From a virus, in the IMG/VR virus record IMGVR_UViG_3300027762_000003, positions 16,028 through 80,027 of that record: a stretch of DNA of 64,000 nucleotides; one strand, 5' to 3'. This document shows positions 1-64,000 of the stretch, in pieces. The translations under genes and the position numbers were made by a program. Numbering within the stretch: position 1 is the first letter of the stretch; each line of letters begins with the position of its first letter. The notes beneath the pieces were generated by a model, which was not told the DNA's origin, did no database searches, and saw nothing but the letters and a program-made list of their open reading frames with translations.

Positions 1-401
1 AGAGAGCGATTAGAAAACAAATCATCTAGAATTCTCTCTAGTCCAGTTTCTCCGAAAGCGGCTAATAGAACGATGGATTCCGATCTTCTATTGGTGATTG
101 CATCCCAAGTGACAAACTTGATGAAGTCTCGGACGGATATCGTTTGGGATCTAGTTCCATACCTCTCAGATGAGATCTGTACCTCAATTTGACAACCCGT
201 GAAACCCTGTTCCTGTAAAGCTTTGAGGGCTTTCTTGCCGTTTTTTGGCAACCTGCCTAAATACTCCTTACTGCGTCCGATCGCTAAAGAAGCGCCTGTC
301 ACCCCAATCCGTTTTTCCCCATCAGGGAGCATGTAGCAGTCCAGTGCCACATCCCCTGCTAACTTTAATTCCGCATTAACAGCTCTAATGGTATCATTCA
401 T
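1..401 (-). CDS. Phage regulatory-type protein, N-terminal part, cut by window edge
   Basis: The first 133 residues of a gene that continues off the left edge are visible. They begin MNDTIRAVNAELKLAG and include GEKRIGVTGASLAIGRSKEY and a segment RSQTISVRDFIKFVTWDA. This pattern resembles hypothetical proteins common in filamentous cyanobacteria and their phages; I cannot name a domain. The start ATG at 401 follows the same structured leader that precedes the BRO antirepressor at 13837 and the KilA-N gene at 43828, so a regulatory role is inferred by association only. Confidence 0.6.
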   Translation of the reverse strand, partial: MNDTIRAVNAELKLAGDVALDCYMLPDGEKRIGVTGASLAIGRSKEYLGRLPKNGKKALKALQEQGFTGCQIEVQISSERYGTRSQTISVRDFIKFVTWDAITNRRSESIVLLAAFGETGLERILDDLFSNRS

Positions 402-480
402 ATGTTGACCTCTACTACAGGTTGACCACGCCCTCGGTTGCTGATAACAACGCGGGGGTACTTTAATGCTTATATCGTAT
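402..480 (-). promoter_or_regulatory. Structured leader and promoter, copy A of four
   Basis: Read on the minus strand, a -10-like TATAAG lies 17 bases after TTACCG. It is followed by a hairpin with arms CCC/GGG and an inner GTTG/CAAC stem, then GGTCAACC and a small hairpin CCT-GTAGTAG-AGG six bases before the ATG. The second arm, AGAGG, is also the only ribosome binding site, so folding would hide it. Related leaders lie before 14490, 39034 and 43828. The promoter call is weaker than the leader call. Confidence 0.6.
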
Positions 481-483
481 CAT

Positions 484-510
484 AAAAAGCACGGTAAAAA
501 CCGCGCTTAA
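484..510 (-). terminator. Rho-independent terminator of the annealing protein gene
   Basis: Minus-strand reading gives AAGCGCGGT-TTTT-ACCGTGCTT followed by a T-rich run. The arms have one internal mismatch. It sits just downstream of the gene at 540-1343 and overlaps the -35 region of the next gene. Confidence 0.6.
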
Positions 511-539
511 CTATCAGTTATTCAGAGGTTTAATACGGT

Positions 540-1343
540 TTAATACGGGATATCTTCCTCCTCCATCGGCGGATAACTCCCCTTACGCTTAGTGACCCAC
601 TCCACCCAAGCGGCTCCCTTTTTACCACTTTCAGAAGCGGGTAAGTTGTCAAAGCAATCTTGAATATAAGTGATGTCCCATTCGGGCAACTCTCCCTGTG
701 CCCATATTATTGCATCATCCGGATTCTTCCACTTTCTCCAAGGTTTAGACGGGTCATCGATCGCCGCCACATTCCCCACTACCGGCGCGGGGGTCTCTCT
801 CGGTTGAACGTTGAGAACTTGAGAACCGGGGTATTGCTTGGCGATCGCCGAAGCCGCCGCACTAACCGCTCTTTGTTCCTGTTGCCTTGGCGATGTTTGT
901 ACAGGTCTTGCCGGGGGTCTACTTCCTCCCCCATTTCTTTCCCGTCCTTTTTTGTGGTATAAGTCGAGACCTAGCCCAAATTTTGCACAACAGCGCCGAA
1001 ACGCCATAGCTTCTGCGTTAGAGGTCGGATCGCCAAAGGAGCGTTTCCGTTTCCCGTCAGACTTAAAAACATTATGAGCGTCGTGCTCTTCTTGCCCGGT
1101 TGATTGCCTGGAAAGGGCAATATCTTCCCCTTGGATCGTAAGCTTACCGATCACGATGGTTCTATCATCGTGGTGTCTCACCTCTATTTCCCATTCCCAG
1201 AGATAATCGGCGCGCTCGTTAAGCAAATCTACTAGGTTATACCAGGAGATATAAGAGACCTCTGTCCCTTCCTCCCTTTTGATAGAGACAAGCTCTTGGG
1301 GTACGGGGGCGCGTAGTGCGGCTAGGATTTCAGAAATATTCAT
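540..1343 (-). CDS. Rad52-like single-strand annealing protein
   Basis: A 267-residue protein. The N-terminal 130 residues carry the pattern of Rad52/DUF1071-type phage recombinases: SYISWYNLVDLLNE early on, a beta-rich middle (TIVIGKLTIQGEDIALSR), and the signature FGDPTSNAEAMAFRRCCAKF followed by GLGLDLY. The C-terminal half is Pro/Gln/Ala-rich and probably a flexible tail. Such proteins anneal complementary single strands during phage recombination and concatemer formation. The gene is expressed alone from a promoter at 1476-1504 with a long hairpin-bearing leader. A 10-base tandem duplication (GGTTTAATAC) overlaps its stop codon. The exact annealing family is not settled by eye. Confidence 0.75.
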   Translation of the reverse strand: MNISEILAALRAPVPQELVSIKREEGTEVSYISWYNLVDLLNERADYLWEWEIEVRHHDDRTIVIGKLTIQGEDIALSRQSTGQEEHDAHNVFKSDGKRKRSFGDPTSNAEAMAFRRCCAKFGLGLDLYHKKGRERNGGGSRPPARPVQTSPRQQEQRAVSAAASAIAKQYPGSQVLNVQPRETPAPVVGNVAAIDDPSKPWRKWKNPDDAIIWAQGELPEWDITYIQDCFDNLPASESGKKGAAWVEWVTKRKGSYPPMEEEDIPY

Positions 1344-1504
1344 GCTTCACCTGTGTTTTATTTTGTGGTGTGCTAGTATCGATGAATCACGCTTCGTGTC
1401 GTGATTTTCTTTGTTTTGTCTATGCATGAAGGGGAGAGATGCTTGTCCGGCGCTCTCCCTTTCGTGTATGTATCTACAATAGCGCGATATTTTACTATTG
1501 TAAA
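1344..1504 (-). promoter_or_regulatory. Phage consensus promoter and hairpin leader
   Basis: Minus strand: -35 TTTACA (1499-1504), a 17-base spacer beginning ATAG, and -10 TATTGT (1476-1481). The transcript would start with ACACGAAAGGGAGAGCG and fold at once into a GGGAGAG/CTCTCCC hairpin, then an ATCACG/CGTGAT hairpin nearer the gene. The leader of the gene at 43108-43557 begins with almost the same bases and a matching hairpin. First member of the ten-copy promoter family. Confidence 0.75.
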
Positions 1505-1567
1505 TAGATGCGATAAACCACATTAGTGTTAAACTCAGCTATAATACGTTTACAATAGCGAGGCGCT

Positions 1568-1828
1568 ATGGTTAAAAAAGGCGAAAAACGAGAAGTAACC
1601 TGGACTCCGAACCCCGACGGTTGTCCTTTGTTTGGCAAGAAATATAAATTCGAGCCAAGGTATGGGAAAAGGATGGGAAAGTCGATAACCCTGGCTATGC
1701 TCACTGAGGATTATATGCGCGTAAAGGATCGGGCTAAGGAAGAGAATCGCAGTGTACAGGATTTCATCCGTGCGGCGATCGTCTACGCGCTAGAACACCC
1801 AGAAACCATTAAGGAGGAGCGCCAGTAA
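1568..1828 (+). CDS. Small ribbon-helix-helix-like DNA-binding protein
   Basis: 86 residues. The second half ([20 protein letters not shown], then [20 protein letters not shown]) has the strand-helix-helix pattern of CopG/Arc-type regulators. The N-terminal 38 residues are basic. TATAAT lies about 20 bases upstream and GAGG sits 6 bases before the ATG. The gene diverges from the annealing protein gene; its last 20 bases overlap the end of the convergent tail gene at 1809. A role in controlling one of these neighbours is inference. Confidence 0.6.
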
Positions 1829-3812
1829 TGTAAATTTCGGTTATATTCCCTACCTTCCTCTGCTCAATGGGGCAACCGTTAACGCCCTGGACGAATGCGG
1901 CGACGTTAGGGTATGTGCCCCAATCCCAGACAGGGAATAATGCATTAGGATCTGTGAAGTTTGTGGCTAAGTTGTCATCTCCATCGTAGGCACCGAACCT
2001 GAAATAATAGTTGGTGGTAACGCTGGCATCGGGGTTAATGACATCAACCTGCCAGAAGTGTACATCTCGAACGTCAGCTTGGCTATAAACTACATGGCCC
2101 CTAAGTTCCTCACAAGGGTTAGGTTCTGGCGTAGGTGTTGGCGTAGGCGTTGGCGTAGGTGCTGGCGTAGGTGCTGGACTTGGAGATGGACTTGGAGATG
2201 GACTTGGAGATGGGGATGGTGCTGGACTTGGAGATGGGGATGGTGCTGGACTTGGTGCAGGAGTGGGCGCTGGACTTGGTGCAGGAGTGGGCGCTGGACT
2301 TGGTGCAGGAGTGGGCGCTGGACTTGGAGATGGGGATGGTGGAGAAGGCGCTGGAGTAGGGTAAGGTGATGGTGCGGGGGTTGGGGTGGGTGGGTCTTTC
2401 TCTTCTTCTTCCTCCTCCTCCTCTTCTTCTTCCTCCCGTTTTTCGGGGCGAAACTCTAATGCCCAACTTCCCCATGGACTCAAAAACTCTTCCTCTCCTT
2501 CTTTGTACCCTATTTTGTAGTGAATAAAATCAACGTACCCTTCTTTTTTTTCTTCTCCTGCAATAACTGTGGGTTCGGTATAAGTAGGGTATACAACATT
2601 TTTCTTGGTGACCGTTCCTACGTTATCAAGAAAACCGCCTCTCGAATACTCTAGCTGACTTTTAGGTTTAACCTTGGCTAAATAAGTGCCTGGTGGTAGT
2701 ACAACAAAATTAGTAGACAAGGGAGACGGTGCGCCCGGATTACCTATTTGTGTGTCACACTTATATTGCCCATCTTTGTAATATTCTCTATTTTTAGTAG
2801 AGTAATATTTTGAGTCTACCTGTTCAGACCACTTGCCCCCATTTATTAGCTTGCTGTCTGACATTAACGAGAAACCCCTTTGTGTCTTTATCCTACCATC
2901 GACTCCCGTAGGAAGGCACTCGTATCTTAATGGAAATATAGCCTCAATTGATTTCGTGGATATGTCAGCTATAGGATTACATGCAGCCACTTCTAGTCCC
3001 CTAGGTAGAAGCCTAATTTTTATTTTTACACGAGTTCCTTTTGACTGATAAGAAAAACTGTCGCTACCCAGCACATCATACAATCTTCTATATTTAAAAA
3101 CTTTGAGATCCTCATCCCATTCCACTTTTGCTCCTTTACTGGACTCATGATCGTAGCTATCTACTTTAAATCCTTCTACTGCTTTTGTCTCTGCGTCTTT
3201 AAGGATTGAAGGCGTTATCTCTACGGTTCTAGAGTCAGTGTTATCTAAGATAGTCTCTTTTTCCAAAGTAGGGGAATCATCATCATTTACATATATTGTC
3301 GATCCGCCTTTTTCATTGTTTGGTGTTGTCGATGCAAGAAATGGCCATCCCACTTTTATTTCATTCCAGGGTGGTGGAGCCTCACCCGCATCATAATTCA
3401 AGCAGGACGTGCTAAACTTCCACATATGATCGTGATCTGGCCAAAATAGCATCTCGACCGTCTCGTCTTCTGGATCAAGGGTAACCTTGTCTTCTTCTTC
3501 CTCATCCGATCGCCGCTTCTTCCGATCCTGCTCCAGATTCACCCGTGGTTTGTACGTTATTGACTTCGCATTTCCCTCCATTCGCGGCACAACTTTCTCG
3601 CCTTTCTTGATGCCACCAGAAGCGAGGTTATGGACTTCAGTTTCTCGACCGTTCACTTTGACGATCGCCTGTCCATTTTTATAGCCTACAAAATAGGTGT
3701 CCTTGCGCTCCTCATCCGCTTTCTCCCTTTCTGCCACTTCCTCTGTGTGCTTCTGGCGATTCTGTGCGGCTAGGCGTTGAATTAAGCGCTGCTCTTCTCT
3801 GGAGAAAGTCAT
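1809..3812 (-). CDS. Virion tail or fibre protein with long Pro-rich linker
   Basis: 667 residues, family not recognised. The N-terminal ~45 residues are charged and probably coiled. Residues ~115-455 form a beta-rich body. A run of Glu (about 455-470) leads into a linker of Pro-Thr/Ser/Ala repeats (about 470-567), then a ~100-residue C-terminal domain. Pro-rich linkers followed by a terminal domain are usual in phage fibres. It is last in a minus-strand series 9202-1809 whose genes abut or overlap, so it is probably part of the tail tip. Its 3' end overlaps the convergent small gene by 20 bases. Confidence 0.55.
2110..2400 (-). repeat. Minisatellite encoding the Pro-Ser/Thr/Ala linker
   Basis: Imperfect tandem units built from GGAGATGGACTT and GGTGCTGGACTTGGTGC-like blocks, several in exact succession, encode the linker of the tail protein. 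Such repeats change length easily by slippage. Confidence 0.85.
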
Positions 3813-3814
3813 TT

Positions 3815-4090
3815 TTAATAATATCTACGAGTCCTGTTTTTAGCGAGAATCATGATATCCGCACCTACCCTAGTCGCGACACCTTTACCGTAAGATGCGT
3901 TGGTCATCATCCTTGGGTTAGGGATCTCTTTTCCAGTTGCATCCGAGATGACCTTACGCCCTCGGATAGTAACCGATTCATCCGCATTCCCCCCTTGCGC
4001 TGCCTTTGATTTCTCCTGAGTGCCACCGCCATTTCTAACGGAGTGAACATAGCGATTAAGCAGCGCCATCTCTTCTAAAGATAGACCCAT
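3815..4090 (-). CDS. Hypothetical small virion-operon protein
   Basis: 91 residues from the ATG at 4090, which overlaps the stop of the gene before it as TAATG; the longer reading to 4198 would overlap that gene by over 100 bases and is less likely. It begins [20 protein letters not shown] and ends in a basic tail (NRTRRYY). No family recognised. Three bases separate its stop from the next gene, so translation is probably coupled along the tail operon. Confidence 0.6.
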
Positions 4091-4752
4091 TAGACTATCC
4101 TCCCCCAAAGCTGATTTTGCCTGAATAAAGAAGTCGAGCCGGTCTGGATATTTGCAGCCGGTGAAAGGACTTGATAAAGCTTGACAACCGCCTGGCAATA
4201 TCGCACTCCTAAAGTACCCGCACCCCCATTGGTAATGTCAATGGTGTTGCCGGAAATATTATCTTTCAATGTGATAGTGGTCGAGTTTGTAACCCCTACA
4301 TAATAAAAAGCGTCCGCAGTCGTTCCACCCGGTGCTGTAGCTCCTGCTATTTCATGGATCATTACCCGGTCATTTTCCGCAAAACCATGGGCAGCGCCAA
4401 AGGTGATCGTATTATTTGCGGGGGAAATTGTGGAAATAATAATCTCTGGAGTCGCGCTAACTGCTGTCGGTTGAGCCATTACAAAAGTCGAGATCACAGT
4501 AAAGTCATCCGCACCTGTAATGATGGCTTCTACAAGCGTTTCAGCCTGGAGAGTTAGCGATTTCCAAGATACTGCATTAGCGTTAAAATTAAGGAGCGGG
4601 CGCGTTCCTTGATCCGTGATTTCGTTGCTGTAATATTCTAAGTCAGTCGTGTCTATTGTCGGTGCGGCTAAACTACAAAAGCCTAACCGCCATTGGTAGG
4701 CATTGATGTGTAGTTTAGCTAAGTCTAATATTCCTTGTTTAGTTGATGGCAT
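4090..4752 (-). CDS. Hypothetical virion protein
   Basis: 220 residues. The middle (about 100-185) is rich in Thr, Ile, Asn and Gly with a run of short beta strands (NTITFGAAHGFAENDRVMIH, then TTITLKDNISGNTIDITNGG), as in receptor-binding or cell-adhesion beta domains of phage tails. Part of the minus-strand tail operon, 8 bases after the gene upstream. Function not recognised. Confidence 0.6.
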   Translation of the reverse strand: MPSTKQGILDLAKLHINAYQWRLGFCSLAAPTIDTTDLEYYSNEITDQGTRPLLNFNANAVSWKSLTLQAETLVEAIITGADDFTVISTFVMAQPTAVSATPEIIISTISPANNTITFGAAHGFAENDRVMIHEIAGATAPGGTTADAFYYVGVTNSTTITLKDNISGNTIDITNGGAGTLGVRYCQAVVKLYQVLSPAANIQTGSTSLFRQNQLWGRIV

Positions 4753-4760
4753 AGTAATTC

Positions 4761-5108
4761 TTAAATAGCTAAGTGTTCAATCTCTAAATCATCTAATATT
4801 AGCTCTGGTGTAGCTAGTATATTGCAAGTCTCATCCCATAAAGATTTATTGATTAGTCCATGGTAAATATGATCATAAATTTGAACACAGTATCCTCCTA
4901 GTGCTTGCCCTTGGTTGATGTATCTACCTCCATTTAAATCCATGACGCTAGTAAACTCTACAGTCCCTTTATCGTTAGGGTAGGGGGACGCACTACCAAA
5001 TAACTCAAAAAAGAAGATCTGTAAATGTTGACTAGCCTGACCAATAAAGTCATGCGATCGCCTCCACCTATTAGCGCTTTCGTAGTCGTCAAAGATTAAA
5101 TACTTCAT
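4761..5108 (-). CDS. Hypothetical tail-operon protein
   Basis: About 115 residues starting MKYLIFDDYESANRWRR. I prefer the ATG at 5108 because it overlaps the stop of the 1365-residue gene as ATGA; a start three codons earlier (5117) is possible. The gene encodes no recognised domain. Position directly behind the large tail gene suggests a chaperone or attachment factor for that fibre, as small genes after phage fibres often are; this is inference. Confidence 0.6.
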   Translation of the reverse strand: MKYLIFDDYESANRWRRSHDFIGQASQHLQIFFFELFGSASPYPNDKGTVEFTSVMDLNGGRYINQGQALGGYCVQIYDHIYHGLINKSLWDETCNILATPELILDDLEIEHLAI

Positions 5109-8100
5109 ATTCCCCACCTGGTCATCATTTCGTTCTCTATTTTAGCAATGTCAGTAGTTGAATAGGAATCGCTAAATACAGCTATTTCCGCTACATACAT
5201 CTGAGCCATATATCCCTCATGGGATCTACCTATTAAAAAGTTAATCGTATCTCTGACGAAACTCGTTTTATATGACTTATCCCAAACTACGGTTAAGCAG
5301 AAAAAGTTATTGATTGGAGCGCAGCTAAAGGGAGAGGATAGCCCACTACCATTTTTTCTGACTAATGCGGGGGATGGGTTATTATTGAAATAAGTCTGCC
5401 CTGATTCAAATAGATAAGAGCGATAAGCTGGAGCGTTTTGGGCGGGGTAAGAAAAGACTTGTCCAAAGGTTGACCAATTTGCCCCAACTGAGCGTAATAC
5501 CGCACATATACCGTAAACATGGGGGGATGCTTTTGCGTGGTTGGACAGCCATGTTGATCCGTTAAAGTGGACTGTATCTCCTAAACGGGCATCTGAATAA
5601 ATTAAAGGCTGATTAACTTTTGTTGTTTGTATCGCGTCCTCTCCAGACCCATTGTTAGCCCAAGCGGAAACACTATTAATTCCTGAGCTGGTATCAATGG
5701 TCAATCCCATATCAGCTCTAAACCAATAGTAAAGATCAAAGGAGGCGATATCTGTGTAAGAATGAGTAGCTCCAATATTCCACCTTGCTATCATCTCATC
5801 TTCAATGTCCTCAATATCTGGCGCACTTAAAGCGGTATCATGAATTACAATTTCTGCGAGATAAAATCCTAAATAGTAATTCTCGAAACTTCTATTAATT
5901 CTAAAGTTTTCAGCCCCTGAAATACGGTTATTTATATAAGTGGGATTGAATACCACGGTAATACAGAACCATTCATCTATTGGAGCGCAATTAAATGGTG
6001 ATGAAACGCTTATTTTATTCCTCCTTACTAATGCGGGGGATGGGTTATTATTGAAATAAGTCTGCCCTGATTCAAATAGATAAGAGCGATAAGCTGGAGC
6101 GTTTTGGGCGGAGTAAGAGAAGACTTGTCCAAACAAAGGTACTTGGATAGTTCTCCACTGTGGTAGAGTGCTTCTAATGATCGCCGTGAAGCCATAATAA
6201 GCTTTAGTTACCCCACTATCTGTTAATCCCAAGAAAGTTGGGTTGTCGAAATACGCAGCGTTAATTTTGCCGACTTTGAAATATTGGGGCTGATTTGATT
6301 TAGTGGTTTGAGTTAGTGACTCAGCAGATCCTTGGTTAGTCCAGGTAGAAATCCCCGCATAAGTCGTGTAGTCGATTGTGATACCTTCGTCAGTCCTGAA
6401 CCAGAAGCGGGGGTTAAGAGCGGCGATCGCGCTCGTTCGATCCTCATATTCCAATGCCCCGCCATAGTTGAATCCGCCGGTTAATTCATGAACGCTCGTT
6501 TGATCCTCATATTCTGACGTACCGCCATAATTAAACCCGCCGGTTAATTCATATATCTCACCAAGCACGTAAGCTAAATTTCCACCGTAGCCTACCCATG
6601 CCTCAGCATTGATGATGGTGGGAATGATTTGCTCCAATTTCCCCGTATACCCCCACAGATACTCAGTTTTCACATAGGGAATATAAGCTTCTGATAAGTC
6701 GCTACCGTGGAGATACTCCCCTTCAGACTCGACGATCTGATCGCCGTGGATTGTCATACCCCCATAGTTCCATTCGTCTATTAAATTGAACTCCTCTGGT
6801 GTGTTCGGATCGAAGTTGAACCACTGCGCCGATCCGCCATGCCTCCACCCTCCCGTCAGGATAGGTACAGGTTGGGGGATGATTAATGGGGGCGGTGGAA
6901 CCGGTGACGGACTCGGTACGGGTACAGGAGAGGGGACTGGAGTTGGTGCGGGGGTGGGGGCGATCGGATCTTTGGGGTCTGTGGGGATGATGGGGGGCGG
7001 GTTGAGCTGCGGGTAGTATTGCTGAGTGCGGATAAAGAAATTCGGGACGCTCTTATAAAGGATGAGATCCATGGACATCAAAGCGGTATCGTTTTCCAGA
7101 GTCCAGGAAATTCCCTCTGCGATATACATGAAGGTTCGATCAAGGCTCGTGAACTTGTTGCGTCCGTACTCCTGCACTTTAATGAAGCCCACTGGCTTGA
7201 AGTTCTGAACGATATCTTCTCGCAGTGGGATAACTAGTTCGTGAAGCCAAACACGCCCTTGATCGAGGGCGGCGATCGCATTACCGATTTCGGACAAGTT
7301 CGACTTGTCTTTGATGAACTCTAACCGGATGTCTTTTTGCTTGGGGCGATACTCTGCATAGGCTGGCGCTTGCATCTCGACTTCGCATTCAATGTTCTCG
7401 GTTTCCTTACCAGAGCTTTCTTCCTGCATTGCGTCGCTCATGGTTTCCGGTTCGGGTGGTTGAGAGTCTCCCGAGTTAGAAAGAATGTACTCGGATTCTT
7501 CCATATCCACCCTTAAATTAAGGGCATCCTCCCTAGAAACCGCATCATCTCCTCTGGCTATCTTGCCATGAGATTGCCAGACAACTTTATTCCACTGCCA
7601 TTCATCTTTCCTAAATTCTTCCCAGGTCTGCTCTTCTTTGTAGGTAGGAACAAGATCTAGTATCCAATTGGCATTATTAAACAACTCGTAGGCACTCTCA
7701 AAAGGCCAATAACCAAACTCCCTCTCAACGTCCCTTGGGGACATCTTGACACCTTCATTCTCCTTCTCGGATTCTGACTCTTCCTCCTCTTCTTTTTTGT
7801 CTTTCTCAATTACATACTTCTTCCCGTACCACATCTCGAATTTATAGTATTTTGACGTGATAGATCCTTTAGGTTCCTTAATTAATTTTGTATACTTATT
7901 AGTGACTCCGGTCTTTTCGTCAAAAAACCACTTTTCCTCAACTTCCCTGATCGGCACTGTCATTGTAGCGATATCAACGTTAGCAAAATAGTTCCTGTAA
8001 TATTCTACCTTCTCTCCAGTGTTTGACCTTTCAACTTCTTCCGGTATCTGATCCATTAAATCCTTTAGAATCTCTCCTGGCATCCTTTGCTCGAATGTTT

Positions 8101-9202
8101 CTCGTTTATGAAGAATTCCATCGGAATTGTAATACCATTTTTCTTGAATTCCTTCTTTTGATATTAAATACCCCTGCCCTCCCCTCTTTGCCCAAAAAAC
8201 TAGCCCTCTACGCCGCCTAATTGCTGTTGTTACCCAACGAATCCACCCATCCCCATTTTTTTCCCATCTATCGCACTTCTTCTCCTCTATGACCCATAAG
8301 TTGTTTTTTGATTCCGAAAATATACTCCCATTTGCTGGTTCAAGATCAGCCATTGTCCCATGAACCCGACGGGTAGAACACCCATCGTCCTCTTCTTCCC
8401 CTTCCTCTCCTTCCTCCCCATCACTCGTATCGCCCTCTGCTGTGAACAGGTACTTACTTGGGGGAATATCCATACCTGTGATGGACTTATAAGATATCTC
8501 CATCCCGTTATCACCCCCAATCACAATATCGGGGAACTTATGGCTAATCTTACTGGGAACGATGCGAACGGCTCTAAGTTTTTCGGTGTTGTCGATCCAA
8601 AGAGCATGACCGCCACCAAATGCGATATCACCGCACAATTCAATATAGGAGCCACTCCCTAATTTATCGGCTTTTACGGCAAGCGGATAATCGGGAATTG
8701 TGCCCTGTAACTGAATATTCGGAATCCCCTGCTCTTTTGCGAGATTGGAGAGGATTTCATTAATAATTTGATGTCTAGGCTTTTCCTGCTTCTTAGTTTC
8801 CTCCTCCTGCTTATCCTTATCTGGTGGGGACGCAAAATCAAGCAGGGTCAGCAAGCACCCAATTTCAATCTCAATGTAATCTTTACCAGGGTAGGGAGGT
8901 GCGGGGTCTCTGATGATTCGTAGCGCTCCCCTGGGGTGTCTGTATCTAAACCATCTCCCGTTTCTGCTGAATTCGACTTCAATAATGACAGGCGATCCCC
9001 TGGAGAATATGGGGTTAGTTCTGGAGTCTAGATCGATCACCCCATTATCCATAATTTGCAGGGTTCCCGATGTCTTTATCAGTCCACGGCTAATCTTCTC
9101 ATCGCTAACACCAAAGAAAGTACCACCACCGCCAACGAGTTCGGAGACATCCACGCCTCCGACAGTTACCATATGAGCGATCGCCCCTGCAAATACGGTC
9201 AC
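5105..9202 (-). CDS. Large tail-tip protein with two LamG-like C-terminal domains
   Basis: 1365 residues. Residues 1-260 look like a baseplate-hub or tail-tip domain (VGGVDVSELV, RGALRIIRDPAPPYPGKDY, and INEILSNLAKEQGIPNIQL, which resembles the hub region). An acidic stretch lies near 265-275, a charged middle follows to ~730, and a Pro-rich linker spans ~730-780. Short GGxxxGG units follow (GGWRHGG, then two copies of GGFNYGG). The end carries two homologous concanavalin/LamG-like domains at ~960-1160 and ~1165-1365 (FWFRTDEGITID and YWFRADMGLTID). Such domains bind surface glycans, so this may set host range. A 107-base near-identical DNA block is shared by the two copies. Confidence 0.7.
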   Translation of the reverse strand: MTVFAGAIAHMVTVGGVDVSELVGGGGTFFGVSDEKISRGLIKTSGTLQIMDNGVIDLDSRTNPIFSRGSPVIIEVEFSRNGRWFRYRHPRGALRIIRDPAPPYPGKDYIEIEIGCLLTLLDFASPPDKDKQEEETKKQEKPRHQIINEILSNLAKEQGIPNIQLQGTIPDYPLAVKADKLGSGSYIELCGDIAFGGGHALWIDNTEKLRAVRIVPSKISHKFPDIVIGGDNGMEISYKSITGMDIPPSKYLFTAEGDTSDGEEGEEGEEEDDGCSTRRVHGTMADLEPANGSIFSESKNNLWVIEEKKCDRWEKNGDGWIRWVTTAIRRRRGLVFWAKRGGQGYLISKEGIQEKWYYNSDGILHKRETFEQRMPGEILKDLMDQIPEEVERSNTGEKVEYYRNYFANVDIATMTVPIREVEEKWFFDEKTGVTNKYTKLIKEPKGSITSKYYKFEMWYGKKYVIEKDKKEEEEESESEKENEGVKMSPRDVEREFGYWPFESAYELFNNANWILDLVPTYKEEQTWEEFRKDEWQWNKVVWQSHGKIARGDDAVSREDALNLRVDMEESEYILSNSGDSQPPEPETMSDAMQEESSGKETENIECEVEMQAPAYAEYRPKQKDIRLEFIKDKSNLSEIGNAIAALDQGRVWLHELVIPLREDIVQNFKPVGFIKVQEYGRNKFTSLDRTFMYIAEGISWTLENDTALMSMDLILYKSVPNFFIRTQQYYPQLNPPPIIPTDPKDPIAPTPAPTPVPSPVPVPSPSPVPPPPLIIPQPVPILTGGWRHGGSAQWFNFDPNTPEEFNLIDEWNYGGMTIHGDQIVESEGEYLHGSDLSEAYIPYVKTEYLWGYTGKLEQIIPTIINAEAWVGYGGNLAYVLGEIYELTGGFNYGGTSEYEDQTSVHELTGGFNYGGALEYEDRTSAIAALNPRFWFRTDEGITIDYTTYAGISTWTNQGSAESLTQTTKSNQPQYFKVGKINAAYFDNPTFLGLTDSGVTKAYYGFTAIIRSTLPQWRTIQVPLFGQVFSYSAQNAPAYRSYLFESGQTYFNNNPSPALVRRNKISVSSPFNCAPIDEWFCITVVFNPTYINNRISGAENFRINRSFENYYLGFYLAEIVIHDTALSAPDIEDIEDEMIARWNIGATHSYTDIASFDLYYWFRADMGLTIDTSSGINSVSAWANNGSGEDAIQTTKVNQPLIYSDARLGDTVHFNGSTWLSNHAKASPHVYGICAVLRSVGANWSTFGQVFSYPAQNAPAYRSYLFESGQTYFNNNPSPALVRKNGSGLSSPFSCAPINNFFCLTVVWDKSYKTSFVRDTINFLIGRSHEGYMAQMYVAEIAVFSDSYSTTDIAKIENEMMTRWGI
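5361..5467. repeat. 107-base internal repeat, copy 2
   Basis: Matches 6027-6133 with only two differences, in the same orientation, inside the large tail gene. It covers the same part of each LamG-like domain (about residues 1245-1280 here), while flanking sequence has diverged. Recent gene conversion or selection for identity would explain this. Confidence 0.9.
6027..6133. repeat. 107-base internal repeat, copy 1
   Basis: Partner of 5361-5467; falls at about residues 1023-1058 of the large tail protein, within the first LamG-like domain. Confidence 0.9.
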
Positions 9203-9286
9203 AAATTCCCCTTATTCCAACACTATGCCTATCTTAATTCCGTGGTGGGCAGGCTACACTAGAAATATACTTACTCTAAAGTAGCC

Positions 9287-9487
9287 ATGATTAAAAAACG
9301 GAAACTCAACATCGCCCAACTCCGAGAAAAACGGGGACTGACGCAACGTCAATTAGCAGCAGAAATCGGAGTCGCACAAAAGACCATATCAAATTGGGAA
9401 GTAGGTCGTTACGGCTTCATGATGATCGACACGGTTGTAAACCTTTGCCAGGCTTTGGACTGTAAACCAGAAGACTTAATCAGTTAA
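9287..9487 (+). CDS. XRE-family helix-turn-helix regulator
   Basis: 66 residues, nearly all a Cro/cI-type domain: LNIAQLREKRGLTQRQLAAE then IGVAQKTISNWEVGRYGF, ending CQALDCKPEDLIS. Residues 20-40 form the helix-turn-helix. It diverges from the large tail gene and its last 4 bases overlap the end of the convergent gene at 9484. A repressor or activator of the tail operon is a reasonable guess. Confidence 0.85.
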   Translation: MIKKRKLNIAQLREKRGLTQRQLAAEIGVAQKTISNWEVGRYGFMMIDTVVNLCQALDCKPEDLIS

Positions 9488-10104
9488 AAACCACGCTGCA
9501 AGATTTCCAATTCTGTAGCGGTGAAATCGACCGAAACATACCCAAACCGCACCGAGCCAAATTGAGCCATGGTGAAATCTGTTAGAGCGACGTTGTAGAC
9601 TCGGTAGCCAGCATGATTGAAGTATCCATTGGCAATAGGATCGCTTAGGTCTGGGCTTCCAGGTTCCTGGCTTGCTCCGAACTCACCGATATTCCACGAT
9701 GCCAGTGCCCTGGATGTTCCAGGATCTTGTTTCCCTAAAACATTTTCAGAGTAAAACGAATCCGCATAGATCGTATCCTCTAGCAGAATTCTCCACTCAT
9801 CCCCCGCCGCCATGTCGTAACGTTGGCGATCCAGCATTGATTGGATCGCCCAAGCCGATTTCTCTTTCACTATCCCCCCAGCAACTTTCCATTGCCAATA
9901 GCGATGATAGAACGAATCTTTCATGAAGATATTACCCCAGTGTGATCGCTCGATCTTCCTCTCTGAGATCATCGATTTCTGCACCGCTCCATAATCTCGG
10001 AAGATATTCACGGTGACTTCCCATACTGGAAGGCGCTTGTAAACTAAGCGAATCCTCCCCCATGGCTCTTGTTCTTCTGGAATAAAGGGTGGGGATAGTG
10101 GCAT
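9484..10104 (-). CDS. Hypothetical virion-associated protein
   Basis: 206 residues with many aromatic residues (SFYHRYWQWKVAGGIVKEKS) and no recognised domain. It begins the minus-strand series upstream of the large tail gene, separated only by the plus-strand regulator, so it is probably a tail-tip component. It follows the gene at 10111 by 6 bases. Confidence 0.55.
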   Translation of the reverse strand: MPLSPPFIPEEQEPWGRIRLVYKRLPVWEVTVNIFRDYGAVQKSMISERKIERSHWGNIFMKDSFYHRYWQWKVAGGIVKEKSAWAIQSMLDRQRYDMAAGDEWRILLEDTIYADSFYSENVLGKQDPGTSRALASWNIGEFGASQEPGSPDLSDPIANGYFNHAGYRVYNVALTDFTMAQFGSVRFGYVSVDFTATELEILQRGF

Positions 10105-10110
10105 AGGGCA

Positions 10111-10428
10111 TTAGGGGAGAAGGGTTTCTAGTTCTTTCTTGACTGTATTTTCTGCTATCCTAGCCTCCTCAACGCAGTCAAAAGTTGCCTTACCTTGCGC
10201 TAAAGCTTGGAAGATTTTCTCAAGGAAAAGAACAGCAGCGCGTTGGTTCTCAAACCCGGCAAGCGGGTGTCCATATATGTCTCCGCCCTGCGAGAGAGAT
10301 ACAGTTGCGGAACATACAATATAGGGTTCCTCAAATCCATCAAATTCACATTCCGATCCATCATCTACGGAGATACTGTTAACCAATACTGTGTTAACAA
10401 GTAAATTATCCTTTGTTTTCATCCACAT
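10111..10428 (-). CDS. Small conserved-type protein, paralog of 16570 and 16836 genes
   Basis: 105 residues, begins MWMKTKDNLLVNTVLVNSIS. The layout, a short opening with N-L/V-N, a beta sheet, then a terminal helix ENQRAAVLFLEKIFQALAQG, is shared with the proteins at 16570-16836 and 16836-17129. The three look like a family of small paralogs. Function unknown. It follows dcd by 11 bases and may share its transcript. Confidence 0.6.
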   Translation of the reverse strand: MWMKTKDNLLVNTVLVNSISVDDGSECEFDGFEEPYIVCSATVSLSQGGDIYGHPLAGFENQRAAVLFLEKIFQALAQGKATFDCVEEARIAENTVKKELETLLP

Positions 10429-10439
10429 ATTTTTGTAGT

Positions 10440-11012
10440 TTACCTAGCGATCGTGACTTCGTGCTTCTGATCTTGGTATTTGCCGACACCGTAAGATTCA
10501 CGGCAAGGAGCGCCTTCAAATAACAGCACTTGGGCAATTCCTTCATTGGCATAAACCTTGATTGGGTTGGGGCTTGCGTTGAAGAACTCTAATGTTAAAT
10601 GACCGCGCCAACCGGGTTCTACTGGGGTCATATTCGTGATCAGCCCACATCGAGCATAGGTCGATTTTCCCATACAGATTCCTAGTGCGTTCTCAGGCAT
10701 ATTGAATTCTTCAACTGATACGCCCAAAGCGTAAGAATTGGCAGGTAAAAGAAAGAATGTACCCGTATCATTAGTCGATGCACCCGCCTGCTTGAATATC
10801 CCAGCCTCTAAGTCTTTGGGGTCTACAACCGTCCCTCTCGGTTGAAAAATTCTGAAATCTTTTGAGGACAAGCGAATATCGTAGCCGTAGCTTGACAATC
10901 CAAAGCTAACGGCACTCGCTACACCGCTGATTGTTTCTATGATTCGGGTTTTCCCTGACAGGAATGGGTTGAATATTTTCTTTTCTTCTATTTGTCTATC
11001 GCTCAGAATCAT
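10440..11012 (-). CDS. dcd: dCTP deaminase
   Basis: 190 residues from the ATG at 11012 (MILSDRQIEE); a start further upstream would give an unlike N-terminus. It converts dCTP to dUTP, the precursor route to dTMP. The dCTP deaminase/dUTPase signature is visible: GYDIRLSS near residue 43, KSTYAR (116-121), and the catalytic Glu in TPVEPGWRG (E132), followed by HLTLEFFN. Length fits the family. With thyX, tmk and ribonucleotide reductase nearby it forms a viral dNTP supply. Only its N-terminus faces the thyX gene, across a short divergent region. Confidence 0.93.
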   Translation of the reverse strand: MILSDRQIEEKKIFNPFLSGKTRIIETISGVASAVSFGLSSYGYDIRLSSKDFRIFQPRGTVVDPKDLEAGIFKQAGASTNDTGTFFLLPANSYALGVSVEEFNMPENALGICMGKSTYARCGLITNMTPVEPGWRGHLTLEFFNASPNPIKVYANEGIAQVLLFEGAPCRESYGVGKYQDQKHEVTIAR

Positions 11013-11014
11013 AC

Positions 11015-11020
11015 TATAAT
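11015..11020 (+). promoter_or_regulatory. -10 element of the thyX transcript
   Basis: TATAAT lies just outside the dcd start. No good -35 is visible. On the minus strand this stretch overlaps the start of dcd, so the promoter should serve the plus-strand genes. Confidence 0.4.
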
Positions 11021-11042
11021 GGGGTAAATTTCTACCATTATT

Positions 11043-11318
11043 ATGGCACAAAATAAACACCGCGTGAAGTTGGATTTTAATTTGCTCACGCCCGGACAAA
11101 AAGAGATGTTTCAATCTATCGCATCCTATGATAAAGATTCAGCATATCGCTACTATAAAATAGTCACCAGCCCCGACTACGGGATGATCACGAATACAGA
11201 GAGTAAGAAGCAGAATTATGGAATTCAAAGTAACCACGATCGCCAAAACCCCAAACCCACAACAAGTCACATGGTGCGCTATGCACCAGTGCTATTCCTC
11301 GCACCCTATTGGAATTGA
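11043..11318 (+). CDS. Possible small leader protein overlapping thyX
   Basis: A 91-codon frame starting 23 bases after a TATAAT box. The first 58 residues (MAQNKHRVKLDFNLLTPGQK...) read like a protein, whereas the last third overlaps thyX by 101 bases in another frame and looks like a shadow. No ribosome binding site is visible. It may be a short real gene with an overrunning stop, or a leader peptide. Confidence 0.35.
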   Translation: MAQNKHRVKLDFNLLTPGQKEMFQSIASYDKDSAYRYYKIVTSPDYGMITNTESKKQNYGIQSNHDRQNPKPTTSHMVRYAPVLFLAPYWN

Positions 11319-11931
11319 AGAGCTGCCCACTGAAGAGAAGTGTGGGGAGATTGTGGTACGTCGGTTGTTGAAGGGCGATCGCGGTCATTATGGCCCGTTA
11401 GAGCATCCTCAAATCACTTTTGCTTGCGCTAATTTTCCCCATAGCGTAATGCAGCAGGCACGCACCCACAGAGTCGGGGTGAGTTTCGATTGCCAGAGCA
11501 TGAGGTACACGGCAGAGCATATTCTGATGGTTGCTAAAGGAGAGCGCTTACCGGAGGAGGTCTTCTATTTGCGTCCGGTTGGGGAATACGGCGATCGCCA
11601 AGGAACCCGATACGAATACACTCACGAACTCAGAGAGCAACACCTAAGTCTCATTCAGGATATGTGCCAGTCCTATGCTGATGCCGTGGACATGGGGATG
11701 CCCTACGAACAAGCGCGGGGGTTGATTCCGTTTGATGTCCGTCAGCATTTTGTGGTGTCATTCAACTTGCGCTCGTTGATGCACTTTCTAGACTTGCGCG
11801 CCAAAAAAGACGCACAACTCGAAATTCAAAAGCTGTGCGAATCAATGATGATGGAGTTTGAATGCTGGTGTCCGGCGATCGCCCAGTGGTACAAAGAGAA
11901 TCGATGGGGGAAAGCGAGGTTAGCGCCATGA
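11218..11931 (+). CDS. thyX: Flavin-dependent thymidylate synthase ThyX
   Basis: 237 residues. ThyX makes dTMP from dUMP using methylenetetrahydrofolate and NADPH via FAD. The defining RHRxxS motif appears as RTHRVGVS (82-89) followed by QSMRY (93-97); RGHYGPLEHPQITF (55-68) and the C-terminal FNLRSLMHFLDLR are also typical. Length is normal. It complements the dcd gene that diverges from it and tmk at 28928. Cyanobacteria commonly use ThyX, so the host itself may be the source. Confidence 0.95.
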   Translation: MEFKVTTIAKTPNPQQVTWCAMHQCYSSHPIGIEELPTEEKCGEIVVRRLLKGDRGHYGPLEHPQITFACANFPHSVMQQARTHRVGVSFDCQSMRYTAEHILMVAKGERLPEEVFYLRPVGEYGDRQGTRYEYTHELREQHLSLIQDMCQSYADAVDMGMPYEQARGLIPFDVRQHFVVSFNLRSLMHFLDLRAKKDAQLEIQKLCESMMMEFECWCPAIAQWYKENRWGKARLAP

Positions 11932-12203
11932 TACTAAGCAGGAAGTCCTGGGACACTGAGTTGAGATACTTTAGGGGTAACTATAAGTCTGAGTATCTTA
12001 GGCTCTAATTCTAGCGGACTATCTTCTATTACTTCTCCGTCTAATACAATTATTCTATGGATCGGTGAGTTCCAGTGCCTCTCTCTTTCTGTCTTTGGGA
12101 AGAACAGAGTCCAATGTAGCCATACAGAATTCACGTCTGAAGGACTGCGGGTTGAGATACTTTTAGGATTGCCAGATCCATACCCTGCAAGGGTTAAAGT
12201 AAG
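11932..12203. other. Intergenic stretch with doubtful 66-codon frame
   Basis: Between thyX and the terminator at 12205 there is one minus-strand frame (11934-12134, GTG start, no ribosome binding site). Its C-terminus PKVSQLSVPG echoes an out-of-frame KVSQPAV just upstream, and GTTGAGATACTTT occurs twice in the DNA. It looks like decayed coding sequence rather than a gene. Confidence 0.35.
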
Positions 12204-12204
12204 G

Positions 12205-12248
12205 AAAAAGCCCGCAATCCGCTACGCTGTCAGGGATTGCGGGCTTTT
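12205..12248 (-). terminator. Strong bidirectional terminator
   Basis: Arms GCCCGCAATCC and GGATTGCGGGC (11 pairs) with a 12-base loop, flanked by A-run and T-run on both strands. It lies between the end of the minus gene at 12255 and the end of thyX. Confidence 0.85.
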
Positions 12249-12254
12249 CAAATG

Positions 12255-12665
12255 TTACGTTTCAAGCAGTTCTTTGTATTCCGCGATTATCGCGGGTAAC
12301 TTGTCGACAACGAATTCTTCCGCCTCGAATTGGCTCCACTCCTTGTGGATCGACTCGATTTCTCTGTCAATCTCCCTTGACAGATCCAAGGGGAGATCCC
12401 CATTGTAATATGCATCGAATAAGGCACTTGGATTATAGTGCCTTGCTTTGCCTTGCATCACGAGGTCGATGCAATCCAAAAATGCATCTTTTTTGCTTTG
12501 AAAGCCGAAAGAGAGTCCTTCTAAGGAACCAACACATACCCATCCGTCAATCCGACCCGGCTCTTGGACTGCCCTGTATTCCTCTTCTGGAAGATCTGGA
12601 TTTACCCAGATCTTCCAATTATGCTCTCCTGAGTTCAAATTCGAGAGAAAATCTTTAAGGCTCAT
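12255..12665 (-). CDS. Hypothetical protein
   Basis: 136 acidic residues, begins MSLKDFLSNLNSGEHNWKIW. The C-terminal half is helical (SREIDREIESIHKEW). No family recognised. It is a single-gene unit: a consensus phage promoter at 12696-12724 and a strong terminator at 12205-12248. Confidence 0.65.
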   Translation of the reverse strand: MSLKDFLSNLNSGEHNWKIWVNPDLPEEEYRAVQEPGRIDGWVCVGSLEGLSFGFQSKKDAFLDCIDLVMQGKARHYNPSALFDAYYNGDLPLDLSREIDREIESIHKEWSQFEAEEFVVDKLPAIIAEYKELLET

Positions 12666-12695
12666 TGTTGCTTTCCTCTAAGTTCTTATTTTTTA

Positions 12696-12724
12696 ATAAT
12701 AGCAAGATGTCCCGTTATTGTCAA
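12696..12724 (-). promoter_or_regulatory. Phage consensus promoter
   Basis: Minus strand: TTGACA (12719-12724), 17-base spacer starting ATAACG, TATTAT (12696-12701). Drives the gene at 12255-12665. It begins inside the last codons of nrdB's upstream neighbour region, only 2 bases from the nrdB stop. Confidence 0.85.
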
Positions 12725-12725
12725 G

Positions 12726-13766
12726 CTAAAGATCCTCCCAACCCTCAAGTCCGGATGACATCACGTAGCTGGTAACCCCCGCTTCAAAGAAGTTGGACTT
12801 AGTGGAAGCGTCAGCAGAAGTGTCCGCAAACCGCTCCAGGTGAGCATAGGGGTTTTTCTCTTGTTCGTAGAGCGTGTCCAGTCCGATCGCTTTTAGCCGG
12901 ATGTTGGCCAAATAGCGCGTGTATTGCTCTGTACTTGCCTCGGTTATTCCCAGAATCTGATCGCCGATGATGTGATTTGTCCACCTGCACTCTTGCCGTA
13001 CCGCTTCACGGAACATCTCACTGATTTGGGCTTTCGAGTGGGGGAAGACCGTCATCCCCTCTGTGATCAGCTTCTGAAAGATGCGGACGTGGGATAGTTC
13101 ATCTCGGTTGATGAGCCGGAAAACATCGGCGCTACCAGACATGAGCTGACGACTAGCCAAGTTGTAGAAGAAGCAGAATCCGTTGAAGAAATAGAGACCC
13201 TCTAAAAGGTAATTCGCAATTAGGGTGATGAAGTAGTTCTCCTCCGTGGGGTCATCGATATACTGCTGGTAGTACTGTGCAATGAACTCACAGCGCTCTT
13301 TGAGAATGGGGTCGGTTCGCCAAAAGTCATAGATGTCGTTACGGCGATCGCCCGGCACAATCGCCTCAAGCATAGTCTGATAACTTTGGCTGTGCAATGC
13401 CTCCTGTGATGCCTGCTCGGTCAAACACAAGGCGATTTCAGGGGCGGTGATAGGACTTTTGATGTAGGGCAAATTATAGGTTTGCACTGAGTCCAGGAAT
13501 GTGAGGTAAGAAAGAATCCCGTCATAGGCGCGGCGTTCATGGATGGTCAGATTGGCGTAGTCCGTCACGTCCGTGGTGAGGTCGAGCTTTTCGGGTATCC
13601 AGAAGTTCTCTCTCATCTGCTTGTAAATCTTGGCGGCCCAATCATAGCGGATATTGTTGAGCTGCATCAGGTTGGTGGATCTGCCGTGCCACGCTTTCCG
13701 GGCTTCACGGCGATCGTCTCCTTGGGGGTTAAATACTGGGTTGGGTTTTAGTGTTGGTTGGTTCAT
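12726..13766 (-). CDS. nrdB: Class I ribonucleotide reductase, small subunit
   Basis: 346 residues. This subunit holds the di-iron site and tyrosyl radical that starts ribonucleotide reduction. All ligands can be seen: D92 (FLDSVQ), E122 and H125 with radical Tyr Y129 (EALHSQSY), E189 (LLEGLYFF), and E223 and H226 (RDELSH). The C-terminus GLEGWEDL is the tail that docks on NrdA. The partner nrdA is on the other strand, about 12 kb away (25462). Presence of Y129 argues for a normal class Ia-like enzyme. Confidence 0.96.
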   Translation of the reverse strand: MNQPTLKPNPVFNPQGDDRREARKAWHGRSTNLMQLNNIRYDWAAKIYKQMRENFWIPEKLDLTTDVTDYANLTIHERRAYDGILSYLTFLDSVQTYNLPYIKSPITAPEIALCLTEQASQEALHSQSYQTMLEAIVPGDRRNDIYDFWRTDPILKERCEFIAQYYQQYIDDPTEENYFITLIANYLLEGLYFFNGFCFFYNLASRQLMSGSADVFRLINRDELSHVRIFQKLITEGMTVFPHSKAQISEMFREAVRQECRWTNHIIGDQILGITEASTEQYTRYLANIRLKAIGLDTLYEQEKNPYAHLERFADTSADASTKSNFFEAGVTSYVMSSGLEGWEDL

Positions 13767-13793
13767 GGTTGTTTTTGGATTAGATGAAAGAAA

Positions 13794-13823
13794 ATCGCCC
13801 TCATTTAAGATAACAAGGGCGAT
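13794..13823 (-). terminator. Terminator of the BRO gene
   Basis: Minus reading: ATCGCCCT, 14-base loop, AGGGCGAT, then TTTTC. It lies between the end of the antirepressor gene and the nrdB start. Confidence 0.65.
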
Positions 13824-13836
13824 CTAGAAGGGTTGA

Positions 13837-14490
13837 TTACTGAGCAAAAACTTCGTCTAAGATTTCAATCAGATACTGGTTGATTTTCCCATACTTGGAG
13901 TCATGTGAATCGTGGATTGGGATACCCCGACTACGAGAAAGTGCGGCCGCTTTTCTTCCCAGTAGGTTAGCTTCTTTAGATGTGATTTGAATCCCCAAGA
14001 TATTGGCATATCCCAAAATCGTGTAGTAGTGTCCATCGGGGTGAGAGATTCGGTCAAGCTCCGCATTGTGACGGGTGACGGTTTCCTCAACTTGAGCTAG
14101 TCGGCGTTCCTGCTCTCGATATGCTAGAGCCATCTCAACGAGCGCGTCACCGGTGGTTTTCTGGATGGCGTAAGAGCCGGTTTTACGAATAGATGGCAAG
14201 ACTTCAGATGTCACCCACTTACGAAAAGGTTTTGCTTCAGGCTTACGTGAAGACAGCACCAGCGCATACATGCCGGACTCTGAAACTACTGCTGTGCTTG
14301 GGTTTCCCCGATTACCCTCATTTAGAATGATAGTATTCTTTTCTTCTTCATCAAGCCGGGTTAATGCCTGACTCGGATTGCTGATTTCCAAAACTTCGCA
14401 CAAGTCCTTAGCAACAAACCAAGGCTCTCCATCTTGAGTGATGATGCGAACATCTTGACCTTTGAAGTCGAAAACTGATAACTTATTCAT
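13837..14490 (-). CDS. BRO-N domain phage antirepressor
   Basis: 217 residues. Residues 1-110 form a Bro-N domain: MNKLSVFDFKGQDVRIITQD, GEPWFVAKDLCEVLEISNPS, then VVSESGMYALVLSSRKPEAK and FRKWVTSEVLPSIRKTGSY. Residues ~115-140 are a coiled linker. The C-terminal ~75 residues are like those that follow Bro-N in antirepressors (TSKEANLLGRKAAAL). Such proteins bind DNA or a repressor and shift phage gene control. It is preceded by the conserved structured leader. Confidence 0.88.
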   Translation of the reverse strand: MNKLSVFDFKGQDVRIITQDGEPWFVAKDLCEVLEISNPSQALTRLDEEEKNTIILNEGNRGNPSTAVVSESGMYALVLSSRKPEAKPFRKWVTSEVLPSIRKTGSYAIQKTTGDALVEMALAYREQERRLAQVEETVTRHNAELDRISHPDGHYYTILGYANILGIQITSKEANLLGRKAAALSRSRGIPIHDSHDSKYGKINQYLIEILDEVFAQ

Positions 14491-14580
14491 GTTAGCCTCT
14501 AGTACAGGTTGACCAAACCCCCGGATGTTGATAGCATCGCGGGGGTTGTTATGTTTTTATTATAGTATAGACTCTAGTTG
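14491..14580 (-). promoter_or_regulatory. Structured leader and promoter, copy B of four
   Basis: Minus strand: TTGCGA, 17 bases, TACTAT, then a hairpin with arms CCCCCG/CGGGGG and an inner GATG/CATC stem. GGTCAACC and hairpin CCT-GTACTAG-AGG follow just before the ATG. Compared with copy A, the inner stem changes from GTTG/CAAC to GATG/CATC, so pairing is kept. Confidence 0.65.
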
Positions 14581-14593
14581 TTAGTCGCAAAAA

Positions 14594-15190
14594 CTAAGCC
14601 GTGAGAAGGTCTTTTATTTTCCGTTTCTTGCGTACTTTTTTGATGTTCTCCTTGATGATTTTCTGGAGGCTCGGATCGCACCCAACCTTGGCAATAAGTT
14701 CAGACGAATTAACATCCCGATCGCTCTCATGTCCACAACAAGCGCAATGGTAGACGGGTTTGTTGATATCCATTTCTGGATCATAGGACAGGCACTGAGA
14801 GCAGATCCGAGATAAAGGTAAATCCGACGCAGGTTTTAATCGCGTCATCTTTTTGCCAAACTCTTGAGTTTTCTTGTCGATTAAGTCGATTTGCTGACCG
14901 ATCGCCGCGTCCAAATTACTCTTATTTTGACCCGCTAAAGCCGCTCCCGTCATCCTTGGCTTTGGCTTTGACTTTCCCTACCTTCTTCTGCAAGCCATCC
15001 TCAACTGCGATACCGGATGAATAGGTGGTCAGGTAAGAAGCGATGCGGTACTGGTGCGATCGCCGTCTGCGTTTCGTCTTCTCATGGATGCGTCTTATCC
15101 TCTGCTTACACTCCTTTACTCCTTGGGAATCACCGCAATGTTTCCACCGTAGGCGTTGAATAGTCCTGGGATAAGGGCTTCGAGGATTTT
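14594..15190 (-). pseudogene. tnpB: Broken TnpB (IS200/IS605-family) remnant
   Basis: Two overlapping minus-strand frames together spell the C-terminal half of TnpB. The upstream one (about 15190-14935) has KQRIRRIHEKTKRRRRSHQY and IAVEDGL with the RuvC-II Glu. A frame change at about 14940 leads into SRICSQCLSYDP, HCACCGHESDRDVNSS with the zinc-finger cysteines and the RuvC-III Asp. The N-terminal half with RuvC-I is absent. No TnpA or element ends are seen. It abuts the CRISPR array, so it is either a dead insertion or the remnant of a locus that was once array-associated. Confidence 0.75.
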
Positions 15191-15196
15191 AAGAGG

Positions 15197-15521
15197 ATTG
15201 AGCAGGATCTAATACTCTCTTAGGGATTGAAACCGAACACCAAATCGCATTAATCACTGCCGAAATTCAGGATTCAATGGATCTAATACTCTCTTAGGGA
15301 TTGAAACGTAATCCTGATCAACCCAAGCTAAGGCATTAGCCAGATTCAATGGATCTAATACTCTCTTAGGGATTGAAACAAGCTTGTGGGTAGCTCGCAG
15401 ATCCCCATCAAGATGATTCAATGGATCTAATACTCTCTTAGGGATTGAAACTGTTGCGTGCTAAATTAGAATCATCAATTGAGAGATTCAATAGATCTAA
15501 TACTCTCTTAGAGATTGAAAC
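15197..15521 (+). CRISPR. CRISPR array, five repeats and four spacers
   Basis: Repeats of 37 bases, each ending TAGGGATTGAAAC in plus reading, lie at 15197-15233 (5' part diverged), 15271-15307, 15343-15379, 15415-15451 and 15485-15521. Spacers are 37, 35, 35 and 33 bases. The last repeat has two G-to-A changes, which suggests transcription left to right with the oldest end at right. The ATTGAAAC end is that of many cyanobacterial type I and III arrays. No cas1, cas2 or cas6 is in the window; the type IV-like genes are 17 kb away. Confidence 0.93.
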
Positions 15522-15535
15522 GATTAAATCAACAA

Positions 15536-15571
15536 AAAAAAGCGATCGCCCCCAAAGACGACCGCTTTTTT
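15536..15571 (+). terminator. Terminator behind the CRISPR array
   Basis: AAAAAAGCG, 18-base loop, CGCTTTTTT. Could stop array transcripts and, on minus, transcripts from the gene at 15588. Confidence 0.55.
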
Positions 15572-15587
15572 GCTACGCTTCCGACCT

Positions 15588-16007
15588 TTAGCCGGACATT
15601 CCATCCCCCATAAAAATGATGAGAACGTTGTCCGTCTTCAGTGACTCAGAAGCTTTCCGAGCGATCGCCACCGCCTCACCGTAACTCTGCACCGGCAGTG
15701 CCACCAGCGCACCACTGACCCGACCCCGTAAGACGTGGGTAAATTCGTGCGTGCAGGTGGTCACGCCCCGGTTCCCTGGTACGGCGCGGTTTATTTCAGC
15801 AACAGCATGATCGCCGGGAACGAACAACGCCCAGCCAACGCTAGGGCACGTCGAGTAAACCTTGGGTGCGGCGGCGATTCCGGTTCTGGAATCGGCGATC
15901 GCTGTCTCTCCCATATTTACGATGCCATTGGTCACCCCGATGATTGCCCCCACAAGCATCCCGACTACGGTTGCTATCATAGTGGTAAGTTTAGATGTCT
16001 TGCTCAT
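15588..16007 (-). CDS. Membrane-anchored small protein with HEXXH motif
   Basis: 139 residues. Residues ~8-32 are an uncleaved signal or membrane helix (IATVVGMLVGAIIGVTNGIV). The rest would lie outside the membrane. HEFTH occurs at 87-91, the pattern of zinc metallopeptidases, with two nearby Cys (C54, C85), but no third ligand is evident and the motif may be chance. No family recognised. It is a single gene read towards the CRISPR array. Confidence 0.55.
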   Translation of the reverse strand: MSKTSKLTTMIATVVGMLVGAIIGVTNGIVNMGETAIADSRTGIAAAPKVYSTCPSVGWALFVPGDHAVAEINRAVPGNRGVTTCTHEFTHVLRGRVSGALVALPVQSYGEAVAIARKASESLKTDNVLIIFMGDGMSG

Positions 16008-16070
16008 TGTTTCACCTCTTGTTGTTGGTTGTGGATGGCGATCGTCGGTGGTTCGGCGATCGCCTTTTTC
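16008..16070 (+). other. HIP1-based hairpin between two minus genes
   Basis: GGCGATCG, 12-base loop, CGATCGCC and TTTTTC in plus reading. It has the form of a terminator but for the strand opposite to the genes here; it may be a chance pairing of two HIP1 sites. Confidence 0.35.
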
Positions 16071-16355
16071 TTAGCGGATCGCGTAGTTTTTAGCGCTCAG
16101 GTTAAGGTAGGGTTGCATATTCCTTAGCGCCCGAACTGCTGCATCAAAATGATCAATGCCGCCTTCTGGAATAGGTAGACTATTTAATGCCTTAACCGCC
16201 GCGTTAAAAGGTTTGATATCATCCTCCCTAGAGAGCTGTTGGAGAGTATTGATTGCCGCATCAAAAGACTCGATATCGTCTTCCGTGGAAAGTTGCCGAA
16301 GGGCGGCGATCGCCTCTTCCTTGTACCGATGAATCCGTACTTCGTTGTGGGTCAT
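16071..16355 (-). CDS. Helical-repeat small protein
   Basis: 94 residues from ATG 16355, which has AAGGAAAAG in front. It contains three tandem units of about 23-26 residues with pattern IxxFxAAxxALxxL (ESFDAAINTLQQL, KPFNAAVKALNSL, DHFDAAVRALRNM). Two-helix repeats of this kind often make small interaction scaffolds. Function unknown. Confidence 0.6.
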   Translation of the reverse strand: MTHNEVRIHRYKEEAIAALRQLSTEDDIESFDAAINTLQQLSREDDIKPFNAAVKALNSLPIPEGGIDHFDAAVRALRNMQPYLNLSAKNYAIR

Positions 16356-16407
16356 TTTCTTTTCCTTTTGTCTATGTGTTCTAGGGGTTTTGGAGTCCCC
16401 CAAACTC

Positions 16408-16569
16408 TTAAAGTCGAATGTGCATCGTGGATAAAATCGCTGCTTTCAGATCGGCGGATGTGTGTCCGCGATCGATAAAGTATTTAGCCAAATCCACCGC
16501 TACAGCGATAATCTTTTCCTCTTCAATTGAGAGGGGTCTAACCTCATAAATACCCTTGGTTTCTGTCAT
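16408..16569 (-). CDS. Hypothetical 53-residue protein
   Basis: Begins MTETKGIYEVRPLSIEEEK and ends STMHIRL. The start ATG directly follows the stop TAA of the gene upstream (TAAATG), and a reading frame this clean next to a stop suggests real coupling. No family recognised. Confidence 0.55.
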   Translation of the reverse strand: MTETKGIYEVRPLSIEEEKIIAVAVDLAKYFIDRGHTSADLKAAILSTMHIRL

Positions 16570-16836
16570 TTACTCCGCCTCCTTAATGGCATCCAGGATA
16601 TCGGATATATTGCAGTATTTATCGCCAGAGATCCAACGGTGGATAATCTCGTCTAGGATGGTTTGGGCGATTACTTCATCATCGGCTTCGTGGAGGGTCA
16701 CGAACTTATATCCTTCTGATTCTGAAGGATAGCTGCCTTGAATGAAGTATTTTCTGCTTCCTTTTGTGATGAGGAAGTGTGTGAATTTGTTGTTCAGATT
16801 AACGTAGGTGTTGTCAGTTAATAACTTTAAAATCAT
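16570..16836 (-). CDS. Small protein, paralog of 16836 and 10111 genes
   Basis: 88 residues. Opens MILKLLTDNTYVNLNNKFTH and closes with a helix TILDEIIHRWISGDKYCNIS. It shares this layout with its neighbour (ALLSEIMLRMSQGWDYCSYY) and with the protein at 10111. Its start overlaps the neighbour's stop by one base, so the two are probably translated together. Function unknown. Confidence 0.6.
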   Translation of the reverse strand: MILKLLTDNTYVNLNNKFTHFLITKGSRKYFIQGSYPSESEGYKFVTLHEADDEVIAQTILDEIIHRWISGDKYCNISDILDAIKEAE

Positions 16837-17129
16837 CAGAAGATCTCCTCAATAGATGTAGATAGTTTGTTGATTTCTTCCCGAATTTTGTAGTAGCTAC
16901 AGTAGTCCCACCCTTGCGACATCCGTAGCATTATTTCCGAGAGGAGCGCTACTGCATCATCCTTAGAATCGGCAGTAGCAATCACTTCATCAAACGGTGC
17001 AACGTGGGGATACCGAGGAATCAGTTCGGCGGTGATGCACCACCCCTCGTCGATTTCTCCTTGTTGCACATGGAATTTGTGGTAGTGGGAGAGATTGTAA
17101 AACTCGTCGTCAGCAGTTCTAAAAATCAT
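16836..17129 (-). CDS. Small protein, paralog of 16570 gene
   Basis: 97 residues, MIFRTADDEFYNLSHYHKFH at the start. Same arrangement as the gene that follows it: an opening with NL, beta strands, then a helix. It lies just after the end of dnaN on the same strand, with about 50 bases between. Confidence 0.6.
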   Translation of the reverse strand: MIFRTADDEFYNLSHYHKFHVQQGEIDEGWCITAELIPRYPHVAPFDEVIATADSKDDAVALLSEIMLRMSQGWDYCSYYKIREEINKLSTSIEEIF

Positions 17130-17154
17130 GGTGTAGGTGTACCTCTGTCAACAT

Positions 17155-17184
17155 ATCCGATTAAATCCGATTAAATCCGATTAA
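17155..17184. repeat. Three tandem copies of a 10-base unit at the dnaN stop
   Basis: ATCCGATTAA repeats three times exactly; the first minus-strand copy includes the stop codon of dnaN. A like 10-base duplication lies at the stop of the annealing protein gene (530-549). Confidence 0.85.
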
Positions 17185-18260
17185 TAATCCCTAATCTGAA
17201 CCGGCATAATCAACACAAGACGATCACCGTCCTTCACGACCGCCGGGGTATTCGGTTGATTGACGTGGAGAGTAAACTCACCATCAGGAAGGGCGGACAC
17301 AAGGTAGGGGTGATGGATAGCGATTCTGAACGGCTCATCAATAATGGATGCAACGACTTCCTCGCTCGCAGATCCGGTATCCCCGCTACATGAGAATGAC
17401 TCAACTTTTGCGAGAACGCCTTCCCCAAATTGGAGCGCGACATTCCTGGTATCACCACAAGTGATTGCTACCCGATCTAGAGCCGCTTTCAACTCACTCC
17501 CATTCATGGTGATTTCATGCTTGAATTCAGCCGGTATAAGCCTAAGTGCATCAGGATACTGCCCAGAAGGGATGCGTGCTGCAATTCGGGTATCTCCAGT
17601 GATAAATAAAATCTGAGAATCATCAAACTTGAATTCGATATTCCCATCAGCCGCCACCTTGAGAATGGCAACCGCCGATCCGGGAATAGTAACCATGAAA
17701 TCATCAGACTTCAATTCTCCAGATGAGTAGCCCAAGCGCTTTCCGTCTGTGGCGATCGCGTGGAGAATATTGTCGGCAATCGAAACATTTACCCCGGTCA
17801 AAACCTGCTTCGTTTCATCTTTGCTGGCATAGCGCGAAGCGAACCGAAGATGTTCTATGACTGACTCAGGGAGCGTGTAGGCACGGTCGCTTTCGATTTC
17901 GGGGAATTCCGGAAAATCGTCAGCAGCGATCGCCTTGTATTGAAACTTACCTTTACTCCACTTAATCAAGACATTGAACTCATCATCAATGTCTAGGCTG
18001 ATTTCCTGATTGCGGTCGATTTTGCTAACGACTTGCTTTAGGAAATCGTAGGGGATACAGAATTCTCCAGAGTCGGAACTTTCCACTGGAATCTTGGTGG
18101 CGATCGCCGTCTTCAGATCTGATCCCGTCACCAGTAAGGAGTCCTCTGTTAATACCATCTTGACGTTAAGTAGCATGGTATTGAATGGTCGGGAATCGAT
18201 TGTGCGCCCAACAATATCAAGAGCGCTTTTTAGGACTGCAACATTACAACTAAATTTCAT
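17181..18260 (-). CDS. dnaN: DNA polymerase III beta subunit, sliding clamp
   Basis: 359 residues, the usual length of a bacterial clamp. It forms the ring that ties the polymerase to DNA. Seen: MKFSCNVAVLKSALDIVGRT, AIAADDFPEFPEIESDRAY (the DFPxxP element between domains 1 and 2), ATDGKRLGYSS, RIAARIPSGQYPDALRLIPA, and the ending LVLIMPVQIRDY that matches the MPMR-type C-terminus. A phage-borne clamp suggests replication by a viral or host replicase specialised for it; no polymerase alpha is in this window. Its start overlaps the gene upstream (TAATG). Confidence 0.93.
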   Translation of the reverse strand: MKFSCNVAVLKSALDIVGRTIDSRPFNTMLLNVKMVLTEDSLLVTGSDLKTAIATKIPVESSDSGEFCIPYDFLKQVVSKIDRNQEISLDIDDEFNVLIKWSKGKFQYKAIAADDFPEFPEIESDRAYTLPESVIEHLRFASRYASKDETKQVLTGVNVSIADNILHAIATDGKRLGYSSGELKSDDFMVTIPGSAVAILKVAADGNIEFKFDDSQILFITGDTRIAARIPSGQYPDALRLIPAEFKHEITMNGSELKAALDRVAITCGDTRNVALQFGEGVLAKVESFSCSGDTGSASEEVVASIIDEPFRIAIHHPYLVSALPDGEFTLHVNQPNTPAVVKDGDRLVLIMPVQIRDY

Positions 18261-18415
18261 TATTGATCTTCCTCGATACTTAGAATAGCTAAAGCTCTGG
18301 ACATGGCGCTTAGTGCTGTTTTGAAAAGTTCACGATCTCGTAGATTGTTTACCTCACTAAGCGCCTCTTTGGCGGTGGTGATCGCTTTCTGGAATTCAAC
18401 CTCATGCCTGCTCAT
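18260..18415 (-). CDS. Small helical protein
   Basis: 51 residues starting MSRHEVEFQKAITTAKEALS. I chose ATG 18415 because it overlaps the stop of the gene before it as ATGA. It overlaps dnaN by one base. All helix by its pattern; no family recognised. Confidence 0.55.
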   Translation of the reverse strand: MSRHEVEFQKAITTAKEALSEVNNLRDRELFKTALSAMSRALAILSIEEDQ

Positions 18416-18579
18416 AATTTCGATCCAACGGCTTTGTCTTCCATTATCCACCCGATCGCCATCCAGTCGTACTCAGACATAATGACCCCCGTGTTAGATC
18501 TCCATCCGTTGGGGTCTTTAAATAGCACCTTAGTGTTGCCACTAACTTGATGTTTGAATCGAACAAATTGTAATGCCAT
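18412..18579 (-). CDS. Hypothetical 55-residue protein
   Basis: MALQFVRFKHQVSGNTKVLF, then KDPNGWRSNTGVIMSEYDWM. GAGGG sits 7 bases before the ATG. The stop overlaps the next start (ATGA), so it joins a chain of coupled genes that ends in dnaN. No family recognised. Confidence 0.6.
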   Translation of the reverse strand: MALQFVRFKHQVSGNTKVLFKDPNGWRSNTGVIMSEYDWMAIGWIMEDKAVGSKL

Positions 18580-18590
18580 GGTTTTCCCTC

Positions 18591-18970
18591 TTATTTAATC
18601 AATGCAGAAAAATCTATCAAATCATCCAACTCTTTAATTATTGGATATTTACTTGAGAGTCTGTTTAATTTCGTAGTGGCTTTTTCATCACTACAGACAA
18701 TAATAAGCCTCTCAATTACCCACCCTTAGCTTCCACAAAGAGAGACGGAACGGTTTCTCCTTTTTTGATGACCGCAAAATCACATCGCCATACAAGACTA
18801 CGATTGGGCTTAACATAGGAATTACTTGGGCAAAGCGGGATTCTATATTGCTGGTCTATCCGGTGTTCGCTTTCTGGGAAATGGTCTAACAGATGGTAGT
18901 AAACGCAAGCTTCAAAATTTGAGTCAAACTTCTTACCCTCCAAATAAGTTACATTGCTTCGATACCTCAT
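18591..18970 (-). pseudogene. Phage endonuclease with -1 frameshift
   Basis: The first frame (18970-18716) gives 84 residues: RYRSNVTYLEGKKFDSNFEA, then WRCDFAVIKKGE and SLFVEAKGG followed by a stop. The E...D...ExK layout is that of the restriction-endonuclease-like DUF1064 or phage nuclease families, which normally continue for about 40 residues. The -1 frame starts at that point and runs VIERLIIVCSDEKATTKLNR to 18591 with no start codon of its own. Joined, they give about 127 residues, the right size. Either a programmed slip on GGTGGG or a disabling deletion. Confidence 0.6.
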
Positions 18971-19533
18971 TTGATCTTCTCCATGTGTGAATTAACTTTC
19001 TCTGCCCAACTTGGATCGGTGGCGTAAACTTCTCCAATTAGTTTAAGGCTTTCCTCTGGATTTGTCTTAGTAAATTCAGTTGTTCTACCATGTTCCTTGA
19101 GGATGTTCTCTACCGTTTGAGCAAACAGAATATCGCTCTTGTCGTCTGCAAATCCCAAGTCCTGCACAACCATTTGCCCGCCATAATATTCGGTGGTGGT
19201 GGTGGTGACATCGTTACCCTTGATTCCCCAATGATTGTTCTCGCCAATTACTGCTGCGCCGTTACCTGTTTCGTGAGAGGCGATCGCCAATGTAATTGCA
19301 GGGTTGATGCCGTAATCTTTCTCCAGATCTTGCGCGATCGGGTAGAGGGATTTCTGATATTCATCAAGGTTAGTCAGTGTTGTTAGCTGTTGCTCTCCTG
19401 GATTAGATAGCGGTATCCACCAATGGGATTGCCCTAGGTTGCCCAGGATGAGATGAATAGATAAAAGCCCGGCTGCCATTAGGCTAATTTTGGCTAGGAG
19501 CTGTAGCTGTGGGTCGTGGCTCGTTTGTTCCAT
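18967..19533 (-). CDS. Membrane-anchored glucosaminidase-type lysozyme
   Basis: 188 residues. Residues ~12-32 are a membrane helix (ISLMAAGLLSIHLILGN). The rest looks like a FlgJ/GH73-type N-acetylglucosaminidase: AITLAIASHETGNGAAVIGE with the catalytic Glu, NNHWGIKG, and YATDPSWAEKV. It would cut the glycan strands of peptidoglycan. The start overlaps the lipoprotein gene by 50 bases; an ATG at 19479 is an option. It begins a membrane and wall cluster with the M23 peptidase. Either a lysis enzyme or a channel-forming lytic enzyme. Confidence 0.75.
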   Translation of the reverse strand: MEQTSHDPQLQLLAKISLMAAGLLSIHLILGNLGQSHWWIPLSNPGEQQLTTLTNLDEYQKSLYPIAQDLEKDYGINPAITLAIASHETGNGAAVIGENNHWGIKGNDVTTTTTEYYGGQMVVQDLGFADDKSDILFAQTVENILKEHGRTTEFTKTNPEESLKLIGEVYATDPSWAEKVNSHMEKIK

Positions 19534-19882
19534 AGATAGTGTCTAGTCCTAGTTCGTAGGCTCTTGCGTTTGCAAATTCTCTCGCTGATTCGATTGAGTT
19601 AAATTCAATGGGGTAAATGCTATACCTAATCCCTTCAAGGGTGCAGGTTTGCCCAATTGGGGGAGTCAGGGCGATCGCCACATAATAAGTATTTCCCTTA
19701 GCTCTGGTTGGGCATGTGTCACCAGGTTGGTTATTTTTACCCTTGATGTTGACATCAAAATCCCCAATAAATGTGTGGTCGAATTCATCCGGGATGATTC
19801 TGTATTCGCCTTTGGGAGTGGCGAGCGTGCAACTGGATATTAGTCCAGTGATTAAAGTCAAAAACACGAGCTTGAGTTTCAT
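19484..19882 (-). CDS. Lipoprotein
   Basis: 132 residues, signal peptide MKLKLVFLTLITGLISSC with lipobox ISSC at 15-18. The mature part has three further Cys and no recognised domain. It lies between a cell-wall peptidase and a glucosaminidase and overlaps the former by 4 bases (ATGA). By position it could be an outer-membrane disruption (spanin-like) protein or a wall-linked anchor; this is inference. Confidence 0.65.
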   Translation of the reverse strand: MKLKLVFLTLITGLISSCTLATPKGEYRIIPDEFDHTFIGDFDVNIKGKNNQPGDTCPTRAKGNTYYVAIALTPPIGQTCTLEGIRYSIYPIEFNSIESAREFANARAYELGLDTIYGTNEPRPTATAPSQN

Positions 19883-20559
19883 GGCTTGAGTACCTTCTCT
19901 AAAAGTTCTCTGGATGGAATGGGGCGATCGCCGTTCTTGTCCTTGAGCCTCAAGTCCAAATGGGGGCCGGTTCCTGCATCCCCACTTTCGGCGATCTTCT
20001 GTCCCTTCTTGGCAGCGCCTGGGGTGCAGTCATGTAAGTGGAGAAATTGAACGGTGTACGTGCCTTCTGGGCTAGGGAACTCAGCCACTAATCCGGCTAA
20101 TCCGCCATAATTGGGACATTGCACCGTAGTGTCAAAAGGTGCGTAAAGTGGAGTGCCGGTTGGCGTTCCAACATCGATCGCTGCATGATAAGAGGAGCAG
20201 CCGCTACAGGGTGAGACTCTTGGCCCATAGCCAGAGGTCACGGGATGTCCAGCAATGGAGTCACCGGGAACTAGGCTTATGTTTGAAATTAGTTGAGCGT
20301 CTTGAATAGCTCCAGAGGTAGGGATGTTTGCCGTGCTTTTAGTCTTGCCGGGTTTACCTAATTGAGATTCTAGAAAAGATTGCCAGGGTTTCATTGTTTC
20401 ATCCCATGTTTTATTTAAGTTTGGAAGGATTTGGATAGCCACAGCACCACAAGTTATAATGGTTGTGATCAGGAGAACACTGGTTTTTCTATTCGAGATC
20501 GTGGGACTTTTATTGCTGCGTTGAACTTCTTGCAGGTGGGGGGTGGTGATGCCCCCCAT
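19879..20559 (-). CDS. M23-family cell-wall metallopeptidase
   Basis: 226 residues from ATG 20559; an earlier TTG at 20646 overlaps the preceding gene. A membrane helix (TSVLLITTIITCGAVAIQIL) precedes a flexible stretch. The M23 domain is at the C-terminal half: TSGYGPRVSPCSGCSSYHAA, IDVGTPTGTPLYAPFDTTV, FLHLHDC and GTGPHLDLRL, giving the zinc ligands H/D and the second His. It cuts peptide crosslinks in peptidoglycan. A Cys pair (SPCSGCSS) is an odd insert near the first His. Confidence 0.85.
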   Translation of the reverse strand: MGGITTPHLQEVQRSNKSPTISNRKTSVLLITTIITCGAVAIQILPNLNKTWDETMKPWQSFLESQLGKPGKTKSTANIPTSGAIQDAQLISNISLVPGDSIAGHPVTSGYGPRVSPCSGCSSYHAAIDVGTPTGTPLYAPFDTTVQCPNYGGLAGLVAEFPSPEGTYTVQFLHLHDCTPGAAKKGQKIAESGDAGTGPHLDLRLKDKNGDRPIPSRELLEKVLKP

Positions 20560-20578
20560 TTTTACTTTGAGCTGGAAA

Positions 20579-20710
20579 TCAAGAGCCACCTTTAATAATC
20601 TCCACAATATTTGGGATATAGGAGCGTCGATAGCCTGGTGCGTCAAAACTCAAGGCGACTATCGCAAAAGCGCAGCAGGCTATAATTATTCCTTTGCTTA
20701 TCGACCCCAT
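20579..20710 (-). CDS. Tiny membrane protein
   Basis: 43 residues: MGSISKGIIIACCAFAIVAL is a single hydrophobic helix, then a polar tail. The ATG overlaps the last 13 bases of the gene upstream, in a CCATGG. It precedes the M23 gene by 20 bases. No family recognised. Confidence 0.55.
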   Translation of the reverse strand: MGSISKGIIIACCAFAIVALSFDAPGYRRSYIPNIVEIIKGGS

Positions 20711-20952
20711 GGCATTTGCACCGATGTAGGACGAATGGGACTTGTGTTGTTAGCGGCTTGATTGGCTCCGATATTTCCGATCCAATAAGCCGCGCCAACA
20801 AAGAAGCAAATAACGATAACGGAAGTGCCTACGACTTGCGACATAACCGAGAATCCACCGGCCACCGTATCGGTAACGGTGTGTGCCACATCAATCGTTG
20901 TTTTACGTTTCGCTAGACTTCCACCACGGGAAACCATATCAATATCTGCCAT
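20698..20952 (-). CDS. Small membrane protein
   Basis: 84 residues. Residues 1-35 are polar; residues ~38-62 are a membrane helix (VVGTSVIVICFFVGAAYWIG). It follows the ATPase gene by two bases, so it may be a partner of that ATPase. Not recognised. Confidence 0.6.
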   Translation of the reverse strand: MADIDMVSRGGSLAKRKTTIDVAHTVTDTVAGGFSVMSQVVGTSVIVICFFVGAAYWIGNIGANQAANNTSPIRPTSVQMPWGR

Positions 20953-20954
20953 GA

Positions 20955-22196
20955 TTATGCTCCTTTCTTCTTGAATTCGATTACATTACTTTTTGGCTGG
21001 GGATTGGATGGCGCTTGTACCGATAAATCAGGGGTAGCGGTCACGAAAGGATCGTCCCCTTCTCTGCAAATAATCGCCGCATATTTACCAAGCGCAATCC
21101 TTTCTCTGTGTAGTTTTTTCCTGTCCCAATGGTCAGGAATAATGGTGTTCGTATCGTTAATTAAGTTGCCCAACAAGTACCAATGCATCTGCATGGTTGC
21201 GCTGGAATCAAGCTCGCACATTCCTTTTTTGAGGGAGTGCAACCCTAGGAAAACATCGACGTGAAACTTACGGAATCCATTCTGGATATAGGTAATCATT
21301 TCAGCCATTTCCTTGCCCGCACCAGTCCGGGTGATAAACCCTTGATATTCATCGATCACTACCAATAGCGGGGGTTCTTTTTTTAGGATCGCTTCTTCTC
21401 TTCTTAGCCCTTCCTGGTAAACCTTGTTGAACGCGGATAAAGCTTTGAACGGGTCTCTGACTACAATTTGGCCATGCTCATCTTCTGAACATCCAGACAA
21501 CCAGGACTCTTCATCGGGGTCATAGTGGGGGTCAATGATTAGAAGCTTTGTATCCGGCCTCGCTTGCAACCGCTTGCTGAGTAAGTGTCTCAGTGCGGAT
21601 GACTTCCCCGAACCACGGGAACCCGCGATGATTGCCGATCCATTATGAAAAATCTTCTCGATTTCACTGAAGGGTTCAGATTCCTCATTGAATCCCATCC
21701 CATCAGCCCTGGCCGGGAATGAGGGTAACTCTTCCTCCTCTTCTTCGTCCCACAAGTCAATCGGGCTTGGGGATATAGGTTGTGGACGAGACCCAGCCGT
21801 AAATGGTGGGGGACTGCTGAAGATGTTGAACGAGCGCTCGGTGGTATCTGTTGGCTCTTCTTCTGCGCTTCTTGGTTCCGATGTCTGCCATGATTCTTCT
21901 TCCTCTTTGTCTAGTTCGTAATCGTCGATTCCGGTCACGGAATCGTCTATGGGTTCATTAGTTTCTTTGATTTGCTTCTTGTTCGGGGTGTAGGCATATA
22001 GCCCGCCTATCGCTGCCCCGCCGATCATCATCATTCCCAATCCCTTGAAGAGTGGGTGCGCGGGCGGCTGCACAGCTTCCTGGATGGATGAGTACGGGGT
22101 GGAGTTAAGCTCAATGGGTGGCTGGTAGCTGAAGGTGATCGCCCCACCTATCGCCAGGAGTGTCGATGCTGCCAGTACAGCCGGATTAAAAGGCAT
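20955..22196 (-). CDS. Membrane-anchored HerA/FtsK-like ATPase
   Basis: 413 residues. Two N-terminal membrane helices (residues ~8-25 and ~52-70) and an acidic linker (EEEEEEL) precede a P-loop domain from about 185. Walker A is AGSRGSGKSS, Walker B LLVVIDEYQGF. The later stretch DVFLGLHSLKKGM and the EKIFHNGSAIIAGSRG layout fit DNA-pumping or coupling ATPases (FtsK/HerA/VirD4 class). Likely sits at the membrane. With the wall enzymes and small membrane proteins around it, it could power DNA or virion passage across the envelope; that is inference. Confidence 0.75.
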   Translation of the reverse strand: MPFNPAVLAASTLLAIGGAITFSYQPPIELNSTPYSSIQEAVQPPAHPLFKGLGMMMIGGAAIGGLYAYTPNKKQIKETNEPIDDSVTGIDDYELDKEEEESWQTSEPRSAEEEPTDTTERSFNIFSSPPPFTAGSRPQPISPSPIDLWDEEEEEELPSFPARADGMGFNEESEPFSEIEKIFHNGSAIIAGSRGSGKSSALRHLLSKRLQARPDTKLLIIDPHYDPDEESWLSGCSEDEHGQIVVRDPFKALSAFNKVYQEGLRREEAILKKEPPLLVVIDEYQGFITRTGAGKEMAEMITYIQNGFRKFHVDVFLGLHSLKKGMCELDSSATMQMHWYLLGNLINDTNTIIPDHWDRKKLHRERIALGKYAAIICREGDDPFVTATPDLSVQAPSNPQPKSNVIEFKKKGA

Positions 22197-22912
22197 CAGT
22201 GTACACCTCCATCCATCGTGATTGTTATGGTGGGATCGATTGAGCGTTGAACATCAAAAGCAATATCAGAGCGATTGTTGGCACGTTCGAGATCTCGGTA
22301 TCCTTCCAGAACTTTCCGGCTATTCGCCAACTCCTTTAACCACACTCCGTCTGTATCACCGCCTAAGTCTCTGTCAAAAACTAGCGCGGTATGGGCCGCC
22401 TGATGTTTGACAATTGCAAAAGCTTTTAATTCCTCATCGGAAACTGCTAATTCTACTCTCCTGCCTTCACGGTTGACATAGATGATCTTGGCTTGAGTGC
22501 CCCCAACCGTTGCATCATTAGCTAAGTCTTGGGCATTGGCGATCGCCCCTAGGATGGCTTGATGTTCAGGAACTCGATACAGGGGAGACTCTGGATTTGT
22601 GGACGCATCTTTAACCCGATCCTTCATGCTTGACGCAACCGAGCTAATGATTTGCTGGTGGATACCCATTTGGGTTGGACTTGGTGTGCGGTCATTATCA
22701 AAGTAATCCTTTAGGTAGGTGTTCCATGCTTGCTGGAGATTGTCGGATGTCTGCGCCTGCTCTTGAGTAATCTGCGGAATAACTGCACCGTAAGGAACTT
22801 GGGAGCGGAAGGGTTGCATCGCTACGATCAGAATAGATGCAAAAAGGATGGAGGCGGCGATCGAGATTTGTTGTAAATTGAATTTGAACCGTGCAAGGGT
22901 AAAAGCTTCCAT
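22196..22912 (-). CDS. Membrane-anchored hypothetical protein
   Basis: 238 residues. N-terminal membrane helix (ISIAASILFASILIVAMQPF), then a soluble, mostly helical part. It overlaps the ATPase gene by one base (TGATG). Not recognised; probably a structural partner of the ATPase. Confidence 0.6.
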   Translation of the reverse strand: MEAFTLARFKFNLQQISIAASILFASILIVAMQPFRSQVPYGAVIPQITQEQAQTSDNLQQAWNTYLKDYFDNDRTPSPTQMGIHQQIISSVASSMKDRVKDASTNPESPLYRVPEHQAILGAIANAQDLANDATVGGTQAKIIYVNREGRRVELAVSDEELKAFAIVKHQAAHTALVFDRDLGGDTDGVWLKELANSRKVLEGYRDLERANNRSDIAFDVQRSIDPTITITMDGGVH

Positions 22913-22914
22913 GA

Positions 22915-23133
22915 TTAGAATCCTCCAAAAGGAACGACGGCGGGGGTAACGGGTTGCTCGTAGGGGTAGGCGCTAATCCCCTCCCGAATGAGTGAGCCAA
23001 TATATAAAGCAGATCCGATCGCTACCCAAGTGGAGGTCACGTGAACCACCGCCGCTATGAACGGCATTGGTAGCGCCCAAGCAATGATAGGGATGAGTGG
23101 GGAAATAATCATAAGGTCGATGATGCGATCCAT
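22915..23133 (-). CDS. Small two-helix membrane protein
   Basis: 72 residues from ATG 23133 (AGGAATC in front). Two hydrophobic segments: LMIISPLIPIIAWALPMPFI and VHVTSTWVAIGSALYIGSL. The layout (two helices, polar tail) fits a holin or a small channel subunit. Ends two bases before the next gene. Confidence 0.6.
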   Translation of the reverse strand: MDRIIDLMIISPLIPIIAWALPMPFIAAVVHVTSTWVAIGSALYIGSLIREGISAYPYEQPVTPAVVPFGGF

Positions 23134-23159
23134 TTTTCTGATTCCTGTCGTTATGTTGT

Positions 23160-23863
23160 TTATTTCTCTCTCCTGAAGCCAATGAACGCGCCTAGCGCTG
23201 CTACGGCTAAGGCTGAGAAAAGAGGGGAAAGGGTGGGGTGGATTGCGTACCCGACAAATCCACCGATACCGGAGATGGGTGCGGCACAAAGTAAAACTTG
23301 GCGCTGCTCTTTCCAGGCTAGTTGCTGCTGCTGAGATACGAACTCGGCAAGCAGGGCTTCACTGGTTGGGGTATCGATCCAGCGATGACTGCCATCGTCT
23401 TCTCTACCGGGCGCAATCCCAACTCCCCCAGTGCTTGGTCTAAAGGGCTTTCGTAAATCTCCCTCATTGCTTGCATCCGTGATTCGATTAATCGCTGCCC
23501 CAACTCTTCCAGGGATTGAGCTTCACCTGCAACATAAGCGCGCAAGGTTTCAGTCCCGGTTAGAACCCCTGCTGTCGCTCCCCTTTGAATGCCCTGGCTA
23601 CGAAGCACGGAAAAGATATCACGGTGGGCGCGATCACCACTCGAAAGGTTGGATATAGTTTCCTGTTCTGGAGTCAGGTCGCCGCCCTTCACTTGTTGGC
23701 GGTTCGCATTCTGTGCAGCCTTCTCTTTTGCTGATAATAATTGCTCAACAATTTCATCGGGAATCTCATTGACCCCATAAAGCGTTTTGTCGATAGCTGA
23801 CAGCATTTTGTCAAGCTGGGGATTGGTCACGTTGATAAGTTGTAATACTTCTGCTCGTTTCAT
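23160..23863 (-). CDS. Hypothetical protein, possibly extended by -1 frameshift
   Basis: The first frame (23863-23318) gives 181 residues with a helical N-terminus (MKRAEVLQLINVTNPQLDKM). Near its end the -1 frame opens and runs on as PTSEALLAEFVSQQQQLAWK and a membrane segment (ISGIGGFVGYAIHPTLSPLF) to a stop at 23160, with no start codon. A slip at ATACCCC would join them to give a protein ending in membrane helices like its neighbours. Either a programmed frameshift or an assembly error. Confidence 0.5.
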
Positions 23864-24270
23864 TTGTTTTTCCTGAAGTTAAAGTGAATGATGGTTTGAC
23901 TTTCTCTCTGTCCGTTCAGCCGCTTGTTGTATTGTGCCAAGCTGAATTTCTCTGGTTCGGTAATTAATGCTGTTTTGATTTCCTCTCGTTTCAACCTCTT
24001 CTTGCCTGGAGACCTACCAGGCTCGGTATAGGGTGGGGAGGTGAAAATTTTTAGGAGCCAGATCACGTAATCATCGAGTGGTGACCTGGGATTAACAACA
24101 GCTTCATCGCAAAGAGCGGAGATTGTTGTTAATAAATAATGCAAAGAAGACGTTCGATAAATACCTAAATCATCGGCTATTTGATGACGGGTCAACGTTC
24201 GGTTGGACAATGTAATCACTTTGTTTTTACTGTGTTTAATTCCTCTGTGATGTCTATGCTCATGTGACAA
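23860..24270 (-). CDS. HTH-type small protein, first gene of membrane cluster
   Basis: 136 basic residues. LTRHQIADDLGIYRTSSLHY resembles a helix-turn-helix. Its last 4 bases overlap the next start (ATGA). It opens the operon that leads to the ATPase and wall enzymes, and copies of TCATGTGAC in and after its start region hint at autoregulation. Confidence 0.55.
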   Translation of the reverse strand: MSHEHRHHRGIKHSKNKVITLSNRTLTRHQIADDLGIYRTSSLHYLLTTISALCDEAVVNPRSPLDDYVIWLLKIFTSPPYTEPGRSPGKKRLKREEIKTALITEPEKFSLAQYNKRLNGQRESQTIIHFNFRKNK

Positions 24271-24370
24271 AATCGTTTTATTTGTTTCTGTCGCATGAGC
24301 TTAAGTTAGCCCATATAAATCGAGGGTTCAATGGTTGTGTAGCGACTTGCTCGCGTGGGTCGTCACATGA
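24260..24370. promoter_or_regulatory. Inverted GTCACATGA sites upstream of the membrane cluster
   Basis: TCATGTGAC (24260-24268) and GTCACATGA (24362-24370) are perfect inverted copies flanking the 5' end of the cluster; a third copy is at 25049-25057. The first lies over the start of the HTH-type gene. They look like operator half-sites. Between them the minus strand reads TTGAAC, 17 bases, TAACTT. Confidence 0.45.
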
Positions 24371-24408
24371 GCGATTGCACAGTGCTTCCGGGGAATATGG
24401 CACTAAAA

Positions 24409-24432
24409 AAGCCAAGTCTCTAAACTTGGCTT
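24409..24432 (-). terminator. Terminator of the gene at 24458
   Basis: Minus reading: AAGCCAAG, 8-base loop, CTTGGCTT, then TTTTA. Confidence 0.75.
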
Positions 24433-24457
24433 AAAATTTTTGGGGTTGTTTTTTCGA

Positions 24458-24715
24458 TCAAAATAGTGCTAGTTGTCCAGATCTCTCGTGCCTCAGTTCT
24501 TCGAGTCGATCCACCTGCTCTTTAGCCAACCCAATACAGTGGTCAGCTTCGCCTGAAACATTTTCCACTACGCACGACCAAGCAGAATCGTTGCTATCTA
24601 CCACGCTTAAAACAGGGGGACTATATTCAGAAATAAAGATCCTATATCCCCGGTACTCATCAATGAGAGTGTCTAACTCAAGAATATAGCGCGCATAAAC
24701 TTCACCCCATCCCAT
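24458..24715 (-). CDS. Hypothetical acidic protein
   Basis: 85 residues from ATG 24715, which has GGAGGAAATC in front; begins MGWGEVYARYILELDTLIDE. No family recognised. It overlaps the HTH gene upstream by 14 bases. Confidence 0.6.
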   Translation of the reverse strand: MGWGEVYARYILELDTLIDEYRGYRIFISEYSPPVLSVVDSNDSAWSCVVENVSGEADHCIGLAKEQVDRLEELRHERSGQLALF

Positions 24716-24968
24716 GGCTAGATTTCCTCCCCGCACTCATAACATGATCAGCGATCGCCAACTGAAGCAATGTACTGCGTGGTGGCTTGTGTTGCCCGCA
24801 CACCCATTTGCGAACAGTGACCGGATGGACTTTTAGTAATTCAGCCACTTTTGTATAGCTGCATTCCCACCTCTGTAAGAAGGTGGTGATGGTGTACCCC
24901 TCGTACTTCCTGAAGAAGTGAGAAGCGTTCAGGATGTCTTCATCCGTTAGATATATGGGATGATGCAT
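24702..24968 (-). CDS. Helix-turn-helix protein
   Basis: 88 residues. CSYTKVAELLKVHPVTVRKW then VCGQHKPPRSTLLQLAIADH has the pattern of a DNA-binding helix-turn-helix near residues 37-62. It diverges from the plus-strand small gene at 25133 across a region with an inverted repeat, which may be its operator. Confidence 0.7.
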   Translation of the reverse strand: MHHPIYLTDEDILNASHFFRKYEGYTITTFLQRWECSYTKVAELLKVHPVTVRKWVCGQHKPPRSTLLQLAIADHVMSAGRKSSHGMG

Positions 24969-25003
24969 GTAAGCCTCCTATAGGTTCGGTCTATTGGGGG
25001 TCA

Positions 25004-25039
25004 GAAGTGATCGTTGGGTGGCCGCCCGGCGATCACTTC
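25004..25039. promoter_or_regulatory. Perfect inverted repeat in divergent region
   Basis: GAAGTGATCG and CGATCACTTC (10 pairs) with an inner GGG/CCC, followed on plus by GTCTTTT. It could be a plus-strand terminator or an operator between the two divergent regulators. Confidence 0.55.
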
Positions 25040-25132
25040 GTCTTTTGTGTCACATGATAGCACTATTCACTCGAAATAGATACACTGTCAACACAAATTA
25101 GATAGAATCGATTCAAGAGAAAGGAGACAAGT

Positions 25133-25354
25133 ATGAATAACGAGCGAATATTGATCACGTTAAGCCAAGACGAGCTAAGACTACTCAAACTCTGGGCCGC
25201 TTGGCACGGAAAACCGCAATCCACTTATGCCGGACAGATATTGGGAGCTAGATTGGAGGCGAACCGAGAACTGATCGAAGATCTAGTGAGATCGGCAGCA
25301 GAAAACCGAGGCATGAGCCATGAACAACTCTGTAAAGAATGGTTGGATGAGTAG
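25133..25354 (+). CDS. Small ribbon-helix-helix-like protein
   Basis: 73 residues: NERILITLSQDELRLLKLWA then AWHGKPQSTYAGQILGARLE. An N-terminal strand and two helices fit a CopG-type DNA-binding protein. AAGGAG precedes the ATG. No toxin partner is next to it. Similar in kind to the protein at 1568. Confidence 0.6.
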   Translation: MNNERILITLSQDELRLLKLWAAWHGKPQSTYAGQILGARLEANRELIEDLVRSAAENRGMSHEQLCKEWLDE

Positions 25355-25461
25355 TACACCTATTGTTTTTTACATTGAAAACTATGCTAATCATCAGTAT
25401 GTTTTACTGGTAATTAATGTTAGGAGAAGGTATGATTAAGGGGTGAGTTAATAACAGCCCT

Positions 25462-27735
25462 ATGCACAAAATAAACACTACTCAGAAAACACAACCGGAA
25501 GAAATCATCGGAGGCAAATCTAACGAGATTTCTGTAACTCGAAGAAACGGGTCGGTTGTGCCCTTAGATATTACGAAAATCAGAAGAGTTGTAGAGTGGG
25601 CGTGTGACGGATTGGGAGCCAGTCCCATCGTTCTTGAATCCGGTCTCTGTGTTCGCCTTTGTGACGGTATTTCAACTAAGAGTATTCAGGACAATTTAAT
25701 TAGCGTCTGCCTAGAGATGTGTTCCCCAGAAGAGCCTTATTGGCGTTATGTGGCTGGACGCTTACACATCTGGAGTTTGTGGAAAAATACCCTGGTTAGC
25801 CGTGGCTATCAATATGGGAATTATGCCGGATGGGTCAAGCACCAACTAGAGGCTAAGAAGTATGACGATCGCCTAGGCATCTATTCCAGTGAAGAACTAC
25901 AAGAAGCGGGTAGTTGGATTAATCCAGATTGGGATGCTGACTACGATTACGCTGGAGCCACCCTACTAACCCGGCGCTATCTTTTAGAGAATGAATTACC
26001 CCAAGAGGCTTTCCTAACTTGTGCGCTATTGCTTGCATCGGTAGAAGAACATCGCGATCGCCTGAAGTGGGCGCGTCAATTCTACGAGGCGATCGCCCAA
26101 CGGAAGCTCTCCCTAGCTACACCCATCCTTGCCAACCTCCGTATTCCCGGCGGCTCCCTCTCCAGTTGTTTCATCACCGCCATGGATGACAACCTAGAGA
26201 GTATCTTTGGGGTAATCACCGATACTGCTCGAATCTCTAAGAATGGGGGCGGTGTTGGGGTCAATGTAAGCCGTGTTCGGGCCACGGGTTCGGATGTGAT
26301 GGGACGTAGCAATGCATCCGGTGGTGTGGTTCCTTGGGTTAAGCTACTCAACGACACGGCGATCGCAGTTAACCAGGGTGGAAGACGGGCCGGCGCGGTC
26401 ACGGTTAGCCTCGATATCTGGCATCTAGATATCCTTGAATTCTTGGAGATGCAAACCGAGAACGGCGATCAACGGCGTAAAGCTTACGATGTCTTTCCTC
26501 AGTTAGTGATTACTGATGAGTTCATGCGGCGGGTTGATGCTAAAGAGGAGTGGACGCTCGTTGATCCCCATGAAGTAAAAACCAAGTTAGGTATTGACTT
26601 ACCGATCCTCTGGGGTGAGAAATTTGAGGAAGCCTGGGGAATCGTAGAAAGGGAGGTGGGGCGATCGCTCAAGCTTTATAACCGAATCAATGCCAGGGAT
26701 CTCTTCAAGACCATAATGCGTACCCAAGTGGAAACGGGGATGCCCTATCTGGCTTTCAAGGATACGATCAACCGTTTTAACCCGAATCAGCATCTGGGGT
26801 ACATCCCTGGGGTTAATTTATGTTGTGAAAGCTTCTCGAATGTAAGCCCTGGCAAAGAGGTACATTGCTGTAATTTAGTCAGCCTGAACCTAGCAAACTT
26901 GGAGATTGCGGACATTCCAGATCTATGCCGTGCGGCTGTACGAATGCTGGACAACACCATCGACCTAACTAACCCGCCGATCTCCGCCGCCGAAAACCAC
27001 AATAGTATCTACCGCACTATTGGAGTCGGGGCGATGGGTCTTGCCGATTGGCTGGCCAAGAGGGAATTGAGCTACTCAGACACCATGGCAATAGGGTTAC
27101 TTTTTGAGGAAGTCGCCTATTGGTGTACCCATGCTTCTATGGAGTTGTCCAAGACTAGGGGGTGGTATCCTGGATTCCCTGGTAGTGAATGGCAGAAAGG
27201 GAAAATCATTGGGCATGATGCCGAGTGGTTCAAGTACCATTCAATGATTCCGGATAGATGGCAGCATTTGGCGTATCTAATCCGGATTAATGGCATCAGG
27301 AACAGCCATATAACAGCAATCGCCCCTAATACCTCATCTTCCCTCGTCCAAGGCTGTACAGCGAGCGTTTTGCCCACGTTCAATCGATTTTTCTACGATA
27401 AGTCGTCTAAGGGTGGCGTGCCTGTCGCTCCTCCGTTCATCGACTCCCATTACTGGTACTACCAAGAGAGCCGGAACATGAATCAAGATGTGGTGGTGCA
27501 GGCGATCGCCACCATTCAACAATGGATCGACACAGGGATATCGATGGAGTTGCTCTTTAATCTGAACGAGGGCGTTTACTTCCCAGATGAACCGGAGCGG
27601 GCGCTTAAGGCGATCGATATTTTCGAGACGTTGATGCTGGCTTGGCGATCGGGGTGTAAAGCGGTCTACTACGTGAGAACTGTGCAGCGTGATGATTTCA
27701 AAGAGTCGGGCGGATGTAGTACTTGCGCTAATTAA
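25462..27735 (+). CDS. nrdA: Class I ribonucleotide reductase, large subunit
   Basis: 757 residues. Residues ~20-110 form an ATP cone. The catalytic parts are clear: C236 in GGSLSSCF, NLCCE (452-456) with the radical-accepting Cys, HCCNLVSLNLA (468-478), the PNTSSSLVQG phosphate-binding motif, and the C-terminal CSTC (752-755) that reduces the active site. Together with NrdB (12726, other strand) it makes deoxynucleotides for replication. The start follows an in-frame TGA, so ATG 25462 is the only choice. HIP1 sites are frequent in it. Confidence 0.96.
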   Translation: MHKINTTQKTQPEEIIGGKSNEISVTRRNGSVVPLDITKIRRVVEWACDGLGASPIVLESGLCVRLCDGISTKSIQDNLISVCLEMCSPEEPYWRYVAGRLHIWSLWKNTLVSRGYQYGNYAGWVKHQLEAKKYDDRLGIYSSEELQEAGSWINPDWDADYDYAGATLLTRRYLLENELPQEAFLTCALLLASVEEHRDRLKWARQFYEAIAQRKLSLATPILANLRIPGGSLSSCFITAMDDNLESIFGVITDTARISKNGGGVGVNVSRVRATGSDVMGRSNASGGVVPWVKLLNDTAIAVNQGGRRAGAVTVSLDIWHLDILEFLEMQTENGDQRRKAYDVFPQLVITDEFMRRVDAKEEWTLVDPHEVKTKLGIDLPILWGEKFEEAWGIVEREVGRSLKLYNRINARDLFKTIMRTQVETGMPYLAFKDTINRFNPNQHLGYIPGVNLCCESFSNVSPGKEVHCCNLVSLNLANLEIADIPDLCRAAVRMLDNTIDLTNPPISAAENHNSIYRTIGVGAMGLADWLAKRELSYSDTMAIGLLFEEVAYWCTHASMELSKTRGWYPGFPGSEWQKGKIIGHDAEWFKYHSMIPDRWQHLAYLIRINGIRNSHITAIAPNTSSSLVQGCTASVLPTFNRFFYDKSSKGGVPVAPPFIDSHYWYYQESRNMNQDVVVQAIATIQQWIDTGISMELLFNLNEGVYFPDEPERALKAIDIFETLMLAWRSGCKAVYYVRTVQRDDFKESGGCSTCAN

Positions 27736-27829
27736 TCTTTGAAAAAAAGGGGTTTTAGACCCATTCTTCTGACAATTAATCCCCAAAAAAAGAAACTAAA
27801 GCTTTCGTCTAAACAGATCGAAGCCCATC

Positions 27830-27857
27830 AACCCCCTGGAGCGATTCGGGGGTTTTT
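27830..27857 (+). terminator. Terminator of nrdA
   Basis: AACCCCC, 11-base loop, GGGGGTTTTT. It overlaps the stop of the convergent gene at 27856. Confidence 0.8.
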
Positions 27858-28407
27858 ACTTGGAGATTAAGATGATGTGGGAGATAAACCCGGCAAGCGC
27901 GGCGATCGCTCCAGGAACCAAGATGACCATGAGGTGGAGCGTATCCAAGGAACTCTGCATCTTGACCTTGTACTCAATCAGTCGATCCTGATCGCCTTCA
28001 ATCTCGGAGAGCCGTTTGTCAATCCGGCTCAGATGCTCTTCTGTCCGGACTTTAAGCTGATCCATCCGATCGCGTAGTTCAGAGCGATGGAGATTTTGTA
28101 GATCTACAATCTGCTTGTGCCAAGTGAGCATCGACTCCTTAAGAGCCGCAGAACGCTCTGCTTCATTGGTGGCCATCTCAACAGCCGCCGCATTCTTTTG
28201 AAGCGCATCCAAGAAGAATTTCATTAGCTCATCGTCGATGTTTTTATCCATGCCTATCCTCCTGAGTTCCTCTATGGCATTTTTGAGGGTAATCAGTTTT
28301 CGCTGCAAGCGCTTCACACCATAGCGATTGATGCCCACATCAACTTTACTGTACCCCAGAATCCCGGTCGAAAATCGGATCTCTGTATTCGGGTCTTCTG
28401 CATTCAT
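27856..28407 (-). CDS. Coiled-coil protein with C-terminal membrane helix
   Basis: 183 residues. Two long coiled coils (residues ~35-60 and ~85-150) end in a membrane helix (LMVILVPGAIAALAGFISHI). Such tail-anchored coiled-coil proteins are common in phages but I cannot name it. It is the first gene downstream of the iteron region, so a link between replication origin and membrane is possible. Confidence 0.6.
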   Translation of the reverse strand: MNAEDPNTEIRFSTGILGYSKVDVGINRYGVKRLQRKLITLKNAIEELRRIGMDKNIDDELMKFFLDALQKNAAAVEMATNEAERSAALKESMLTWHKQIVDLQNLHRSELRDRMDQLKVRTEEHLSRIDKRLSEIEGDQDRLIEYKVKMQSSLDTLHLMVILVPGAIAALAGFISHIILISK

Positions 28408-28927
28408 CCGATCACCTCCCTTTGTGTAAGTTACTCCTATCGTATCTGCTCAGGAAGGGGCACACCTATATCATGACTGTTGACTTTTTCGTCAACCCCA
28501 ATAATGTTGATTTTTTCGTCAACGCCATAAGATCTTTTCTTTAAGGTTGTGGGTTAGCTATCAATATTTTTTTCAACCAAAGAGAGATGTAACTTATGTT
28601 GGAAGACCTGATTTTAAAATTAAGGGGTTTTTACGCGCGGCTGTTTCCTTCTTGTTTTAATGATCAAGATCTGTAATTCCTGTAGATCCCTTATGTATTT
28701 ACATCTTAAAGATCTAAGGCAACTTGAAAAGCTTGATTTATAAGACTTTCAAGGATCGGAAACGACAAAGTGATCGTTTAAACGACAAACCTGTCGTCGA
28801 GGAAACGACAAGAATGTCGCTTACTTATGCCCACTAAACGACAAGAATGTCGTTTCCTACCTGTTGAAAATACTGAAAACCCTACCCTTATTTTGGTAAA
28901 TTCTGAAAAGAGGAAACGACAAAATAC
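28408..28927. other. Iteron-like region, possible replication origin
   Basis: A 520-base gene-free stretch. GTTGAC(T)TTTTTCGTCAAC-type palindromes at 28479-28496 and 28506-28523; then AT-rich DNA (28560-28740); then AACGACA at 28761, 28781, 28803, 28836 and 28914 and inverted TGTCGT/TGTCGC copies, making near-perfect palindromes such as AACGACAAGAATGTCGTT around 28837-28854. The layout fits an origin or a cluster of operators. Confidence 0.6.
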
Positions 28928-29554
28928 TTAAGTACATGGCTTCTGTATACGGGCGATCACTCCACCCGATCGCCTCTTCACCTCTAGGAATATATCCCTA
29001 GCAATATCCTCGATCACCCCAACACTATCGACCCGGATATAGCTTTCTCCAGCAAGAGCCAATCGGTAGCCAGCCCTTACCCTTTGCCAGAATTGGTCAG
29101 ATCGCCAGTCGAGCTTATCGTTGCCTACCCGCCCTTTAATTTGCTGCTTACTAAACTCCAATGGTGGATCTATCCACACTACAAAATCCGGCTTTCTGGC
29201 GGGGATAGCTCTGTGAATCTCATTGATTAAGTGCAAGTCAACTCCCGCTCCATATCCGTCATAGGCAATGGTCGAGTAGAGCGAACGATCGCTGATCACC
29301 CACTTTCCCTCTTGTAATGCCGGGTTGATGACTTCCTTATAGTGCTGTGCCCTATCTGAGCAGAATCGCAGGCATTGAGCCAAAGGGCAGAGATCCCGCC
29401 CCATTACCGCCTCATAGACAAGAAGTCCGTAATCTGTGGCTCCTGGCTCTTTGGTTAAGATGTGGGGAATTTCTAGCTCGTGCAGGCGATCGCTTAGTAG
29501 TTTCGCCTGTTCAGATTTCCCCGATCCATCAATCCCCTCAAACGCGATAAACAT
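28928..29554 (-). CDS. tmk: Thymidylate kinase
   Basis: 208 residues. Makes dTDP from dTMP. P-loop FEGIDGSGKS (5-14), KEPGATDYG, the DR-type motif VISDRSLYSTIAYDGYG, and FVVWIDPPLE are visible. The LID region is short (GRVGNDKLDW). Length is normal. It completes the path from dCTP/dUMP to dTTP with dcd and thyX. The iteron region lies just downstream of its stop. Confidence 0.93.
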   Translation of the reverse strand: MFIAFEGIDGSGKSEQAKLLSDRLHELEIPHILTKEPGATDYGLLVYEAVMGRDLCPLAQCLRFCSDRAQHYKEVINPALQEGKWVISDRSLYSTIAYDGYGAGVDLHLINEIHRAIPARKPDFVVWIDPPLEFSKQQIKGRVGNDKLDWRSDQFWQRVRAGYRLALAGESYIRVDSVGVIEDIARDIFLEVKRRSGGVIARIQKPCT

Positions 29555-29638
29555 TGCGGTTCCCCATTTCTCACTACTGTCATTCTATTTGGAAGATCCC
29601 TCTTCCATAGGGCGCTAAGATTTTCTTAGATGAACTGC

Positions 29639-29667
29639 TTGACAATAGTTGAATATCACGTTATTGT
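29639..29667 (+). promoter_or_regulatory. Phage consensus promoter
   Basis: TTGACA (29639-29644), 17-base spacer starting ATAG, TATTGT (29662-29667). Leader contains AAAGAGGACAAAAC, a pattern also seen before the genes at 41964 and 42757. Drives the gene at 29706. Confidence 0.85.
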
Positions 29668-29705
29668 AGATATATAAACAAAAAGAGGACAAAACGGAGA
29701 AAATC

Positions 29706-29936
29706 ATGAGTAGAACCAAACGAGACGAATTTGCTTTGAGCGGCTACACAGCCTTCCGGAAGTGCCGGACTATAAACCGAAAAGCTGAAGTTATGGCAAT
29801 CAGTGCTGTACAGGAAGAGGGATTTCTCCCTTCCAATCGCCAAAAACACCGTGCGAATAGGGGTAGACTTATACGCGGAGGCTACCGCGAAATTGCCGCC
29901 CTACGTGAGCTTCCCAAAGCTTGCTGGACGCGGTAA
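29706..29936 (+). CDS. Basic hypothetical protein
   Basis: 76 residues, rich in Arg and Lys (MSRTKRDEFALSGYTAFRKC, RANRGRLIRGGYREIAALR). It may bind nucleic acid. Not recognised. A 10-base-pair inverted repeat (TGATGGCGCA/TGCGCCATCA, 29957-30005) follows it. Confidence 0.5.
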   Translation: MSRTKRDEFALSGYTAFRKCRTINRKAEVMAISAVQEEGFLPSNRQKHRANRGRLIRGGYREIAALRELPKACWTR

Positions 29937-30045
29937 TAGGGAGACGTATGAAAACTGATGGCGCATCAAGCGTGACGCTGTGACTCAAATTCACTGCGCC
30001 ATCATTGCCAGATATCTGGTAAGTATACATTCAGAAAAAAACTGC

Positions 30046-30074
30046 TTGACAACAGCTAACTATTTAGCTATCAT
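30046..30074 (+). promoter_or_regulatory. Phage consensus promoter
   Basis: TTGACA (30046-30051), 17-base spacer starting ACAGC, TATCAT (30069-30074), then TATAGACAAAACGGAGAAAG before the ATG. Drives the gene at 30106 and probably the HD gene after it. Confidence 0.82.
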
Positions 30075-30105
30075 AGGTGTATAGACAAAACGGAGAAAGA
30101 AAATC

Positions 30106-30657
30106 ATGTTAGTAGGTGAATCAGTATTTGTGTATTGGGGTGGAGATGTAATCGAGGGTGAGATCTACTACGAAGCAGTCGTAGTCGATTACATCCCCGC
30201 CTCCTATGATGTGATTAAAGATGTATGTGATTTCTGGTTTTTGGGGGTATTCCCCCCCCATACAAAAGAATTCGGCAGGGTAAGAGAAGGGATTGCAGTC
30301 TTGCAGTCTGTCTTAGGATGCGGCGACTGTTTTACAGCCCCTGCCGATAGGGTATTTCGTCTTCTTCCCCCCCAAGGTGAGTATCCTCAAAAAGTCGTTC
30401 CTTTTGAGTCTCTCTTGCGAGACTTCAAGAAAGTCGAGTTAAAAGAGACTCAGCTCATTGGTGGTGTGCGGATTTTCCGCACCGAACACATTACGACTAC
30501 GCTGCGAAATGGAATGATGAGTTCCGAGAGGGTCTTTGAATGGAAGGCTGAGATCTCCCAAGAGCGGGGGAATGGGTTTTATCTCACGACATCCGAAGAT
30601 CTCTCCTGGGAGGAGATCTATTCAAAGGCTGTTAAAAAGTTCACATTTCAAAGGTAA
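30106..30657 (+). CDS. Hypothetical protein
   Basis: 183 residues, MLVGESVFVYWGGDVIEGEI at the start; beta-rich N-terminal half, basic C-terminus. No domain recognised. Ends 6 bases before the HD-domain gene, so they probably share a transcript. Confidence 0.6.
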   Translation: MLVGESVFVYWGGDVIEGEIYYEAVVVDYIPASYDVIKDVCDFWFLGVFPPHTKEFGRVREGIAVLQSVLGCGDCFTAPADRVFRLLPPQGEYPQKVVPFESLLRDFKKVELKETQLIGGVRIFRTEHITTTLRNGMMSSERVFEWKAEISQERGNGFYLTTSEDLSWEEIYSKAVKKFTFQR

Positions 30658-30663
30658 GGATCG

Positions 30664-31569
30664 ATGCCAAAATTTATCACCCAACCCATGTTGTCAAACT
30701 TCTACACTGATGCCGTCTGCTTCGCGCTCGAAGCGCACCGGCAACAAATCAGAAAAAACGGAACACCCTATGCCGCACATCTCTTAGCGGTATCCAGCCT
30801 TGTGCTTGAGGCTGGAGGAACGGAGAAAGAGGCGATCTCCGCACTTTTTCACGACCTGCTTGAAGATATCTGGGGTGGAAAATTCCCAGATCAATGCTTG
30901 AACCGCAAAGGGGAATTTATCATTCCTTGCAACGATCCATACGTTCCGTCTGATTGGGTCGTTGACGGCGATATCCTCCGAATCATGAAGGCGCTGAGTG
31001 AGGATAAGTCCCTCCCCAAAGCGGATAGGAAAGCTCAGTACATCATAGGAGTGTCTGATCTCTCCAATCCTCTCCACAAGTCTATAGCACTCGTAAGTGC
31101 GGCGGATAAGCTCCATAATCTCAGGAGCTATTACCACGATTTCTGCACCTACGGCACTCTGATTGATGCTGAAGCTAAACGCTTCAACAAGCATTTAGTA
31201 GATGTTTACGCGGTAGCTGAATCTGTGCCCAGTCACTGGGTGAATGAAATGAATCGAATCTTAGAGCAACTATTAGACGAATACAACCTCCTCGAACTTG
31301 AGGAGGTCCGCTTCGATTTGAAAACGTGCGAGAAACAAATCGATGACAGAGAGAACGAGATCCGGAGGGAGTGCGGCGATATCATTTCCCTTCTTGATAA
31401 CCTAATCAGGGAGCATGAGACCCTGAATGATGACGGAACTCCCAGCCTTACAGGAGAGCAAGTGAGAGAGAGGGCTGCTCCACTCATCAAAAGGCTTGAA
31501 AGCTTTGCCCACAACTGGAAGAGACGCTTCTCTCCCGAAGAACGGTTCTTTCTAACAGGAGAAGAGTGA
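30664..31569 (+). CDS. HD-domain hydrolase, (p)ppGpp hydrolase-like
   Basis: 301 residues. Residues ~8-165 carry the layout of SpoT/MESH1-type HD domains: SNFYTDAVCFALEAHRQQIR, NGTPYAAHLLAVSSL with the first His, SALFHDLLEDI with HD, and later SAADKLHNLRSYY with the second Asp. The rest is a coiled-coil helper region. Such enzymes cut (p)ppGpp or related nucleotides; the target here is unknown. No synthetase domain is present. A phage that clears an alarmone could block the host starvation response. Confidence 0.8.
   Translation: MPKFITQPMLSNFYTDAVCFALEAHRQQIRKNGTPYAAHLLAVSSLVLEAGGTEKEAISALFHDLLEDIWGGKFPDQCLNRKGEFIIPCNDPYVPSDWVVDGDILRIMKALSEDKSLPKADRKAQYIIGVSDLSNPLHKSIALVSAADKLHNLRSYYHDFCTYGTLIDAEAKRFNKHLVDVYAVAESVPSHWVNEMNRILEQLLDEYNLLELEEVRFDLKTCEKQIDDRENEIRRECGDIISLLDNLIREHETLNDDGTPSLTGEQVRERAAPLIKRLESFAHNWKRRFSPEERFFLTGEE
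31231..31273 (+). repeat. 43-base duplicated block, source copy in HD gene
   Basis: Identical to 31626-31668 in the same orientation. Confidence 0.9.
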
Positions 31570-31610
31570 GTGAAGGGCAAAATCTTCTTGCCTAGATCCC
31601 CTGACTAATC

Positions 31611-31668
31611 GCATTTCATTCACCTAGTCACTGGGTGAATGAAATGAATCGAATCTTAGAGCAACTAT
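31611..31668 (+). repeat. 43-base duplicated block and 13-pair hairpin
   Basis: The block 31626-31668 repeats 31231-31273 exactly. Just before it, CATTTCATTCACC pairs with GGTGAATGAAATG in the block, giving a strong hairpin 60 bases before the DHH-like gene. This looks like a template-switch scar; it may also act as a terminator or control element. Confidence 0.85.
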
Positions 31669-31677
31669 AGAGGTAGC

Positions 31678-32691
31678 ATGAAATACATCGTAACGACAAG
31701 ATTTGCAGCGATCGCCCAGGTCAAAAAGTTCGCCATGGTAGATGGAACGGTGCCGGGATGGTTGGCAGCAAGTGGTGATGACTTGCACTATGATCACCAC
31801 CGGCCCGGCGGGGCGGATATCCAGATCTTGGAGATGGACACTGCTCCAATCCTGCGCGATACTGATGGTTATACCATCGTAACGACGCAAATAGACGCGG
31901 ATGCCTGCGTAGCGGCGGCATGGCTTCAGCTTAACGAAGATGAACGTCAGGTTAACCTGCGGAAATTATCGGCGATCGCCTATGACTGCGACCACCTTGC
32001 AGTTCCCAGTTACCTTGCTAACCTTTCGAGCTTCGCAGCGCAAGCAGTCGCTGCCATGAAGACCGGTTCATCAAGCCTAGTTAAGGAACTAGACTTGCCC
32101 GCCGACCGTAAGGGGTGGAGCGTCCTAGACAAGGAGGAGTACGCTTCTAAAGCGTTTGAGGCTGGCACACAAGCTATCCTTGACGCTTGCCGGGGAATTG
32201 CCCCATGGCCAGGAGAAAATGGGGAAGCGTCTGGGTACTGGCAGACCGTTGAGAAAAATGTTCAAATGATTTTGGATGGCGATCGGGTAAGCCTTTACAA
32301 AGGTTGCTTGATCTTTGATGGGAAAGGGCTTCAAGGGAAGTATATCGATCCAAGGTGCTGGTTACGGGCAGCGCAAGCAATGGGTATCCGCGACGATGCA
32401 CCCTTGCAGTCTCGGACGCTTTGCCCTATAACCCTTACTCAAAGGGAGGTTTACATTGAGGATACCTTCCAGGGTTACTCTTACACCATCGGGTGTATAC
32501 CGTTCCATCCCAAGCTCAACGAACTCGACTTCACCAGTGGGACATTTGATGCGCTTACTAAAGCGGAAAAATCAATTAATCCCCATGCTGATGGGTGGGG
32601 AGGACGCAAGACAGTTGGCGGATCTGGGTGGAATACTCCATCTAACCTTTCGCCGCAGGAAATTATTGATATAGCTGTTAAATGTTTTTAG
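31678..32691 (+). CDS. DHH-like phosphoesterase candidate
   Basis: 337 residues; no family named with certainty. Metal-binding type motifs are spaced through the N-terminal third: YDHHRPGGADIQ (~38-49), QIDADACVAAAW (~71-82) and YDCDHLAVP (~100-108). A glycine-rich GGRKTVGGSGW near 312 recalls the DHHA1 substrate motif. The order differs from standard DHH proteins, so it may be another fold that binds metals. If real, it would cut nucleotides or short oligonucleotides. It lies between the HD hydrolase and the CRISPR genes and ends before a strong terminator. Confidence 0.5.
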   Translation: MKYIVTTRFAAIAQVKKFAMVDGTVPGWLAASGDDLHYDHHRPGGADIQILEMDTAPILRDTDGYTIVTTQIDADACVAAAWLQLNEDERQVNLRKLSAIAYDCDHLAVPSYLANLSSFAAQAVAAMKTGSSSLVKELDLPADRKGWSVLDKEEYASKAFEAGTQAILDACRGIAPWPGENGEASGYWQTVEKNVQMILDGDRVSLYKGCLIFDGKGLQGKYIDPRCWLRAAQAMGIRDDAPLQSRTLCPITLTQREVYIEDTFQGYSYTIGCIPFHPKLNELDFTSGTFDALTKAEKSINPHADGWGGRKTVGGSGWNTPSNLSPQEIIDIAVKCF

Positions 32692-32770
32692 GAGGAGAAC
32701 AGGGAAATCTTTTCCAAGATATGGAAAGGCATCCATTGGGAAGTCCTTTCTCCTAAAACTTAATCCACTT

Positions 32771-32810
32771 AACTAAAAAGCACCGGTAAAAAAACCGGTG
32801 CTTTTTAGTT
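32771..32810 (+). terminator. Strong terminator ahead of the CRISPR genes
   Basis: 17-base arms (AACTAAAAAGCACCGGT and its complement) with a 6-base A loop. It lies only 9 bases before the cas11-like start, so csf genes need their own promoter or read-through; I see no clear promoter. A second inverted repeat, TTTTAGGAG/CTCCTAAAA, spans 32689-32757. Confidence 0.88.
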
Positions 32811-32819
32811 AAACTTGAA

Positions 32820-33410
32820 GTGCAATCCAAGGAAGCAAAAACAAGGATCAAAGTGTACCGATTTTACGGAATGCCAGCAACTACGGAACCCAGGTATGGA
32901 TTAATTTCGGCCATATCTTATGCAGTATTGATCTGCCGAGATCGTCGTCGAAGTCAGCTTCAAGGGACTAGCTTCTGGGAGCGATTTCACAAGTGTGTCT
33001 ATGATGCTGGAATCAGATCGACTAATCTCCTGGAGTATCCAGCACTCCTATGCCAAGGGGTGAGTTCAGACTTAACCCAGGCTATCCTCAAGGGATTGTC
33101 CATCCCTCTATCCGAATGCCCTGATATTCACCTCCCCATCCTCCCCACTGGAGAAGCGGGGGACTTGTTCACCCCCAACCAGTCCCCACTACTGACAGCC
33201 TATTGGGTAGAGACCGTGGCTAAATGCTGCAAACTCCACGGATATACAGAAGAGGATATTCTGGAAATTCCTAGGGATATCACCAAGTCGCAATGGGTAG
33301 CGGTCTCTTGTCGGGTCAGAAGAGAGGAGGATAAGGAGATAGCCAAGGTTAATAGTGATCGAGCCAAGGCACTGGAAGAATTGGAAACAATTGAAGTCGA
33401 GGTAAGTTAA
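32820..33410 (+). CDS. Type IV CRISPR small subunit candidate (Cas11-like)
   Basis: 196 residues if the GTG at 32820 is used; the GTG near 32854 with AAGGATCAAA in front is an alternative. The protein is mostly helical (LLTAYWVETVAKCCKLHGYT; terminal coil KVNSDRAKALEELETIEVEV). Its place directly before csf2, two bases away, is that of the cas11 gene in type IV-B loci, and the size fits, but I see no diagnostic motif. Assigned mainly by position. Confidence 0.5.
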   Translation: MQSKEAKTRIKVYRFYGMPATTEPRYGLISAISYAVLICRDRRRSQLQGTSFWERFHKCVYDAGIRSTNLLEYPALLCQGVSSDLTQAILKGLSIPLSECPDIHLPILPTGEAGDLFTPNQSPLLTAYWVETVAKCCKLHGYTEEDILEIPRDITKSQWVAVSCRVRREEDKEIAKVNSDRAKALEELETIEVEVS

Positions 33411-33412
33411 TA

Positions 33413-34576
33413 ATGGACTACGATATCCACGATCGCCGTCACGTCACTTATCACTGTGTATTCGATCTGCTCTCCCCCTTGAGCCACATTGGGGAAACTC
33501 TCGGTGGTAGCAATATCACCGTACTTAAACAAGCCAAACGCATCGCCATTGATGGGAGGGAGCGATCTCACTTCGTTTTTTCTTCCAACGCATTCAGAAA
33601 CGCCATATTTAGACGCAAGGGATTTGGATTTACCCTTGACGGATTAGGCGTGCAAGTTGACCCCACCACCCATCACACCCTTTTTGCAGGAGGGCGGATC
33701 GACTCCGGGACAGTTGCCAATATCGAGCTTGAAGACCAGTTTCGGCGCTGGCTTCCTGGCTTATCCGTACTCGGAACCGCCAAACCTAAAGACATGGGAG
33801 GGGAGAAAGGCTCCCAGATGATTAGTGGGCGGCTATCCGTAGGTGATGCTGTTCTTGTTTGTTACGAAACTATTAATTACATTTATCAGCAAGCGCCTGG
33901 ATTGATTCCCTATTCAATTTACTCATCCGTCAAGCGGATTATGGAGGCAAGGGAGGCGATCACTGCCGATATTTTTTCGCAACCGTCTCCAGAGGCGAGC
34001 GCTGCTTATGAGAAAGCACTGGAGGAGGAGCTACCCAAAATCAAGCAGCACTTGAAATCCTCTACTGCGTGCATTTCCACTAATCGCTTCTATCGCCGCG
34101 ATAGCGAGAGTGATCCTGATTTAGTGAAATACCTGAAAGCGCCTGAGCAGAAACTCATCGGCACTATCCCCGGACTTACGGAGGAAAAAAAGAAGCCGGT
34201 AGCAGAGAAACAGGAGTCTCGATTCATGGGAGACGACCACTTGATTGCTCCAGGCAACCAACTCTATAGCCGGATGGACATGCACGGCACGACTGTAGAG
34301 GAAGGATTTCTCTGTGCAGCGCTCCTAGAATTCGCCAAGCACCCTTATATAGGTGGTAAATCGAATCGAGGTAATGGGCACGTAAACTTGAGGATAAATT
34401 ACAAGGATCACACCATAGGGGAATCGGGAATATTGCTTTCGGTGGGAACCGACTACCAGCAATTAAGCGATCGCGCTCAAGAGAATTACCGTCGGTATTG
34501 TAATCATTTGGAGGAATTTAAGCACCATCTGGAATCCGCAGATTCTATGCCTAGACATCTTTTAGGAGGGAAATAA
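33413..34576 (+). CDS. csf2: Csf2, type IV Cas7-like backbone protein
   Basis: 387 residues. Cas7-type RAMP features: FDLLSPLSHIGETLGGSNIT near the start, a Ser/Asn-rich stretch FSSNAFRNAIFRR, RRWLPGLSVLGT, and GGKSNRGNGHVNL near the end as the glycine-rich loop. In type IV complexes several Csf2 copies form the RNA-binding filament. It sits in a compact row with csf3 and cysH. Family known from plasmids and phages. Recognition rests on these motifs and context; a profile search would settle it. Confidence 0.82.
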   Translation: MDYDIHDRRHVTYHCVFDLLSPLSHIGETLGGSNITVLKQAKRIAIDGRERSHFVFSSNAFRNAIFRRKGFGFTLDGLGVQVDPTTHHTLFAGGRIDSGTVANIELEDQFRRWLPGLSVLGTAKPKDMGGEKGSQMISGRLSVGDAVLVCYETINYIYQQAPGLIPYSIYSSVKRIMEAREAITADIFSQPSPEASAAYEKALEEELPKIKQHLKSSTACISTNRFYRRDSESDPDLVKYLKAPEQKLIGTIPGLTEEKKKPVAEKQESRFMGDDHLIAPGNQLYSRMDMHGTTVEEGFLCAALLEFAKHPYIGGKSNRGNGHVNLRINYKDHTIGESGILLSVGTDYQQLSDRAQENYRRYCNHLEEFKHHLESADSMPRHLLGGK

Positions 34577-34582
34577 ATAGAA

Positions 34583-35269
34583 ATGGAACCCATACAGATT
34601 ACCGCTTGGATGAGTAGCGCGATCGCGCTGCCCGACGATTGGTCGCCCGACTTGGTGGGCATAGTGATCGCTACCATATTTGATAAAGATCCTCGCCCTT
34701 TTCAAGAGGATTTATCCACACTTGAGGGGGTTCCCTTTGCTAAAACCGATTTAGGTTCCCCTCTACTTTGGTATTTTGCCTGCTCGTCCCCTTGCTACGA
34801 GCTACTTAGTGAAGAGGTGACCCGTTTCCGAAAACGCTGGGACGCTGATGACGGTCGGGTTAGCTGGGGTAAGCGCAAGCCCCAATTTAACGCATCGGAG
34901 GGGAGTGAGAAAAATTATGATCTCCCTCTTCCTCTCAGGGGAATGGAGCGGATCGATTGGTTCGCCATTGGAGATATCGGAGGCGCAGAGCGACTGCTCA
35001 AGCAAGTCACCCACCTAGGGAAAAAACGGAAAGGGGTTGTGGCGCGGTGGGTGGTGAAGGCAATCGCTCACGACTGGCATCTGTACCGCAACAACGAGCT
35101 AATGCGTCCTATCCCTATTAGCTGCAAGCGTCCCGAATGTCTTTCATACGGCATTCGGGATTGGGGATGGCGGCCCCCAATCTGGCTACCTAAGAATAAG
35201 GAGCGGTGTGCCATGCCGGTAATCACAGTAATCAAGCCATGGATGAACAATCAAGAGCAAGCTTTTTAG
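34583..35269 (+). CDS. csf3: Csf3, type IV Cas5-like protein
   Basis: 228 residues. Signs of Csf3: N-terminal beta-alpha region ITAWMSSAIALPDDWSPDLV, and near 150 THLGKKRKGVVARWVVKAIA followed by WHLYRNNELMRPIPIS, which matches the KKR...W...LMRPxP block of Csf3. In the complex it caps the RNA 5' end next to Csf2. It starts 6 bases after csf2 and its end overlaps cysH. Confidence 0.8.
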   Translation: MEPIQITAWMSSAIALPDDWSPDLVGIVIATIFDKDPRPFQEDLSTLEGVPFAKTDLGSPLLWYFACSSPCYELLSEEVTRFRKRWDADDGRVSWGKRKPQFNASEGSEKNYDLPLPLRGMERIDWFAIGDIGGAERLLKQVTHLGKKRKGVVARWVVKAIAHDWHLYRNNELMRPIPISCKRPECLSYGIRDWGWRPPIWLPKNKERCAMPVITVIKPWMNNQEQAF

Positions 35270-35931
35270 GATGGACTCAACTCCCTCGATTTAAGAAAAG
35301 AGTGGAGGAAGCCAAGCGAACCATCAATGAGGCACTGGCGATCGCTCCCTCCTATGTTGCGGTTAGTTGGGGAAAAGATAGCACCGTACTACTCCACCTG
35401 TGCCAACAAATCGATCCGAATATCAAGGCTATTTCACTAGGGAATCCGGATCGCTCTTTTTGTGGCTATGAGCAGGTAATTTCGGACTACTGCGATCGCT
35501 TCCCAACCAATCTCGAAACAATCGAAATAGAGGGAGATCACGTTCCCGACAAACTCAAGCAACTGCGACTGTGGGAGCGGTATCCTATGGCGATCGTAGG
35601 AGTACGGAAAGAGGAATCGCAATATCGCTCGATGGCTATTTCTCGTTATGGGCTGATCTACCAATTCACCAATGGCGAAAAGGAGGGAAGTTGGAGGTGC
35701 TTTCCTTTGGGATATTGGGGATGGCAAGATGTCTGGGGTTATATAGTGCAGCACGATTTACCTTATCTGAGTGCCTACGATCGCCAATCTTGGGAAAGGG
35801 GAAGGACGACTGACCATTTGAGTAAAAGCACTAAAAAGCGATGGCAGCGTACCCGATTAGAGGGATTAGCGTCCATCGCTCCTGAATACTATCAGTATTT
35901 GCTCAAGCAATACCCAGAAATGTTCAACTAG
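35239..35931 (+). CDS. cysH: CysH-like PP-loop ATPase of type IV-B locus
   Basis: 230 residues from ATG 35239 inside csf3; a GTG at 35206 is the other choice. PP-loop SWGKDSTVLLHL near the N-terminus, LGNPDRSFCGYEQVI, and IVGVRKEESQYR typical of the PAPS reductase/sulfotransferase-like family. The catalytic Cys of true PAPS reductases is not seen at the C-terminus. cysH-like genes are a known companion of type IV-B loci; their task is unknown, perhaps nucleic acid modification. Confidence 0.85.
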   Translation: MDEQSRASFLGWTQLPRFKKRVEEAKRTINEALAIAPSYVAVSWGKDSTVLLHLCQQIDPNIKAISLGNPDRSFCGYEQVISDYCDRFPTNLETIEIEGDHVPDKLKQLRLWERYPMAIVGVRKEESQYRSMAISRYGLIYQFTNGEKEGSWRCFPLGYWGWQDVWGYIVQHDLPYLSAYDRQSWERGRTTDHLSKSTKKRWQRTRLEGLASIAPEYYQYLLKQYPEMFN

Positions 35932-36256
35932 CTAGGACAAAATCGACCCCATTAGGGGTTACAATCCCATCCCCGTAGCTGACCGAAATAAACTCCAACC
36001 CTTCATGTCCAATATCGGAAAATCCATGAACTTGCCCGGATTCCTTATGGTAAAGATCCCCCTTCTTTATCTGGTGATTTTTGTCTCCATCAAACCAGAT
36101 CCCACTTCCTCTTAGGATTTGGATACTACAGGGTACTTCGTGACTATGGGGAGGGACTTCACCACCCTCTTCTATCCTCACCAGGAGGACTTGAGTATTG
36201 TAGCGATTGAAGATATTTTGAACGGTTGTTTTCTTGCACTCGTCAATCTCAAACAT
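35924..36256 (-). CDS. Cupin-fold protein inserted in the CRISPR locus
   Basis: 110 residues. Cupin pattern: EGGEVPPHSHEVPCSIQILR (metal His pair with Glu) and DLYHKESGQVHGFSDIG (second His motif). It is read against its neighbours, overlaps the end of cysH by 8 bases, and separates csf1 from the other csf genes. Function unknown; such cupins often bind small ligands or metals. Confidence 0.8.
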   Translation of the reverse strand: MFEIDECKKTTVQNIFNRYNTQVLLVRIEEGGEVPPHSHEVPCSIQILRGSGIWFDGDKNHQIKKGDLYHKESGQVHGFSDIGHEGLEFISVSYGDGIVTPNGVDFVLAS

Positions 36257-36293
36257 ACACTAATCCAATTTTGTTGACCCATCTATTTTAACC

Positions 36294-36968
36294 ATGAATT
36301 ACTGTTATCTGTGCGGGAAAGACGGAGATCGCCCATTAGATCTTCCCAAAACATTCACCGCCCATAACCTAGCCAAAAACCCCACGTCTGACGTACTCTG
36401 TGATCGCTGTTACGGGACGATTGCAGGTGACGAAAAACAGCTCTACTACTGGAACGAGAACAAGAATCCGCCTGCATGGTCAAAGTTATGGGGGCGATCG
36501 CTCTCCAGGCTTTACGTGGGAGAAGAACTGAGATCACCCATCATCGAAGGAGAGCGGGAAGGTACGGCGATCGTCCACTCTTTACCCACTCGTGTAGAAA
36601 TCCGGCAATGGCTCATCAATCCACCTGAGCCACCATTTACAATCGCCATCTCGGTTTCAGGGCAAAAGCATATTTTACCTTTTGCCCAAGAAGCGCATGA
36701 TAGAGAGCGGTTTCCGATTCGATTTGAGTTAACCTCTTTGGAGGTCAACCGCCAAGAATTCACTCGCCTACTCGCTAATTTTGAAATGCTTTACGACATG
36801 GGATTGACTAAAGCGGAAATCCTTAAAGGCAATTACAGTGTGTCACGAGTGGCGGCGATTCCTTATGCGGATTTCCTGAAAAGAGAGGAGGAGATCGCGC
36901 AGTACCGTGGCACTGACCTGCTAGAGTTGGCGGCGTTTGTAGCGCAAAAGGAAGGGGCGATCGAGTAG
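36294..36968 (+). CDS. csf1: Csf1, type IV zinc-finger protein (Cas8-like)
   Basis: 224 residues. The N-terminus CYLCGKDGDRP and VLCDRCYGTIA gives a CxxC...CxxC zinc finger as in Csf1. The middle has PPFTIAISVSGQKHILPFA, and a helical part follows (FEMLYDMGLTKAEILKGNYS). In type IV the protein is the large-subunit relative. It is usually first in the locus; here it is last, after the inverted cupin gene. Near its start TTGACC lies 14 bases before TAACC. Confidence 0.78.
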   Translation: MNYCYLCGKDGDRPLDLPKTFTAHNLAKNPTSDVLCDRCYGTIAGDEKQLYYWNENKNPPAWSKLWGRSLSRLYVGEELRSPIIEGEREGTAIVHSLPTRVEIRQWLINPPEPPFTIAISVSGQKHILPFAQEAHDRERFPIRFELTSLEVNRQEFTRLLANFEMLYDMGLTKAEILKGNYSVSRVAAIPYADFLKREEEIAQYRGTDLLELAAFVAQKEGAIE

Positions 36969-37018
36969 GGTAAAGGTGATCGTGGATTTGTTGTATAAAT
37001 CGATTTGATTAACGACTT

Positions 37019-37045
37019 AAACGCTAGTCGAAACCAGCGTTTTTT
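37019..37045 (+). terminator. Terminator after csf1
   Basis: AAACGCT, 10-base loop, AGCGTTT, then TTT. Ends the plus-strand run and lies just outside the primase stop. Confidence 0.75.
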
Positions 37046-37048
37046 GTG

Positions 37049-38938
37049 TTAAAAATTAGTAGATCTCAATAACTCCAGTTCCCTCTCGCGTTTCTTACCT
37101 TCAATTAACTGCTGACTAAAATACTCATACTCTTTTAAGTCGAGCTTGACATTGATTTTCGCTATCTGTTCAGTAGCGTATTGAATGCGCTTTTTGCAGA
37201 TCAATTTTTCCACAGTTAACACCGCTTTCTCGATTGAAAGAATAGGCTTTTGAATATCCGATAAGTGTTTTTCCTGTAGGCATAATAATCTGTGGTACTG
37301 CTCACCAGCCTCTATGTATTCCAGTTCACTTTGCAGCCTAGAGATTAAATCGGTAGAGTCTATGGGCAGGCTTTCTTGTAATTCCTTGATCTGATTCCAG
37401 AGCGCTTGATGGTGGGGATACTGGAACGAGAGACGACGATCTCTCACAACCCGCAAGAAATAATCACGCGCTTCAGGTGCGTGGAGGTAGATTCGCAAAA
37501 TCAGACTCTCGGCTTCAAGTAGTAACCGGTCTTCTGGGTTGGACTCGATTTTGATTTTCGGAATACTGGGATTACTTCTAGATTGGGGAATGTGGCGTAA
37601 GCGCTGCACTTGCCTTGCCAAGTCTGCGGTAATCAATTTGAGGCGATCGCTGTTACCCCGGCTTAGATACTCACTACAGACCCCAATATAATAATTCCGC
37701 ATAGTAGGGTCATCGATTTTGCTTAAGACTTTTACCCAAGCTTGCGCTACCTCTTGGAATTCGTGAGCAGAACCGAGATCCTTACCTTTCATGGTTTGCT
37801 CAATCTGCCAGTCAATCCAGAGGGAAGCTTTCTGCACCAGGTCTAAATAGGCTTGATTTCCTGAAGATTTCAGAAACTCATCAGCATCTTTACTTTGGGG
37901 GAGACTAAGAATGCGAAGTTGGATTTGCCCTTGATAGACTAGATCCGCAATCTCTGAAATAGCGCGCCCTGTGGCCGTGGTTCCTGCTTGGTCGGTATCA
38001 AAATTGAGGATGATTACCTTGGAGTACCGAGCCAACCTCTTGATTTGGGAGCTACTCAATGCAGTACCCAAAGACGCGACAGACTCGGAAACGCCGGAGG
38101 CATGGAGGGCAATCGCATCGAAGTAACCCTCGACCACAATAGTCCGATCCTGCTTGACGATCGCCTTCTTGGCTTTGTCGAGTCCAAACAGCAGATTCCC
38201 CTTTTCAAAGATGGGGGTTTCTGGAGAATTCAGATACTTTGGCTTTGCATCCCCTAACGCTCTTCCCCCGAAGCCCACAACCCGCCCCTGGATATCGCAA
38301 ATGGGAATCATTAGGCGATCGCGGAACCGGTCATAATAACCAGAGGATTTGCGCTTAATCACCAACCCCGCTTTCTCAACCACGCTTACCGGATATCCCT
38401 TGACCTCTACCAAGTGGCGATAGAGGTCTTGCCACTCATTTGGTGCATAGCCCAATCCGAATCCCTGGATCGTCTCCCTGGACAAACCTCGCTGTTCCTG
38501 TAGGTAAGTTAGCGCTTTTGTCGCGTTGGGTTGATGTAGGGCATGTTGGAAAAAGTTGGCGGCGATCGCCATAACCTCAAACAACTGTTCATTCAGGGAT
38601 AACTGTCGTTGAAACTCCTTACTGTCCTGATTATCCATTGTGCGGATGGGGACTTCGTAGCGTTTTGCCAGATCTAAGGCTACTTCCCCAAACGAGCGAC
38701 TATCCAACTGTTTCAGGAAGCTAATGGCATCCCCACCCGCGCCACAGCCGAAGCAGTGAAAAACCTGCTTAGTCGGGCTAACGGTAAAGCTTGGACTCCT
38801 TTCGTCATGGAACGGACACAACCCGGCAAACTCACGCCCCTGTTTCTTCAGTACCACCCGCTCCGAGATGATCTCGACAATATCAATCCGTTGCTTGATT
38901 TCTTCAATGGTGTCGGGGTGGAGTCTAGGGATATTCAT
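37049..38938 (-). CDS. dnaG: DNA primase
   Basis: 629 residues from ATG 38938 (MNIPRLHPDTIEEIKQRIDI); the earlier in-frame starts overlap the plus-strand leader and are unlikely. Makes RNA primers. CHC2 zinc finger at 41-65 (CPFHDERSPSF...HCFGCG), the RNA polymerase domain with RFRDRLMIPICDIQGRVVGF, and Toprim with VVEGYFDAI and NFDTDQAG. The C-terminal third is helical, as in the helicase-binding region. A bacterial-type primase in a phage goes with the viral clamp at 17181. Confidence 0.95.
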   Translation of the reverse strand: MNIPRLHPDTIEEIKQRIDIVEIISERVVLKKQGREFAGLCPFHDERSPSFTVSPTKQVFHCFGCGAGGDAISFLKQLDSRSFGEVALDLAKRYEVPIRTMDNQDSKEFQRQLSLNEQLFEVMAIAANFFQHALHQPNATKALTYLQEQRGLSRETIQGFGLGYAPNEWQDLYRHLVEVKGYPVSVVEKAGLVIKRKSSGYYDRFRDRLMIPICDIQGRVVGFGGRALGDAKPKYLNSPETPIFEKGNLLFGLDKAKKAIVKQDRTIVVEGYFDAIALHASGVSESVASLGTALSSSQIKRLARYSKVIILNFDTDQAGTTATGRAISEIADLVYQGQIQLRILSLPQSKDADEFLKSSGNQAYLDLVQKASLWIDWQIEQTMKGKDLGSAHEFQEVAQAWVKVLSKIDDPTMRNYYIGVCSEYLSRGNSDRLKLITADLARQVQRLRHIPQSRSNPSIPKIKIESNPEDRLLLEAESLILRIYLHAPEARDYFLRVVRDRRLSFQYPHHQALWNQIKELQESLPIDSTDLISRLQSELEYIEAGEQYHRLLCLQEKHLSDIQKPILSIEKAVLTVEKLICKKRIQYATEQIAKINVKLDLKEYEYFSQQLIEGKKRERELELLRSTNF

Positions 38939-38961
38939 GGGAAGTCCGGAGGGCGATCGGG

Positions 38962-39033
38962 TATAATATAGAAGTGCCCCCGCGATGTAATCAGCAACCG
39001 AGGGCGTGACCCATCTAGAACAAGTAGACAGGT
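38962..39033 (+). promoter_or_regulatory. Structured leader and promoter, copy C of four
   Basis: TATAAT (38962-38967), then a CCCCCG/CGAGGG-type hairpin with weaker inner pairing, then TGACCCA and hairpin TCTA-GAACAAG-TAGA before the ATG at 39034. Against copy D (CCTA-GAACAAG-TAGG) both arms of this last hairpin change together. Confidence 0.6.
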
Positions 39034-39177
39034 ATGAATAAGTTAAGATATTTTGACGGAATCCGCTATGGGGAATACCGCGATCTTGAGGTATTGGTTG
39101 GTCGTCTTTGGGGAGGGCGATCGGTAAATGTCCATAATGCCTACTCATGCCCGCCTATGTCGGTTTGTGTCCATTGA
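39034..39177 (+). pseudogene. Short frame behind leader C, remnant of a regulator gene
   Basis: 47 residues, MNKLRYFDGIRYGEYRDLEV at the start. The first residues resemble the BRO gene at 13837 (MNKLSVFDF) but the rest does not. With the same leader in front it is probably what remains of a BRO-type gene. Confidence 0.45.
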
Positions 39178-39235
39178 TATGTCCGTATGTATTTGGCGTG
39201 CGATAATGGACGCATTAATTTAGTTATTTAGCCTT

Positions 39236-39610
39236 ATGGCAAAAAAATCTAGGTTCACCAACACTCAGAAGAGAACTATCTTAGTTGAGTCTGTCGCTCT
39301 TGGTGATAGTGCTACGGCAAAAAAATATAATATAGACCCTAAGACACTGTTTCGATGGCGAAAAGAGATAGATCAAGAGGAGTTAGATAGAGCCATAGAA
39401 GAGGCTGGCCCATTTTCGACAGAATTCAACGAAACCCTCAAACTCTCCACTCAATTCCTGAATGAACTCCTGAAGAAGGCGATCGTTAATATCCAGAACA
39501 TGAATGACCAAGGGGAGTCCAGGGCGATCGCCGCCTACCATGGATTATTTAAGGCGTGTGCCGATCTTAATATCCTGAAAGAGTTAGAACGAGACTCAGA
39601 GGATGATTAG
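39236..39610 (+). CDS. Terminase small subunit candidate
   Basis: 124 residues. Helix-turn-helix region (VALGDSATAKKYNIDPKTLF, RWRKEID) then a coiled coil. Its last 8 bases overlap the large terminase gene, the usual place for the small subunit, which picks the DNA packaging site. A promoter is not clear; GTCCATT and AATGGAC form an inverted pair upstream (39168-39212). Confidence 0.7.
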   Translation: MAKKSRFTNTQKRTILVESVALGDSATAKKYNIDPKTLFRWRKEIDQEELDRAIEEAGPFSTEFNETLKLSTQFLNELLKKAIVNIQNMNDQGESRAIAAYHGLFKACADLNILKELERDSEDD

Positions 39611-41093
39611 CATACAAGCCAGAATTAATGAAAAGCTTAATCGGAGGCGACAAAAACGCAGAGAAGGCAGGAGGTCACCACTAATTAAGCTTGAGCAAGC
39701 GATCTCCGACATCGATGGGCCAGTTGATTTCACACGCCAGATTCTTGGCATCAAGCTCTACCCCAAACAAGAAGAACTCTTAGCCGCGATCTGGCAACCT
39801 GGAGTTACCCACGTGGTGTTGTCACTCGGCAGACGTTCCGGTAAGACCACCATGGCGGCTATTTGTGCGGTTTATGCTGCAATCTGCTTGGGCGATCGCT
39901 ACCGTAAAGCGCTTGGTCTACGCTCCACGTTTAATATCCTCTGTATCGCCAACAAGGAGGCACAATCCAAAGTCGCGCTAGGGATGATTAGGGACTTAAT
40001 TCAGAAAGCGCCCCTACTCAAACCCTTAATCAAGCGCCAAGCAATGGAAACCCTAGAACTAACCAACGGGGCAATCTTTACGGCATCCCCCGCCTCATCT
40101 AGGGGTATCCGTGGGGAAGCATCACCCCTAATTATTTTCGATGAGTTGGCTCACTCCCTCGACACATCCGGAAACGCAGCCGGTGACCAACTCTATCAAG
40201 CGGTGGCTCCTGGCGCTGCTCAGTTCGGGAAGTACGCCAAGATTCTTATGCTTTCTACCCCATGGATTCAAGGGGGAATTTTTTGGGACTTCTATAACCA
40301 AGGGCAATCCCCCGATTACCCGTCCACGTTCTCTATTTCCTTGCCAACATGGGAAGTTAACCCCCATCTACCCTATGATGGGGAATTCCTCAAAGAAGAG
40401 CGCGATCGCGACCCATGGTCATTTAACATCGAGTACGGCGCTAACTTTGCCTCACCCGTAGGCGCTTTTCTCTCGTCTGATGACGTGGAAGCGTGCATAC
40501 TCAGAGAACATGCCAACCCCACCCCAACGAAGTCAGACCACTACTACACCCTTTCTCTTGACCCTGCTAAAGGTGGGCGGGATGAGTATGTAGCCTGCAT
40601 CCTCCACTGGGAAAAGGATGAGTGCATAGTCGATCGCTGGTATGTATTTGAGCCATCCGTCCAGGATGGTAAGCGGAAACTCGTAAGCGTGGAAGAAGTA
40701 GAGAATTGGATTATCGAGAGCGATCGCCGCTACCGGTTCCACAAGATTATCCTCGACCAGTACAACAGTCAAAGCACTATACAGAGCCTAAAGAAGCGCG
40801 GGTTACCTTGCCGTGAACTTCATTGGTCAGCCAAGTCGGTGACGGAAGCCTACACCAAACTAAGAAACCTGGTCATCTCTGGCAACCTAAACCTGTACCG
40901 GCACAAGAAGGCGATCGAACAGTTGAAGGGATTAATTGTGAGGTACAACAGCGTAGGCACAATGTCTATTAGCGGCGGTGACGGTGCGGGGGTTGACGAC
41001 TACTGCGCTGCTCTTGCCGGCGCTGTGTTGGTGAGTACGCCACCCAGACCGCCAGGGCGATCGGGTACGTTCTCGATGAGTATGTGGGGGTGA
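39603..41093 (+). CDS. terL: Terminase large subunit
   Basis: 496 residues. ATPase: Walker A LGRRSGKT (75-82), Walker B LIIFDE (176-181), motif C LMLSTPW. Nuclease: SLDPAKGG with D320, IILDQYN with D385, and GVDDYCAAL near the end. It cuts and pumps viral DNA into the head. Size is normal. It opens the plus-strand packaging and head region, though portal follows 4 kb later behind regulatory genes. Confidence 0.95.
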   Translation: MISIQARINEKLNRRRQKRREGRRSPLIKLEQAISDIDGPVDFTRQILGIKLYPKQEELLAAIWQPGVTHVVLSLGRRSGKTTMAAICAVYAAICLGDRYRKALGLRSTFNILCIANKEAQSKVALGMIRDLIQKAPLLKPLIKRQAMETLELTNGAIFTASPASSRGIRGEASPLIIFDELAHSLDTSGNAAGDQLYQAVAPGAAQFGKYAKILMLSTPWIQGGIFWDFYNQGQSPDYPSTFSISLPTWEVNPHLPYDGEFLKEERDRDPWSFNIEYGANFASPVGAFLSSDDVEACILREHANPTPTKSDHYYTLSLDPAKGGRDEYVACILHWEKDECIVDRWYVFEPSVQDGKRKLVSVEEVENWIIESDRRYRFHKIILDQYNSQSTIQSLKKRGLPCRELHWSAKSVTEAYTKLRNLVISGNLNLYRHKKAIEQLKGLIVRYNSVGTMSISGGDGAGVDDYCAALAGAVLVSTPPRPPGRSGTFSMSMWG

Positions 41094-41105
41094 CCCCACT
41101 ACTGC

Positions 41106-41828
41106 CTAGCAGCAAAGGTAGGAGAGAAATTGCCCTCCGTTACCTTCCCAGATTGTCGATTTGGCTCCTTCTAGGACAAGGTATCGGACTGTCCGGATCA
41201 TGGTTTCCCAGTCTTCTACCGGAAAGCTCATTAAAAGTCTTTCCTCTAACTTTAGCCGTCCTATAGAGTCCACCTCTACAGCCCCAAAGGGGACGTGACG
41301 TTTCCCCAATGGTATGTCTTCCCCACCGGCAGTTGCCAGGATTACCTTGGCTCCAGACCTTAGCTCAGGGGCGATCGCCTCGTAGTTGGCGTTTAGCCAG
41401 TGGGCGACATCCCCACTCATCAATCCATTGCTGGCAATTTCCGCCAGTAGGTCGGTAATCTCTAATCCATCCTTGGACTCTAACACCATGGACAACCGTC
41501 CATCGATTCGCGCGGTAGCGATCGCGTACCGGATACCGTAGGCAGCTTCACGGAGAGAGTCTCCACACCGGAAAAGCTTGTAGACCAAGTCGGTCACTCG
41601 CTCCATATCCGAATTTCGGACATCTACCAGGCTTAACCCGTAGCCTGCTAGGGCTTCTAGAGCCTGTGCCTTTAGCGCTGCTTTGGCGCTAAAGGATTTG
41701 AAGCTTACGAACCGCGCCCCAATCCCGGAGGCAACCACAAACCAGCAATTAGCCCATTTTTCTACCCGCTTGATAGCAGTGACCTCTACAGATAGGATGT
41801 TAGCGAATTGAGAGAAGAAGTTAAACAT
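41106..41828 (-). CDS. Hypothetical protein
   Basis: 240 residues. N-terminus MFNFFSQFANILSVEVTAIK, then a mixed alpha/beta sequence with LVDVRNSDMERVTDLVYKLF. No domain recognised. Single gene with its own consensus promoter at 41877-41905 and GAGG before the ATG. It lies antisense between terminase and portal. Confidence 0.65.
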   Translation of the reverse strand: MFNFFSQFANILSVEVTAIKRVEKWANCWFVVASGIGARFVSFKSFSAKAALKAQALEALAGYGLSLVDVRNSDMERVTDLVYKLFRCGDSLREAAYGIRYAIATARIDGRLSMVLESKDGLEITDLLAEIASNGLMSGDVAHWLNANYEAIAPELRSGAKVILATAGGEDIPLGKRHVPFGAVEVDSIGRLKLEERLLMSFPVEDWETMIRTVRYLVLEGAKSTIWEGNGGQFLSYLCC

Positions 41829-41876
41829 TGGGGAACCTCGTAGGATAAAGGGCTGTAGCCGTTTGGTTATATTTCT

Positions 41877-41905
41877 ATAATAGTATAATGTTTCGCTATT
41901 GTCAA
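41877..41905 (-). promoter_or_regulatory. Phage consensus promoter
   Basis: Minus: TTGACA (41900-41905), 17-base spacer ATAGCGAAACATT..., TATTAT (41877-41882). Confidence 0.88.
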
Positions 41906-41923
41906 GCAGTTTACCAAAAGAAA

Positions 41924-41944
41924 AACCCGGTAGTTAACCGGGTT
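41924..41944 (-). terminator. GTTAAC-loop terminator
   Basis: Minus: AACCCGG-TTAACTA-CCGGGTT plus TTTC. One of four near-identical hairpins with GTTAAC in or next to the loop (others 42698, 47405, 47716). Ends the gene at 41964. Confidence 0.8.
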
Positions 41945-41963
41945 TTGATTTAGCGAATTAAGA

Positions 41964-42305
41964 TCAAAGCTTGTTCCATTCCTTGGGGAAGAACCCAGGA
42001 TCTGCAATCATTGCTTGTCTATGTTCCTCGGCTTCTCTGCGTGCTTGTGGACTGTTCCAGTCAAATCCCTTCATAAAAGGGTTTTCCTTAACTTTGTAAG
42101 CGCGACAAAGATAGTCGTCATTGGGCGCGTGTTTCCTCACGAATTCGGTGCAGTCTTCCAGCTTTTCAACATAGAAAAGCGCGTCTTTGATCCCTTTAGG
42201 GGTTTTGGGGAACTCGTGAGTCTTGCCCGTCCGATCTTTTACGAACACTCGTTCGCCGACAGTCTTGATACATCCTTGTTTTACGTTGGGAGTTTTAGCA
42301 GCCAT
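41964..42305 (-). CDS. Hypothetical protein
   Basis: 113 residues, MAAKTPNVKQGCIKTVGERV; ends in an acidic/aromatic tail. No family recognised. Own promoter at 42338 and leader TATAGACAAAACAAAGAGGAC, terminator at 41924: a one-gene cassette. Confidence 0.65.
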   Translation of the reverse strand: MAAKTPNVKQGCIKTVGERVFVKDRTGKTHEFPKTPKGIKDALFYVEKLEDCTEFVRKHAPNDDYLCRAYKVKENPFMKGFDWNSPQARREAEEHRQAMIADPGFFPKEWNKL

Positions 42306-42337
42306 GATTTAGTCCTCTTTGTTTTGTCTATATCTAT

Positions 42338-42366
42338 ACAATAAGGGAATGTTTCGCTATTGTCAA
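42338..42366 (-). promoter_or_regulatory. Phage consensus promoter
   Basis: Minus: TTGACA (42361-42366), 17-base spacer ATAGCGAAACATT..., TATTGT (42338-42343). The first 13 spacer bases equal those at 41877. Confidence 0.88.
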
Positions 42367-42391
42367 GCAGTTCAGTAAATCAGATCTAGCA

Positions 42392-42420
42392 TTGACAATA
42401 GCCAGATATATGAGTATTAT
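42392..42420 (+). promoter_or_regulatory. Phage consensus promoter
   Basis: TTGACA (42392-42397), 17-base spacer starting ATAGCC, TATTAT (42415-42420). Divergent from 42338, 26 bases apart. Confidence 0.88.
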
Positions 42421-42446
42421 AGAGTTATAGATGAACGGAGAACACC

Positions 42447-42629
42447 ATGAACTACACAACCATTGAAGAAATCAAAACCCTGAGCAAGAAAGACGCTTTA
42501 GCGCTACGCAAGGACTATCTGAAAGAGATCCCCTTCTACGTTTCGATGGGCGGCGATCGTGATGAGACTGCTGTAGAGATGAGGTTGGTAGTTGGGCTTA
42601 TAGATAGCCTCTACCCCAGGAAAAAATAA
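42447..42629 (+). CDS. Hypothetical small protein
   Basis: 60 residues, MNYTTIEEIKTLSKKDALAL. Own promoter and terminator. GGAG before the ATG. Not recognised; such small phage proteins often disturb host functions early. Confidence 0.6.
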   Translation: MNYTTIEEIKTLSKKDALALRKDYLKEIPFYVSMGGDRDETAVEMRLVVGLIDSLYPRKK

Positions 42630-42648
42630 AGGGAAATAAAGAAAAGTA

Positions 42649-42673
42649 AATCGGGGTTAACCCCGATTTTTTT
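42649..42673 (+). terminator. Terminator of the gene at 42447
   Basis: AATCGGGG-TTAA-CCCCGATT then TTTTT. Confidence 0.88.
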
Positions 42674-42697
42674 ATTGGTTATATTTAGGCAAAGAAA

Positions 42698-42718
42698 AAC
42701 CCGGCGGTTAACCGGGTT
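42698..42718 (-). terminator. GTTAAC-loop terminator
   Basis: Minus: AACCCGG-TTAACCG-CCGGGTT plus TTTC. Same element as at 41924. Serves the gene at 42757. Confidence 0.78.
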
Positions 42719-42756
42719 GTAGTTCATGTCCCGTAGGCGGGGCTGATGGGATGGGG

Positions 42757-42999
42757 TTAACCGGGATATTCCCACTCTTCAAATACATTTAGTGATTCTT
42801 CAATAAGCTTCATATCGCGAATGTCTCGGCATTTGCACCGATTAATGTTAATACCGGGTACACGATAGGCGGGGGGTTCACTCCCCTCGATCAAGGTCGA
42901 GGGAGGGATCAGCGAGGCGATCGCCTCTTGCTCAGAATCCGCTTCTATAAATAACCGGTGGGTTACGATCTCTTTTATCTCTATAATATATCTAGCCAT
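42757..42999 (-). CDS. Hypothetical protein
   Basis: 80 residues from ATG 42999 (MARYIIEIKEIVTHRLFIEA), preceded by GAGGACAAAATC as in the other cassettes. An upstream ATG at 43038 lies within a duplicated leader. Pattern of a small alpha/beta protein with ADSEQEAIASL; no family recognised. Confidence 0.6.
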   Translation of the reverse strand: MARYIIEIKEIVTHRLFIEADSEQEAIASLIPPSTLIEGSEPPAYRVPGININRCKCRDIRDMKLIEESLNVFEEWEYPG

Positions 43000-43027
43000 G
43001 ATTTTGTCCTCTTTGTTGTGTGTGTAG

Positions 43028-43113
43028 TATGTGGTCATGCCCTCAAAGGAGAGGGCGGTGAAAATCAGTATATGTGGTCATGCCCTCAAAGGAGAGGGCG
43101 GTGAAAATCAGTA
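43028..43113 (-). repeat. Exact 43-base tandem duplication in a leader
   Basis: 43028-43070 and 43071-43113 are identical. On minus each copy holds the hairpin GCCCTC-TCCTTT-GAGGGC and an ATGACCACATA that starts a short upstream frame. The second copy overlaps the stop of the gene at 43108. Confidence 0.9.
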
Positions 43114-43557
43114 GACGTAGTTTAGAGAATCGGCTTTCCAGCATCCGTGATCGCGATCGCCCCAGTAGATCTCCTCCTGCCCTCGCTGGTAGTCGTCATC
43201 ATCCCGTTGTGCTTTCTTGTAGCCAGCCATGTACGCCTGGCTGGTTTCTTGGGGTTCCAAGCCGGTCAACCAATCCTCGTACCCACGGCGGTGGGTACGG
43301 GCATAATCATCTGGGCGGTAGGCGAGTGCCACCTTGTAGCCCAGCTCATAAAACTTGAAAAAATATAAATTTTCTTTTTGGGTGTGCAGGGGGGAGAAGG
43401 GGCGGTAGGCGAGTGCGTCAGCCACAGCCTGACGCACAATGAGGGAACCGGGGCAGCGATCGTAGCGAGGCGAGAGGTGGTAACCGATGGTGGGGTCGGT
43501 GTAGATCGAAGAGTAGGTCGAGAGGTGAAGTGTGTTAGACTTGTCGTTAGAAGACAT
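43108..43557 (-). CDS. Hypothetical protein
   Basis: 149 residues, rich in Tyr, Asp and Arg. Contains two RPxxYxxG-type stretches (FYELGYKVALAYRPDDYART, QAYMAGYKKAQRDDDDYQRG). Not recognised. Own promoter at 43635-43663 and a leader with a 5' hairpin GGGAAGCG/CGCTTCCC like that of the annealing protein gene. Confidence 0.6.
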   Translation of the reverse strand: MSSNDKSNTLHLSTYSSIYTDPTIGYHLSPRYDRCPGSLIVRQAVADALAYRPFSPLHTQKENLYFFKFYELGYKVALAYRPDDYARTHRRGYEDWLTGLEPQETSQAYMAGYKKAQRDDDDYQRGQEEIYWGDRDHGCWKADSLNYVY

Positions 43558-43634
43558 GAGGTTTTACCTTTTGTTTGCGAGTGAGAGGGAAGCGAGACTT
43601 TGGTCGGTAGCGCTTCCCTTTCGTGTATATCTCT

Positions 43635-43663
43635 ATAATAACTAAACATTTCGCTGTTGTCAA
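43635..43663 (-). promoter_or_regulatory. Phage consensus promoter
   Basis: Minus: TTGACA (43658-43663), 17-base spacer starting ACAGCGAAATG, TATTAT (43635-43640). Confidence 0.87.
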
Positions 43664-43735
43664 GTAGAAAAATAAAATTCATTCAAGTAAGCCGCAATCC
43701 TTTTGTGGGAAGGCGTTGAGGGCGATCGGTTGTGC

Positions 43736-43827
43736 TATAATAATCAAAAGCCCAGAGCGCAGGATTGCGGGAAACAATCCAGGCTCTATCACCGGGCTGG
43801 TCAACCTAGAACAAGTAGGCCAACTAC
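43736..43827 (+). promoter_or_regulatory. Structured leader and promoter, copy D of four
   Basis: TATAAT (43736-43741), then nested stems GCCC/GGGC, AGAGC/GCTCT and GGATTG/CAATCC, then GGTCAACC and hairpin CCTA-GAACAAG-TAGG before the ATG at 43828. The first hairpin is longer and unrelated in sequence to that of copies A-C, while the end is the same. Confidence 0.7.
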
Positions 43828-44547
43828 ATGGATTTTACCGAATTAGTGTCCAGCACACAACGTGCTGATGGTTTTGTCAACGCTACCAAGTGGTGTAAAG
43901 AATTTGGCTATGAAGTCAAAAATTGGAAGCGACTGCCTGAGACCAAGAAGCGAGCCAAAGCTTTACAGGATGAGGTTTTCAGGTTAACGGGTGAAAAAAT
44001 TACGCCCATTATTTCTGAGAATAAAGGACGTGCCGGATCGGTAACTTGGGTACATCCCATCATGGCTATCCACTTAGCCCAATACCTTTCCCCTGAGTTT
44101 GCCAACTTTGTCGCTGAAGTCTTTCAACGCTACCTTGAGTCCGATATCACCCTGGCTGATGAGATCGTGCAGCGCCAAGATGATCCAGAGCGGGTTAAGT
44201 GGCTGAAGGAGCGGATTGAGGGCAAGCTTGCACGTTTCTATTTCACTGATGTTCTGAAACGACATGGAGTCGGTGAAGTCAATCGGGGTCGGTATCGTGA
44301 GAACGGCTACGCTCTCTGCACCGAGGCAATCAACAAAACCCTTTTCGGCAAGACTGCCAAGCAGATCCGGGAAGAGCGCCAAGTCCAAGAAACCAGGGAC
44401 GGATTAAGCCGCGTGGAATTGGCAGCGCTCAACTTAGCTGAAACGATCGCCGCCGAAAATATCCGAGAGGGCGATCGCCGTGGCAATCGGCAGTGCCGGG
44501 ACAGTTGTCAGGACGCGGCATCAAGGGTGCGCCGCGTCTTTGATTAG
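43828..44547 (+). CDS. KilA-N domain regulator
   Basis: 239 residues. Residues 1-115 are a KilA-N DNA-binding domain: RADGFVNATKWCKEFGYEVK, RAGSVTWVHPIMAIHLAQYL and SPEFANFVAEVFQRYL. The remainder is helical and charged with an odd Cys/Arg-rich end (RGNRQCRDSCQDAASRVRRV). Such proteins act as antirepressors or gene switches in phages. It carries leader copy D. Confidence 0.88.
   Translation: MDFTELVSSTQRADGFVNATKWCKEFGYEVKNWKRLPETKKRAKALQDEVFRLTGEKITPIISENKGRAGSVTWVHPIMAIHLAQYLSPEFANFVAEVFQRYLESDITLADEIVQRQDDPERVKWLKERIEGKLARFYFTDVLKRHGVGEVNRGRYRENGYALCTEAINKTLFGKTAKQIREERQVQETRDGLSRVELAALNLAETIAAENIREGDRRGNRQCRDSCQDAASRVRRVFD
44512..44538 (+). terminator. Hairpin at the end of the KilA-N gene
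   Basis: GACGCGGC, 11-base loop, GCCGCGTC then TTT. It lies within the last codons. A second hairpin, GTTCACTTC/GAAGTGAAC, is at 44569-44591. Confidence 0.5.
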
Positions 44548-44570
44548 CGGGTCACAGGTTCTCACCTAGT

Positions 44571-45077
44571 TCACTTCCCAACGAAGTGAACCCAACAACC
44601 CCCGTCTGGCATACAGGCTTCCTTGATTAGGGCGTAGGAGTAGTGCAGGTTTTTCCCTGATGCCTTAGTATCATAGCCGTCAGCCCACCACTCCCCCCAC
44701 GGGTCGTTTACAAAGAACCCCCTTTCGTCAAAACCCTTGACCACAATGATATGTCCAGAACTGGTGAAGTATCCGTGGATAATACAAGGTTTTTTTGCTA
44801 TTAAATGGTCTTTAATATCTTTAATCCGAGCGTCACTACGAAATTCATCTTTGTGTCCATAGTCTTTAATTAAAGAAGCTAAATCATGGGGACTGTGACG
44901 GTCTAGTCCATGGTCAAGGCAGTATCGGTAAAGCTCGTCTTCTAGTTGCTCATTGGGGTTTGCTGGTTTAACCCCATAGTAAAGCAAACACATTGCAACG
45001 CTCGACACATTACACGATCCGGATGGATTATATTCATTGTCTCGCTGTGATCTGTAGGGAACATCTAGATTAATCAT
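44571..45077 (-). CDS. C39-like cysteine peptidase
   Basis: 168 residues. VPYRSQRDNEYNPSGSCNVS with catalytic Cys C22, GHIIVVKGF with H109, and NDPWGEWW with D125 give the papain-like C39_2 triad. No signal peptide. It may cut peptide links in the wall (an endolysin or virion-borne enzyme) or process a head protein. It is antisense and next to the portal gene. Confidence 0.8.
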   Translation of the reverse strand: MINLDVPYRSQRDNEYNPSGSCNVSSVAMCLLYYGVKPANPNEQLEDELYRYCLDHGLDRHSPHDLASLIKDYGHKDEFRSDARIKDIKDHLIAKKPCIIHGYFTSSGHIIVVKGFDERGFFVNDPWGEWWADGYDTKASGKNLHYSYALIKEACMPDGGCWVHFVGK

Positions 45078-45184
45078 AATTACCCCCCCACTTCTTATTC
45101 CCTTTAACTTAAATTCTAGAGACCTATATATATTATAGCTTCATCAAAAATGAACTAGAATAAAGGTATTTTATCTCTAAAAAT

Positions 45185-46528
45185 ATGCCCTATTCACCTG
45201 AAGTTAAATGGGATTTTTACCAAGGCGATCACGAAACAGCGATCGCCTACTGGAGTGGCCCCCGCCCATCCGAAACCCAACGCAGTGCCGACACATTTAA
45301 CCGGTATCTTGACCAGTCGATTAACACCTACAACATCATCAAGGAACTGGTGTCCCACTATGTGAACGCCTTAGTAGGTAAGCCATTCAACTATCCAGAA
45401 GATGAACTTCTATCTGAGTGGCTCCATACCCAAAGACGCTTATCCGCTTTCCGTCGTCGCGCCGACCCATTTATGGAGGCGGTCACACAAGCGCTAGTCT
45501 CTGGGCGATCGTTCATCCGCTTGTACACCCCGGAAAGATTCCAGAACTCTAAAAATTCCCTACTCCTAGTTACCCCGCACCTGTGCCATCTTCAAGACTC
45601 TAAGCCAGAGTACGATTCTGATGGATTCTTAAATCGATTCACCTATACCTATCGCGATTCAAAGGGCGGGCGAAAGCAAGAAGTATATTTCATTGATGAA
45701 TCGGGATACACTCACATCCTGGCTAATGGTGAGGAGATTATTGTCGATCGCCGTGGGATGATGCCTATCTTTGAGCTATCGGTCGATCCGGTAATCTCGG
45801 ATGCTGCCATCTGTGCCCAGAGAGCGCTTACCGTACTACTCACGATGTTAAATGAGTTTATCTGCTCTTCTGCCCTTCCTGAGCATATCGTCACCAATGC
45901 TCAAGTACCAGGTGAAATCATTGAAGATCCCGATCACCCTAGGGGACAACGGTTTGAGCCGAGACAAGATCTACTTGAGTTTGGGGCTAACCAGTTAGTG
46001 ATGCTCGATGGGAAACCAATCGGCGATCCAGATATGCCATCAGGGTTCACCAGTCCGTCCGTTTACTTCAAGGAACCGAGTAACCCGCAAACTTTTAGGA
46101 CTGCATTAGACATCCTCATGGAGACGGTTTATAGAGAGGCGGGATTGGGGCATTTACTGACGAGTGGAGATGGTTCATTGTCCGGGGTAAGTCGTGCCAC
46201 ACTAAAGTCCGACTTTGAGCTTCGACTAGGGAACTATAGGGAATATATTGAGGATTTCTTTAACGCTATTCTGGAGTATGTCTTGATTGAATTGGGGCAA
46301 AAAGACCCCTATGTAGAGACTCAATTAAATCTTGATACCGGGAATATTTTACCAGAGGAACGTAATGCAATCTTAGAGGAACTCAACTCAGGAATCCGAT
46401 CTCGTAGGTCTGCTATGCGGGCGCTCGGCATTGAAGACCCTGATGCAGAGGAGGAGCAAATACTACTGGAACAAAACCGGGATATGGGGGTGACCGATAT
46501 CCCGGATGAAGAAGCTACCCTCGATTAA
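45185..46528 (+). CDS. Portal protein
   Basis: 447 residues. The features of SPP1 gp6-type portals: an N-terminal helical part (NTYNIIKELVSHYVNALVGK), FMEAVTQALVSGRSFIRLYT, DPVISDAAICAQRALTVLLT, and the late acidic end LPEERNAILEELNSGI. It forms the ring through which DNA enters and to which the tail joins. Good length. Followed by an antisense scaffold-like gene, then capsid. Confidence 0.85.
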   Translation: MPYSPEVKWDFYQGDHETAIAYWSGPRPSETQRSADTFNRYLDQSINTYNIIKELVSHYVNALVGKPFNYPEDELLSEWLHTQRRLSAFRRRADPFMEAVTQALVSGRSFIRLYTPERFQNSKNSLLLVTPHLCHLQDSKPEYDSDGFLNRFTYTYRDSKGGRKQEVYFIDESGYTHILANGEEIIVDRRGMMPIFELSVDPVISDAAICAQRALTVLLTMLNEFICSSALPEHIVTNAQVPGEIIEDPDHPRGQRFEPRQDLLEFGANQLVMLDGKPIGDPDMPSGFTSPSVYFKEPSNPQTFRTALDILMETVYREAGLGHLLTSGDGSLSGVSRATLKSDFELRLGNYREYIEDFFNAILEYVLIELGQKDPYVETQLNLDTGNILPEERNAILEELNSGIRSRRSAMRALGIEDPDAEEEQILLEQNRDMGVTDIPDEEATLD

Positions 46529-47183
46529 AGTTTAAGCGGGTTCTTTTTAGATAATCCCCAACTAGATCCTCTTTCTTGCTGGCCGGGCGATCGTTACTTG
46601 GTGCGCTTGGCAGCGATCGCTCCCGTGTTTGGGGTTCAGGTGATTCTCGCTTGAGCGCGGGGAGGAACATGCTGAGGGTCGGGTCACTGGCGATCGCCTG
46701 GGTTATTTCCTGAGATTGGTAATATGCTTTCCCTCCTGAAATCTCAATGCTGTCCACATCAATAGCCGAAATATTAGAGAGGATATTTGCATCAAACCCA
46801 GTTAGCCTACTCACCTCTTGCAGCGTGTATTTCCGGTTGATGGTTTGCAATTCTTGTCGGCTTTCCGCTAATTCATTCTTAGCCAGTTCCAAGTCTGATT
46901 TCATCCTTTGATTAGCCAGGTGTAAATCTCGTTTCTCTTGTGAGACTTTCTTCACTACCTGGTCAATGGAAATCGTCGGATCACTACCCTCTAATAGGCT
47001 TTGGATTTCTGATTGTGCGCTTGCCAACTCAGCTTCAGCCTTGCGCAACTTATCGTTCTTTTCCCTGATTTCACCAATAACTTTAGTCTTGCCGGATTCT
47101 AGTTCGGAAATTCGAGAGGCGATCGCGGTTTTTATTTCTTCATCCGCAATAGCCTCTAAGGCTTGTTCGTAATTGTAAGGCAT
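46515..47183 (-). CDS. Scaffold-like coiled-coil protein, antisense to head genes
   Basis: 222 residues. A long coiled coil (residues ~25-115: AIASRISELESGKTKVIGEI...) then a small domain and a basic C-terminus (SKKEDLVGDYLKRTRLNFNR). This is the plan of phage scaffolding proteins, which guide shell building and are then lost; the basic tail would bind the shell. It lies between portal and capsid, the usual place, but on the other strand, overlapping the portal end by 14 bases. Confidence 0.65.
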   Translation of the reverse strand: MPYNYEQALEAIADEEIKTAIASRISELESGKTKVIGEIREKNDKLRKAEAELASAQSEIQSLLEGSDPTISIDQVVKKVSQEKRDLHLANQRMKSDLELAKNELAESRQELQTINRKYTLQEVSRLTGFDANILSNISAIDVDSIEISGGKAYYQSQEITQAIASDPTLSMFLPALKRESPEPQTRERSLPSAPSNDRPASKKEDLVGDYLKRTRLNFNRG

Positions 47184-47457
47184 AGTATTTTTAGGGTTTC
47201 AATCTCTGATATTGAATTATCTATTAGAAATCGCCGGTTGATCTCACCAGCAAATTGTGGCTGCCAAGACTGCACCACCATACCCCCCGAAACCGGGGAA
47301 CATCCGAGGACGTTAGAATTATTATAACAGCAAAACAAAGACAATTAGAGTCAACGATTGCCCCACCCCCACCCGCATTTCTACGAGTGGGGGTGGGGCA
47401 ACAGAAAGCCCGGTTAACCACCGGGCTTTGGGCATATTTAATATTCGATTTATTGCA
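47184..47457. other. Leader of the scaffold gene and two large hairpins
   Basis: Minus reading: TATAAT near 47323 starts a ~130-base leader with CCGGTTTCGGGG. On the other side, TTGCCCCACCCCCAC (47358-47372) pairs perfectly with 47387-47401 (15 pairs), and AAAGCCCGG/CCGGGCTTT (47405-47429) is a GTTAAC-type terminator for the gene at 47458. Confidence 0.6.
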
Positions 47458-47754
47458 TTACATCCAAGGGCATCCAGAATATCCGTGCCTATAGATTACC
47501 CAATCAATGGATTTCTTCAAATCCTCTCCTTCATCAAGGATATTCTTCATGTCGTCATAAAACAGCCAGTCTTGGGTGTAAATTCTCCACCCATCCTCTC
47601 CTTCATTCCGATTCCGAACTGCTACGGTGCTTTCAGTGAATCGGACTTCGTGGGTTGTTCCAGTGAATAACGAGTTCATAACGAGTTCATATTGGTTTCC
47701 TTTTTGCGATTGAAAGAAAACCCGGCGGTTAACCGGGCTGTGGGGTGGGGTCAT
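47458..47754 (-). CDS. Hypothetical protein with hairpin in its first codons
   Basis: 98 residues if the ATG at 47754 (AAGGAGACCAAT in front) is used. A GTTAAC-loop terminator (47716-47737) falls within the first codons. A second AAAGGAAACCAAT and a tandem ATGAACTCGTT (two copies) follow, and ATG 47676 (MNSLFTGTTHEVRFTESTVA) may be the true start. The body is beta-rich and not recognised. Confidence 0.5.
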   Translation of the reverse strand: MTPPHSPVNRRVFFQSQKGNQYELVMNSLFTGTTHEVRFTESTVAVRNRNEGEDGWRIYTQDWLFYDDMKNILDEGEDLKKSIDWVIYRHGYSGCPWM

Positions 47755-47790
47755 ATTGGTCTCCTTGTTTTTTGTTTTGTGTATATTACT

Positions 47791-47819
47791 ATAATAACTG
47801 AACGTTCAGCTAATGTCAA
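47791..47819 (-). promoter_or_regulatory. Phage consensus promoter
   Basis: Minus: TTGACA (47814-47819), 17-base spacer starting TTAGCTGAACG, TATTAT (47791-47796). Confidence 0.87.
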
Positions 47820-47864
47820 TTGATTTAGGGAAAAAACTTTTCTAGATCCTTCAAGCCCTTATAG

Positions 47865-48010
47865 TTGCCACACTTTAGGTGATCGCCCTATAATAGATTC
47901 AACTCAGCCACTGGTGGCATTCAGTCGCGTGCTGGCACGTACGACTGATTGGAGAGCAGGGAATAGCTCAGAGAGCTGTGGAGGCCCTGCGATCTTGAAC
48001 TTCAATAAAG
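47865..48010 (+). promoter_or_regulatory. Capsid operon promoter and folded leader
   Basis: TTGCCA (47865-47870), 18 bases, TATAAT (47889-47894). The leader folds into TCAGTCG-CGTGC/GCACG-CGACTGA (47931-47960) and then GCAGGG/CCCTGC with an inner AGCTC/GAGCT (47958-47993). AAC-TTCAATAAAG precedes the ATG; no clear ribosome binding site. Strong expression expected for capsid genes; the hairpins probably stabilise the RNA. Confidence 0.65.
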
Positions 48011-48406
48011 ATGAAAGTTTCTTTTATTTCCAATACGATTACCCCTGCGGCTTGGGCGGCAGATGGTAGAGGGAAGGATCAACTTCTCCCCTTTGCCGGA
48101 ATCGCTGTACCCGCAGGATTTACCCCATTACCCGATGGTCGGGTTTTTATCCCCGCCGGTACATTGGTAGGGCGTACTTTTGCAGAGAGAACTGCCGGTA
48201 TTGGCTTTGGGCCGGGAGATCCTGCTGACAATGAGCTGTTCCTTACGGTTTTTGACTGCTACGATGCACTCCAAGATCCGGAGCTGACCTTCTACCGTCC
48301 TGGTAAAGTCGTCAAACAAAACTTTTTGCCCAATTGGGCAACCTTGGCGGCTGGTGTGCGAACCAAAATCCAGGAACTCTATGTATGTATCGAGGGGGTA
48401 GCGTAA
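48011..48406 (+). CDS. Head decoration protein candidate
   Basis: 131 residues, KVSFISNTITPAAWAADGRG, with VPAGFTPLPDGRVFIPAGTL. Size, beta-rich make-up and position just before the major capsid gene fit a capsid-stabilising (decoration) protein. One base apart from the next gene. Confidence 0.65.
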   Translation: MKVSFISNTITPAAWAADGRGKDQLLPFAGIAVPAGFTPLPDGRVFIPAGTLVGRTFAERTAGIGFGPGDPADNELFLTVFDCYDALQDPELTFYRPGKVVKQNFLPNWATLAAGVRTKIQELYVCIEGVA

Positions 48407-48407
48407 G

Positions 48408-49493
48408 ATGCCAGATATCGGAACTCTTATCCGAGTGGCTATGGAAGATGGAAGCTTCCAGCGTTTAGCCAACTCACCCCAAACCCAATTCGGACAAGGT
48501 AGCCGACGCTATATCGGTGCAGAACTTTTACCAGAGCGCACCGTAGAGAGCAATATGTTCCGTGAGGATATGTTCCGGCTACGGACAATCGCCGCCTCCG
48601 ACGGTGGACGCTACAACCCCACTCAGCTTAAGTCTGGGGATAGCTTCCAATCCGTTCTGGTTGAATGTGGCGATGTCGATATCCGCAGGGAATTGACCGC
48701 CCGTGAATATGATGCCCTTCTGCAATTACTCAGAAGAGGCTCAGACATAGCAGCGATGACTCAACTAATCGGATGGGTTGACACTACTTTAGTTCGAGCC
48801 ATCATCGAGAAAGCCGAAATCGAGCGCTGGCAATCAATCTGCAATGCTGAGATTGTGCGGATGGGTGATAACGGGATGACTCAGACGGTGGCGTTTGAGA
48901 ACCCAACTGGCCACCGTGTAACCCCTGTGAATGCCTGGTCTGACCCCACCACGGATATCTTTTTAGATATTCACACAATGGTAGACCTACTGATTTCAAA
49001 GGGATTCAACGTATCTCGGATCATCACATCTCAGAATGTTGTATCGATGATGTCAAGAAACGACACCGTCAAAGGCAACGTGATTGCTGAATCAATGATC
49101 TCAACCGGACGCGCCACCCTGCAAGCCATTAACGCTGCACTGGAGTCCGATGGTCTGCCCCCCATCGAGCGCTATGACTTGCAGTACAGAGTCCCAAGCC
49201 CCAACGGGAGTGCGGCTTCTGCTCGGTTTTTCCCTAATGATGCGTTTGTCTTGATTGGTGACACCAACGAAGGTTCCATTATTGACCTAGGTGACGATTC
49301 CCCAATGCAGTTTGAGAACGTTCTAGGTTATTACGCCGTGGGAACTGTGACCGGGATGGGTACACCTGGACGTAAAGTTCACGTGGAGAACTTTGAATCA
49401 CGTCCTCCCCGGATTGAAGGCGAGGCTTATCAGTCGGGTGTGCCTGTGGTGACCTATCCGGAGGCGATCGCCGTTTTACAGGGGATTGCCTAA
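48408..49493 (+). CDS. Major capsid protein
   Basis: 361 residues. Pattern of the E-family major head proteins: FGQGSRRYIGAELLPERTVE, RRELTAREYDALLQLLRRGS, IGWVDTTLVRAIIEKAEIER, NVSRIITSQNVVSMMSRNDT and FFPNDAFVLIGDTNEGSI. Forms the shell. Follows decoration protein; its stop overlaps the next start (TAATG). Confidence 0.88.
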   Translation: MPDIGTLIRVAMEDGSFQRLANSPQTQFGQGSRRYIGAELLPERTVESNMFREDMFRLRTIAASDGGRYNPTQLKSGDSFQSVLVECGDVDIRRELTAREYDALLQLLRRGSDIAAMTQLIGWVDTTLVRAIIEKAEIERWQSICNAEIVRMGDNGMTQTVAFENPTGHRVTPVNAWSDPTTDIFLDIHTMVDLLISKGFNVSRIITSQNVVSMMSRNDTVKGNVIAESMISTGRATLQAINAALESDGLPPIERYDLQYRVPSPNGSAASARFFPNDAFVLIGDTNEGSIIDLGDDSPMQFENVLGYYAVGTVTGMGTPGRKVHVENFESRPPRIEGEAYQSGVPVVTYPEAIAVLQGIA

Positions 49494-49735
49494 TGCTGGA
49501 CATCAAACTCACTAGAGATGTGGTGATGGGCGGGAAGATTCACACTAAAGGCTCGGTGATTACTGTCTCCAAATCCTTGAAATATGAAAGCTTTGGAGAG
49601 CTTTTTTCACAACCTAAAAAGAGCGAAGAACCCGCACCGGAATCTAAGTCCGACCCCAAGCGATCTCGCACCAAGCCCGAAGCGAAACCTGAGCCAGAGG
49701 TAACAGAAAACGATGGCACTGGAAATAACCCTTAG
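49493..49735 (+). CDS. Small head protein
   Basis: 80 residues: an N-terminal ~45-residue beta domain (DIKLTRDVVMGGKIHTKGSV) and a Pro/Lys/Glu-rich tail. Similar genes after capsid in other phages often encode head fibres or linkers. Ends within the next gene. Confidence 0.6.
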   Translation: MLDIKLTRDVVMGGKIHTKGSVITVSKSLKYESFGELFSQPKKSEEPAPESKSDPKRSRTKPEAKPEPEVTENDGTGNNP

Positions 49736-50075
49736 ATACCAACTTCAAATCCTTTTCAACTTTGGGAATGACCGCCTTCCTGAGCTTCAAAAAGCGTTAG
49801 AGAATGTGCGATCGCCTGAAGTTGAGGAGATGGTACGTGATCGCCTGAAACGTGCAATGAATCTCATGACCACCATTGAACAGGAACGCTCTAGCGCCAA
49901 CTTTGCATTAAGCAAAGCTGACGTTTTGGAATGGGATTCACGGGAGCGATCACGGGGGATGTTAATTCAGAAATCTCAACTCAAAAAAGAGATTGCCAAT
50001 CTGTTAGGAATTCGTAATTGGGAAATCTCTTACTCCGTTGGTTCAACGTCCATTCCTATTAGGCGAATTTTATGA
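49713..50075 (+). CDS. Head-tail connector candidate
   Basis: 120 residues, mostly helix (LPELQKALENVRSPEVEEMV). Position and size fit a head completion protein. Family not recognised. Overlaps the next start by 4 bases. Confidence 0.5.
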   Translation: MALEITLRYQLQILFNFGNDRLPELQKALENVRSPEVEEMVRDRLKRAMNLMTTIEQERSSANFALSKADVLEWDSRERSRGMLIQKSQLKKEIANLLGIRNWEISYSVGSTSIPIRRIL

Positions 50076-50623
50076 ACGCGCTTAACTTTATCTCAGCACC
50101 TGAGATCACTAAAGTCCATGTGGTTTTATCTGACAAGATGACTCCGATAAGCGCTTACCTTGACCCCAAGAAAGCGCAAGAAGCAAGACACGGAAGTCTT
50201 CCGTACCCTGTTCCCCTTGAGGATTTTGATATAACTTCTCCTGAATTTTGGCAAATCCTACTAGGGGAAATTCCAGAAATTCAAGATGCGATCGCCGAAG
50301 GGTACTCCATTTTTGACCGACTTAAAAACGGGAAATGGGAGGATATCAACCTCGACTCAATTCCTGAGCGCTGCTCAATTTATGTGGTCTGTGATCGCGC
50401 TGATCACCCGTTGAAGGCTTTTATCTCGCAGTCGGAAGCCTATCGACTAATTGACCGCAATCCTGAATTCACGGCGTACACAGTTCTGCTAGAAGATTTC
50501 GATTACTGGTCACCATCTTTTTACGGAACTTTGATTAATGAATCTCAAAAACTCCAAGAAACTGTAACTAAAGGCTTTGAATTCTTGGACAATTTCAACC
50601 CCTTTTCTAGGAGGGATAAATGA
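50072..50623 (+). CDS. Hypothetical head or neck protein
   Basis: 183 residues with two internal repeats: ISAYLDPKKAQEARHGSLPY..PLEDFDITSPEFW and ISQSEAYRLIDRNPEFTAYT..LEDFDYWSPSFYG. Duplication suggests a two-lobed protein. Unknown. Confidence 0.55.
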   Translation: MNALNFISAPEITKVHVVLSDKMTPISAYLDPKKAQEARHGSLPYPVPLEDFDITSPEFWQILLGEIPEIQDAIAEGYSIFDRLKNGKWEDINLDSIPERCSIYVVCDRADHPLKAFISQSEAYRLIDRNPEFTAYTVLLEDFDYWSPSFYGTLINESQKLQETVTKGFEFLDNFNPFSRRDK

Positions 50624-51420
50624 CCGGAAGCACGTACCATCTAAGAAACCGAATCTTAGATCATCTCTTTGGGGGCGTACCCTTCTCCCCCATCACTACC
50701 CTGTATTTCGGCTACATGACCGGATCACCCTCTCCTGCTGGGCCAGGTTCTGAACCCGCCGGTGGAGGATATGCCAGGGTTGGGGTTGTGAATAACACTA
50801 CCGCATTTCCCACGACAGCAACCAAGATCAAAACCCTGGCGACGGAGATTGTTTTCCCAAAGGCATCGACAAACCAGGGAAGCATCGTAGCGGTAGGGGT
50901 TTGGGATTCTCCTGGTTCAGGGAATCTCCTGTACTGGTGGGATTTACCATCCCCTAAAGTCATTGATGCCAATATGAAGATGACCATCCCGGCGGGCGCT
51001 CTAGAATTGAGCATCCCGACGACCGGAGGTTTATCTGCTTACGTCAAGAACAAGCTACTAAACCATGTATTCGGTGGGGTGTTGTTTAACACAATTCCCT
51101 TGATGTATGCCGGATACATGACTACAGCACCAACCGAAACCACAGCCGGAACCGAACCAGGGACGGCAGGTTACAGCCGGGTGAGTTTCAACAACACTTT
51201 ATCTATGTTCCCGGCTGGCTCTATCGGTGTGAAACGTAACGCTCTACGGGTTAATTTCCCTGAATCTTCAGGTGACCAAGGAACCGTTACCCACGTCGGT
51301 TTCTGGGATGCGATGACCGGTGGTAACTTCCTGGCTTACTACCCAGTGACCGCCAAGAATATCATCGCTCTTGATGTTCCCCAAATCGATGCTGATACCG
51401 TGACGTTCACGATCGCCTAG
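50620..51420 (+). CDS. Tail fibre-like protein with duplicated domain
   Basis: 266 residues made of two homologous ~133-residue halves: RNRILDHLFGGVPFSPITTL ... and KNKLLNHVFGGVLFNTIPLM. Each follows a pattern known from phage tail-fibre-type proteins (HVFGG, GYMT, GTEPGTAGYSRVSF). Probably a small side or fibre protein. Overlaps the gene before it by 4 bases. Confidence 0.65.
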   Translation: MTGSTYHLRNRILDHLFGGVPFSPITTLYFGYMTGSPSPAGPGSEPAGGGYARVGVVNNTTAFPTTATKIKTLATEIVFPKASTNQGSIVAVGVWDSPGSGNLLYWWDLPSPKVIDANMKMTIPAGALELSIPTTGGLSAYVKNKLLNHVFGGVLFNTIPLMYAGYMTTAPTETTAGTEPGTAGYSRVSFNNTLSMFPAGSIGVKRNALRVNFPESSGDQGTVTHVGFWDAMTGGNFLAYYPVTAKNIIALDVPQIDADTVTFTIA

Positions 51421-51430
51421 GAGGTGACCT

Positions 51431-52120
51431 ATGCCTTTAGCGATTTTTGAACCGACCGCTGGCATTCTGGAGACGTTCGATGGGCAGATGCTTCTCGATG
51501 CCAAGCGTCACATCATTTTTGATAACGCTTTGATCCATGAGGAGTTCTCTCGCTCGACCGCTATCCCAGAATTTGAGCGACTTGTCGAATACTTGTCTGG
51601 CCAAATTGTCGGGCTAATTGAGGGTGTCCTTAAGCGGGCGCGGCGTTTACCTGGTGAAATCATTGAGACGTTCTATGGGAAGGTTTCGGTCTTCATCGAT
51701 GCGACAATCACAGCCACCCCGACCGCAAGACTGTACTTATACCAAGCTGAGTGTCCCGAATTTACCGAGGATAACTTAGCGGGGCATAGCTTCACCCGGA
51801 CGGACTACTTGGCGATCGGGTTCAAGTGTTGTGGGGACAAAATGGCAGGATTGCGACCCTATTTCCAAGCTGGGTTAACAACGGGTGGGGTCTTGATTAA
51901 TAAAGGGCCGTCCAATATGACGATCAATCCCATCTTCTCAGCCTCTGCCAATGAGGAACACCTAACTGGGATGTTCTCGATCACGGAAGTTGATACCGCG
52001 CCCTTGCCGGCTGATACCCAAAGCGAGTTAATTTACCGATTCTGGCTATCTGATGGGGTGGGTAGGAATTACACCCTAGAGGAGGGTTCACTCACTATTA
52101 CCCCAATTAATGTGAGGTAG
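51431..52120 (+). CDS. Hypothetical virion protein
   Basis: 229 residues, MPLAIFEPTAGILETFDGQM; beta-rich C-terminus. GGAGGTG stands before the ATG. Not recognised. Confidence 0.55.
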   Translation: MPLAIFEPTAGILETFDGQMLLDAKRHIIFDNALIHEEFSRSTAIPEFERLVEYLSGQIVGLIEGVLKRARRLPGEIIETFYGKVSVFIDATITATPTARLYLYQAECPEFTEDNLAGHSFTRTDYLAIGFKCCGDKMAGLRPYFQAGLTTGGVLINKGPSNMTINPIFSASANEEHLTGMFSITEVDTAPLPADTQSELIYRFWLSDGVGRNYTLEEGSLTITPINVR

Positions 52121-52124
52121 CGCC

Positions 52125-52511
52125 ATGTCCACTAGCCCGTTCGCATCCCTGGAAAATGCCACCCTCACATTTAAGTTATCTGCTCAAGCTATGGAGGTTG
52201 ATGAGTGGGGGAATCGTTTACCAGTACAGGAGGATCTCGTGATTCGGTGCTGGCTCAAGGAGGACAATCCGTCTCCTGGGATGTTGGAGATCGATGAAGA
52301 TATGTACCCCGGTGTTTCTGATAGTTTCCAGAATGTCAAAGGATATTGCATTGAGCCTCAATTCTTGCCGGATTCGGTTACTCATCTCTCAGAGGCGATC
52401 GCCGTAATTAGCGGGCAAGTGGGACGCTTTGTTTTGCGTAGGGGGATCGACGGTATGGCGACATACATCACTGGGTCTCCGATTAGGGGGGTATTCAGGA
52501 GGACAGTATGA
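52125..52511 (+). CDS. Neck or head-tail joining candidate
   Basis: 128 residues, beta-rich (ENATLTFKLSAQAMEVDEWG). Size and place between head genes and tail tube fit a head-tail joining protein. Overlaps next start by 4 bases. Confidence 0.5.
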   Translation: MSTSPFASLENATLTFKLSAQAMEVDEWGNRLPVQEDLVIRCWLKEDNPSPGMLEIDEDMYPGVSDSFQNVKGYCIEPQFLPDSVTHLSEAIAVISGQVGRFVLRRGIDGMATYITGSPIRGVFRRTV

Positions 52512-52927
52512 ATCATGAATCGATTAAGCAATTGCGCTCCAGTATCGAGTCCGCATTGGTGGACAAGTTGGGGCTTTATACTTTTTCTAACGGGATCAAG
52601 GAGAGGGCGATCGCTGTCGATTTAGGAAACTATCCTCCACAAAATACCAAAATTGAAGGACTAGAAGTCGTTATTACTCCATATAAAGAAATCAATTCAA
52701 CAGGGTTACTTAATGATTTCTCTGATTTTGAGTTTTATCACGAGATCCTTCTCAAGCAATGGAGTTCAACTCCATCAACTGATTTGATTGACTCAATTTT
52801 GATTATCCGAACATTATTTGGAAGTCGCGTCCAGGTAGGTGTTAGGGTCTTGCGCCTAGACGATATATCAACAATTGAGTCATGCCCACTCATGTATTTA
52901 GAAAGGAAGAGTTTACGTCATGGGTAG
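52508..52927 (+). CDS. Tail terminator candidate
   Basis: 139 residues, alpha/beta (KQLRSSIESALVDKLGLYTF, GLEVVITPYKEINSTGLLND). Its place just before the tail tube gene is that of tail terminator proteins. Overlaps next start by 8 bases. Confidence 0.55.
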   Translation: MNHESIKQLRSSIESALVDKLGLYTFSNGIKERAIAVDLGNYPPQNTKIEGLEVVITPYKEINSTGLLNDFSDFEFYHEILLKQWSSTPSTDLIDSILIIRTLFGSRVQVGVRVLRLDDISTIESCPLMYLERKSLRHG

Positions 52928-53630
52928 TATTAGAAGAACTCGGTTTCCTCAGCAGGGGGATAAAACCTGGATTCGAGTCCAGCGTAGCCTTATTGCTCCT
53001 GTTACAGATACTTCAGGTGTGTTAACTTTGAACACCCAAAGTATCACTCTGGGGACAGCCGCTACGGCTGGCGCGGTTAGTTTAACTGTTACCGCGCTCA
53101 CTTATCCAGTTTATAAGGATAACTTCATCCTATTTACTGATGAATATGATTTAGAATATCTTGTCGAGCTGACGGACGATGCCGATGCGGGTGCGACGGC
53201 TTTAGATATTGCACCTCTAGCACAAGGCATCCCCGCCGCATCGGTAGCTGATTGGCCGCCGGAGTTCCTAGACCGGACAGATTCTACTTGGGACTCCTCA
53301 GCATCGACAGACGACTTTACAACCTACAACACGGGCGGTTACCAGATGTCGATGGTCACAACCATTGCAGAGACTTGGACGCTCCCTGGCTATCACACAG
53401 AGAAAAACGCCGGGCTGAAAACCATCGATAAAGCCTACCGGGATAAAGCTGAATTTTGGCTGATCTTCCAGTACCCTCCCTTCCCGACCTATGCCGAAGG
53501 TGAGGTCAGAGTCGGGCGGGCTGTCTGCACAAGTGCGTCAACTGCTGCACCTGCTGACGGAAGGATCGATGCGGAAAGAAGCGGTAATTTCAACGCCGCA
53601 CCTTATCTGATACCTTCTGTGCCAGCCTAG
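52920..53630 (+). CDS. Major tail tube protein
   Basis: 236 residues. Beta-rich with a central insertion; ending PAPADGRIDAERSGNFNAAP. Location after neck genes and before chaperone and tape measure genes fits the tail tube. No sheath gene follows, so a long flexible tail is likely. Confidence 0.65.
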   Translation: MGSIRRTRFPQQGDKTWIRVQRSLIAPVTDTSGVLTLNTQSITLGTAATAGAVSLTVTALTYPVYKDNFILFTDEYDLEYLVELTDDADAGATALDIAPLAQGIPAASVADWPPEFLDRTDSTWDSSASTDDFTTYNTGGYQMSMVTTIAETWTLPGYHTEKNAGLKTIDKAYRDKAEFWLIFQYPPFPTYAEGEVRVGRAVCTSASTAAPADGRIDAERSGNFNAAPYLIPSVPA

Positions 53631-53677
53631 TCTAAAGAGACGGGAAGTTGTAAGATCTGGGAAAATAGAGGTAACCT

Positions 53678-54139
53678 ATGTTTATCAAGTTTTTGCCGGC
53701 GCTTCTTCTTCCTGTCGTTTTAGTAGGGTGCGATCGCCAACCACAAAAGCGCGAATTTACTTTTTATTGGGAAACTCCAGGGGTTCCTACTGAAGTTACA
53801 GGAAAATGCTATCCACTAGATGATAAAGCGGTTCCCCCTTTTATTGTCGTTGAGATGCCAGAATTAAATAGGGAGTGGGACAGGGAAAAAGCGAGTGAAG
53901 CGGGAACACTAAGCATGAATCCAGTAGACGTTATTGGAATAAACAAAGGTGGATATGGAACAGTTACAGGGGATATATCTGAAGAGATAGTTAAATGCGT
54001 TTACGAATACAAAGGGGCATTATTTTTGAATGGCAATGAGTCCAACGTTTATATTTTTTATAATGGGCGGAATGGGGAAGCTATAATGAGGACTACAGGT
54101 AAAGAAGCGATCGAGCTAAATTTTACTTTTGAGTATTAG
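53678..54139 (+). CDS. Lipoprotein
   Basis: 153 residues, signal FIKFLPALLLPVVLVGC with lipobox LVGC. A phage lipoprotein between tail genes may block superinfection by the same phage or modify the host surface; unknown. A GGTAACC lies before the ATG. Confidence 0.65.
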   Translation: MFIKFLPALLLPVVLVGCDRQPQKREFTFYWETPGVPTEVTGKCYPLDDKAVPPFIVVEMPELNREWDREKASEAGTLSMNPVDVIGINKGGYGTVTGDISEEIVKCVYEYKGALFLNGNESNVYIFYNGRNGEAIMRTTGKEAIELNFTFEY

Positions 54140-54141
54140 CT

Positions 54142-56613
54142 GTGGATGTAGTCAGGATAGTAGGTAAGCGAAATAAGTCGATCCAGTCCAGTGAGGAGAA
54201 TGCGCTATCTAGTATCCTGTCAGGAGAGAAGAAGCAATATTCCCAGGTTGAGAGATCTATAGTCCGTGAGTATTCGCGGCTTATAGAACAAGAGTCATTT
54301 ACCCCTGACCAAATCGCCACACTTGTTGATAGCCAGTCTAAGTCATTAAGCGTTAAAAGCTCAACCGTTAGAAGTCTTAAGTCCCTATACTCTAAACAGT
54401 CCAATGAAGGGTTTGTACTGAGTCGGGAATTGATGGATCGGCGATCGCCGCAAGAGAAATACAAAAGCCCTAAATCTGACTTTGTGCAAGAGGCGATTGA
54501 TGACACTAAGTCCAGGTTAGGCGATCGTCAAAGGGACTTTTCTAATAGGAATAAAGCTATCCTGACTGAGGCTGCGCGTAGAGGGTGGGGTAGCGACAAA
54601 TTAAGGAGATCGCTACGTCGGAATTATCAGTCCTACGAAAGTAATGTTAAGAGGATTTTACAAACTGAATCGATTAAGTCCGTAAATCAATCCCTACTTA
54701 ATCAATACAAAGCCAATGGGGTGGAGTATGTCCAAAGAATATCCCAAGAAGATGACAGAGTATGCGCTTTTTGTGCGGAAAGGGCGGGCAAAGTTTACCC
54801 AATAGATAAAGCCCCGACTGTAATCCACCCTAATGATCGCTGCTACAACATGCCCTGGTCTGTGGCTTCTTACATGGAGGGGATGACCGAAGATGAAGTC
54901 ATGGAGGAACATCTGTCCGATGTATCCGCTAGGGCATCGGGACGATCCATTGAACTAACTCCATTTGAGAAGCAAGCGGGAATCCTTGAATCGGATATCT
55001 CAAGTCCTATTGATTTGTACCTAGAGGGTATTGACTCTATCCCGATTGAGGAGAGGATTAACTACGATCGACAGCTCGTTGAAAGGCTTCGAGATTACAG
55101 AATCCCCGGAGAAATGGGGGAGGCTCCTTTCTATCGTCAAGTCTGGTCTTTTGTCCAAGGTGCGTTATTAACCGGGTTGACTCTTGGTGCTTATGCGGTC
55201 GTCCGGCAAAGGTATAGAGCCAGGATTCCACTTAGCGCACTAGAGGCTTCAACCCTTGCAAGCTCTAAGGATTTCAACTATTTGACAGCTTCTTATTTGC
55301 ATCAAAGTAGGGGAGAAAAGACCGTCCTGAACGAGACGGAAGAAGAGCTTGCCAGGAGAGAACGAGATTACCAGAAAGCCCAAAATATAGAGAGTGCTGA
55401 AAGAGTCGTGTTTATAGCTGGGGGGCTGGCGGGGCTGGGTGGATTTAGCTCTCTTGAAGCTAGAGATCAAATCGCGGCGAATATGGGAGAGAATATAACT
55501 TTTATAGATACCCCTAACCCTGACTTTGAGATAAGTATTGGACTAGCTGAGTTACAGCAGAATCTATCTGGGCTTGGCCCATTGGCTGGGACAATAGCCG
55601 GAATCATGACCGCTAAAAATATGGCTCAGATGATGGCGACTAATGCGCTGGTGAATGGCAAAAATCAAACCTCTATTAGAATGGCTGCCCAAGCCCTTAA
55701 TTTTCATAAGCAATACCCGGATAAGCCAATCACCTTAATGGGATTTTCGGGGGGTGGAATCGCTGCAAAGGAGGCGGCTATCATCCTAAATCAACTAGGA
55801 CTAAGGGTTAACGTTATCTCTTCTGGCTCTCCTGATTTTGGTATCTTTCGTGAGTCTGACTTTTATCCTGGGCAGCACACTGGATTTAAGGGCAAAGGAG
55901 ATATTGTCCCCCTTGCTGGAGGCCCACCGATGAATAATATTGAATTAGCGGATGTCCCTAGCCATTCTTACCTGGATTACGCAACTAGCCCCACCTATCA
56001 AAGAATGCTGGCAGATGCCATGGCGAACGGCCGTCCAACTCTTGAGCATGAAAACAATAAGGAAAGCTTTAATCGCTACTGGAGCGAGTGGGCAGAAGTT
56101 AATAAGCAGACCCCCAACTTTGATATCGACACTTCGCTAGAGTCGTCTTTGTCCTCATCTATTGACGCTGCCAGGGATGCGGTAACGGGTATATATGGGG
56201 GCATCTCTGAGTTTATTAAAGGGGTTACAGATCCAAGTAAGATAGATGATGCGTTAAACAGTACCCTTGACCCGGACAAGTCTGCAAAGCGATCGCTTTC
56301 GGTGGCATCTACAGCAATCACGTCTACCCTACTCACTGAGAGGATAGACCCGTTGCAATACAAGTCAACAGAAAAATCTTACCGCATGTCTGTTGATAAC
56401 TTAATCTCAGATGTCTACAGTGACTTCAAAAATGGTGAAGTTCGATCGCCTAAGTCCTATAGGGAGGAGATCTCCAATGGGATTTCACTGACAGATTATC
56501 AGGAACAGAAAATTGAGAAATATATCAGTAATTTAATTTCCCGGTTAAAACACGCTTACGCCACCCCGTTATCTGCCTACCCCTCAGAGATTGCCCTATC
56601 AAGTAGTTTTTGA
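54142..56613 (+). CDS. SPP1 gp7-like head protein fused to alpha/beta-hydrolase-like domain
   Basis: 823 residues, GTG start 54142. Residues ~20-125 are charged and helical. At ~200-235 the Mu F/SPP1 gp7 signature appears: DDRVCAFCAERAGKVYPIDK then APTVIHPNDRCYNMPW. About 340-360 is hydrophobic (GALLTGLTLGAYAVV). From ~400 to ~640 a lipase/hydrolase-like fold follows with the nucleophile elbow GFSGGG near 534-539 and the strand RVNVISSGSPDFGI after it. The last part is helical. It may open membranes at infection or be packaged; not proved. Confidence 0.7.
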   Translation: MDVVRIVGKRNKSIQSSEENALSSILSGEKKQYSQVERSIVREYSRLIEQESFTPDQIATLVDSQSKSLSVKSSTVRSLKSLYSKQSNEGFVLSRELMDRRSPQEKYKSPKSDFVQEAIDDTKSRLGDRQRDFSNRNKAILTEAARRGWGSDKLRRSLRRNYQSYESNVKRILQTESIKSVNQSLLNQYKANGVEYVQRISQEDDRVCAFCAERAGKVYPIDKAPTVIHPNDRCYNMPWSVASYMEGMTEDEVMEEHLSDVSARASGRSIELTPFEKQAGILESDISSPIDLYLEGIDSIPIEERINYDRQLVERLRDYRIPGEMGEAPFYRQVWSFVQGALLTGLTLGAYAVVRQRYRARIPLSALEASTLASSKDFNYLTASYLHQSRGEKTVLNETEEELARRERDYQKAQNIESAERVVFIAGGLAGLGGFSSLEARDQIAANMGENITFIDTPNPDFEISIGLAELQQNLSGLGPLAGTIAGIMTAKNMAQMMATNALVNGKNQTSIRMAAQALNFHKQYPDKPITLMGFSGGGIAAKEAAIILNQLGLRVNVISSGSPDFGIFRESDFYPGQHTGFKGKGDIVPLAGGPPMNNIELADVPSHSYLDYATSPTYQRMLADAMANGRPTLEHENNKESFNRYWSEWAEVNKQTPNFDIDTSLESSLSSSIDAARDAVTGIYGGISEFIKGVTDPSKIDDALNSTLDPDKSAKRSLSVASTAITSTLLTERIDPLQYKSTEKSYRMSVDNLISDVYSDFKNGEVRSPKSYREEISNGISLTDYQEQKIEKYISNLISRLKHAYATPLSAYPSEIALSSSF

Positions 56614-57544
56614 TCGATTTGGCGAGTGACCCAACCAGGGACTTTAGATCCATCCACAAGTTTTTTCAAAGTTTTAGCTACATCAAGACCCATTATTTCC
56701 CGTGCTTCTTCAATCTCGAATTGTCTTTGCCACGGGTTAAACCAATCCGGATCGGCTTTTTTAGCCCCCTGGGATTGGGCGTAAGCTACCCCAACGTTGG
56801 CGATCGGTATACTAACTAAGTTCGCCATCTCCTTATGGAATGTTCGAGCGGTTATGAGAGCTTGGCGAATGTGAATAATGGACTGATCGCCGAAGTTCTC
56901 ATAACTCCACCTTTGATCGCCGGGGTAATAGAGTCTTAAGCGCTCTGCGATTTCTCCCCAGTTGATTTCCTTTGCTTTCCCCTAGATGAGGAAGGGGAAG
57001 CTTTTTCTGCATCTAGGGGGGTATAGTCTTCCACTACTTCCCAATCAAGCAGGGCTTCGGCGGGTGTCTCCGTATAGTCCACAACGATATAAGTGAACAG
57101 TATATCTTTACGTTGCAGTACAACCCATCCGTTTTCCTTGGCGCAATTTAACGCAGCATCTTTGCCGTCAAACCCCTCTACCTTGAGTTTCCAAGATGGA
57201 ATCCATTCACTTCTTTCCCCATCAAAAAAGCGGAACAACGCTTCAATAAGTGGGTAGTTTGGGAGCGCTTCTGTACTGGCTCGATTCCAGTCTTTTCTAT
57301 ATCGGGACTGGAGCATCATCGTCACAATCTCGGTCGTGAATTCCCCGTCTCCGAGTCTCCCCAACTTTAGATCGTTCTGGACTTTTAACGCATATCTATC
57401 CCAGGCTATTTTCTCATTAGGAGTCAAGCACCCCATTTTCCTGATTTCAACTTCCCCAATTTGAGGGCTACCAACGACCTCGGTCATGTCAGCTTCAACT
57501 GATGGGGGTGTCTTGAATGTCAGGCTTAAGATATTTGTGGGCAT
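56577..57544 (-). CDS. Tail assembly chaperone, frameshifted GT form
   Basis: The minus-strand frame of 202 residues (57544-56936) is the G form: MPTNILSLTFKTPPSVEADM, then WDRYALKVQN and SPSSSRGKQRKSTGEKS. At GGGAAAG (56981-56975) the -1 frame is open and runs through NWGEIAERLRLYYPGD, FHKEMANLVSIPIANVG to 56577, giving about 322 residues. GGGAAAG is the slippery site of lambda gpG/gpGT. This pair chaperones the tape measure, encoded just beyond on the other strand. Confidence 0.85.
56936..57544 (-). CDS. Tail assembly chaperone, G form
   Basis: The unshifted product of 202 residues that ends at TAA 56936. See the GT entry. Slippery site about 12 codons before the stop. Confidence 0.8.
   Translation of the reverse strand: MPTNILSLTFKTPPSVEADMTEVVGSPQIGEVEIRKMGCLTPNEKIAWDRYALKVQNDLKLGRLGDGEFTTEIVTMMLQSRYRKDWNRASTEALPNYPLIEALFRFFDGERSEWIPSWKLKVEGFDGKDAALNCAKENGWVVLQRKDILFTYIVVDYTETPAEALLDWEVVEDYTPLDAEKASPSSSRGKQRKSTGEKSQSA
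56975..56981 (-). promoter_or_regulatory. Programmed -1 frameshift site GGGAAAG
   Basis: In the G frame the heptamer reads G GGA AAG, of the XXXYYYZ type. The -1 frame is closed by TAG just upstream, so shifting must take place within the ~40 bases between this TAG and the TAA of G. Confidence 0.8.
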
Positions 57545-57761
57545 AATTTAGATTTTCGTCAAATAACGGTGAATAAGATTGTTGAGGAATCAATACATCG
57601 TAGCGATCGCCCGTAGATGGATCGATGACTTGTACGATTTTCTCGACTCCTTTCTCAATAAATATTATGCCACAGCGCAACTGGTTACTGTTGGTGATCG
57701 CGCTACAATGGACTAAGAACACTCCCTTGCCTGTTAGGTAATCTATAATAGGTTTTCCCAT
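57495..57761 (-). CDS. Hypothetical protein before the tail chaperone
   Basis: 88 residues, MGKPIIDYLTGKGVFLVHCS, alpha/beta. It overlaps the chaperone start by 50 bases. Its ATG shares the CCATGG with the divergent gene at 57760. Not recognised. Confidence 0.55.
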   Translation of the reverse strand: MGKPIIDYLTGKGVFLVHCSAITNSNQLRCGIIFIEKGVEKIVQVIDPSTGDRYDVLIPQQSYSPLFDENLNYAHKYLKPDIQDTPIS

Positions 57762-58143
57762 GGTTCACTTTAAGGTTACGCAAAGTAAATTCAAGGTTAG
57801 CAAAAAATTTATTCAAGAAAACAGGGAAATATTTAAAGCGGTTATGGAGGATCTAGGAAAAGAATTCACCGCCGTATTCAATGACCCTAATGAGTTCCCA
57901 GAGTATCCGGGTGATATTGTGGACACTGGGAAACTGAGAGACTCACAGAAAATGGTTGAAGTCAGAAAAGATCAATATCAGTTTGAATGGTACACTCCTT
58001 ACGCTGGATATGTCTTTAGCGGATATATCACTCGTAGAAACAGAAGGATGCCTGGTCGCAACTGGGTGAAAGCAGGGGTTAGGCGTTTTGATTTTAGAAA
58101 GGTCTATCGGGAAAAACTTAAGGGTTACAAAGGAGAGAAATAG
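57760..58143 (+). CDS. HK97 gp10-like minor tail/joining protein
   Basis: 127 residues. VDTGKLRDSQKMVEV, WYTPYAGYVFSGYITRR and NWVKAGVRRFDFRKVYREKL follow the pattern of gp10-type proteins (TG.L..S, YA..V). Joins or ends the tail. TATAAT lies at about 57741. Precedes the tape measure by two bases. Confidence 0.7.
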   Translation: MVHFKVTQSKFKVSKKFIQENREIFKAVMEDLGKEFTAVFNDPNEFPEYPGDIVDTGKLRDSQKMVEVRKDQYQFEWYTPYAGYVFSGYITRRNRRMPGRNWVKAGVRRFDFRKVYREKLKGYKGEK

Positions 58144-58145
58144 TC

Positions 58146-61100
58146 ATGGCGATCGGCGGATCTATTGGTAGCATAGGGACGGCTACTTTTAATATTGCAT
58201 TAAGCATAGGAAGTATTCCCAGGCAGATTGGTACTGCAACCCAGTCTATTACTCAAAGCATTAATAGAAGTATAGCGGGCATCAATCAGAGAGTCCAGGC
58301 GATTACGCAATCACAGACTTTTCAAGTTATTAGATCTTTGCAGGCAGTTACTAATTTCATCCAGGTAAGTCAGATCGCTTTTGCCTATGCATTCGTGAAA
58401 GAGATCCCCAAGATGATCAAGGTCACAGTTAAGGTGATGGCTGGTCTAGGGAAAGGAGTCGCCCAGGTAGCTGTATTGGCTGTTAAAGGCGGGGCGATCG
58501 CCGTCAAGTCAGTAGCCCATGTAGTAAAAGGACTATCTGGATTACTCAAGGTTGGAAGTTTTGTAGTTAAATCCGTAAGTAATTTCATAAAAATCGGGGC
58601 AGGCATAGGTAGGATATTTGTTCCCTCTATTGCAAGAATCGGGGCAGCGTTTGCCAAGTTAGGAGCGGGGATAAGTGCCAAAGGGATTAGTCTGTTTGCT
58701 AAGTCTGGAGCAAGTGCGTTAAAGGTAATCACGAAATCAGCAGCAGACGTAGGGAAAGCTCTTGCGAAACTTGGTGGCGAGGGCGCAACAACAGCATTAA
58801 AGTCTCTCTCTGGGACTCTGACACAATTATCTCAAAAATTTGCGTCTGGATTACCAGCGATCGCCAAACAAGCAGGCGCTGCTCTAAATTCCGTGAAGCA
58901 GACGGTAATGGGACTAGGTAGTTCTTTTCAGAATGTTATAGGTAATCTTGGAAAAATAGCGCAATCACCTACAACTGCACTCGCCCCCTTAGTCCAAGCA
59001 AACAAAACGCTTCGTGCTGCATTGAATGATATGGCGTACTCTGCTGGTAAGTCTTTATCGGATATGCTTGCGTTCTTTACTAATACGTTCTCTAAAGTAA
59101 AAGATAGTATTCAGTCTTTATTTAAGACGGTTTCTGGCATCCCAAAGATTTTCTCTGGGATTAAGTTTCCTGACATAGGGCAAAAGTTTATTAATGTTAT
59201 TGAGAAAATAAAATCAACTTTCAATCTTGATTTTCTTAATAAAGTGATTAAGGGCGTACAGTCAAAAGTGGGCGCTCTATTCAATGACTTGTCTAAACTA
59301 GGCGGGTCTTTTAAAAAAGATCTTTCATCTGCATCCACACTCATCTCAAAAGGGTTGACAGGGCTAAAAGAAAGATTTGGGGAAGTCATAAAACTTGCGT
59401 CTGGGATACCTCAAGTAATCACTAAGGGGTTTTCTGCTATCAAAGGGATATCTTTTGCTCCCCTCAAGGCTGGGGCAACAGAGGTATTCAAGCTTCTAGG
59501 GGGAGGATTCCAGAATGTAGGAAAAGGGATTAATGCGATCGGCGGCGTTATTGGAGGGGTCGTCAAGCAATGGGGGTTTGCGATGGCATTCCTTGGGGCT
59601 GCCACGCCAGCCATTCGCACATTAGGAAAAGCTTTGTTTGCCCCATCCATGAGTCCACTGGAATCGTGGATACTTTATTTAATGAGAGGGTTGGACGCTG
59701 CATCCTCTAGTGCCACAAAAATATTCACCGCCCCCACAAAGTTAGCAAGTACCGGTAAGTTTATTTATCTGAATGAAGCAGGGGTCATAGATAGCTTCAC
59801 ATCAACATTTTCAAAGGCAACTGCGAAGGCTCAGACCATCATAAACAGGTTCAAAGAATCGGGAATAAAAGGACTGAAAGAGGAGTTTACGCGACTAGGC
59901 AAAGAGATAAAAGACTCTCTTTCGGGTATAAGTCAGAGGGCTGCTAAGGCAGGAGAGGCTGTTTCTAACACCGCTAAAAAAGCAAGAGAGGCGACTGCTA
60001 ATGCGGCTAAAAAAGTGGGTAGCGACATCAAGAAAATCAACGAGATGATCGAGAACGATACTTTCGATGCGGCTCTCGATAAAGCAATTGATGAAGCGTT
60101 TGACCCAAGCAAGAGAACTCCAAGAACTAAACCACAGAGGAGATCCGCTGCCTCCGTCCCTACTCAAGCAACAGCACAATCCGTCTCTCAAGCAACAGCA
60201 CAATCCGTCTCTCAAGCAACAGCGCAAAGCGTGTCATCGGCAACGAAGCAAGGGATAGAGTCTGGGGTCAAGGCAGCACAACAGTCAATACAGAAAGGGA
60301 TCTCAACTCCGTCATCTAAAGGGGCTGCTGAAGGGATGGAGTCTGGGGTCAAAGCGGGATCGAGTGTTGCGATGAAGCGGTTCAAAGAGATGAAGTTTGG
60401 ACAGGCAGCAGCAGACGCTTTCAACAAAGAGTTCCCTAGTAAGATAGCTCCGGGGGTTGTCGCCGCACAGAAAAATTTTGAGAAAATGTGGGCAGCAGGA
60501 TTTAGGAAAAGCGCGAATCAATTTGATATTAAATTGTTAGGTGATGAGTGGAACAAGAAATTAAATGAAGGATTCGCAGGTCGTGTACGAAAATCTGTAT
60601 CTGCGCCCGTACAAGACGTAGCTGATTATATTCCCCAAGTCCAAGGACTGAATGAGTATCTAAATTCAACAAAAAGAACGGCTTATGCACTCAGGGAATC
60701 CGCTATCGCGTTTTTGAGTTTAAAAGAATCCGCCGTTAGTTTTCGTTTGGCGATCACTAATGTTACCGCAGTGTATAGACAGCTTAAAACGGAGATGACT
60801 GCGGCGATTTCGGCGGGTATGTCAGCAACGGCTGGGCTGGGAGCGGGAGGAGTCACTCAGATGAATATGTTTGACCGGCAGCAGGGATTACGTCTTTCTA
60901 TTGAGCTTCAAACTGTAACAAACCAAATTAAAGCGCTTGCTGTCGCATCCGGGGACAGCAAGTCAATGGTTGCTGAGGTGGTCAATGAGATTAATCGATT
61001 GGGCGCTACTACCGCTAAAACACCTCAAGAAATTGCACTGACTGCGGTTTCGTTAATCCGACTAGGGTTTAGTGCCCAACAAGTAAAAGAGACGCTTGAT

Positions 61101-64000
61101 GGAGTCGTGAAAACCTCGATCGCTACCGGACTGGAGATGAATGTAGTAGCAGAAACAATGGCGGCGGCATTAAATCAATTCGGATTAGACGCAAGTGAGT
61201 CGGGAAGGATAGGCGATCTGTTCGCTTCAGTGACCGCGAATTCTGCCGCAAATGTCGTCGATATTGGGGAGGGATTAAAGTATGTTGGGGCTTCAGCAAA
61301 AGCCGCAAATCAAAATATAGAAGACACCGTAGCTGTTTTAGGGATGTTGAGGTCGGCTGGGATGGAAGGCGGAATGAGCGGGACTGGGATGATGGCCGCA
61401 CTGAGATCGCTGCAAATGGCGGGTGCTTCGTCGTTTGGCGCGGGAGACATGATTGGCGCTTCCGGTGAATCGACAATTGGAGATAGCGCGGCGGGTGGAA
61501 AGCAAAGAGCAAATGCATTAGAGCAGTTGGGTTTAAGTAGTAGAGACATTCTGACCGCAGAAGGAAAAACAAAATCTATTTTAGACATCATCCCTAGGCT
61601 AAAAGAGCAAGTGGAGGAATTGAAACAGACAGCAGAGGGTCAGGCATCCGTCCCCGTTATTCTCGATACTTTGTTTGGGGAGTCAGGGGGGCGTACAATT
61701 AGCGCTCTCCTAGGAATGACAAACGAGCAGATGAATAAAATTATTTCATCTGCTCGGAATTACAGGGGGTTTGCAGCAGAAGCTGCGGAGATAATGAATG
61801 AGGGAGTTGTCGGCAAATTAAGAGAAATGCAATCCAAGATTACAGCGATCGCCCTTACTGTAGGCGATACATTTAAACCCATTATGGCGCTTTTTATTGG
61901 AGGCGTTAATCGGGCGATCGGTATGTTCGCTCTACTGCCCAAGCCTATGCAATCAGTATCGCTATTGTTTGCGACAACAGTACCTCTTATAACCGCTTAC
62001 TATAGAGGACTTAATTTACTAATTTATGCTAGTGATGCGCTAGTAATTGCCAAAAAAGCCGTCACATTTGCAATGCAAGAAAATGCATTGGCATTAACTA
62101 TCCTCAAAGTAAAGCAAATCACTTTAGCCGTAGTAGAAATGGCTAACGTTGTCAGAAATCAAATCTCAATCAGAGTCATGAGGATGATGACTCTGACTTA
62201 TACAAAACAGATATTTGCGGCGGATTTGCTGTTTATAAAAGAGAAAGCCTTGGCTTTAATAACGGGGGCGCTTTCGGCAGCATATGGCACTACTATTCAA
62301 ACGATGAGGAAAATGGCTAACCAGTTTCTAATAGCAGCTCAGTACGCTGGTACTTTTTATATGGCGTGGATTGCGGTTCAGGCTTTGCTTGAAAAATCCC
62401 AAGGAGCAAAAAATGCATCAATTATAGATGGATTGACCGAGCAAGCGGGAAAAATTCAATCGATTAATCCGGATAATGGAATTGATTCTGTTGGGGAAAA
62501 GATAGCTAATGGAATCGTTAAAGGGGTTGGGCAGGCAATGCAAGTTGTTAAACACCAAGTAACCCAAGGCATTAGCGATATTATGGGGGTTGTCGATAAC
62601 ATTAAAATACATGGGATCGTAGAGGGGATCAGGCAATCTATTGTTAATTCAGTATTAGTTGGTAAAGTTCTTATTATTAGCGCTGTAACGGCGATCGCTG
62701 CAACGATATTTATGGCGATGTTCAAAACAAAAAGAACGGTTACTGTAAGCCTAAAACAGTATGAATCTGCGTTTGATAATACATTAAAGTCAATTGGTCA
62801 AAAGCTAAACATATTCAAGACGGCAAAAGATTTCGCGATGTCCATCAAAGGGGAATCTATCGGAAAAGCGGCTTTACTGGCAGGGGGGGTAGCGGGAGCG
62901 GGAGGTGCTATAGCGGCAATAGTAACACTAATAAGCCCTGAACTTGCTTTAAAAATCGGCAGCATAATAGCGGGTATAGGAGGAATAGTTACTGCATTTG
63001 TGCAGTTTCGCGCATTTTTAGAGACCGGAGCTATTCAAGAATCATTAAAAAACGTAAGAGATGGATTTGTCGCTTTTTACGACTATATAGCTAAGGGTGG
63101 GCTAGTTGCTTCCCTTCAGTCAGCCAAAGATGGGCTTCTTGCATTTCAGGCTTACCTCGCTTCTGGAGGTATATTGAAATCATTAAAAGCTTTCCAGGTT
63201 GCGTCTATTGCTGCCCTAGCCAAAGTCAAAGCAGCAGCATTCGCTACAAGTGTAACCCTGACAGCAACTATCGGAATGGTTTTAGGGATTGGCGTTCTAA
63301 TCGCAGGTTTAGCAATGCTGGCACTCTCGCTTCGAGCCGATCCTGTTTCCAAGTACGGGAAGGCTTGGGGTTTTGCAACCGCAGAGCAACGTGGTGCGGC
63401 TAAAGAGATGATAGCGCTGGAGAAGTTGAGCAGCAAGCTCAATGCGGGAATTCAGGAGCGGCAAACCCTTCTGCTGAATTACAAATCATACGATAAAGAC
63501 ACTTTTGCGGGCAAGGCCGAGGCGGCGATCGCTCAAGCTCAACAAGAAATCGATTTACTGAAACAAGTGGAGACAAAAGATGCCGATCATCAAAAAATGA
63601 TCAATAACGAAATAAGTATAAGGGAAAACCACATCTCCTTACTAAGAGCAAGGAATTATGAGTTACAAAGGGGGGTAAAAGCAGAGGAGACTATGAGGTT
63701 TACCCTGGAGCAGATAAATGACCTCATCGCTGAACAGACTTTTGAGATTGAAAAGAATGCCAAGCGTAGAGAAATGGTGATCGCACAGTCCGTATCTCAA
63801 GGGTTGATTTCCAAAGAGTCAGGGCAAACCCAGTCACTCCAAAATCAATTGAGAGCAGAAAAAAATAGATTAAAAATGGAGGAAGCCGCCCTACGCTCAA
63901 TTGAGGAATCAAAGTTCGGAGAGACAGACGTTGAGGAATTGGACAAGTTAGAGGAGGAATCTAAGAAAAAGCAACTCGCTCTATATGATATGAGAGCAGA
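58146..64000 (+). CDS. Tape measure protein, partial (runs off right edge)
   Basis: At least 1951 residues with no stop in the window. Residues 1-~900 are rich in Gly, Ala, Lys and hydrophobic helices. The core TP901-type region lies near 905-1250: NEINRLGATTAKTPQEIALT, AVSLIRLGFSAQQVKETLDG, and GMSGTGMMAALRSLQMAG. Several hydrophobic helices follow (about 1270-1400 and 1500-1720). The length sets tail length, so a long tail is expected; it also helps DNA enter the host. ATG 58146 follows the gene before it by two bases. Confidence 0.93.
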   Translation, partial: MAIGGSIGSIGTATFNIALSIGSIPRQIGTATQSITQSINRSIAGINQRVQAITQSQTFQVIRSLQAVTNFIQVSQIAFAYAFVKEIPKMIKVTVKVMAGLGKGVAQVAVLAVKGGAIAVKSVAHVVKGLSGLLKVGSFVVKSVSNFIKIGAGIGRIFVPSIARIGAAFAKLGAGISAKGISLFAKSGASALKVITKSAADVGKALAKLGGEGATTALKSLSGTLTQLSQKFASGLPAIAKQAGAALNSVKQTVMGLGSSFQNVIGNLGKIAQSPTTALAPLVQANKTLRAALNDMAYSAGKSLSDMLAFFTNTFSKVKDSIQSLFKTVSGIPKIFSGIKFPDIGQKFINVIEKIKSTFNLDFLNKVIKGVQSKVGALFNDLSKLGGSFKKDLSSASTLISKGLTGLKERFGEVIKLASGIPQVITKGFSAIKGISFAPLKAGATEVFKLLGGGFQNVGKGINAIGGVIGGVVKQWGFAMAFLGAATPAIRTLGKALFAPSMSPLESWILYLMRGLDAASSSATKIFTAPTKLASTGKFIYLNEAGVIDSFTSTFSKATAKAQTIINRFKESGIKGLKEEFTRLGKEIKDSLSGISQRAAKAGEAVSNTAKKAREATANAAKKVGSDIKKINEMIENDTFDAALDKAIDEAFDPSKRTPRTKPQRRSAASVPTQATAQSVSQATAQSVSQATAQSVSSATKQGIESGVKAAQQSIQKGISTPSSKGAAEGMESGVKAGSSVAMKRFKEMKFGQAAADAFNKEFPSKIAPGVVAAQKNFEKMWAAGFRKSANQFDIKLLGDEWNKKLNEGFAGRVRKSVSAPVQDVADYIPQVQGLNEYLNSTKRTAYALRESAIAFLSLKESAVSFRLAITNVTAVYRQLKTEMTAAISAGMSATAGLGAGGVTQMNMFDRQQGLRLSIELQTVTNQIKALAVASGDSKSMVAEVVNEINRLGATTAKTPQEIALTAVSLIRLGFSAQQVKETLDGVVKTSIATGLEMNVVAETMAAALNQFGLDASESGRIGDLFASVTANSAANVVDIGEGLKYVGASAKAANQNIEDTVAVLGMLRSAGMEGGMSGTGMMAALRSLQMAGASSFGAGDMIGASGESTIGDSAAGGKQRANALEQLGLSSRDILTAEGKTKSILDIIPRLKEQVEELKQTAEGQASVPVILDTLFGESGGRTISALLGMTNEQMNKIISSARNYRGFAAEAAEIMNEGVVGKLREMQSKITAIALTVGDTFKPIMALFIGGVNRAIGMFALLPKPMQSVSLLFATTVPLITAYYRGLNLLIYASDALVIAKKAVTFAMQENALALTILKVKQITLAVVEMANVVRNQISIRVMRMMTLTYTKQIFAADLLFIKEKALALITGALSAAYGTTIQTMRKMANQFLIAAQYAGTFYMAWIAVQALLEKSQGAKNASIIDGLTEQAGKIQSINPDNGIDSVGEKIANGIVKGVGQAMQVVKHQVTQGISDIMGVVDNIKIHGIVEGIRQSIVNSVLVGKVLIISAVTAIAATIFMAMFKTKRTVTVSLKQYESAFDNTLKSIGQKLNIFKTAKDFAMSIKGESIGKAALLAGGVAGAGGAIAAIVTLISPELALKIGSIIAGIGGIVTAFVQFRAFLETGAIQESLKNVRDGFVAFYDYIAKGGLVASLQSAKDGLLAFQAYLASGGILKSLKAFQVASIAALAKVKAAAFATSVTLTATIGMVLGIGVLIAGLAMLALSLRADPVSKYGKAWGFATAEQRGAAKEMIALEKLSSKLNAGIQERQTLLLNYKSYDKDTFAGKAEAAIAQAQQEIDLLKQVETKDADHQKMINNEISIRENHISLLRARNYELQRGVKAEETMRFTLEQINDLIAEQTFEIEKNAKRREMVIAQSVSQGLISKESGQTQSLQNQLRAEKNRLKMEEAALRSIEESKFGETDVEELDKLEEESKKKQLALYDMRA
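60165..60236 (+). repeat. Three 24-base tandem repeats in the tape measure gene
   Basis: Unit CAAGCAACAGCACAATCC plus GTCTCT, twice exact and once degenerate; encodes QATAQSVS repeats in a flexible stretch (about residues 674-697). Confidence 0.9.

Follow-up and report, generated by a model that had tools for sequence, protein, structure and literature searches.

A leaderless CRISPR mini-array of host type beside a decayed TnpB gene in a cyanophage with a type IV-B locus

We wanted to know where a short CRISPR array, lying next to a broken tnpB gene in a viral genome, came from and what it might do there. The window, that is the whole stretch of 64,000 nucleotides that was analysed, covers bases 16028-80027 of an 80,027-bp IMG/VR virus record. 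The exact 99-bp overlap between the two ends of this record suggests a closed genome of approximately 79.9 kb. By its sequence the virus is a tailed cyanophage. It encodes a terminase, portal, major head protein, primase, sliding clamp, ribonucleotide reductase, ThyX and dCTP deaminase; the nearest relative of the terminase is that of Synechococcus phage S-CBS4 (40.8%), and 67 HIP1 sites (GCGATCGC) were counted in the window. No close relatives of the virus were found by sliding clamp or terminase in the collections searched. We also observed a perfect 43-bp tandem duplication at window 43028-43113.

The array itself was confirmed as real. It consists of five 37-nt, near-identical repeats and four unique spacers of similar length, at window 15197-15521 on the plus strand, with a regular spacing of 74, 72, 72 and 70 between repeat starts (Table 1). 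Copies 2-4 are identical across all 37 nt, copy 5 departs from them at two sites, and the match of copy 1 is limited to its 3' part. In the shuffled genome the best match to the repeat reached at most 22/37 anywhere. This is the only array in the 80-kb record, and no further repeat, including a solitary one, was found outside it.

Table 1. Features of the array, its surroundings and the type IV-B locus (window positions).
Feature	Position	Strand	Remark
Bro-N antirepressor gene	13837..14490	-	beside tnpB fragment
Decayed TnpB C-terminal ORF (zinc ribbon, RuvC-III side)	14594..14953	-	best PADLOC profile Cas12u2, E 5e-24
Second, out-of-frame TnpB piece (RuvC-II region)	14934..15143	-	N-terminal ~277 profile positions missing
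Repeat 1	15197..15233	+	3' 28 nt (15206-15233) intact, 5' 9 nt replaced; junction on tnpB side
Spacer 1, 37 nt	15234..15270	+	without match
Repeat 2, GATTCAATGGATCTAATACTCTCTTAGGGATTGAAAC	15271..15307	+	
Spacer 2, 35 nt	15308..15342	+	without match
Repeat 3	15343..15379	+	
Spacer 3, 35 nt	15380..15414	+	without match
Repeat 4	15415..15451	+	
Spacer 4, 33 nt	15452..15484	+	without match
Repeat 5 (trailer end)	15485..15521	+	two G-to-A changes; predicted fold retained
Terminator-like hairpin between array and next minus-strand gene	15536..15571	-	1 found, shuffle mean 1.2; weak by itself
Type IV-B Cas11	32820..33410	+	33% to G433 homologue
Type IV Csf2 (Cas7)	33413..34576	+	E 7.8e-33; 43% to cyanophage homologues
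Type IV Csf3 (Cas5)	34583..35269	+	E 7.2e-31
CysH-like protein (PAPS reductase family), IV-B marker	35206..35931	+	
Type IV Csf1 (Cas8-like)	36294..36968	+	E 3.9e-26; 50% to G433

An unbiased blastn search of the array against 72,556 plasmids returned two Pseudanabaena plasmids (NZ_CP112875.1 and NZ_AP017565.1) as the top hits, and the matching arrays on them adjoin type I-D cas operons (cas3'-cas10d-cas7d-cas5d-cas6). The viral repeat and the Pseudanabaena type I-D repeats are of equal length (37) and agree, ungapped, at 30/37 positions with 7 sites differing, so the repeat family does occur beside I-D cas genes, though the repeat is not identical. They have the 3' end ATTGAAAC (the handle) in common, and the viral spacer lengths of 33-37 agree with those of I-D arrays. 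Repeats of the same look reached 29/37 in Microcystis and 28/37 in Phormidesmis, while the six repeats from the paper on cyanophage N-1 gave 22-26/37 and phage V-U2 repeats 11-24/37. The predicted RNA fold shares its two-arm topology with the Pseudanabaena repeat and is kept by repeat 5 despite its two changes; the predicted hairpin is weaker than that of Pseudanabaena (-4.1 vs -7.5 kcal/mol) and not better than shuffles. A looser 26-nt pattern, derived from these same repeats by placing N wherever they differ and therefore indicative of spread and not of significance, was found in 31 genome stretches, mostly of Pseudanabaena and some of Microcystis and Phormidesmis. Judged by the likeness of the repeats alone, the closest family is thus a host (cyanobacterial) one, near type I-D. 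The cyanobacterial character that the sequence-only reading had given to the five-repeat array was borne out, and the dependence on host Cas proteins that it had proposed is plausible, given the degree of repeat identity and the same hairpin topology.

The exact repeat was absent from the viral and genome collections searched, and its exact 21-nt end occurred in no genome searched. Allowing up to 3 mismatches, the 26-nt repeat core was found in none of 386 genomes from the phylum, and a mismatch-tolerant repeat scan of 38 Pseudanabaenales genomes gave none. Since no genome carries the exact end or a core within three mismatches, either the host would be unsampled or the repeat would have drifted. 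Of the two conditions that the sequence-only reading had named for its refutation, spacers without any match and a repeat absent from hosts, the second holds for the exact sequence in the genomes searched, while the repeat family is one of hosts.

Unlike the Pseudanabaena plasmid arrays, which have a cas operon, a leader and 74 and 83 repeats, the viral array stands alone. Six Pseudanabaena arrays share a strongly conserved I-D leader of approximately 150 bp ahead of their first repeat; the sequence preceding the viral array resembled it no more than shuffles did, and no leader was found at the first repeat. The viral array thus appears to be without that promoter region and without the leader that normally serves spacer uptake. 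No convincing plus-strand promoter for the array was found, the promoter-like sites being weak. Because the leader is absent and the first repeat is cut at the tnpB junction, the left edge is likely a recombination breakpoint, and the viral array likely the trailer end of a longer host array. Neither Cas6 nor Cas1 was detected in the record, in agreement with the earlier remark that adaptation and processing genes are lacking, and no type I-D protein was seen among the PADLOC families listed (first 25 of 83), so that I-D cas genes were not found in the same genome. We consider it very probable that the array is a fragment, now leaderless, that was captured from an I-D-like host array.

The spacers gave no indication of targets. 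None of spacers 1-4 had a match beyond chance in phages and plasmids or in 38 Pseudanabaenales genomes, none had a target in the virus itself, and none matched the other phage loci gathered for comparison; a protein-degenerate pattern, used for spacer 2 only, found nothing in IMG/VR. Spacer 1 repeatedly matched Pseudanabaena genomes at 18/19 positions, but the match did not extend and is best seen as a chance hit on one conserved gene. In the reverse direction, the best match of 1053 host spacers to the virus was 17 nt, which is at chance level. The suggestion that the array aims at rival viruses or host genes was therefore not supported by these searches.

The neighbouring tnpB is decayed and frameshifted, as had been noticed from the sequence. 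Its two out-of-frame pieces, at window 14630-14941 and 14934-15143 on the minus strand, correspond to positions 353-440 and 278-347 of the 445-position Cas12u2 profile; positions 1-277, RuvC-I included, are missing, and so no intact TnpB-like effector with RuvC is present. The C-terminal stretch scored 81.5 bits, while most separate C-terminal matches scored below 50 and one other fragment 75.7. By BLAST the fragment is nearest to a TnpB-like protein of Phormidesmis (36%). A firm assignment to V-U2 was ruled out, since the Cas12u2 profile also matches ordinary TnpBs and BLAST favours the Phormidesmis protein. By these matches the fragment is the C-terminal part of a divergent protein, which we call TnpB/V-U2-like because of this breadth of the profile.

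We observed that the IV-B-like locus reported 17 kb from the array is complete: it reads Cas11-Csf2-Csf3-CysH-Csf1, with csf1, cas11, csf2 and csf3 accompanied by cysH and no cas6. A cupin-like gene, read from its translation, separates cysH from csf1 and is encoded on the other strand (window 35924-36256, minus). A 337-aa ORF upstream of Cas11 (window 31678-32691, plus) has 43% identity to a region of G444 that lies close to its IV-B genes (L152:11801-12463) and is possibly IV-B-associated.

A Csf2 search returned 47 IMG/VR loci. Some IV-B phages carry a second TnpB-type effector, V-U2b, of 622 aa (Cas12u2 profile E 9e-58). In the IMG/VR cyanophage contigs L129-L137, L088-L090 and L093 the array lies 280-360 bp 3' of this effector. 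IV-B was present in 8/8 V-U2b contigs longer than 40 kb (nine V-U2b contigs in all), which are closely related and so represent one clade and not eight independent events. The array was 3' of the effector in 8/9 of them, with repeats ending TTGAAAC or CTGAAAC, and an anti-repeat between effector and array was clear in L137 (tracrRNA-like) and visible by eye in L135 and L136. A third kind of TnpB-type locus was found in a more distant IV-B phage, G442 (L146, an 89.7-kb IV-B contig), where L146:17193-19184 holds a 467-aa effector on the minus strand, an anti-repeat at 17661-17693 and a five-repeat type V array (GTCACCTAACACATCACTTGTCATAGCTTTGGTAAC). At L020:3998-9361 (G432), an intact V-U2 effector, its 3' array down to two repeats, is immediately followed on its 3' side by IV-B. 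In L021/L089 (G433) two arrays that adjoin each other but differ in their repeats lie between two convergent TnpB-type effectors, and IV-B follows within 8 kb. The idea that every IV-B cyanophage has a TnpB-type effector was rejected: 10/12 further IV-B contigs have none, and for this reason the proximity of IV-B to TnpB-type effectors with their own arrays in cyanophages is recurrent, not universal. No array like the viral one was found in other IV-B phages among the contigs read whole. A pairing of IV-B, type V and a mini-array on an Actinomyces plasmid appears in the 2025 classification (PMC12669027). A spacer of the V-U2 (V-U2a) array of cyanophage contig L018 matches phage L019 at 32/34 (L019:8265-8298), a sign that arrays in such V-U2 phages may aim at related phages.

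As for function, we infer that the array, if it is transcribed at all, most likely provides guides to the I-D Cas proteins of the host. That it is a virus-borne host-type I-D mini-array whose guides are turned by these proteins against competing elements is our leading explanation, held at a little under even confidence. Recombination would have brought the trailer end of an I-D-like array from a cyanobacterium into a tailed cyanophage, next to a TnpB gene already in decay, and the leader and the 5' end of the first repeat would have been lost on capture. Host Cas6 could cut the transcribed array because its repeats keep the I-D-like hairpin and the handle; a transcript, if made, would yield four crRNAs, these would load the host type I-D complex, and the loaded complex would act on phages or plasmids that compete within that cell, presumably to the benefit of the virus. 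Several findings weigh against this explanation: spacer targets turned up in no collection searched, no genome searched had the repeat exactly or its core within 3 mismatches, a leader and a convincing promoter are missing, and the hairpin is weak. Nearly as likely, and in our view quite possible, is that the array is a dead relic: a piece of host array carried along as a passenger in neutral pseudogene DNA, with neither transcription nor use. The missing leader, the truncated first repeat, the two changes in the last one, the spacers without targets, the dead neighbour gene and the weakness of the promoter-like sites all fit a relic. However, copies 2-4 have stayed perfectly identical and copy 1 has kept all of its 28 core bases, whereas the adjacent tnpB was frameshifted and half lost. 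Phage genomes also usually purge useless DNA.

Other explanations place the partner of the array inside the virus or turn the repeats against the host. IV-B systems normally come without arrays, and it has been proposed that they borrow from other systems (PMC7937560). After processing by host Cas6 the array might supply guides to the virus's own IV-B complex (Csf2/Csf3/Cas11), since a complete locus is present in the same record and the IV-B loci of other cyanophages lie close to arrays whose repeats have similar ends. We regard this as unlikely, as crRNAs were not enriched in the sole IV-B complex studied (PMC7937560), the arrays near IV-B in relatives are those of type V effectors, an anti-repeat accompanying some of them, and here array and IV-B locus are far apart. 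Less probable still is that the array was cognate to the TnpB, the whole being a decayed V-U2-type locus, or a trace of a TnpB-type CRISPR locus as the sequence-only reading had allowed. Array and tnpB are adjacent, the best profile of the fragment is Cas12u2, and V-U2 together with an array is known from phages such as CL131 (PMC6293099); like CL131 and its IMG/VR relatives, our record is from a cyanophage with a TnpB-type protein by an array and a Bro-N antirepressor nearby. But CL131 has an intact effector with the array 3' of it and an unrelated repeat, and the array was 3' of the effector in 10 of 12 IMG/VR contigs with CL131-like V-U2 effectors, whose repeats are unrelated to the viral one, while here the array sits at the truncated 5' side of a dead fragment, which is itself nearest to the Phormidesmis protein. 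No anti-repeat for the viral repeat was found around the array, whereas the control L137 scored 60 against a shuffle maximum of 36; this is supportive only, as two other V-type controls also gave none. Position, repeat type and anti-repeat test led us to reject TnpB as the cognate partner for this array, even though loci of this kind are present close to IV-B in related phages. The adjacency of array and tnpB is best explained by an insertion or recombination event at a neutral site. We give similarly little credence to the repeats being Racr-like RNA decoys that sequester host I-D Cas6/Cascade. Viruses do use mimics of repeats as RNA anti-CRISPRs (PMC10651486; PMC11656645), but these are solitary repeat units, and this array has five repeats with four distinct spacers of normal length and no solitary repeat elsewhere in the record.

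With few spacers and a host-type repeat in a viral genome, the array belongs to the known kind of virus-borne mini-arrays. Its nearest counterpart, that of cyanophage N-1 (Nostoc), also has five 37-nt repeats, four spacers, a host-type repeat family and no cas genes, and no targets were found for its spacers either; it is transcribed in infection, as RT-PCR showed, and has an AT-rich leader-like region (PMC4916379). In contrast, the viral array is leaderless with a truncated first repeat, and its virus additionally carries type IV-B and a TnpB fragment. Fuxivirus (PMC10848311) also combines type IV-B, CysH and a mini-array, but it is an archaeal virus with one spacer inside the IV-B locus, while here the array is distant and its repeat host I-D-like. 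Mini-arrays of archaeal viruses are used between viruses, and the repeats of known viral mini-arrays are usually exact copies of the host's (PMC11656645).

In summary, these results add, after cyanophage N-1, another case of a cyanophage that carries a host-type array without Cas1 or Cas6, and they suggest a route by which viral arrays may be captured, with the leader lost and the first repeat cut. The recurrent occurrence of IV-B near TnpB-type effectors with their own arrays provides phage systems in which the source of IV-B guides is testable. We find it improbable that the guides of cyanophage IV-B come from arrays of the same genome, namely those of V-U2b in one clade and the captured host I-D-like one here; if this were true, it would mean a guided role for IV-B in conflicts between phages.

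Follow-up and report, generated by a model that had tools for sequence, protein, structure and literature searches.

A membrane-anchored HerA/FtsK-like ATPase and putative wall-cutting enzymes encoded in one gene cluster of a tailed cyanophage

Overview

Analysis of a window of 64,000 nucleotides (positions 16,028 to 80,027 of IMG/VR record IMGVR_UViG_3300027762_000003) revealed a cluster of 10 tightly packed minus-strand genes, running from 24270 to 18967, in which genes for small membrane proteins and an ATPase, designated E, are followed by genes for wall enzymes. E has predicted membrane helices, intact motor motifs, and kinship to the ATPase of A-1/N-1-like cyanophages. We tentatively favor the view that a phage membrane-motor module and wall enzymes, the latter probably serving lysis, have been united in one operon of a tailed cyanophage, and we infer a split of labor between an upstream half (genes A to F) and a downstream half (genes G to I).

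The 80-kb record represents a tailed cyanophage, in which genes for the terminase, portal, capsid, and head are all present. TerL is encoded separately from E (39603-41093; phrog_2 match, 4.3e-35) and had no close relatives among viral contigs. This genome also includes type IV Cas genes, along with a short CRISPR array whose repeat had no match in the contig scan of genomes.

Organization of the cluster

The glucosaminidase, lipoprotein, M23 protein, Walker A/B ATPase, and small membrane proteins named in the original prediction are all present, on the minus strand and closely packed. The features are as follows.

24409-24432, minus: terminator-like hairpin dividing the cluster from the regulators upstream (pattern scan only)
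23860-24270, minus: A, 136 residues, no family match, HTH-like appearance, uncertain TTG start
23318-23863, minus: B, soluble part of a protein with no family match, overlapping A by 4 bases
23163-23440, minus: putative -1-frame extension of B that would add one or two membrane helices (translation and coding potential)
22915-23133, minus: C, small membrane protein of 72 residues, ATG at 23133
22196-22912, minus: D, 238 residues, single N-terminal membrane helix
20955-22196, minus: E, ATPase of 413 residues with a HerA/FtsK-type motor core
20698-20952, minus: F, single-helix membrane protein of 84 residues
20579-20710, minus: F2, possible single-helix membrane protein of 43 residues, overlapping the end of F
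19879-20556, minus: G, membrane-anchored M23-domain protein (PF01551)
19484-19882, minus: H, lipoprotein (lipobox LISSC) with no family match
18967-19533, minus: I, membrane-anchored glucosaminidase (PF01832), overlapping H
18716-18970, minus: J, fragment in which a PD-(D/E)XK-like nuclease motif (D...EAK) was read by eye

A membrane helix or signal was detected by hydropathy scanning in the products of 8 of the 10 cluster genes, versus 3 of the 67 window genes outside the cluster, which were called by hand (hypergeometric P of about 3e-7, an optimistic value because the borders were those of the original prediction, adjacent genes are not independent, and the 43-residue open reading frame at 20579-20710 was added by us). 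The cluster genes are presumably cotranscribed. Their neighborhood consists of clamp, RNR, and regulator genes, the late genes being located elsewhere.

According to coding potential, gene B appears to switch to the -1 frame near position 23,430 and to extend to 23,163. The coding of J also shifts to the -1 frame, near 18,720. The simplest cause of both frame changes is a single-base assembly error, programmed frameshifting being the conceivable alternative. At the place matching the frame change of B, A-1-like phages contain an overlapping, genuinely coding membrane gene, which is in a different frame from the continuation of B and has its own start in most of these phages. J is coupled to I and is an uncertain member of the module.

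The ATPase and its relatives

E consists of two predicted N-terminal membrane helices, an acidic linker, and a motor core containing Walker A (GSRGSGKS), DPHYD, and Walker B (LLVVIDE) motifs. The second helix is the weaker one, lying under the hydropathy threshold and appearing as a helix in a low-confidence, single-sequence model (pLDDT, 41). Alignment of E with four relatives revealed that GSGKS and DE are invariant in all five proteins and that the DPHYD, RK, and HxLKK positions and the two N-terminal helices are also kept. The profile built from these five sequences matched HerA in the PDB (E value, 3e-4). The single protein matched Mad8 (1.7e-8) and HerA (2.5e-4) in PADLOC, with best alignments covering little beyond the P-loop region, and phrog_38189 in two stretches (3.7e-20). 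All Pfam motor matches were under the curated cut-offs, including those to PF01580 (0.001; 19.0 versus 24 bits) and PF01935 (18.8 versus 23.2 bits). At the level of sequence, E may thus be placed in the HerA/FtsK superfamily as, at best, a remote member. Helices, motifs, and profile matches agree with the membrane-anchored, HerA/FtsK-like ATPase originally proposed; the HerA/FtsK relationship held in the profile searches, below Pfam cut-offs, whereas VirB4/VirD4-type matches were far below the cut-off or absent.

E also displayed one weak match to phrog_2666, labelled terminase large subunit (5e-5). A role as the packaging motor was considered and rejected in view of the separate TerL: E is probably not the packaging motor, because the phage genome separately encodes a terminase, a portal, and a capsid.

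Relatives of E were found only in seven records of A-1/N-1-like Nostoc/Anabaena phages, namely, A-1(L), A-1, N-1, YongM, YongM2, Elbi, and Dfl-JY23, with about 26-29% identity. They are annotated by name, as a putative function, as 'DNA translocase FtsK' (phrog_38189). In the A-1-like phages, the genes lie in the replication region, beside those for a helicase and DNA polymerase B, with small membrane genes just upstream and wall enzymes not nearby. Four A-1-like phages were checked for wall enzymes: none encodes a glucosaminidase, and their sole M23 domain is part of a tail hub protein of roughly 900 residues. Since these four phages have no linked wall enzymes, the motor module exists without them. 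The YongM ATPase is listed among the essential genes by prediction (PMC11356776), and we found no test in the literature of what an E-type phage ATPase does.

Scanning of genome contigs with the E alignment profile, which covered cyanobacterial chromosomes weakly, returned nothing, and E had no match among the 72,556 plasmids of PLSDB. Nothing close to E, D, G, or I was found in viral contigs; D had no match at all there, nor among phages, plasmids, or the PDB. The small membrane proteins of the cluster showed no sequence homology to the products of the A-1 neighbor genes.

Wall enzymes

G and I matched their Pfam families over the cut-offs (PF01551, 8.3e-8, and PF01832, 4.9e-15, respectively), and I also matched endolysin PHROG families. 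In G, a zinc-ligand position is changed, Asp replacing His (GPHLD instead of GPHLH). Translation of G is likely to start at the ATG at 20556 rather than at the TTG at 20646. Two viral-contig matches of G were discarded as unrelated tail-side endolysins. I corresponds to one half of endolysin family phrog_10051, the other half of which is matched by a C39 peptidase encoded at 44571-45077. Neither the small membrane proteins nor lipoprotein H matched a holin or spanin profile.

Possible functions of the cluster

In the reading that we tentatively favor, the products of genes A to F would assemble into an inner-membrane complex around E, with the motor domain facing the cytoplasm. E would most likely form a ring and pull or hold double-stranded DNA at the membrane, probably during the replication phase. 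For example, it could complete genome uptake, or it could keep replicating phage DNA in place or segregate it. The products of genes G to I would be membrane- or lipid-anchored enzymes cutting peptidoglycan, most likely for lysis and perhaps, in addition, to clear space for the membrane complex.

Alternatively, the cluster could be an ordinary lysis cassette, in which the small membrane proteins are holins, I and G are endolysins, and H is part of a spanin, sharing a transcript by chance with an ATPase of DNA metabolism. We consider this unlikely. The wall enzymes do match lysis families, and lysis cassettes usually include small membrane proteins and a lipoprotein, but holin and spanin profiles were not matched, the cluster is grouped with clamp, RNR, and regulator genes away from the late genes, and E is itself membrane anchored and tied to small membrane genes in its relatives. 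The original prediction of something beyond a simple lysis cassette is supported by the Nostoc phage relatives, which are located in the replication region, close to small membrane genes and away from wall enzymes. The opposite outcome, with lysis functions throughout and a packaging ATPase, was not observed, even though the wall enzymes match endolysin families.

Rather unlikely, too, is a trans-envelope conduit, in which E would export DNA through a channel made of the small membrane proteins and the lipoprotein, the wall being opened locally by I and G, for example, into a neighboring cell of a filament. A single operon encodes the motor together with nearly all of the window's envelope proteins, and the phages harboring relatives of E infect filamentous Nostoc/Anabaena. 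The M23 domain of G is membrane anchored with a changed zinc-ligand position, and a membrane-anchored LytM/M23 domain beside a SpoIIIE-type pump recalls the SpoIIQ and SpoIIIE pair; judging from PMC4982068, Bacillus subtilis SpoIIQ likewise has a LytM zinc site that is apparently not intact. Against the conduit, the record contains no relaxase (PF03432 or PF08751), coupling protein, or recognized channel protein, the motor occurs in four relatives without linked wall enzymes, and the wall enzymes match lysins. It is highly improbable that such a phage-encoded conduit, with its own wall-opening enzymes, passes phage DNA between the cells of cyanobacterial filaments without lysis.

Doubtful as well is a membrane-bound exclusion or defense system, in which E would sense or block the incoming DNA of rival phages. 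The best PADLOC matches of E are to Mad8 and HerA, the Cas genes and CRISPR array indicate that the genome invests in conflict, and the operon ends with the nuclease-like motif of J. However, the Mad8 and HerA stretches barely exceed the P-loop region, no full defense system was matched, and the wall enzymes would be left unexplained.

Least credible of all is a conjugation system, in vestigial or modified form, on a phage-plasmid. The original prediction had hinted at a phage-plasmid or a DNA transfer system, and a membrane ATPase plus wall enzymes does recall how conjugation operons are composed, but conjugation was rejected because parts are missing: the 80-kb record lacks relaxases (PF03432 and PF08751), a VirD4-type coupling protein (PF02534), ParA (PF13614), and an integrase (PF00589). 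In addition, D and E have no relatives in the plasmids searched, the virion gene set is complete, and the VirB4-like match of E is weak (0.0087), far below the NCBIfam cut-off.

A membrane-anchored motor of the DNA-pump superfamily, very likely not the terminase, is kept in two otherwise different cyanophage lineages, and the layout reported here links it to envelope proteins and defines a concrete gene set. If DNA is moved by E during infection, either at the membrane or across it, this would be an unrecognized step of the cyanophage cycle.

Comparison with known systems

FtsK/SpoIIIE and E are membrane-anchored motors of the same superfamily. FtsK/SpoIIIE have four membrane helices, whereas E has at most two, followed by a short linker, and E ends after the motor, at 413 residues, without the gamma domain. 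HerA, including defense HerA and Mad8 of MADS, aligns with E over the P-loop core and the Walker B region and provides the best solved-structure match, in addition to the best PADLOC matches. HerA usually has its own N-terminal part, in place of which E has two membrane helices. Any nuclease or Sir2-type partner of E is hypothetical.

In phrog_10051 endolysins, glucosaminidase and C39 domains occur together, whereas here they are encoded by two separate genes 25 kb apart and the glucosaminidase is membrane anchored. The closest parallel to E is provided by the phrog_38189 proteins. These carry a C-terminal extension of roughly 100 residues, which E lacks in the alignment, their genes have no wall enzymes downstream, unlike that of E, and the respective neighbor genes have no recognizable relation. 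Both proteins nonetheless combine two N-terminal membrane helices with a motor core containing the same motifs, and both genes lie behind small membrane genes and outside the virion module.

Genome carrying the cluster

The virus record comprises 80,027 bases, and the window (its bases 16,028 to 80,027) contains a tailed-phage gene set of the normal kind, including the following:

39603-41093, terminase large subunit
45185-46528, portal
48408-49493, major capsid protein
54142-56613, minor head protein

The terminase shares 41% identity with its closest match, from Synechococcus phage S-CBS4. A very long coiled-coil, tape-measure-like gene crosses both record ends (window positions 58146 to 64000 and positions 1 to 3249 of L006, the same record including its start), suggesting that the genome is circularly permuted and nearly complete. 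If this is a single gene, its product has ~3,000 residues, pointing to a very long tail. Replication genes of the phage's own, encoding a sliding clamp, a DnaG-type primase, and, identified by eye, a DnaB-like helicase, occupy positions 17181 to 18260 and 37049 to 39148 of the window and 4964 to 6334 of L006. No DNA polymerase gene was seen in the phage record, and the phage may recruit host polymerase III. A protein resembling the DNA damage response protein DdrC is encoded at 43828 to 44547 (plus strand; 1.9e-20, below the family cut-off).

The phage also carries type IV-like Cas effector genes (32820 to 36968, plus strand) matching Csf2/Cas7 (7.8e-33), Csf1/Cas8 (3.9e-26), and Csf3/Cas5 (6.7e-7), alongside a CysH-like gene, a combination also seen in type IV-B loci. 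The same genome has a CRISPR array of five 37-base repeats spaced by 70 to 74 bases (15197 to 15521), similar to the array of five 37-base repeats of Nostoc phage N-1 (PMC4916379). No exact match to the repeat was found in genome contigs or viral contigs.

Organization of the cluster and identity of the ATPase

The cluster consists of 10 or 11 minus-strand genes that overlap or are mostly separated by gaps of a few bases:

24432-24409, terminator-like hairpin, behind which the cluster lies
24270-18967, minus strand, the cluster
20955-22196, minus strand, ATPase E (a pair of membrane helices at the N terminus, followed by an acidic linker and the motor core)

Genes C, F, and F2 encode small membrane proteins, and D encodes one helix followed by a 200-residue domain matching nothing. 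Coding potential shifts to the -1 frame near 23,430 in B and near 18,720 in J, most simply explained by assembly errors of a single base. Reading across the frame change gives B one or two membrane helices at its C terminus. J contains a D...EAK motif resembling that of PD-(D/E)XK nucleases and gave no significant family match even when read through. Since the collections searched contained no close relatives, the cluster is known from a single genome; cyanobacterial genomes were covered by one pattern-based scan, which returned nothing.

The Pfam families FtsK_SpoIIIE and HerA (DUF87) match E, both below their cut-offs. E also matches PHROG family phrog_38189 (3.7e-20), which is evidently the ATPase family of A-1/N-1-like phages because the A-1(L) protein scores 1138 bits. 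By tblastn, relatives of E were found in seven phage records only (26 to 29% identity), all A-1/N-1-like phages of Nostoc, Anabaena, or Dolichospermum, and a reverse search with the Elbi protein returned the same seven. Alignment of five proteins revealed an invariant Walker A core, DPHYD, and Walker B DE, a conserved HxLKK stretch, and two N-terminal helices in all five. The only solved relatives of the resulting profile were HerA proteins (best, 3e-4). E had one weak match to the terminase-labelled family phrog_2666 (5e-5). As the genome contains a separate terminase, a role of E as the packaging motor is very unlikely.

Possible functions of the cluster

We tentatively favor a mechanism in two parts. 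The analysis shows which genes are present and how they are arranged, together with their predicted membrane helices, their motifs, and their kinship; DNA movement, ring formation, and timing are inferred. The upstream half would form an inner-membrane motor complex, with E possibly assembling as a ring; facing the cytoplasm, this complex would grip DNA or pull it during the replication phase. The downstream half would cut the wall, most likely for lysis.

In the downstream half, G has an M23 domain preceded by a helix. Alignments with solved M23 enzymes showed His and Asp conserved in HxxxD and His conserved in the HLH stretch. The last zinc-ligand position is changed (GPHLD for GPHLH), making enzymatic activity doubtful. 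H is a lipoprotein. I is a glucosaminidase whose N terminus carries a helix; the motif of its presumed catalytic Glu, ASHETGNG, was seen by eye. A C39-like peptidase is encoded elsewhere (44571 to 45077, minus strand; 1.1e-19). Since I and this peptidase match the first and second halves, respectively, of endolysin family phrog_10051, the wall enzymes look like lysis enzymes. The claim that the cluster is not a plain lysis cassette holds for its position and membrane ATPase but not for these enzymes. An ordinary lysis cassette carrying the ATPase as a passenger is an unlikely alternative.

In a hydropathy scan, 8 of 10 genes in the cluster, versus 3 of the 67 other hand-called window genes, scored positive for a membrane helix or signal, indicating that envelope proteins are truly concentrated there (P = 3e-7, an optimistic value, since the borders had been picked in the original prediction and neighboring genes are not independent). 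A single trans-envelope DNA conduit comes next in likelihood after the lysis cassette and is improbable. PADLOC matched E to Mad8 (1.7e-8) and HerA (2.5e-4); an exclusion or defence complex ranks just behind the conduit. The proposed conjugation-like system was rejected: the record lacks relaxases of two large families, a coupling protein, ParA, and integrase, and no plasmid relatives were found, leaving a conjugation remnant very improbable.

Comparison with A-1-like phages

Among the virion components that the A-1(L) record names, the ATPase does not appear. That of YongM was cloned and is listed with genes predicted to be essential, its role there being a prediction (PMC11356776). In A-1(L), YongM2, Dfl-JY23, and Elbi, the ATPase gene is flanked by small genes and by helicase and DNA polymerase genes, with small membrane genes immediately upstream. 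One of these, a conserved gene lacking annotation, shares sequence with its upstream neighbour in a different reading frame, and its substitutions follow the pattern of a coding gene. It lies at the following places in A-1-like phages:

L002 6860-7123, overlapping membrane gene
L003 6733-6999, overlapping membrane gene
L005 6058-6426, overlapping membrane gene

No glucosaminidase is present in A-1(L), YongM2, Dfl-JY23, or Elbi, and their sole M23 domain sits in a hub protein of ~900 residues. The cluster and the A-1-like phages share a layout of two soluble proteins, small membrane proteins, and then the membrane ATPase, which is the sole recognizable homologue between them.

Follow-up and report, generated by a model that had tools for sequence, protein, structure and literature searches.

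A phage-borne type IV CRISPR-Cas module with IV-B-like gene content, from a deep Csf2 lineage that usually carries Cas6

A tailed phage, whose host is likely a cyanobacterium, carries a cluster of type IV CRISPR-Cas genes that is IV-B by gene content, while its Csf2 protein belongs to a separate deep lineage that, contrary to the definition of IV-B, is usually accompanied by Cas6. The cluster lies in the window, the 64,000-nt stretch analyzed here, which covers positions 16,028 to 80,027 of the 80,027-nt viral contig IMGVR_UViG_3300027762_000003. Our favored reading, held with about as much confidence as doubt, is that the locus encodes a crRNA-loaded, nuclease-less effector.

Five ordered ORFs on the + strand, between positions 32820 and 36968, correspond to cas11, csf2, csf3, a cysH-like gene, and csf1. 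The products of csf2 (33413..34576, +; Cas7 backbone), csf3 (34583..35269, +; Cas5), and csf1 (36294..36968, +; Cas8-like large subunit) match the PADLOC profiles typeIV_Cas7, typeIV_Cas5, and typeIV_Cas8 at 7.8e-33, 7.2e-31, and 3.9e-26, respectively. The calls of the preliminary description, made from the sequence alone, are thus borne out, and the type IV membership of the locus is supported by the joint presence of a Csf2-type Cas7, a Csf3-type Cas5, and a Csf1 large subunit. The NCBIfam equivalog models match the three proteins well under their cut-offs, so we regard them as distant members of type IV. Furthermore, a profile search matches Csf3 to the IV-A Csf3 of 7xfz at 4e-5, and Csf1 contains four invariant cysteines (C4, C7, C36, and C39), in line with the zinc finger recognized earlier. 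The first gene of the cluster (32820..33410, +) scores weakly against the PADLOC profile typeIV_Cas11 (0.022), but its identity as the small subunit Cas11, previously suggested by its position, is secure because loci of phages and of a plasmid have homologues (phmmer 7e-14 and 1.9e-7) in the same place, just before csf2. Its AF2 model is all-helical, with a confidence (pLDDT 51) too low for a fold search. The cysH-like gene (CasCysH; ORF 35206-35931, +, with a likely start at 35239) encodes a PP-loop ATPase that matches Pfam PAPS_reduct at 8.5e-13, as anticipated, and is 54% and 46% identical to the CysH proteins of related loci; its PP-loop motif SWGKDS is invariant among three homologues. 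A cupin gene (35924..36256, −; Pfam Cupin_2 1.2e-9) that the preliminary description does not list is situated between cysH and csf1, and its product shows weak pairwise similarity (0.04-0.25) to the cupins of related loci.

The proteins of the record include a large terminase subunit (TerL), a major head protein, a portal-like protein, a minor head protein, and a ribonucleotide reductase, and the record is that of a tailed phage, which agrees with the earlier view that an effector module of the IV-B-like kind is carried by a tailed virus. TerL (39603-41093; PHROG 2 terminase large subunit, 4.3e-35) is part of a + strand pair located downstream of csf1 (39236..41093), in which the ORF at 39236-39610 is, by position, a putative small terminase subunit. 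Upstream of the cluster, the hydrolase mentioned in the preliminary description is an HD_4/SpoT-type protein; the DHH-like assignment of another neighbor found no Pfam match, although in another phage, G008, a homologue of this ORF is encoded 3.5 kb away from the csf genes. A search of Rfam yielded no match. In agreement with the preliminary description, Cas6 was not detected by profile or phmmer searches, and neither Cas1 (PF01867) nor a DinG-type helicase (PF13307) was found in the record, which may be incomplete.

No relatives of Csf2 were found among 50,697 GenBank phage records, and single-sequence scans of genome and viral contig collections gave no match; a plasmid search matched only pGMOR1 of Gloeobacter morelensis (43%) and, weakly, Rhodovastum. 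Alignment-based scans of IMG/VR recovered 15 viral records besides the window phage (16 in total), and the sequences fall into six lineages: the window phage, G001, G002, the near-identical G005 group, G008, and pGMOR1. Profile mapping placed cas11-csf2-csf3-cysH in the records of sufficient length, and CysH is the sole accessory gene retained in all loci of sufficient length. Plasmid pGMOR1 has the gene order cas11-csf2-cas6-csf3-cysH-cupin-csf1. Of the 16 viral records, 12 have Cas6 (Pfam PF09559, 1e-31 to 2e-38) either within the operon or elsewhere in the genome, and so does pGMOR1; this amounts to four of the six lineages, the exceptions being the window phage and G002, an 18.7-kb fragment. 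A cupin occurs in eight loci (G000, G001, G003 to G007, and pGMOR1) according to profile mapping. Neither the recurrence of the cupin nor the presence of Cas6 in related phages had been noted in the preliminary description. Csf1 is encoded 2 to 3 kb from the terminase in the window phage and in G001; in G005 and G010, csf1 is distant from the other csf genes and within about 2 and 5 kb, respectively, of the large terminase gene. Additional copies of csf3 occur in G002 and G008. With genes for a tape measure protein, TerL, a portal protein, and DnaB, G005 is unmistakably a tailed phage.

Textbook IV-B systems have neither Cas6 nor an array. We compared the lineage with a classical IV-B set of 10 plasmid loci (from Rhodococcus, Mycolicibacterium, Gordonia, Frondihabitans, Natrinema, Halomontanus, and Actinarchaeum), in which the Cas6 and cupin profiles had no match within 4.5 kb of csf2; they had none around the csf loci of Rhodovastum or Thermococcus either. 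An apparent "Cas6" beside CysH in Thermococcus was rejected, since its profile identifies it as Csf3. The window locus shares with IV-B an adjacent cysH-like gene, cas11, and the lack of dinG and Cas1, and its large subunit is Csf1, not the Cas10-like HD protein that replaces Csf1 in IV-C, the HD protein nearby being of the SpoT type. The DinG helicase (PF13307) that characterizes IV-A is absent. The IV-B label is thus grounded in gene content: cysH and cas11 are present, dinG is not, and Csf1 takes the place of Cas10. With respect to the lack of cas6 and array, the phage itself has no cas6 but its genome has an array, and its lineage often has Cas6.

The Csf2 phylogeny proposed earlier as a check groups the window phage, pGMOR1, and the related phages in one deep clade with a support of 100/99 and a long stem, but does not settle the placement of this clade among the subtypes. 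Rhodovastum appears as its sister (96/93), a position made doubtful by a long-branch warning, and when long rows are removed the clade persists but the tree does not place it firmly with respect to either IV-A or archaeal IV-B. In Foldseek, the Csf2 structure predicted by AF2 (pLDDT 68, pTM 0.69) matches Cas7/Csf2 folds; IV-A structures come first (2.8e-10) and the IV-B structure 7jhy ranks 37th (0.009). A profile search of the PDB likewise gives IV-A 8rc2 at 2.5e-7 and IV-B 7jhy at 1e-5, whereas the single sequence prefers the IV-B Csf2 of 7jhy (3.9e-5). On these results, the lineage is IV-B by gene content, the tree and the fold leave its descent undecided, and the label given in the preliminary description needs qualifying.

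The retention of CysH in every locus of sufficient length, the lack of Cas6 and array in classical IV-B loci, and the binding of random RNA by an IV-B RNP (PMC7937560) could all be accommodated by a role outside CRISPR, in which the RNP would coat phage or host RNA, CysH and the cupin would either act on nucleic acid as modifying enzymes or produce a small molecule, and Cas6 would cut RNA other than repeats. We find such a role improbable, given that a Cas6-family RNase is kept in four of the six lineages, which suggests processing of repeat-like RNA.

The hosts of the Cas6-bearing phages can be named at the genus level. Eleven of the 154 spacers in two Pseudanabaena I-D arrays match G005, G007, G010, G011, or G015 with E<1e-5, with 0 matches in 20 shuffles or reversed sequences, and several of the protospacers have a GTN flank. 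Pseudanabaena is therefore assigned as the host genus, and the Cas6-bearing phages are attacked by their hosts' I-D CRISPR. Conversely, one spacer of a small array in G005 matches, over 35/35 nt, plasmid pPg_01 of P. galeata, on which the I-D system itself is located. None of the 154 spacers matches the window phage; its cyanobacterial host, as stated in the preliminary description, is likely from its I-D-type repeat and its relatives (a Gloeobacter plasmid and Pseudanabaena-targeted phages), although no spacer ties the phage to a host. The heavy targeting of the Cas6-bearing phages by host I-D spacers (11 spacers versus 0 in 20 shuffles) would suit an anti-CRISPR sponge for guide RNAs, a function suggested for IV-B in the literature (PMC8175902): the complex would sequester crRNAs or small RNAs of the host, with no sequence-specific targeting of its own, and spare the phage from I-D, with the phage Cas6 diverting pre-crRNA. 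Random RNA binding by the IV-B RNP (PMC7937560) and the lack of an own array in most Cas6-bearing phages fit this explanation. However, the phage Cas6 shows little similarity to that of the host I-D system (E 0.13) and may not process I-D repeats, and a sponge leaves Csf1, CysH, and the array of the window phage unexplained; we consider it rather unlikely.

That array (15197..15521, +) had escaped the preliminary description, whose statement that type IV-B loci have no arrays of their own holds here at the locus but not genome-wide. It consists of five 37-nt repeats, the first and last of which are degenerate, and four spacers of 33-37 nt. The repeat, GATTCAATGGATCTAATACTCTCTTAGGGATTGAAAC, is of the I-D type: it ends in GGGATTGAAAC, as expected of type I-D arrays, carries the I-D-type handle AUUGAAAC, and shares 30/37 positions with the repeats that accompany I-D cas operons on two Pseudanabaena plasmids. 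No comparable periodic repeat was obtained in 30 shuffles of the sequence. The 20-mers of spacers S1-S3 matched nothing in IMG/VR, comparison of the whole array, S4 included, with plasmids and phages revealed no spacer target, and exact and degenerate repeat searches of genome and viral contig collections found no host or sister arrays. The array is separated by 17 kb from the csf genes and by 244 nt from what is left of a V-U2 effector gene (Cas12u2/TnpB; 14594..14953, −; PADLOC Cas12u2 5.2e-24), a broken gene whose product, a C-terminal portion of 119 aa, covers only profile positions 355-441 of 445.

Taken alone, the array may be functionally linked to the csf genes, but we lean slightly towards the view that it is unrelated to them, being either a captured I-D-type mini-array that feeds the host I-D system or a relic of a V-U2 locus. 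Precedents are found in cyanophages N-1 and CL131 (PMC4916379, PMC6293099), by which the array may serve the I-D pathway of the host, or stem from a V-U2 locus since lost, and not be part of the csf system: N-1 has a cas-less I-D-type array (PMC4916379) that likewise comprises five 37-nt repeats and four spacers, and CL131 has a V-U2 array beside TnpB/V-U2 (PMC6293099), as in the window phage; type IV effector genes were not reported there for either phage. A cas-less I-D-type array is also seen in Microcystis phage MaMV-DL01. The nearby Cas12u2 remnant points in the same direction, as does the small array of G005, which adjoins an intact Cas12u2 gene and has no counterpart in relatives that are 98% identical. 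On these same grounds, the G005 array was rejected as a candidate to serve the type IV complex. The V-U2 relic is harder to reconcile with the repeat of the window phage, which is I-D-like and unlike the V-U2 repeat of G005, and crRNAs may in any case be shared with the csf complex.

For the cluster itself, we favor a crRNA-loaded, nuclease-less effector, in which Csf2 subunits together with a filament of Cas11, capped by Csf3 and Csf1, would assemble on processed CRISPR RNA. The locus has a gene for each of the four subunits present in the solved IV-B RNP (PMC7937560), and the predicted Csf2 is closest to the crRNA-loaded, DNA-binding Csf2 of IV-A. Most members of the lineage would process this RNA with a Cas6 encoded by the phage or plasmid itself; the window phage, which has none, would depend on the host I-D Cas6, acting on the I-D-type array of the phage or on host arrays. 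The recurrent linkage to a Cas6-family RNase, which contrasts with its absence near classical IV-B csf2, suggests that repeat-derived RNA is probably made and loaded, and the array of the window phage, with its I-D-type handle, and the 8-repeat array of pGMOR1 argue for the same model, as does the targeting of Cas6-bearing phages by the I-D CRISPR of their hosts. Since none of the genes of the module was recognized as a nuclease gene, binding is expected rather than cutting: once loaded, the complex would attach to nucleic acid, DNA or RNA, that belongs to host immunity or to rival elements, and so block it. For CysH and the cupin, an accessory enzymatic role is proposed, possibly in modifying the complex or the nucleic acid that it holds. 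The one IV-B complex investigated so far speaks against this model: the RNA that it bound was heterogeneous, and coexpression with a I-E Cas6 and array brought no enrichment of crRNA (PMC7937560). At the weakest point of the model, searches of the Cas6-bearing phages yielded neither a cognate array nor solitary I-D repeats, the V-U2 array of G005 aside, and the Cas6 of these phages differs from that of the host I-D systems; moreover, the array of the window phage is remote from the csf genes, has a V-U2 remnant as its neighbor, and gave no spacer match in the collections compared. It is conceivable, and we put it forward only tentatively, that the lineage is an undescribed phage-adapted subtype of cyanophages (Csf1-3, Cas11, CysH, and Cas6, often with a cupin) that is crRNA-guided, has its own Cas6 acting on a distinct repeat class, and combines RNA-guided binding with CysH/cupin chemistry against host CRISPR or rivals.

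Among known systems, type IV-B (the Mycobacterium sp. JS623 Csf complex 7jhy and loci of Rhodococcus and haloarchaeal plasmids) shares with the window locus csf1, csf2, csf3, cas11, a cysH-like gene, residence on a mobile element, and the lack of dinG and Cas1. The window lineage differs in its separate, long-stemmed Csf2 clade, in a predicted Csf2 that ranks IV-A structures higher, in mostly having Cas6 and in many cases a cupin, and in residing in tailed phages, not plasmids. Type IV-A (the Csf complexes of P. oleovorans and K. pneumoniae, and Aromatoleum EbN1) shares Csf1-3 and Cas6-type processing and provides the best fold match for Csf2, but the window locus has no DinG-type helicase and has cas11 and cysH. 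Type IV genes are already known in viruses, including the IV-B locus of Fuxivirus, a Bathyarchaeia virus, which shares virus-borne IV-B-like genes, cysH, and a mini-array (PMC10848311). Fuxivirus is an archaeal virus with a one-spacer array within the cas locus, whereas the window phage is bacterial and its four spacers are 17 kb away; in the available text of its report, Cas6 is not reported and a cupin is not mentioned (PMC10848311).

As far as the literature and the collections show, a type IV lineage in tailed bacterial phages with CysH and Cas6, often with a cupin, is new, and so is the combination of a type IV module with a I-D-type array in the window phage. The function of IV-B is still an open question in the literature (PMC8175902, PMC11656645, PMC12669027). 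The absence of Cas6 and arrays from its loci is the reason why its guide and function have stayed unsettled. Here, Cas6 is retained by a lineage found in tailed phages with a named host genus, Pseudanabaena, which makes the question of the guide RNA testable and takes type IV systems beyond plasmids, into a family of bacterial phages.

An ORF with a DHH-like motif lies upstream of the type IV csf genes of the window (31678-32691, plus strand). This ORF gave no Pfam match, and its homologue in phage G008, another viral record with a related type IV module, is located 3.5 kb away from the csf genes. The window also contains a family of imperfect direct repeats of ∼50 nt each (41862-47832 and 1456-1504), which are found upstream of several genes and are promoter-like.

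The related viral locus of G002 (L014:1372-8662) comprises repeated gene copies, with three csf3, two cysH, and two csf1 genes, and the type IV operon of G010 includes a gene with a weak match to Coq4 (L022:10683-11273; 6e-4) at the position held by a cupin in sister phages. Inspection of the G010 operon by eye revealed a small ORF of GIY-YIG-like appearance between csf2 and csf3 (L022:8954-9331).

Unannotated arrays were seen in other cyanobacterial elements. The isolated Microcystis phage MaMV-DL01 (PP681323.1) carries a mini-array of one spacer flanked by two I-D-like 37-nt repeats (L006:4003-4115), and the Gloeobacter plasmid pGMOR1 combines an array of eight repeats of unusual sequence (L012:43311-43861) with a Cas6-bearing type IV locus; another pGMOR1 gene is annotated as I-D Cas3'.

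In the window, a truncated Cas12u2/TnpB C terminus (14594-14953, minus strand) adjoins the CRISPR array. In the Pseudanabaena phage G005, a small array (L032:6814-7114, corresponding to G005:46614-46914) accompanies a V-U2 (Cas12u2) gene, a cassette not present in near-identical phages. One spacer of this array matches 35/35 nt of the P. galeata plasmid pPg_01 (L005:20390-20424), which itself encodes an I-D CRISPR whose own spacers target the G005 phage family.

Follow-up and report, generated by a model that had tools for sequence, protein, structure and literature searches.

The tail assembly chaperone of a phage normally lies in line with its two clients, and the chaperone of phage lambda is in line with the tail tube and tape measure genes. 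Assembly of the lambda tail requires both G and GT, and the fixed proportion between the two proteins is crucial, with the tape measure protein bound by G and the tube subunit bound by T (PMC5009743). Reversed genes inside runs of same-strand genes are described in noncontiguous operons, among them menE-menC-MW1733-ytkD of S. aureus, ith/tha of phage 80alpha, and tai/ati of phage phi80, where tai lies against the Q-driven late operon; in these cases the reversed genes are accessory or regulatory (PMC7154746, PMC11087260, PMC11364771). The excerpts returned by our literature search describe no tail chaperone that is encoded antisense to its tape measure gene.

Here we analyze a gene that is very probably a lambda-type G/GT chaperone of a cyanobacterial siphovirus, brought most likely by local rearrangement into an antisense position. 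It has in common with lambda G/GT the heptamer GGGAAAG in the same register, the end of G shortly after it, the −1 extension, and a location near the genes for the tail tube and the tape measure; it differs in that no sequence family match is detectable and in that it reads against the tube and tape measure. The resemblance to noncontiguous operons, as judged by gene order alone, is that one or more reversed genes lie within a run of same-strand genes, whereas the reversed gene here is a core assembly factor.

Locus organization

The window analyzed is a stretch of 64,000 nucleotides, bases 16028–80027 of the 80,027-base record IMGVR_UViG_3300027762_000003, and coordinates below are window positions. 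The last 122 bases of the record are an exact copy of its first 122 and the tape measure open reading frame (ORF) crosses the join, which suggests that the record is circularly complete.

On the plus strand lie a tail terminator-like protein (52508..52927), whose function is assigned by position and which has counterparts in S-CBS4-like phages (E 1.4e-8) and in the related phage contig IMGVR_UViG_3300036390_000001 (L123; E 4e-12); the major tail (tube) protein (52920..53630; phrog_1407, E 1.6e-4; L123 homologue, E 1.2e-4); a MuF-like protein with a long C-terminal part (54142..56613; phrog_115, E 9e-16); a neck or tail-completion protein (57760..58143; phrog_5, E 3.8e-5; L123 homologue, E 7e-5); and the tape measure protein (58146..63998, continuing across the record ends to record position 3249; phrog_305, E 2.9e-4). 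The MuF-like domain occupies residues 128–240 of the 823-aa protein encoded at 54142–56613; the C-terminal part has a GFSGGG motif reminiscent of alpha/beta hydrolases, and Pfam matches there fall below cut-off.

G/GT is located between the tube (52920–53630) and tape measure (58146 onward) genes, together with the lipoprotein-like, MuF-like and neck genes that also intervene. All three parts of the chaperone block are on the minus strand: the T extension (56577..56974, 132 residues plus stop), the 202-aa G (56936..57544), and an 88-aa ORF (57495..57761) directly upstream of G and overlapping it by 50 nt. This last ORF belongs to the range 56577–57761 quoted by the sequence-only reading, which did not mention it. 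The block ends are tight: the MuF-like ORF and T converge with 37 nt in common, and the start of the 88-aa ORF overlaps the neck start codon head to head. S-CBS4 gp031, also of 88 aa, is the positional counterpart of the 88-aa ORF, since it equally precedes G; two comparisons of the ORF with gp031 gave suggestive motifs at E 0.77 and E 0.038, which do not establish homology.

The assignment of G/GT to the strand opposite to the tube and tape measure is correct. The broader wording that the gene is antisense to its tail genes holds for those two and fails for the putative distal tail genes, since tail-tip-like genes at 1809–10104 (weak matches) are also on the minus strand. In the scaffold position between the plus-strand portal and major capsid protein there is likewise a minus-strand ORF (46515–47183) with a strong coding score, a weak scaffold match (E 0.076) and no relatives found in our searches; judged from its sequence, it may be a second reversed assembly factor. 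Given these two loci, this genome characteristically mixes strands, and the chaperone is the clearest case.

Elsewhere in the window, PADLOC identified, on the plus strand (33413–36968), a set of type IV CRISPR-Cas effector genes composed of Csf2/Cas7-like (33413–34576, E 8e-33), Csf3/Cas5-like (34583–35269, E 7e-31) and Csf1/Cas8-like (36294–36968, E 4e-26) proteins, all below the NCBIfam cut-offs, and a CysH-like PAPS reductase (35206–35931), a partner that we take to recall subtype IV-B. No CRISPR array was seen near the set. A 46-nt direct repeat (31228–31273 and 31623–31668, 98% identical, spacing 395) was also observed.

Reading frames and identity of G and T

The heptamer GGGAAAG lies at 56981–56975 on the minus strand (56975..56981), where it begins on the third base of a G codon (G GGA AAG), the lambda register. 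The −1 frame has an in-frame TAG just before the heptamer, is open from 56981, and stops at 56577–56579, which gives 134 codons counted from the heptamer and 132 new residues after the slip; the slippery site and the open frame of 132 residues noticed in the sequence-only reading are thus borne out in coordinates and register. The predicted fusion GT is a conceptual translation of 322 aa (56577..57544, minus strand) with the junction peptide SRGK-AKEINWGEIAER. The expected number of in-register GGGAAAG copies within the 43-nt G/T overlap is 0.002; the whole 80-kb record holds 18 copies of GGGAAAG, and 75 of the 6151 stop-to-stop stretches in the window reach at least 118 codons, real genes among them. 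Codon usage supports the minus-strand reading of both frames, at 0.21 bits per codon for G and 0.24 for the T frame, both above the other five frames.

No Pfam or PHROG family matches the window G or T, and their identity therefore rests on relatives. Single-protein searches with G, T, the major capsid protein and MuF in viral_contigs returned no direct relatives, and T and TerL alignments found nothing in genome_contigs. Cyanophage PSS2 gave a weak match to T (E 0.03 database-wide), and its G is also similar to the window G. An alignment search found a much closer phage, L123, in which a single stretch is hit by nine queries from the window (G and T taken as two) and the tail synteny is common to both; its G matches at E 5e-7 and its T at E 5e-12 (tblastn) from residue 1, the slip site. 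A further contig, L124, matches the window T at E 1e-15 among candidate stretches. The L123 proteins in turn match described phages, T matching S-CRES1-3 and S-CBS2 and G matching PSS2, and the T homologue of S-CRES3 carries the annotation "tail assembly protein", as an annotation only.

Profiles extended these links in both directions. A T profile built from the window, PSS2 and L007 retrieved S-CBS4-like phages, and an S-CBS4-like T profile built without the window matched a single place in the 80-kb record, the window T (E 8.8e-8); the latter profile did not find PSS2 and had no match in Planktothrix phage PaV-LD. Across the cyanosiphovirus G/T pairs (L123, L124, PSS2, S-CBS2, S-CBS4 and S-CRES3), T is homologous or profile-linked to the window T. 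The proteins differ in length, with a longer T in PSS2, L007 and L123 than in the window, and G of PSS2 and L007 is without an insertion that the window G has in its C-terminal half. The AlphaFold models are poor (pLDDT 41 and 57), and the fold gives no support to the assignment. On sequence grounds, the relatives strongly support the G/GT reading.

Orientation in relatives and origin of the arrangement

A TerL alignment against viral_contigs yielded 80 S-CBS4-like contigs at about 39–43% identity. T was searched for in 44 of these 80 records and, with S-CBS4 and L007 added, in 46 records in all; its place was found in 23 of the 46, and the misses are mostly short fragments. These 23 records together with PSS2, L123, L124, S-CRES3 and S-CBS2 form the set of 28 relatives used below. 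S-CRES1 and S-CRES2 also match T but stay outside this count, which concerns strand.

In all 28 relatives G/T and the flanking tail genes share one strand. The tape measure is visible downstream on that strand in 25 of them, among which L120 and L121 have a long ORF in its place, and the contigs L007, L113 and L117 end before the tape measure position. In the window, the block of the 88-aa ORF, G and GT reads on the minus strand against the plus-strand tube, MuF, neck and tape measure genes. The strand had been called unusual and comparison with related phages proposed; that comparison upholds the remark, and the antisense G/GT is apparently unique to the window among the relatives examined.

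Gene order places the change within a small region. L123, in ordinary orientation, has head closure, neck, terminator, tube, G, T and tape measure, and S-CBS4-like phages have head closure, tube, terminator, neck, gp031, G, T and tape measure. The window order is head closure, terminator, tube, lipoprotein-like ORF and MuF, followed by the reversed T, G and 88-aa ORF, and then neck and tape measure. From these orders, the region 53.6–58.1 kb is reshuffled in a way that a single in-place inversion does not explain. Because the relatives keep G/GT in line, the antisense position most likely arose in the window lineage by local rearrangement.

The antisense state is known from one metagenomic assembly, and it may be asked whether the inversion exists in the contig alone, the real genome being ordinary. 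Reliance on a single record and the ordinary orientation of every one of the 28 relatives would fit such an assembly error. Against it, the limits of the block coincide with gene ends (the start codon of the 88-aa ORF at the neck start, and the end of T within the MuF ORF, close to where that ORF ends), no long inverted repeats were found on its flanks, the record closes on itself through the 122-nt overlap, and re-inverting the block where it stands would still leave a gene order unlike that of the relatives, since neck and MuF are displaced too. We regard an artefact as unlikely and favor a rearrangement in the phage lineage.

In S-CRES3 (L126 6566-7033, minus strand) and S-CBS2 (L127 7605-8069, minus strand), an antisense HNH endonuclease gene directly follows T. 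By comparison of these sequences, the T 3′ junction takes insertions in relatives; a link between the HNH insertions and the rearrangement in the window is only a guess.

Predicted frameshifting and conservation of the slip site

The sequence-only reading had proposed that the gene makes G and GT forms by a −1 frameshift, and both homology and the relatives' slip sites support it: an in-register XXXYYYZ heptamer lies inside the G/T overlap in each of the 28. It is GGGAAAG in PSS2, L007 and S-CRES3, GGGAAAA in L123, and AAAAAAG, AAAAAAA or AAAAAAC in the remaining relatives. T homology starts at or near the slip site in the cyanosiphovirus G/T pairs.

An alternative is that T is translated on its own from ATG 56828, as a separate gene, with no frameshift. 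An 83-aa ORF with its own ATG is indeed present, and in the annotations of PSS2 (L002 12121-12654), S-CRES3 (L126 6079-6585) and S-CBS2 (L127 7121-7624) T stands as a gene of its own that starts internally. These annotations miss the slip site and the conserved beginning of T, and the conserved slip sites suggest that the annotated start truncates T in all three phages. In the window, a start at ATG 56828 would leave out the most conserved portion of T, whose beginning is the slip site: the conserved block (residues 3–42) precedes the first start codon in the T frame (residue offset 51). Full-length T would thus not be makeable by internal initiation, and a frameshift fits where a second start does not. 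With the in-register heptamer also kept in all 28 relatives, a separately initiated T is very improbable, and we retain GT as the predicted frameshift product.

RNA signals around the site were weak. Structure 3′ of the slip site, where a stimulatory hairpin would lie, was not beyond chance (z −0.11). An imperfect 15-nt inverted repeat (56979–56993 with 57005–57019, minus strand) ends in the slip site and is a possible upstream hairpin; the 151-nt region that contains it folds just slightly better than shuffled sequences (z −1.42). Promoter- and terminator-like sites occurred in chance numbers only.

The unusual orientation and a promoter signal not beyond chance could also suggest that the minus-strand copy is a relic, with the working chaperone elsewhere in the genome. 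We give this little credence, since neither frame is broken, codon use in both is coding-like, and the T profile matches one place only; the G profile matches none, which leaves half of that control blind. An invertible switch flipping between orientations, to which the clean block with convergent and divergent neighbors might point, was rejected as having a negligible probability, because the block is not bracketed by any of the longest 25 of the 26 inverted repeat pairs found and no recombinase was noted adjoining it.

Discussion

For the reading that we prefer, a functional antisense G/GT, we propose that the minus-strand mRNA would be translated mostly into G (202 aa), with a minority of ribosomes predicted to slip by −1 at G GGA AAG to yield GT (322 aa). 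If lambda is a guide, G would coat the tape measure protein and the T part would recruit tube subunits. Because their strands are opposite, the chaperone and the tape measure would come from different mRNAs, and the chaperone would be made from its own minus-strand transcript, apart from the tape measure mRNA.

The promoter signal of the neck and tape measure genes is at chance level and no non-coding gap precedes them, and plus-strand late RNA therefore probably crosses the chaperone block as antisense RNA. A further-reaching idea, which we consider doubtful, is that the tail genes form a noncontiguous operon, in which plus-strand late RNA, spanning MuF through the neck and tape measure genes, would run through about 1.2 kb antisense to the chaperone mRNA, and polymerase collision or double-stranded RNA would couple the doses of chaperone and tape measure. 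If this were true, the noncontiguous operon would control stoichiometry in addition to the ribosomal slip, and the gene under this control would be a core assembly factor and not an accessory one.

The chaperone itself is an ordinary G/GT chaperone, and the new part is its derived antisense position. If the phage works with its chaperone encoded opposite to the tape measure, the two genes would not need to be cotranscribed, and the antisense chaperone would be a natural test of dose setting without tape measure cotranscription.
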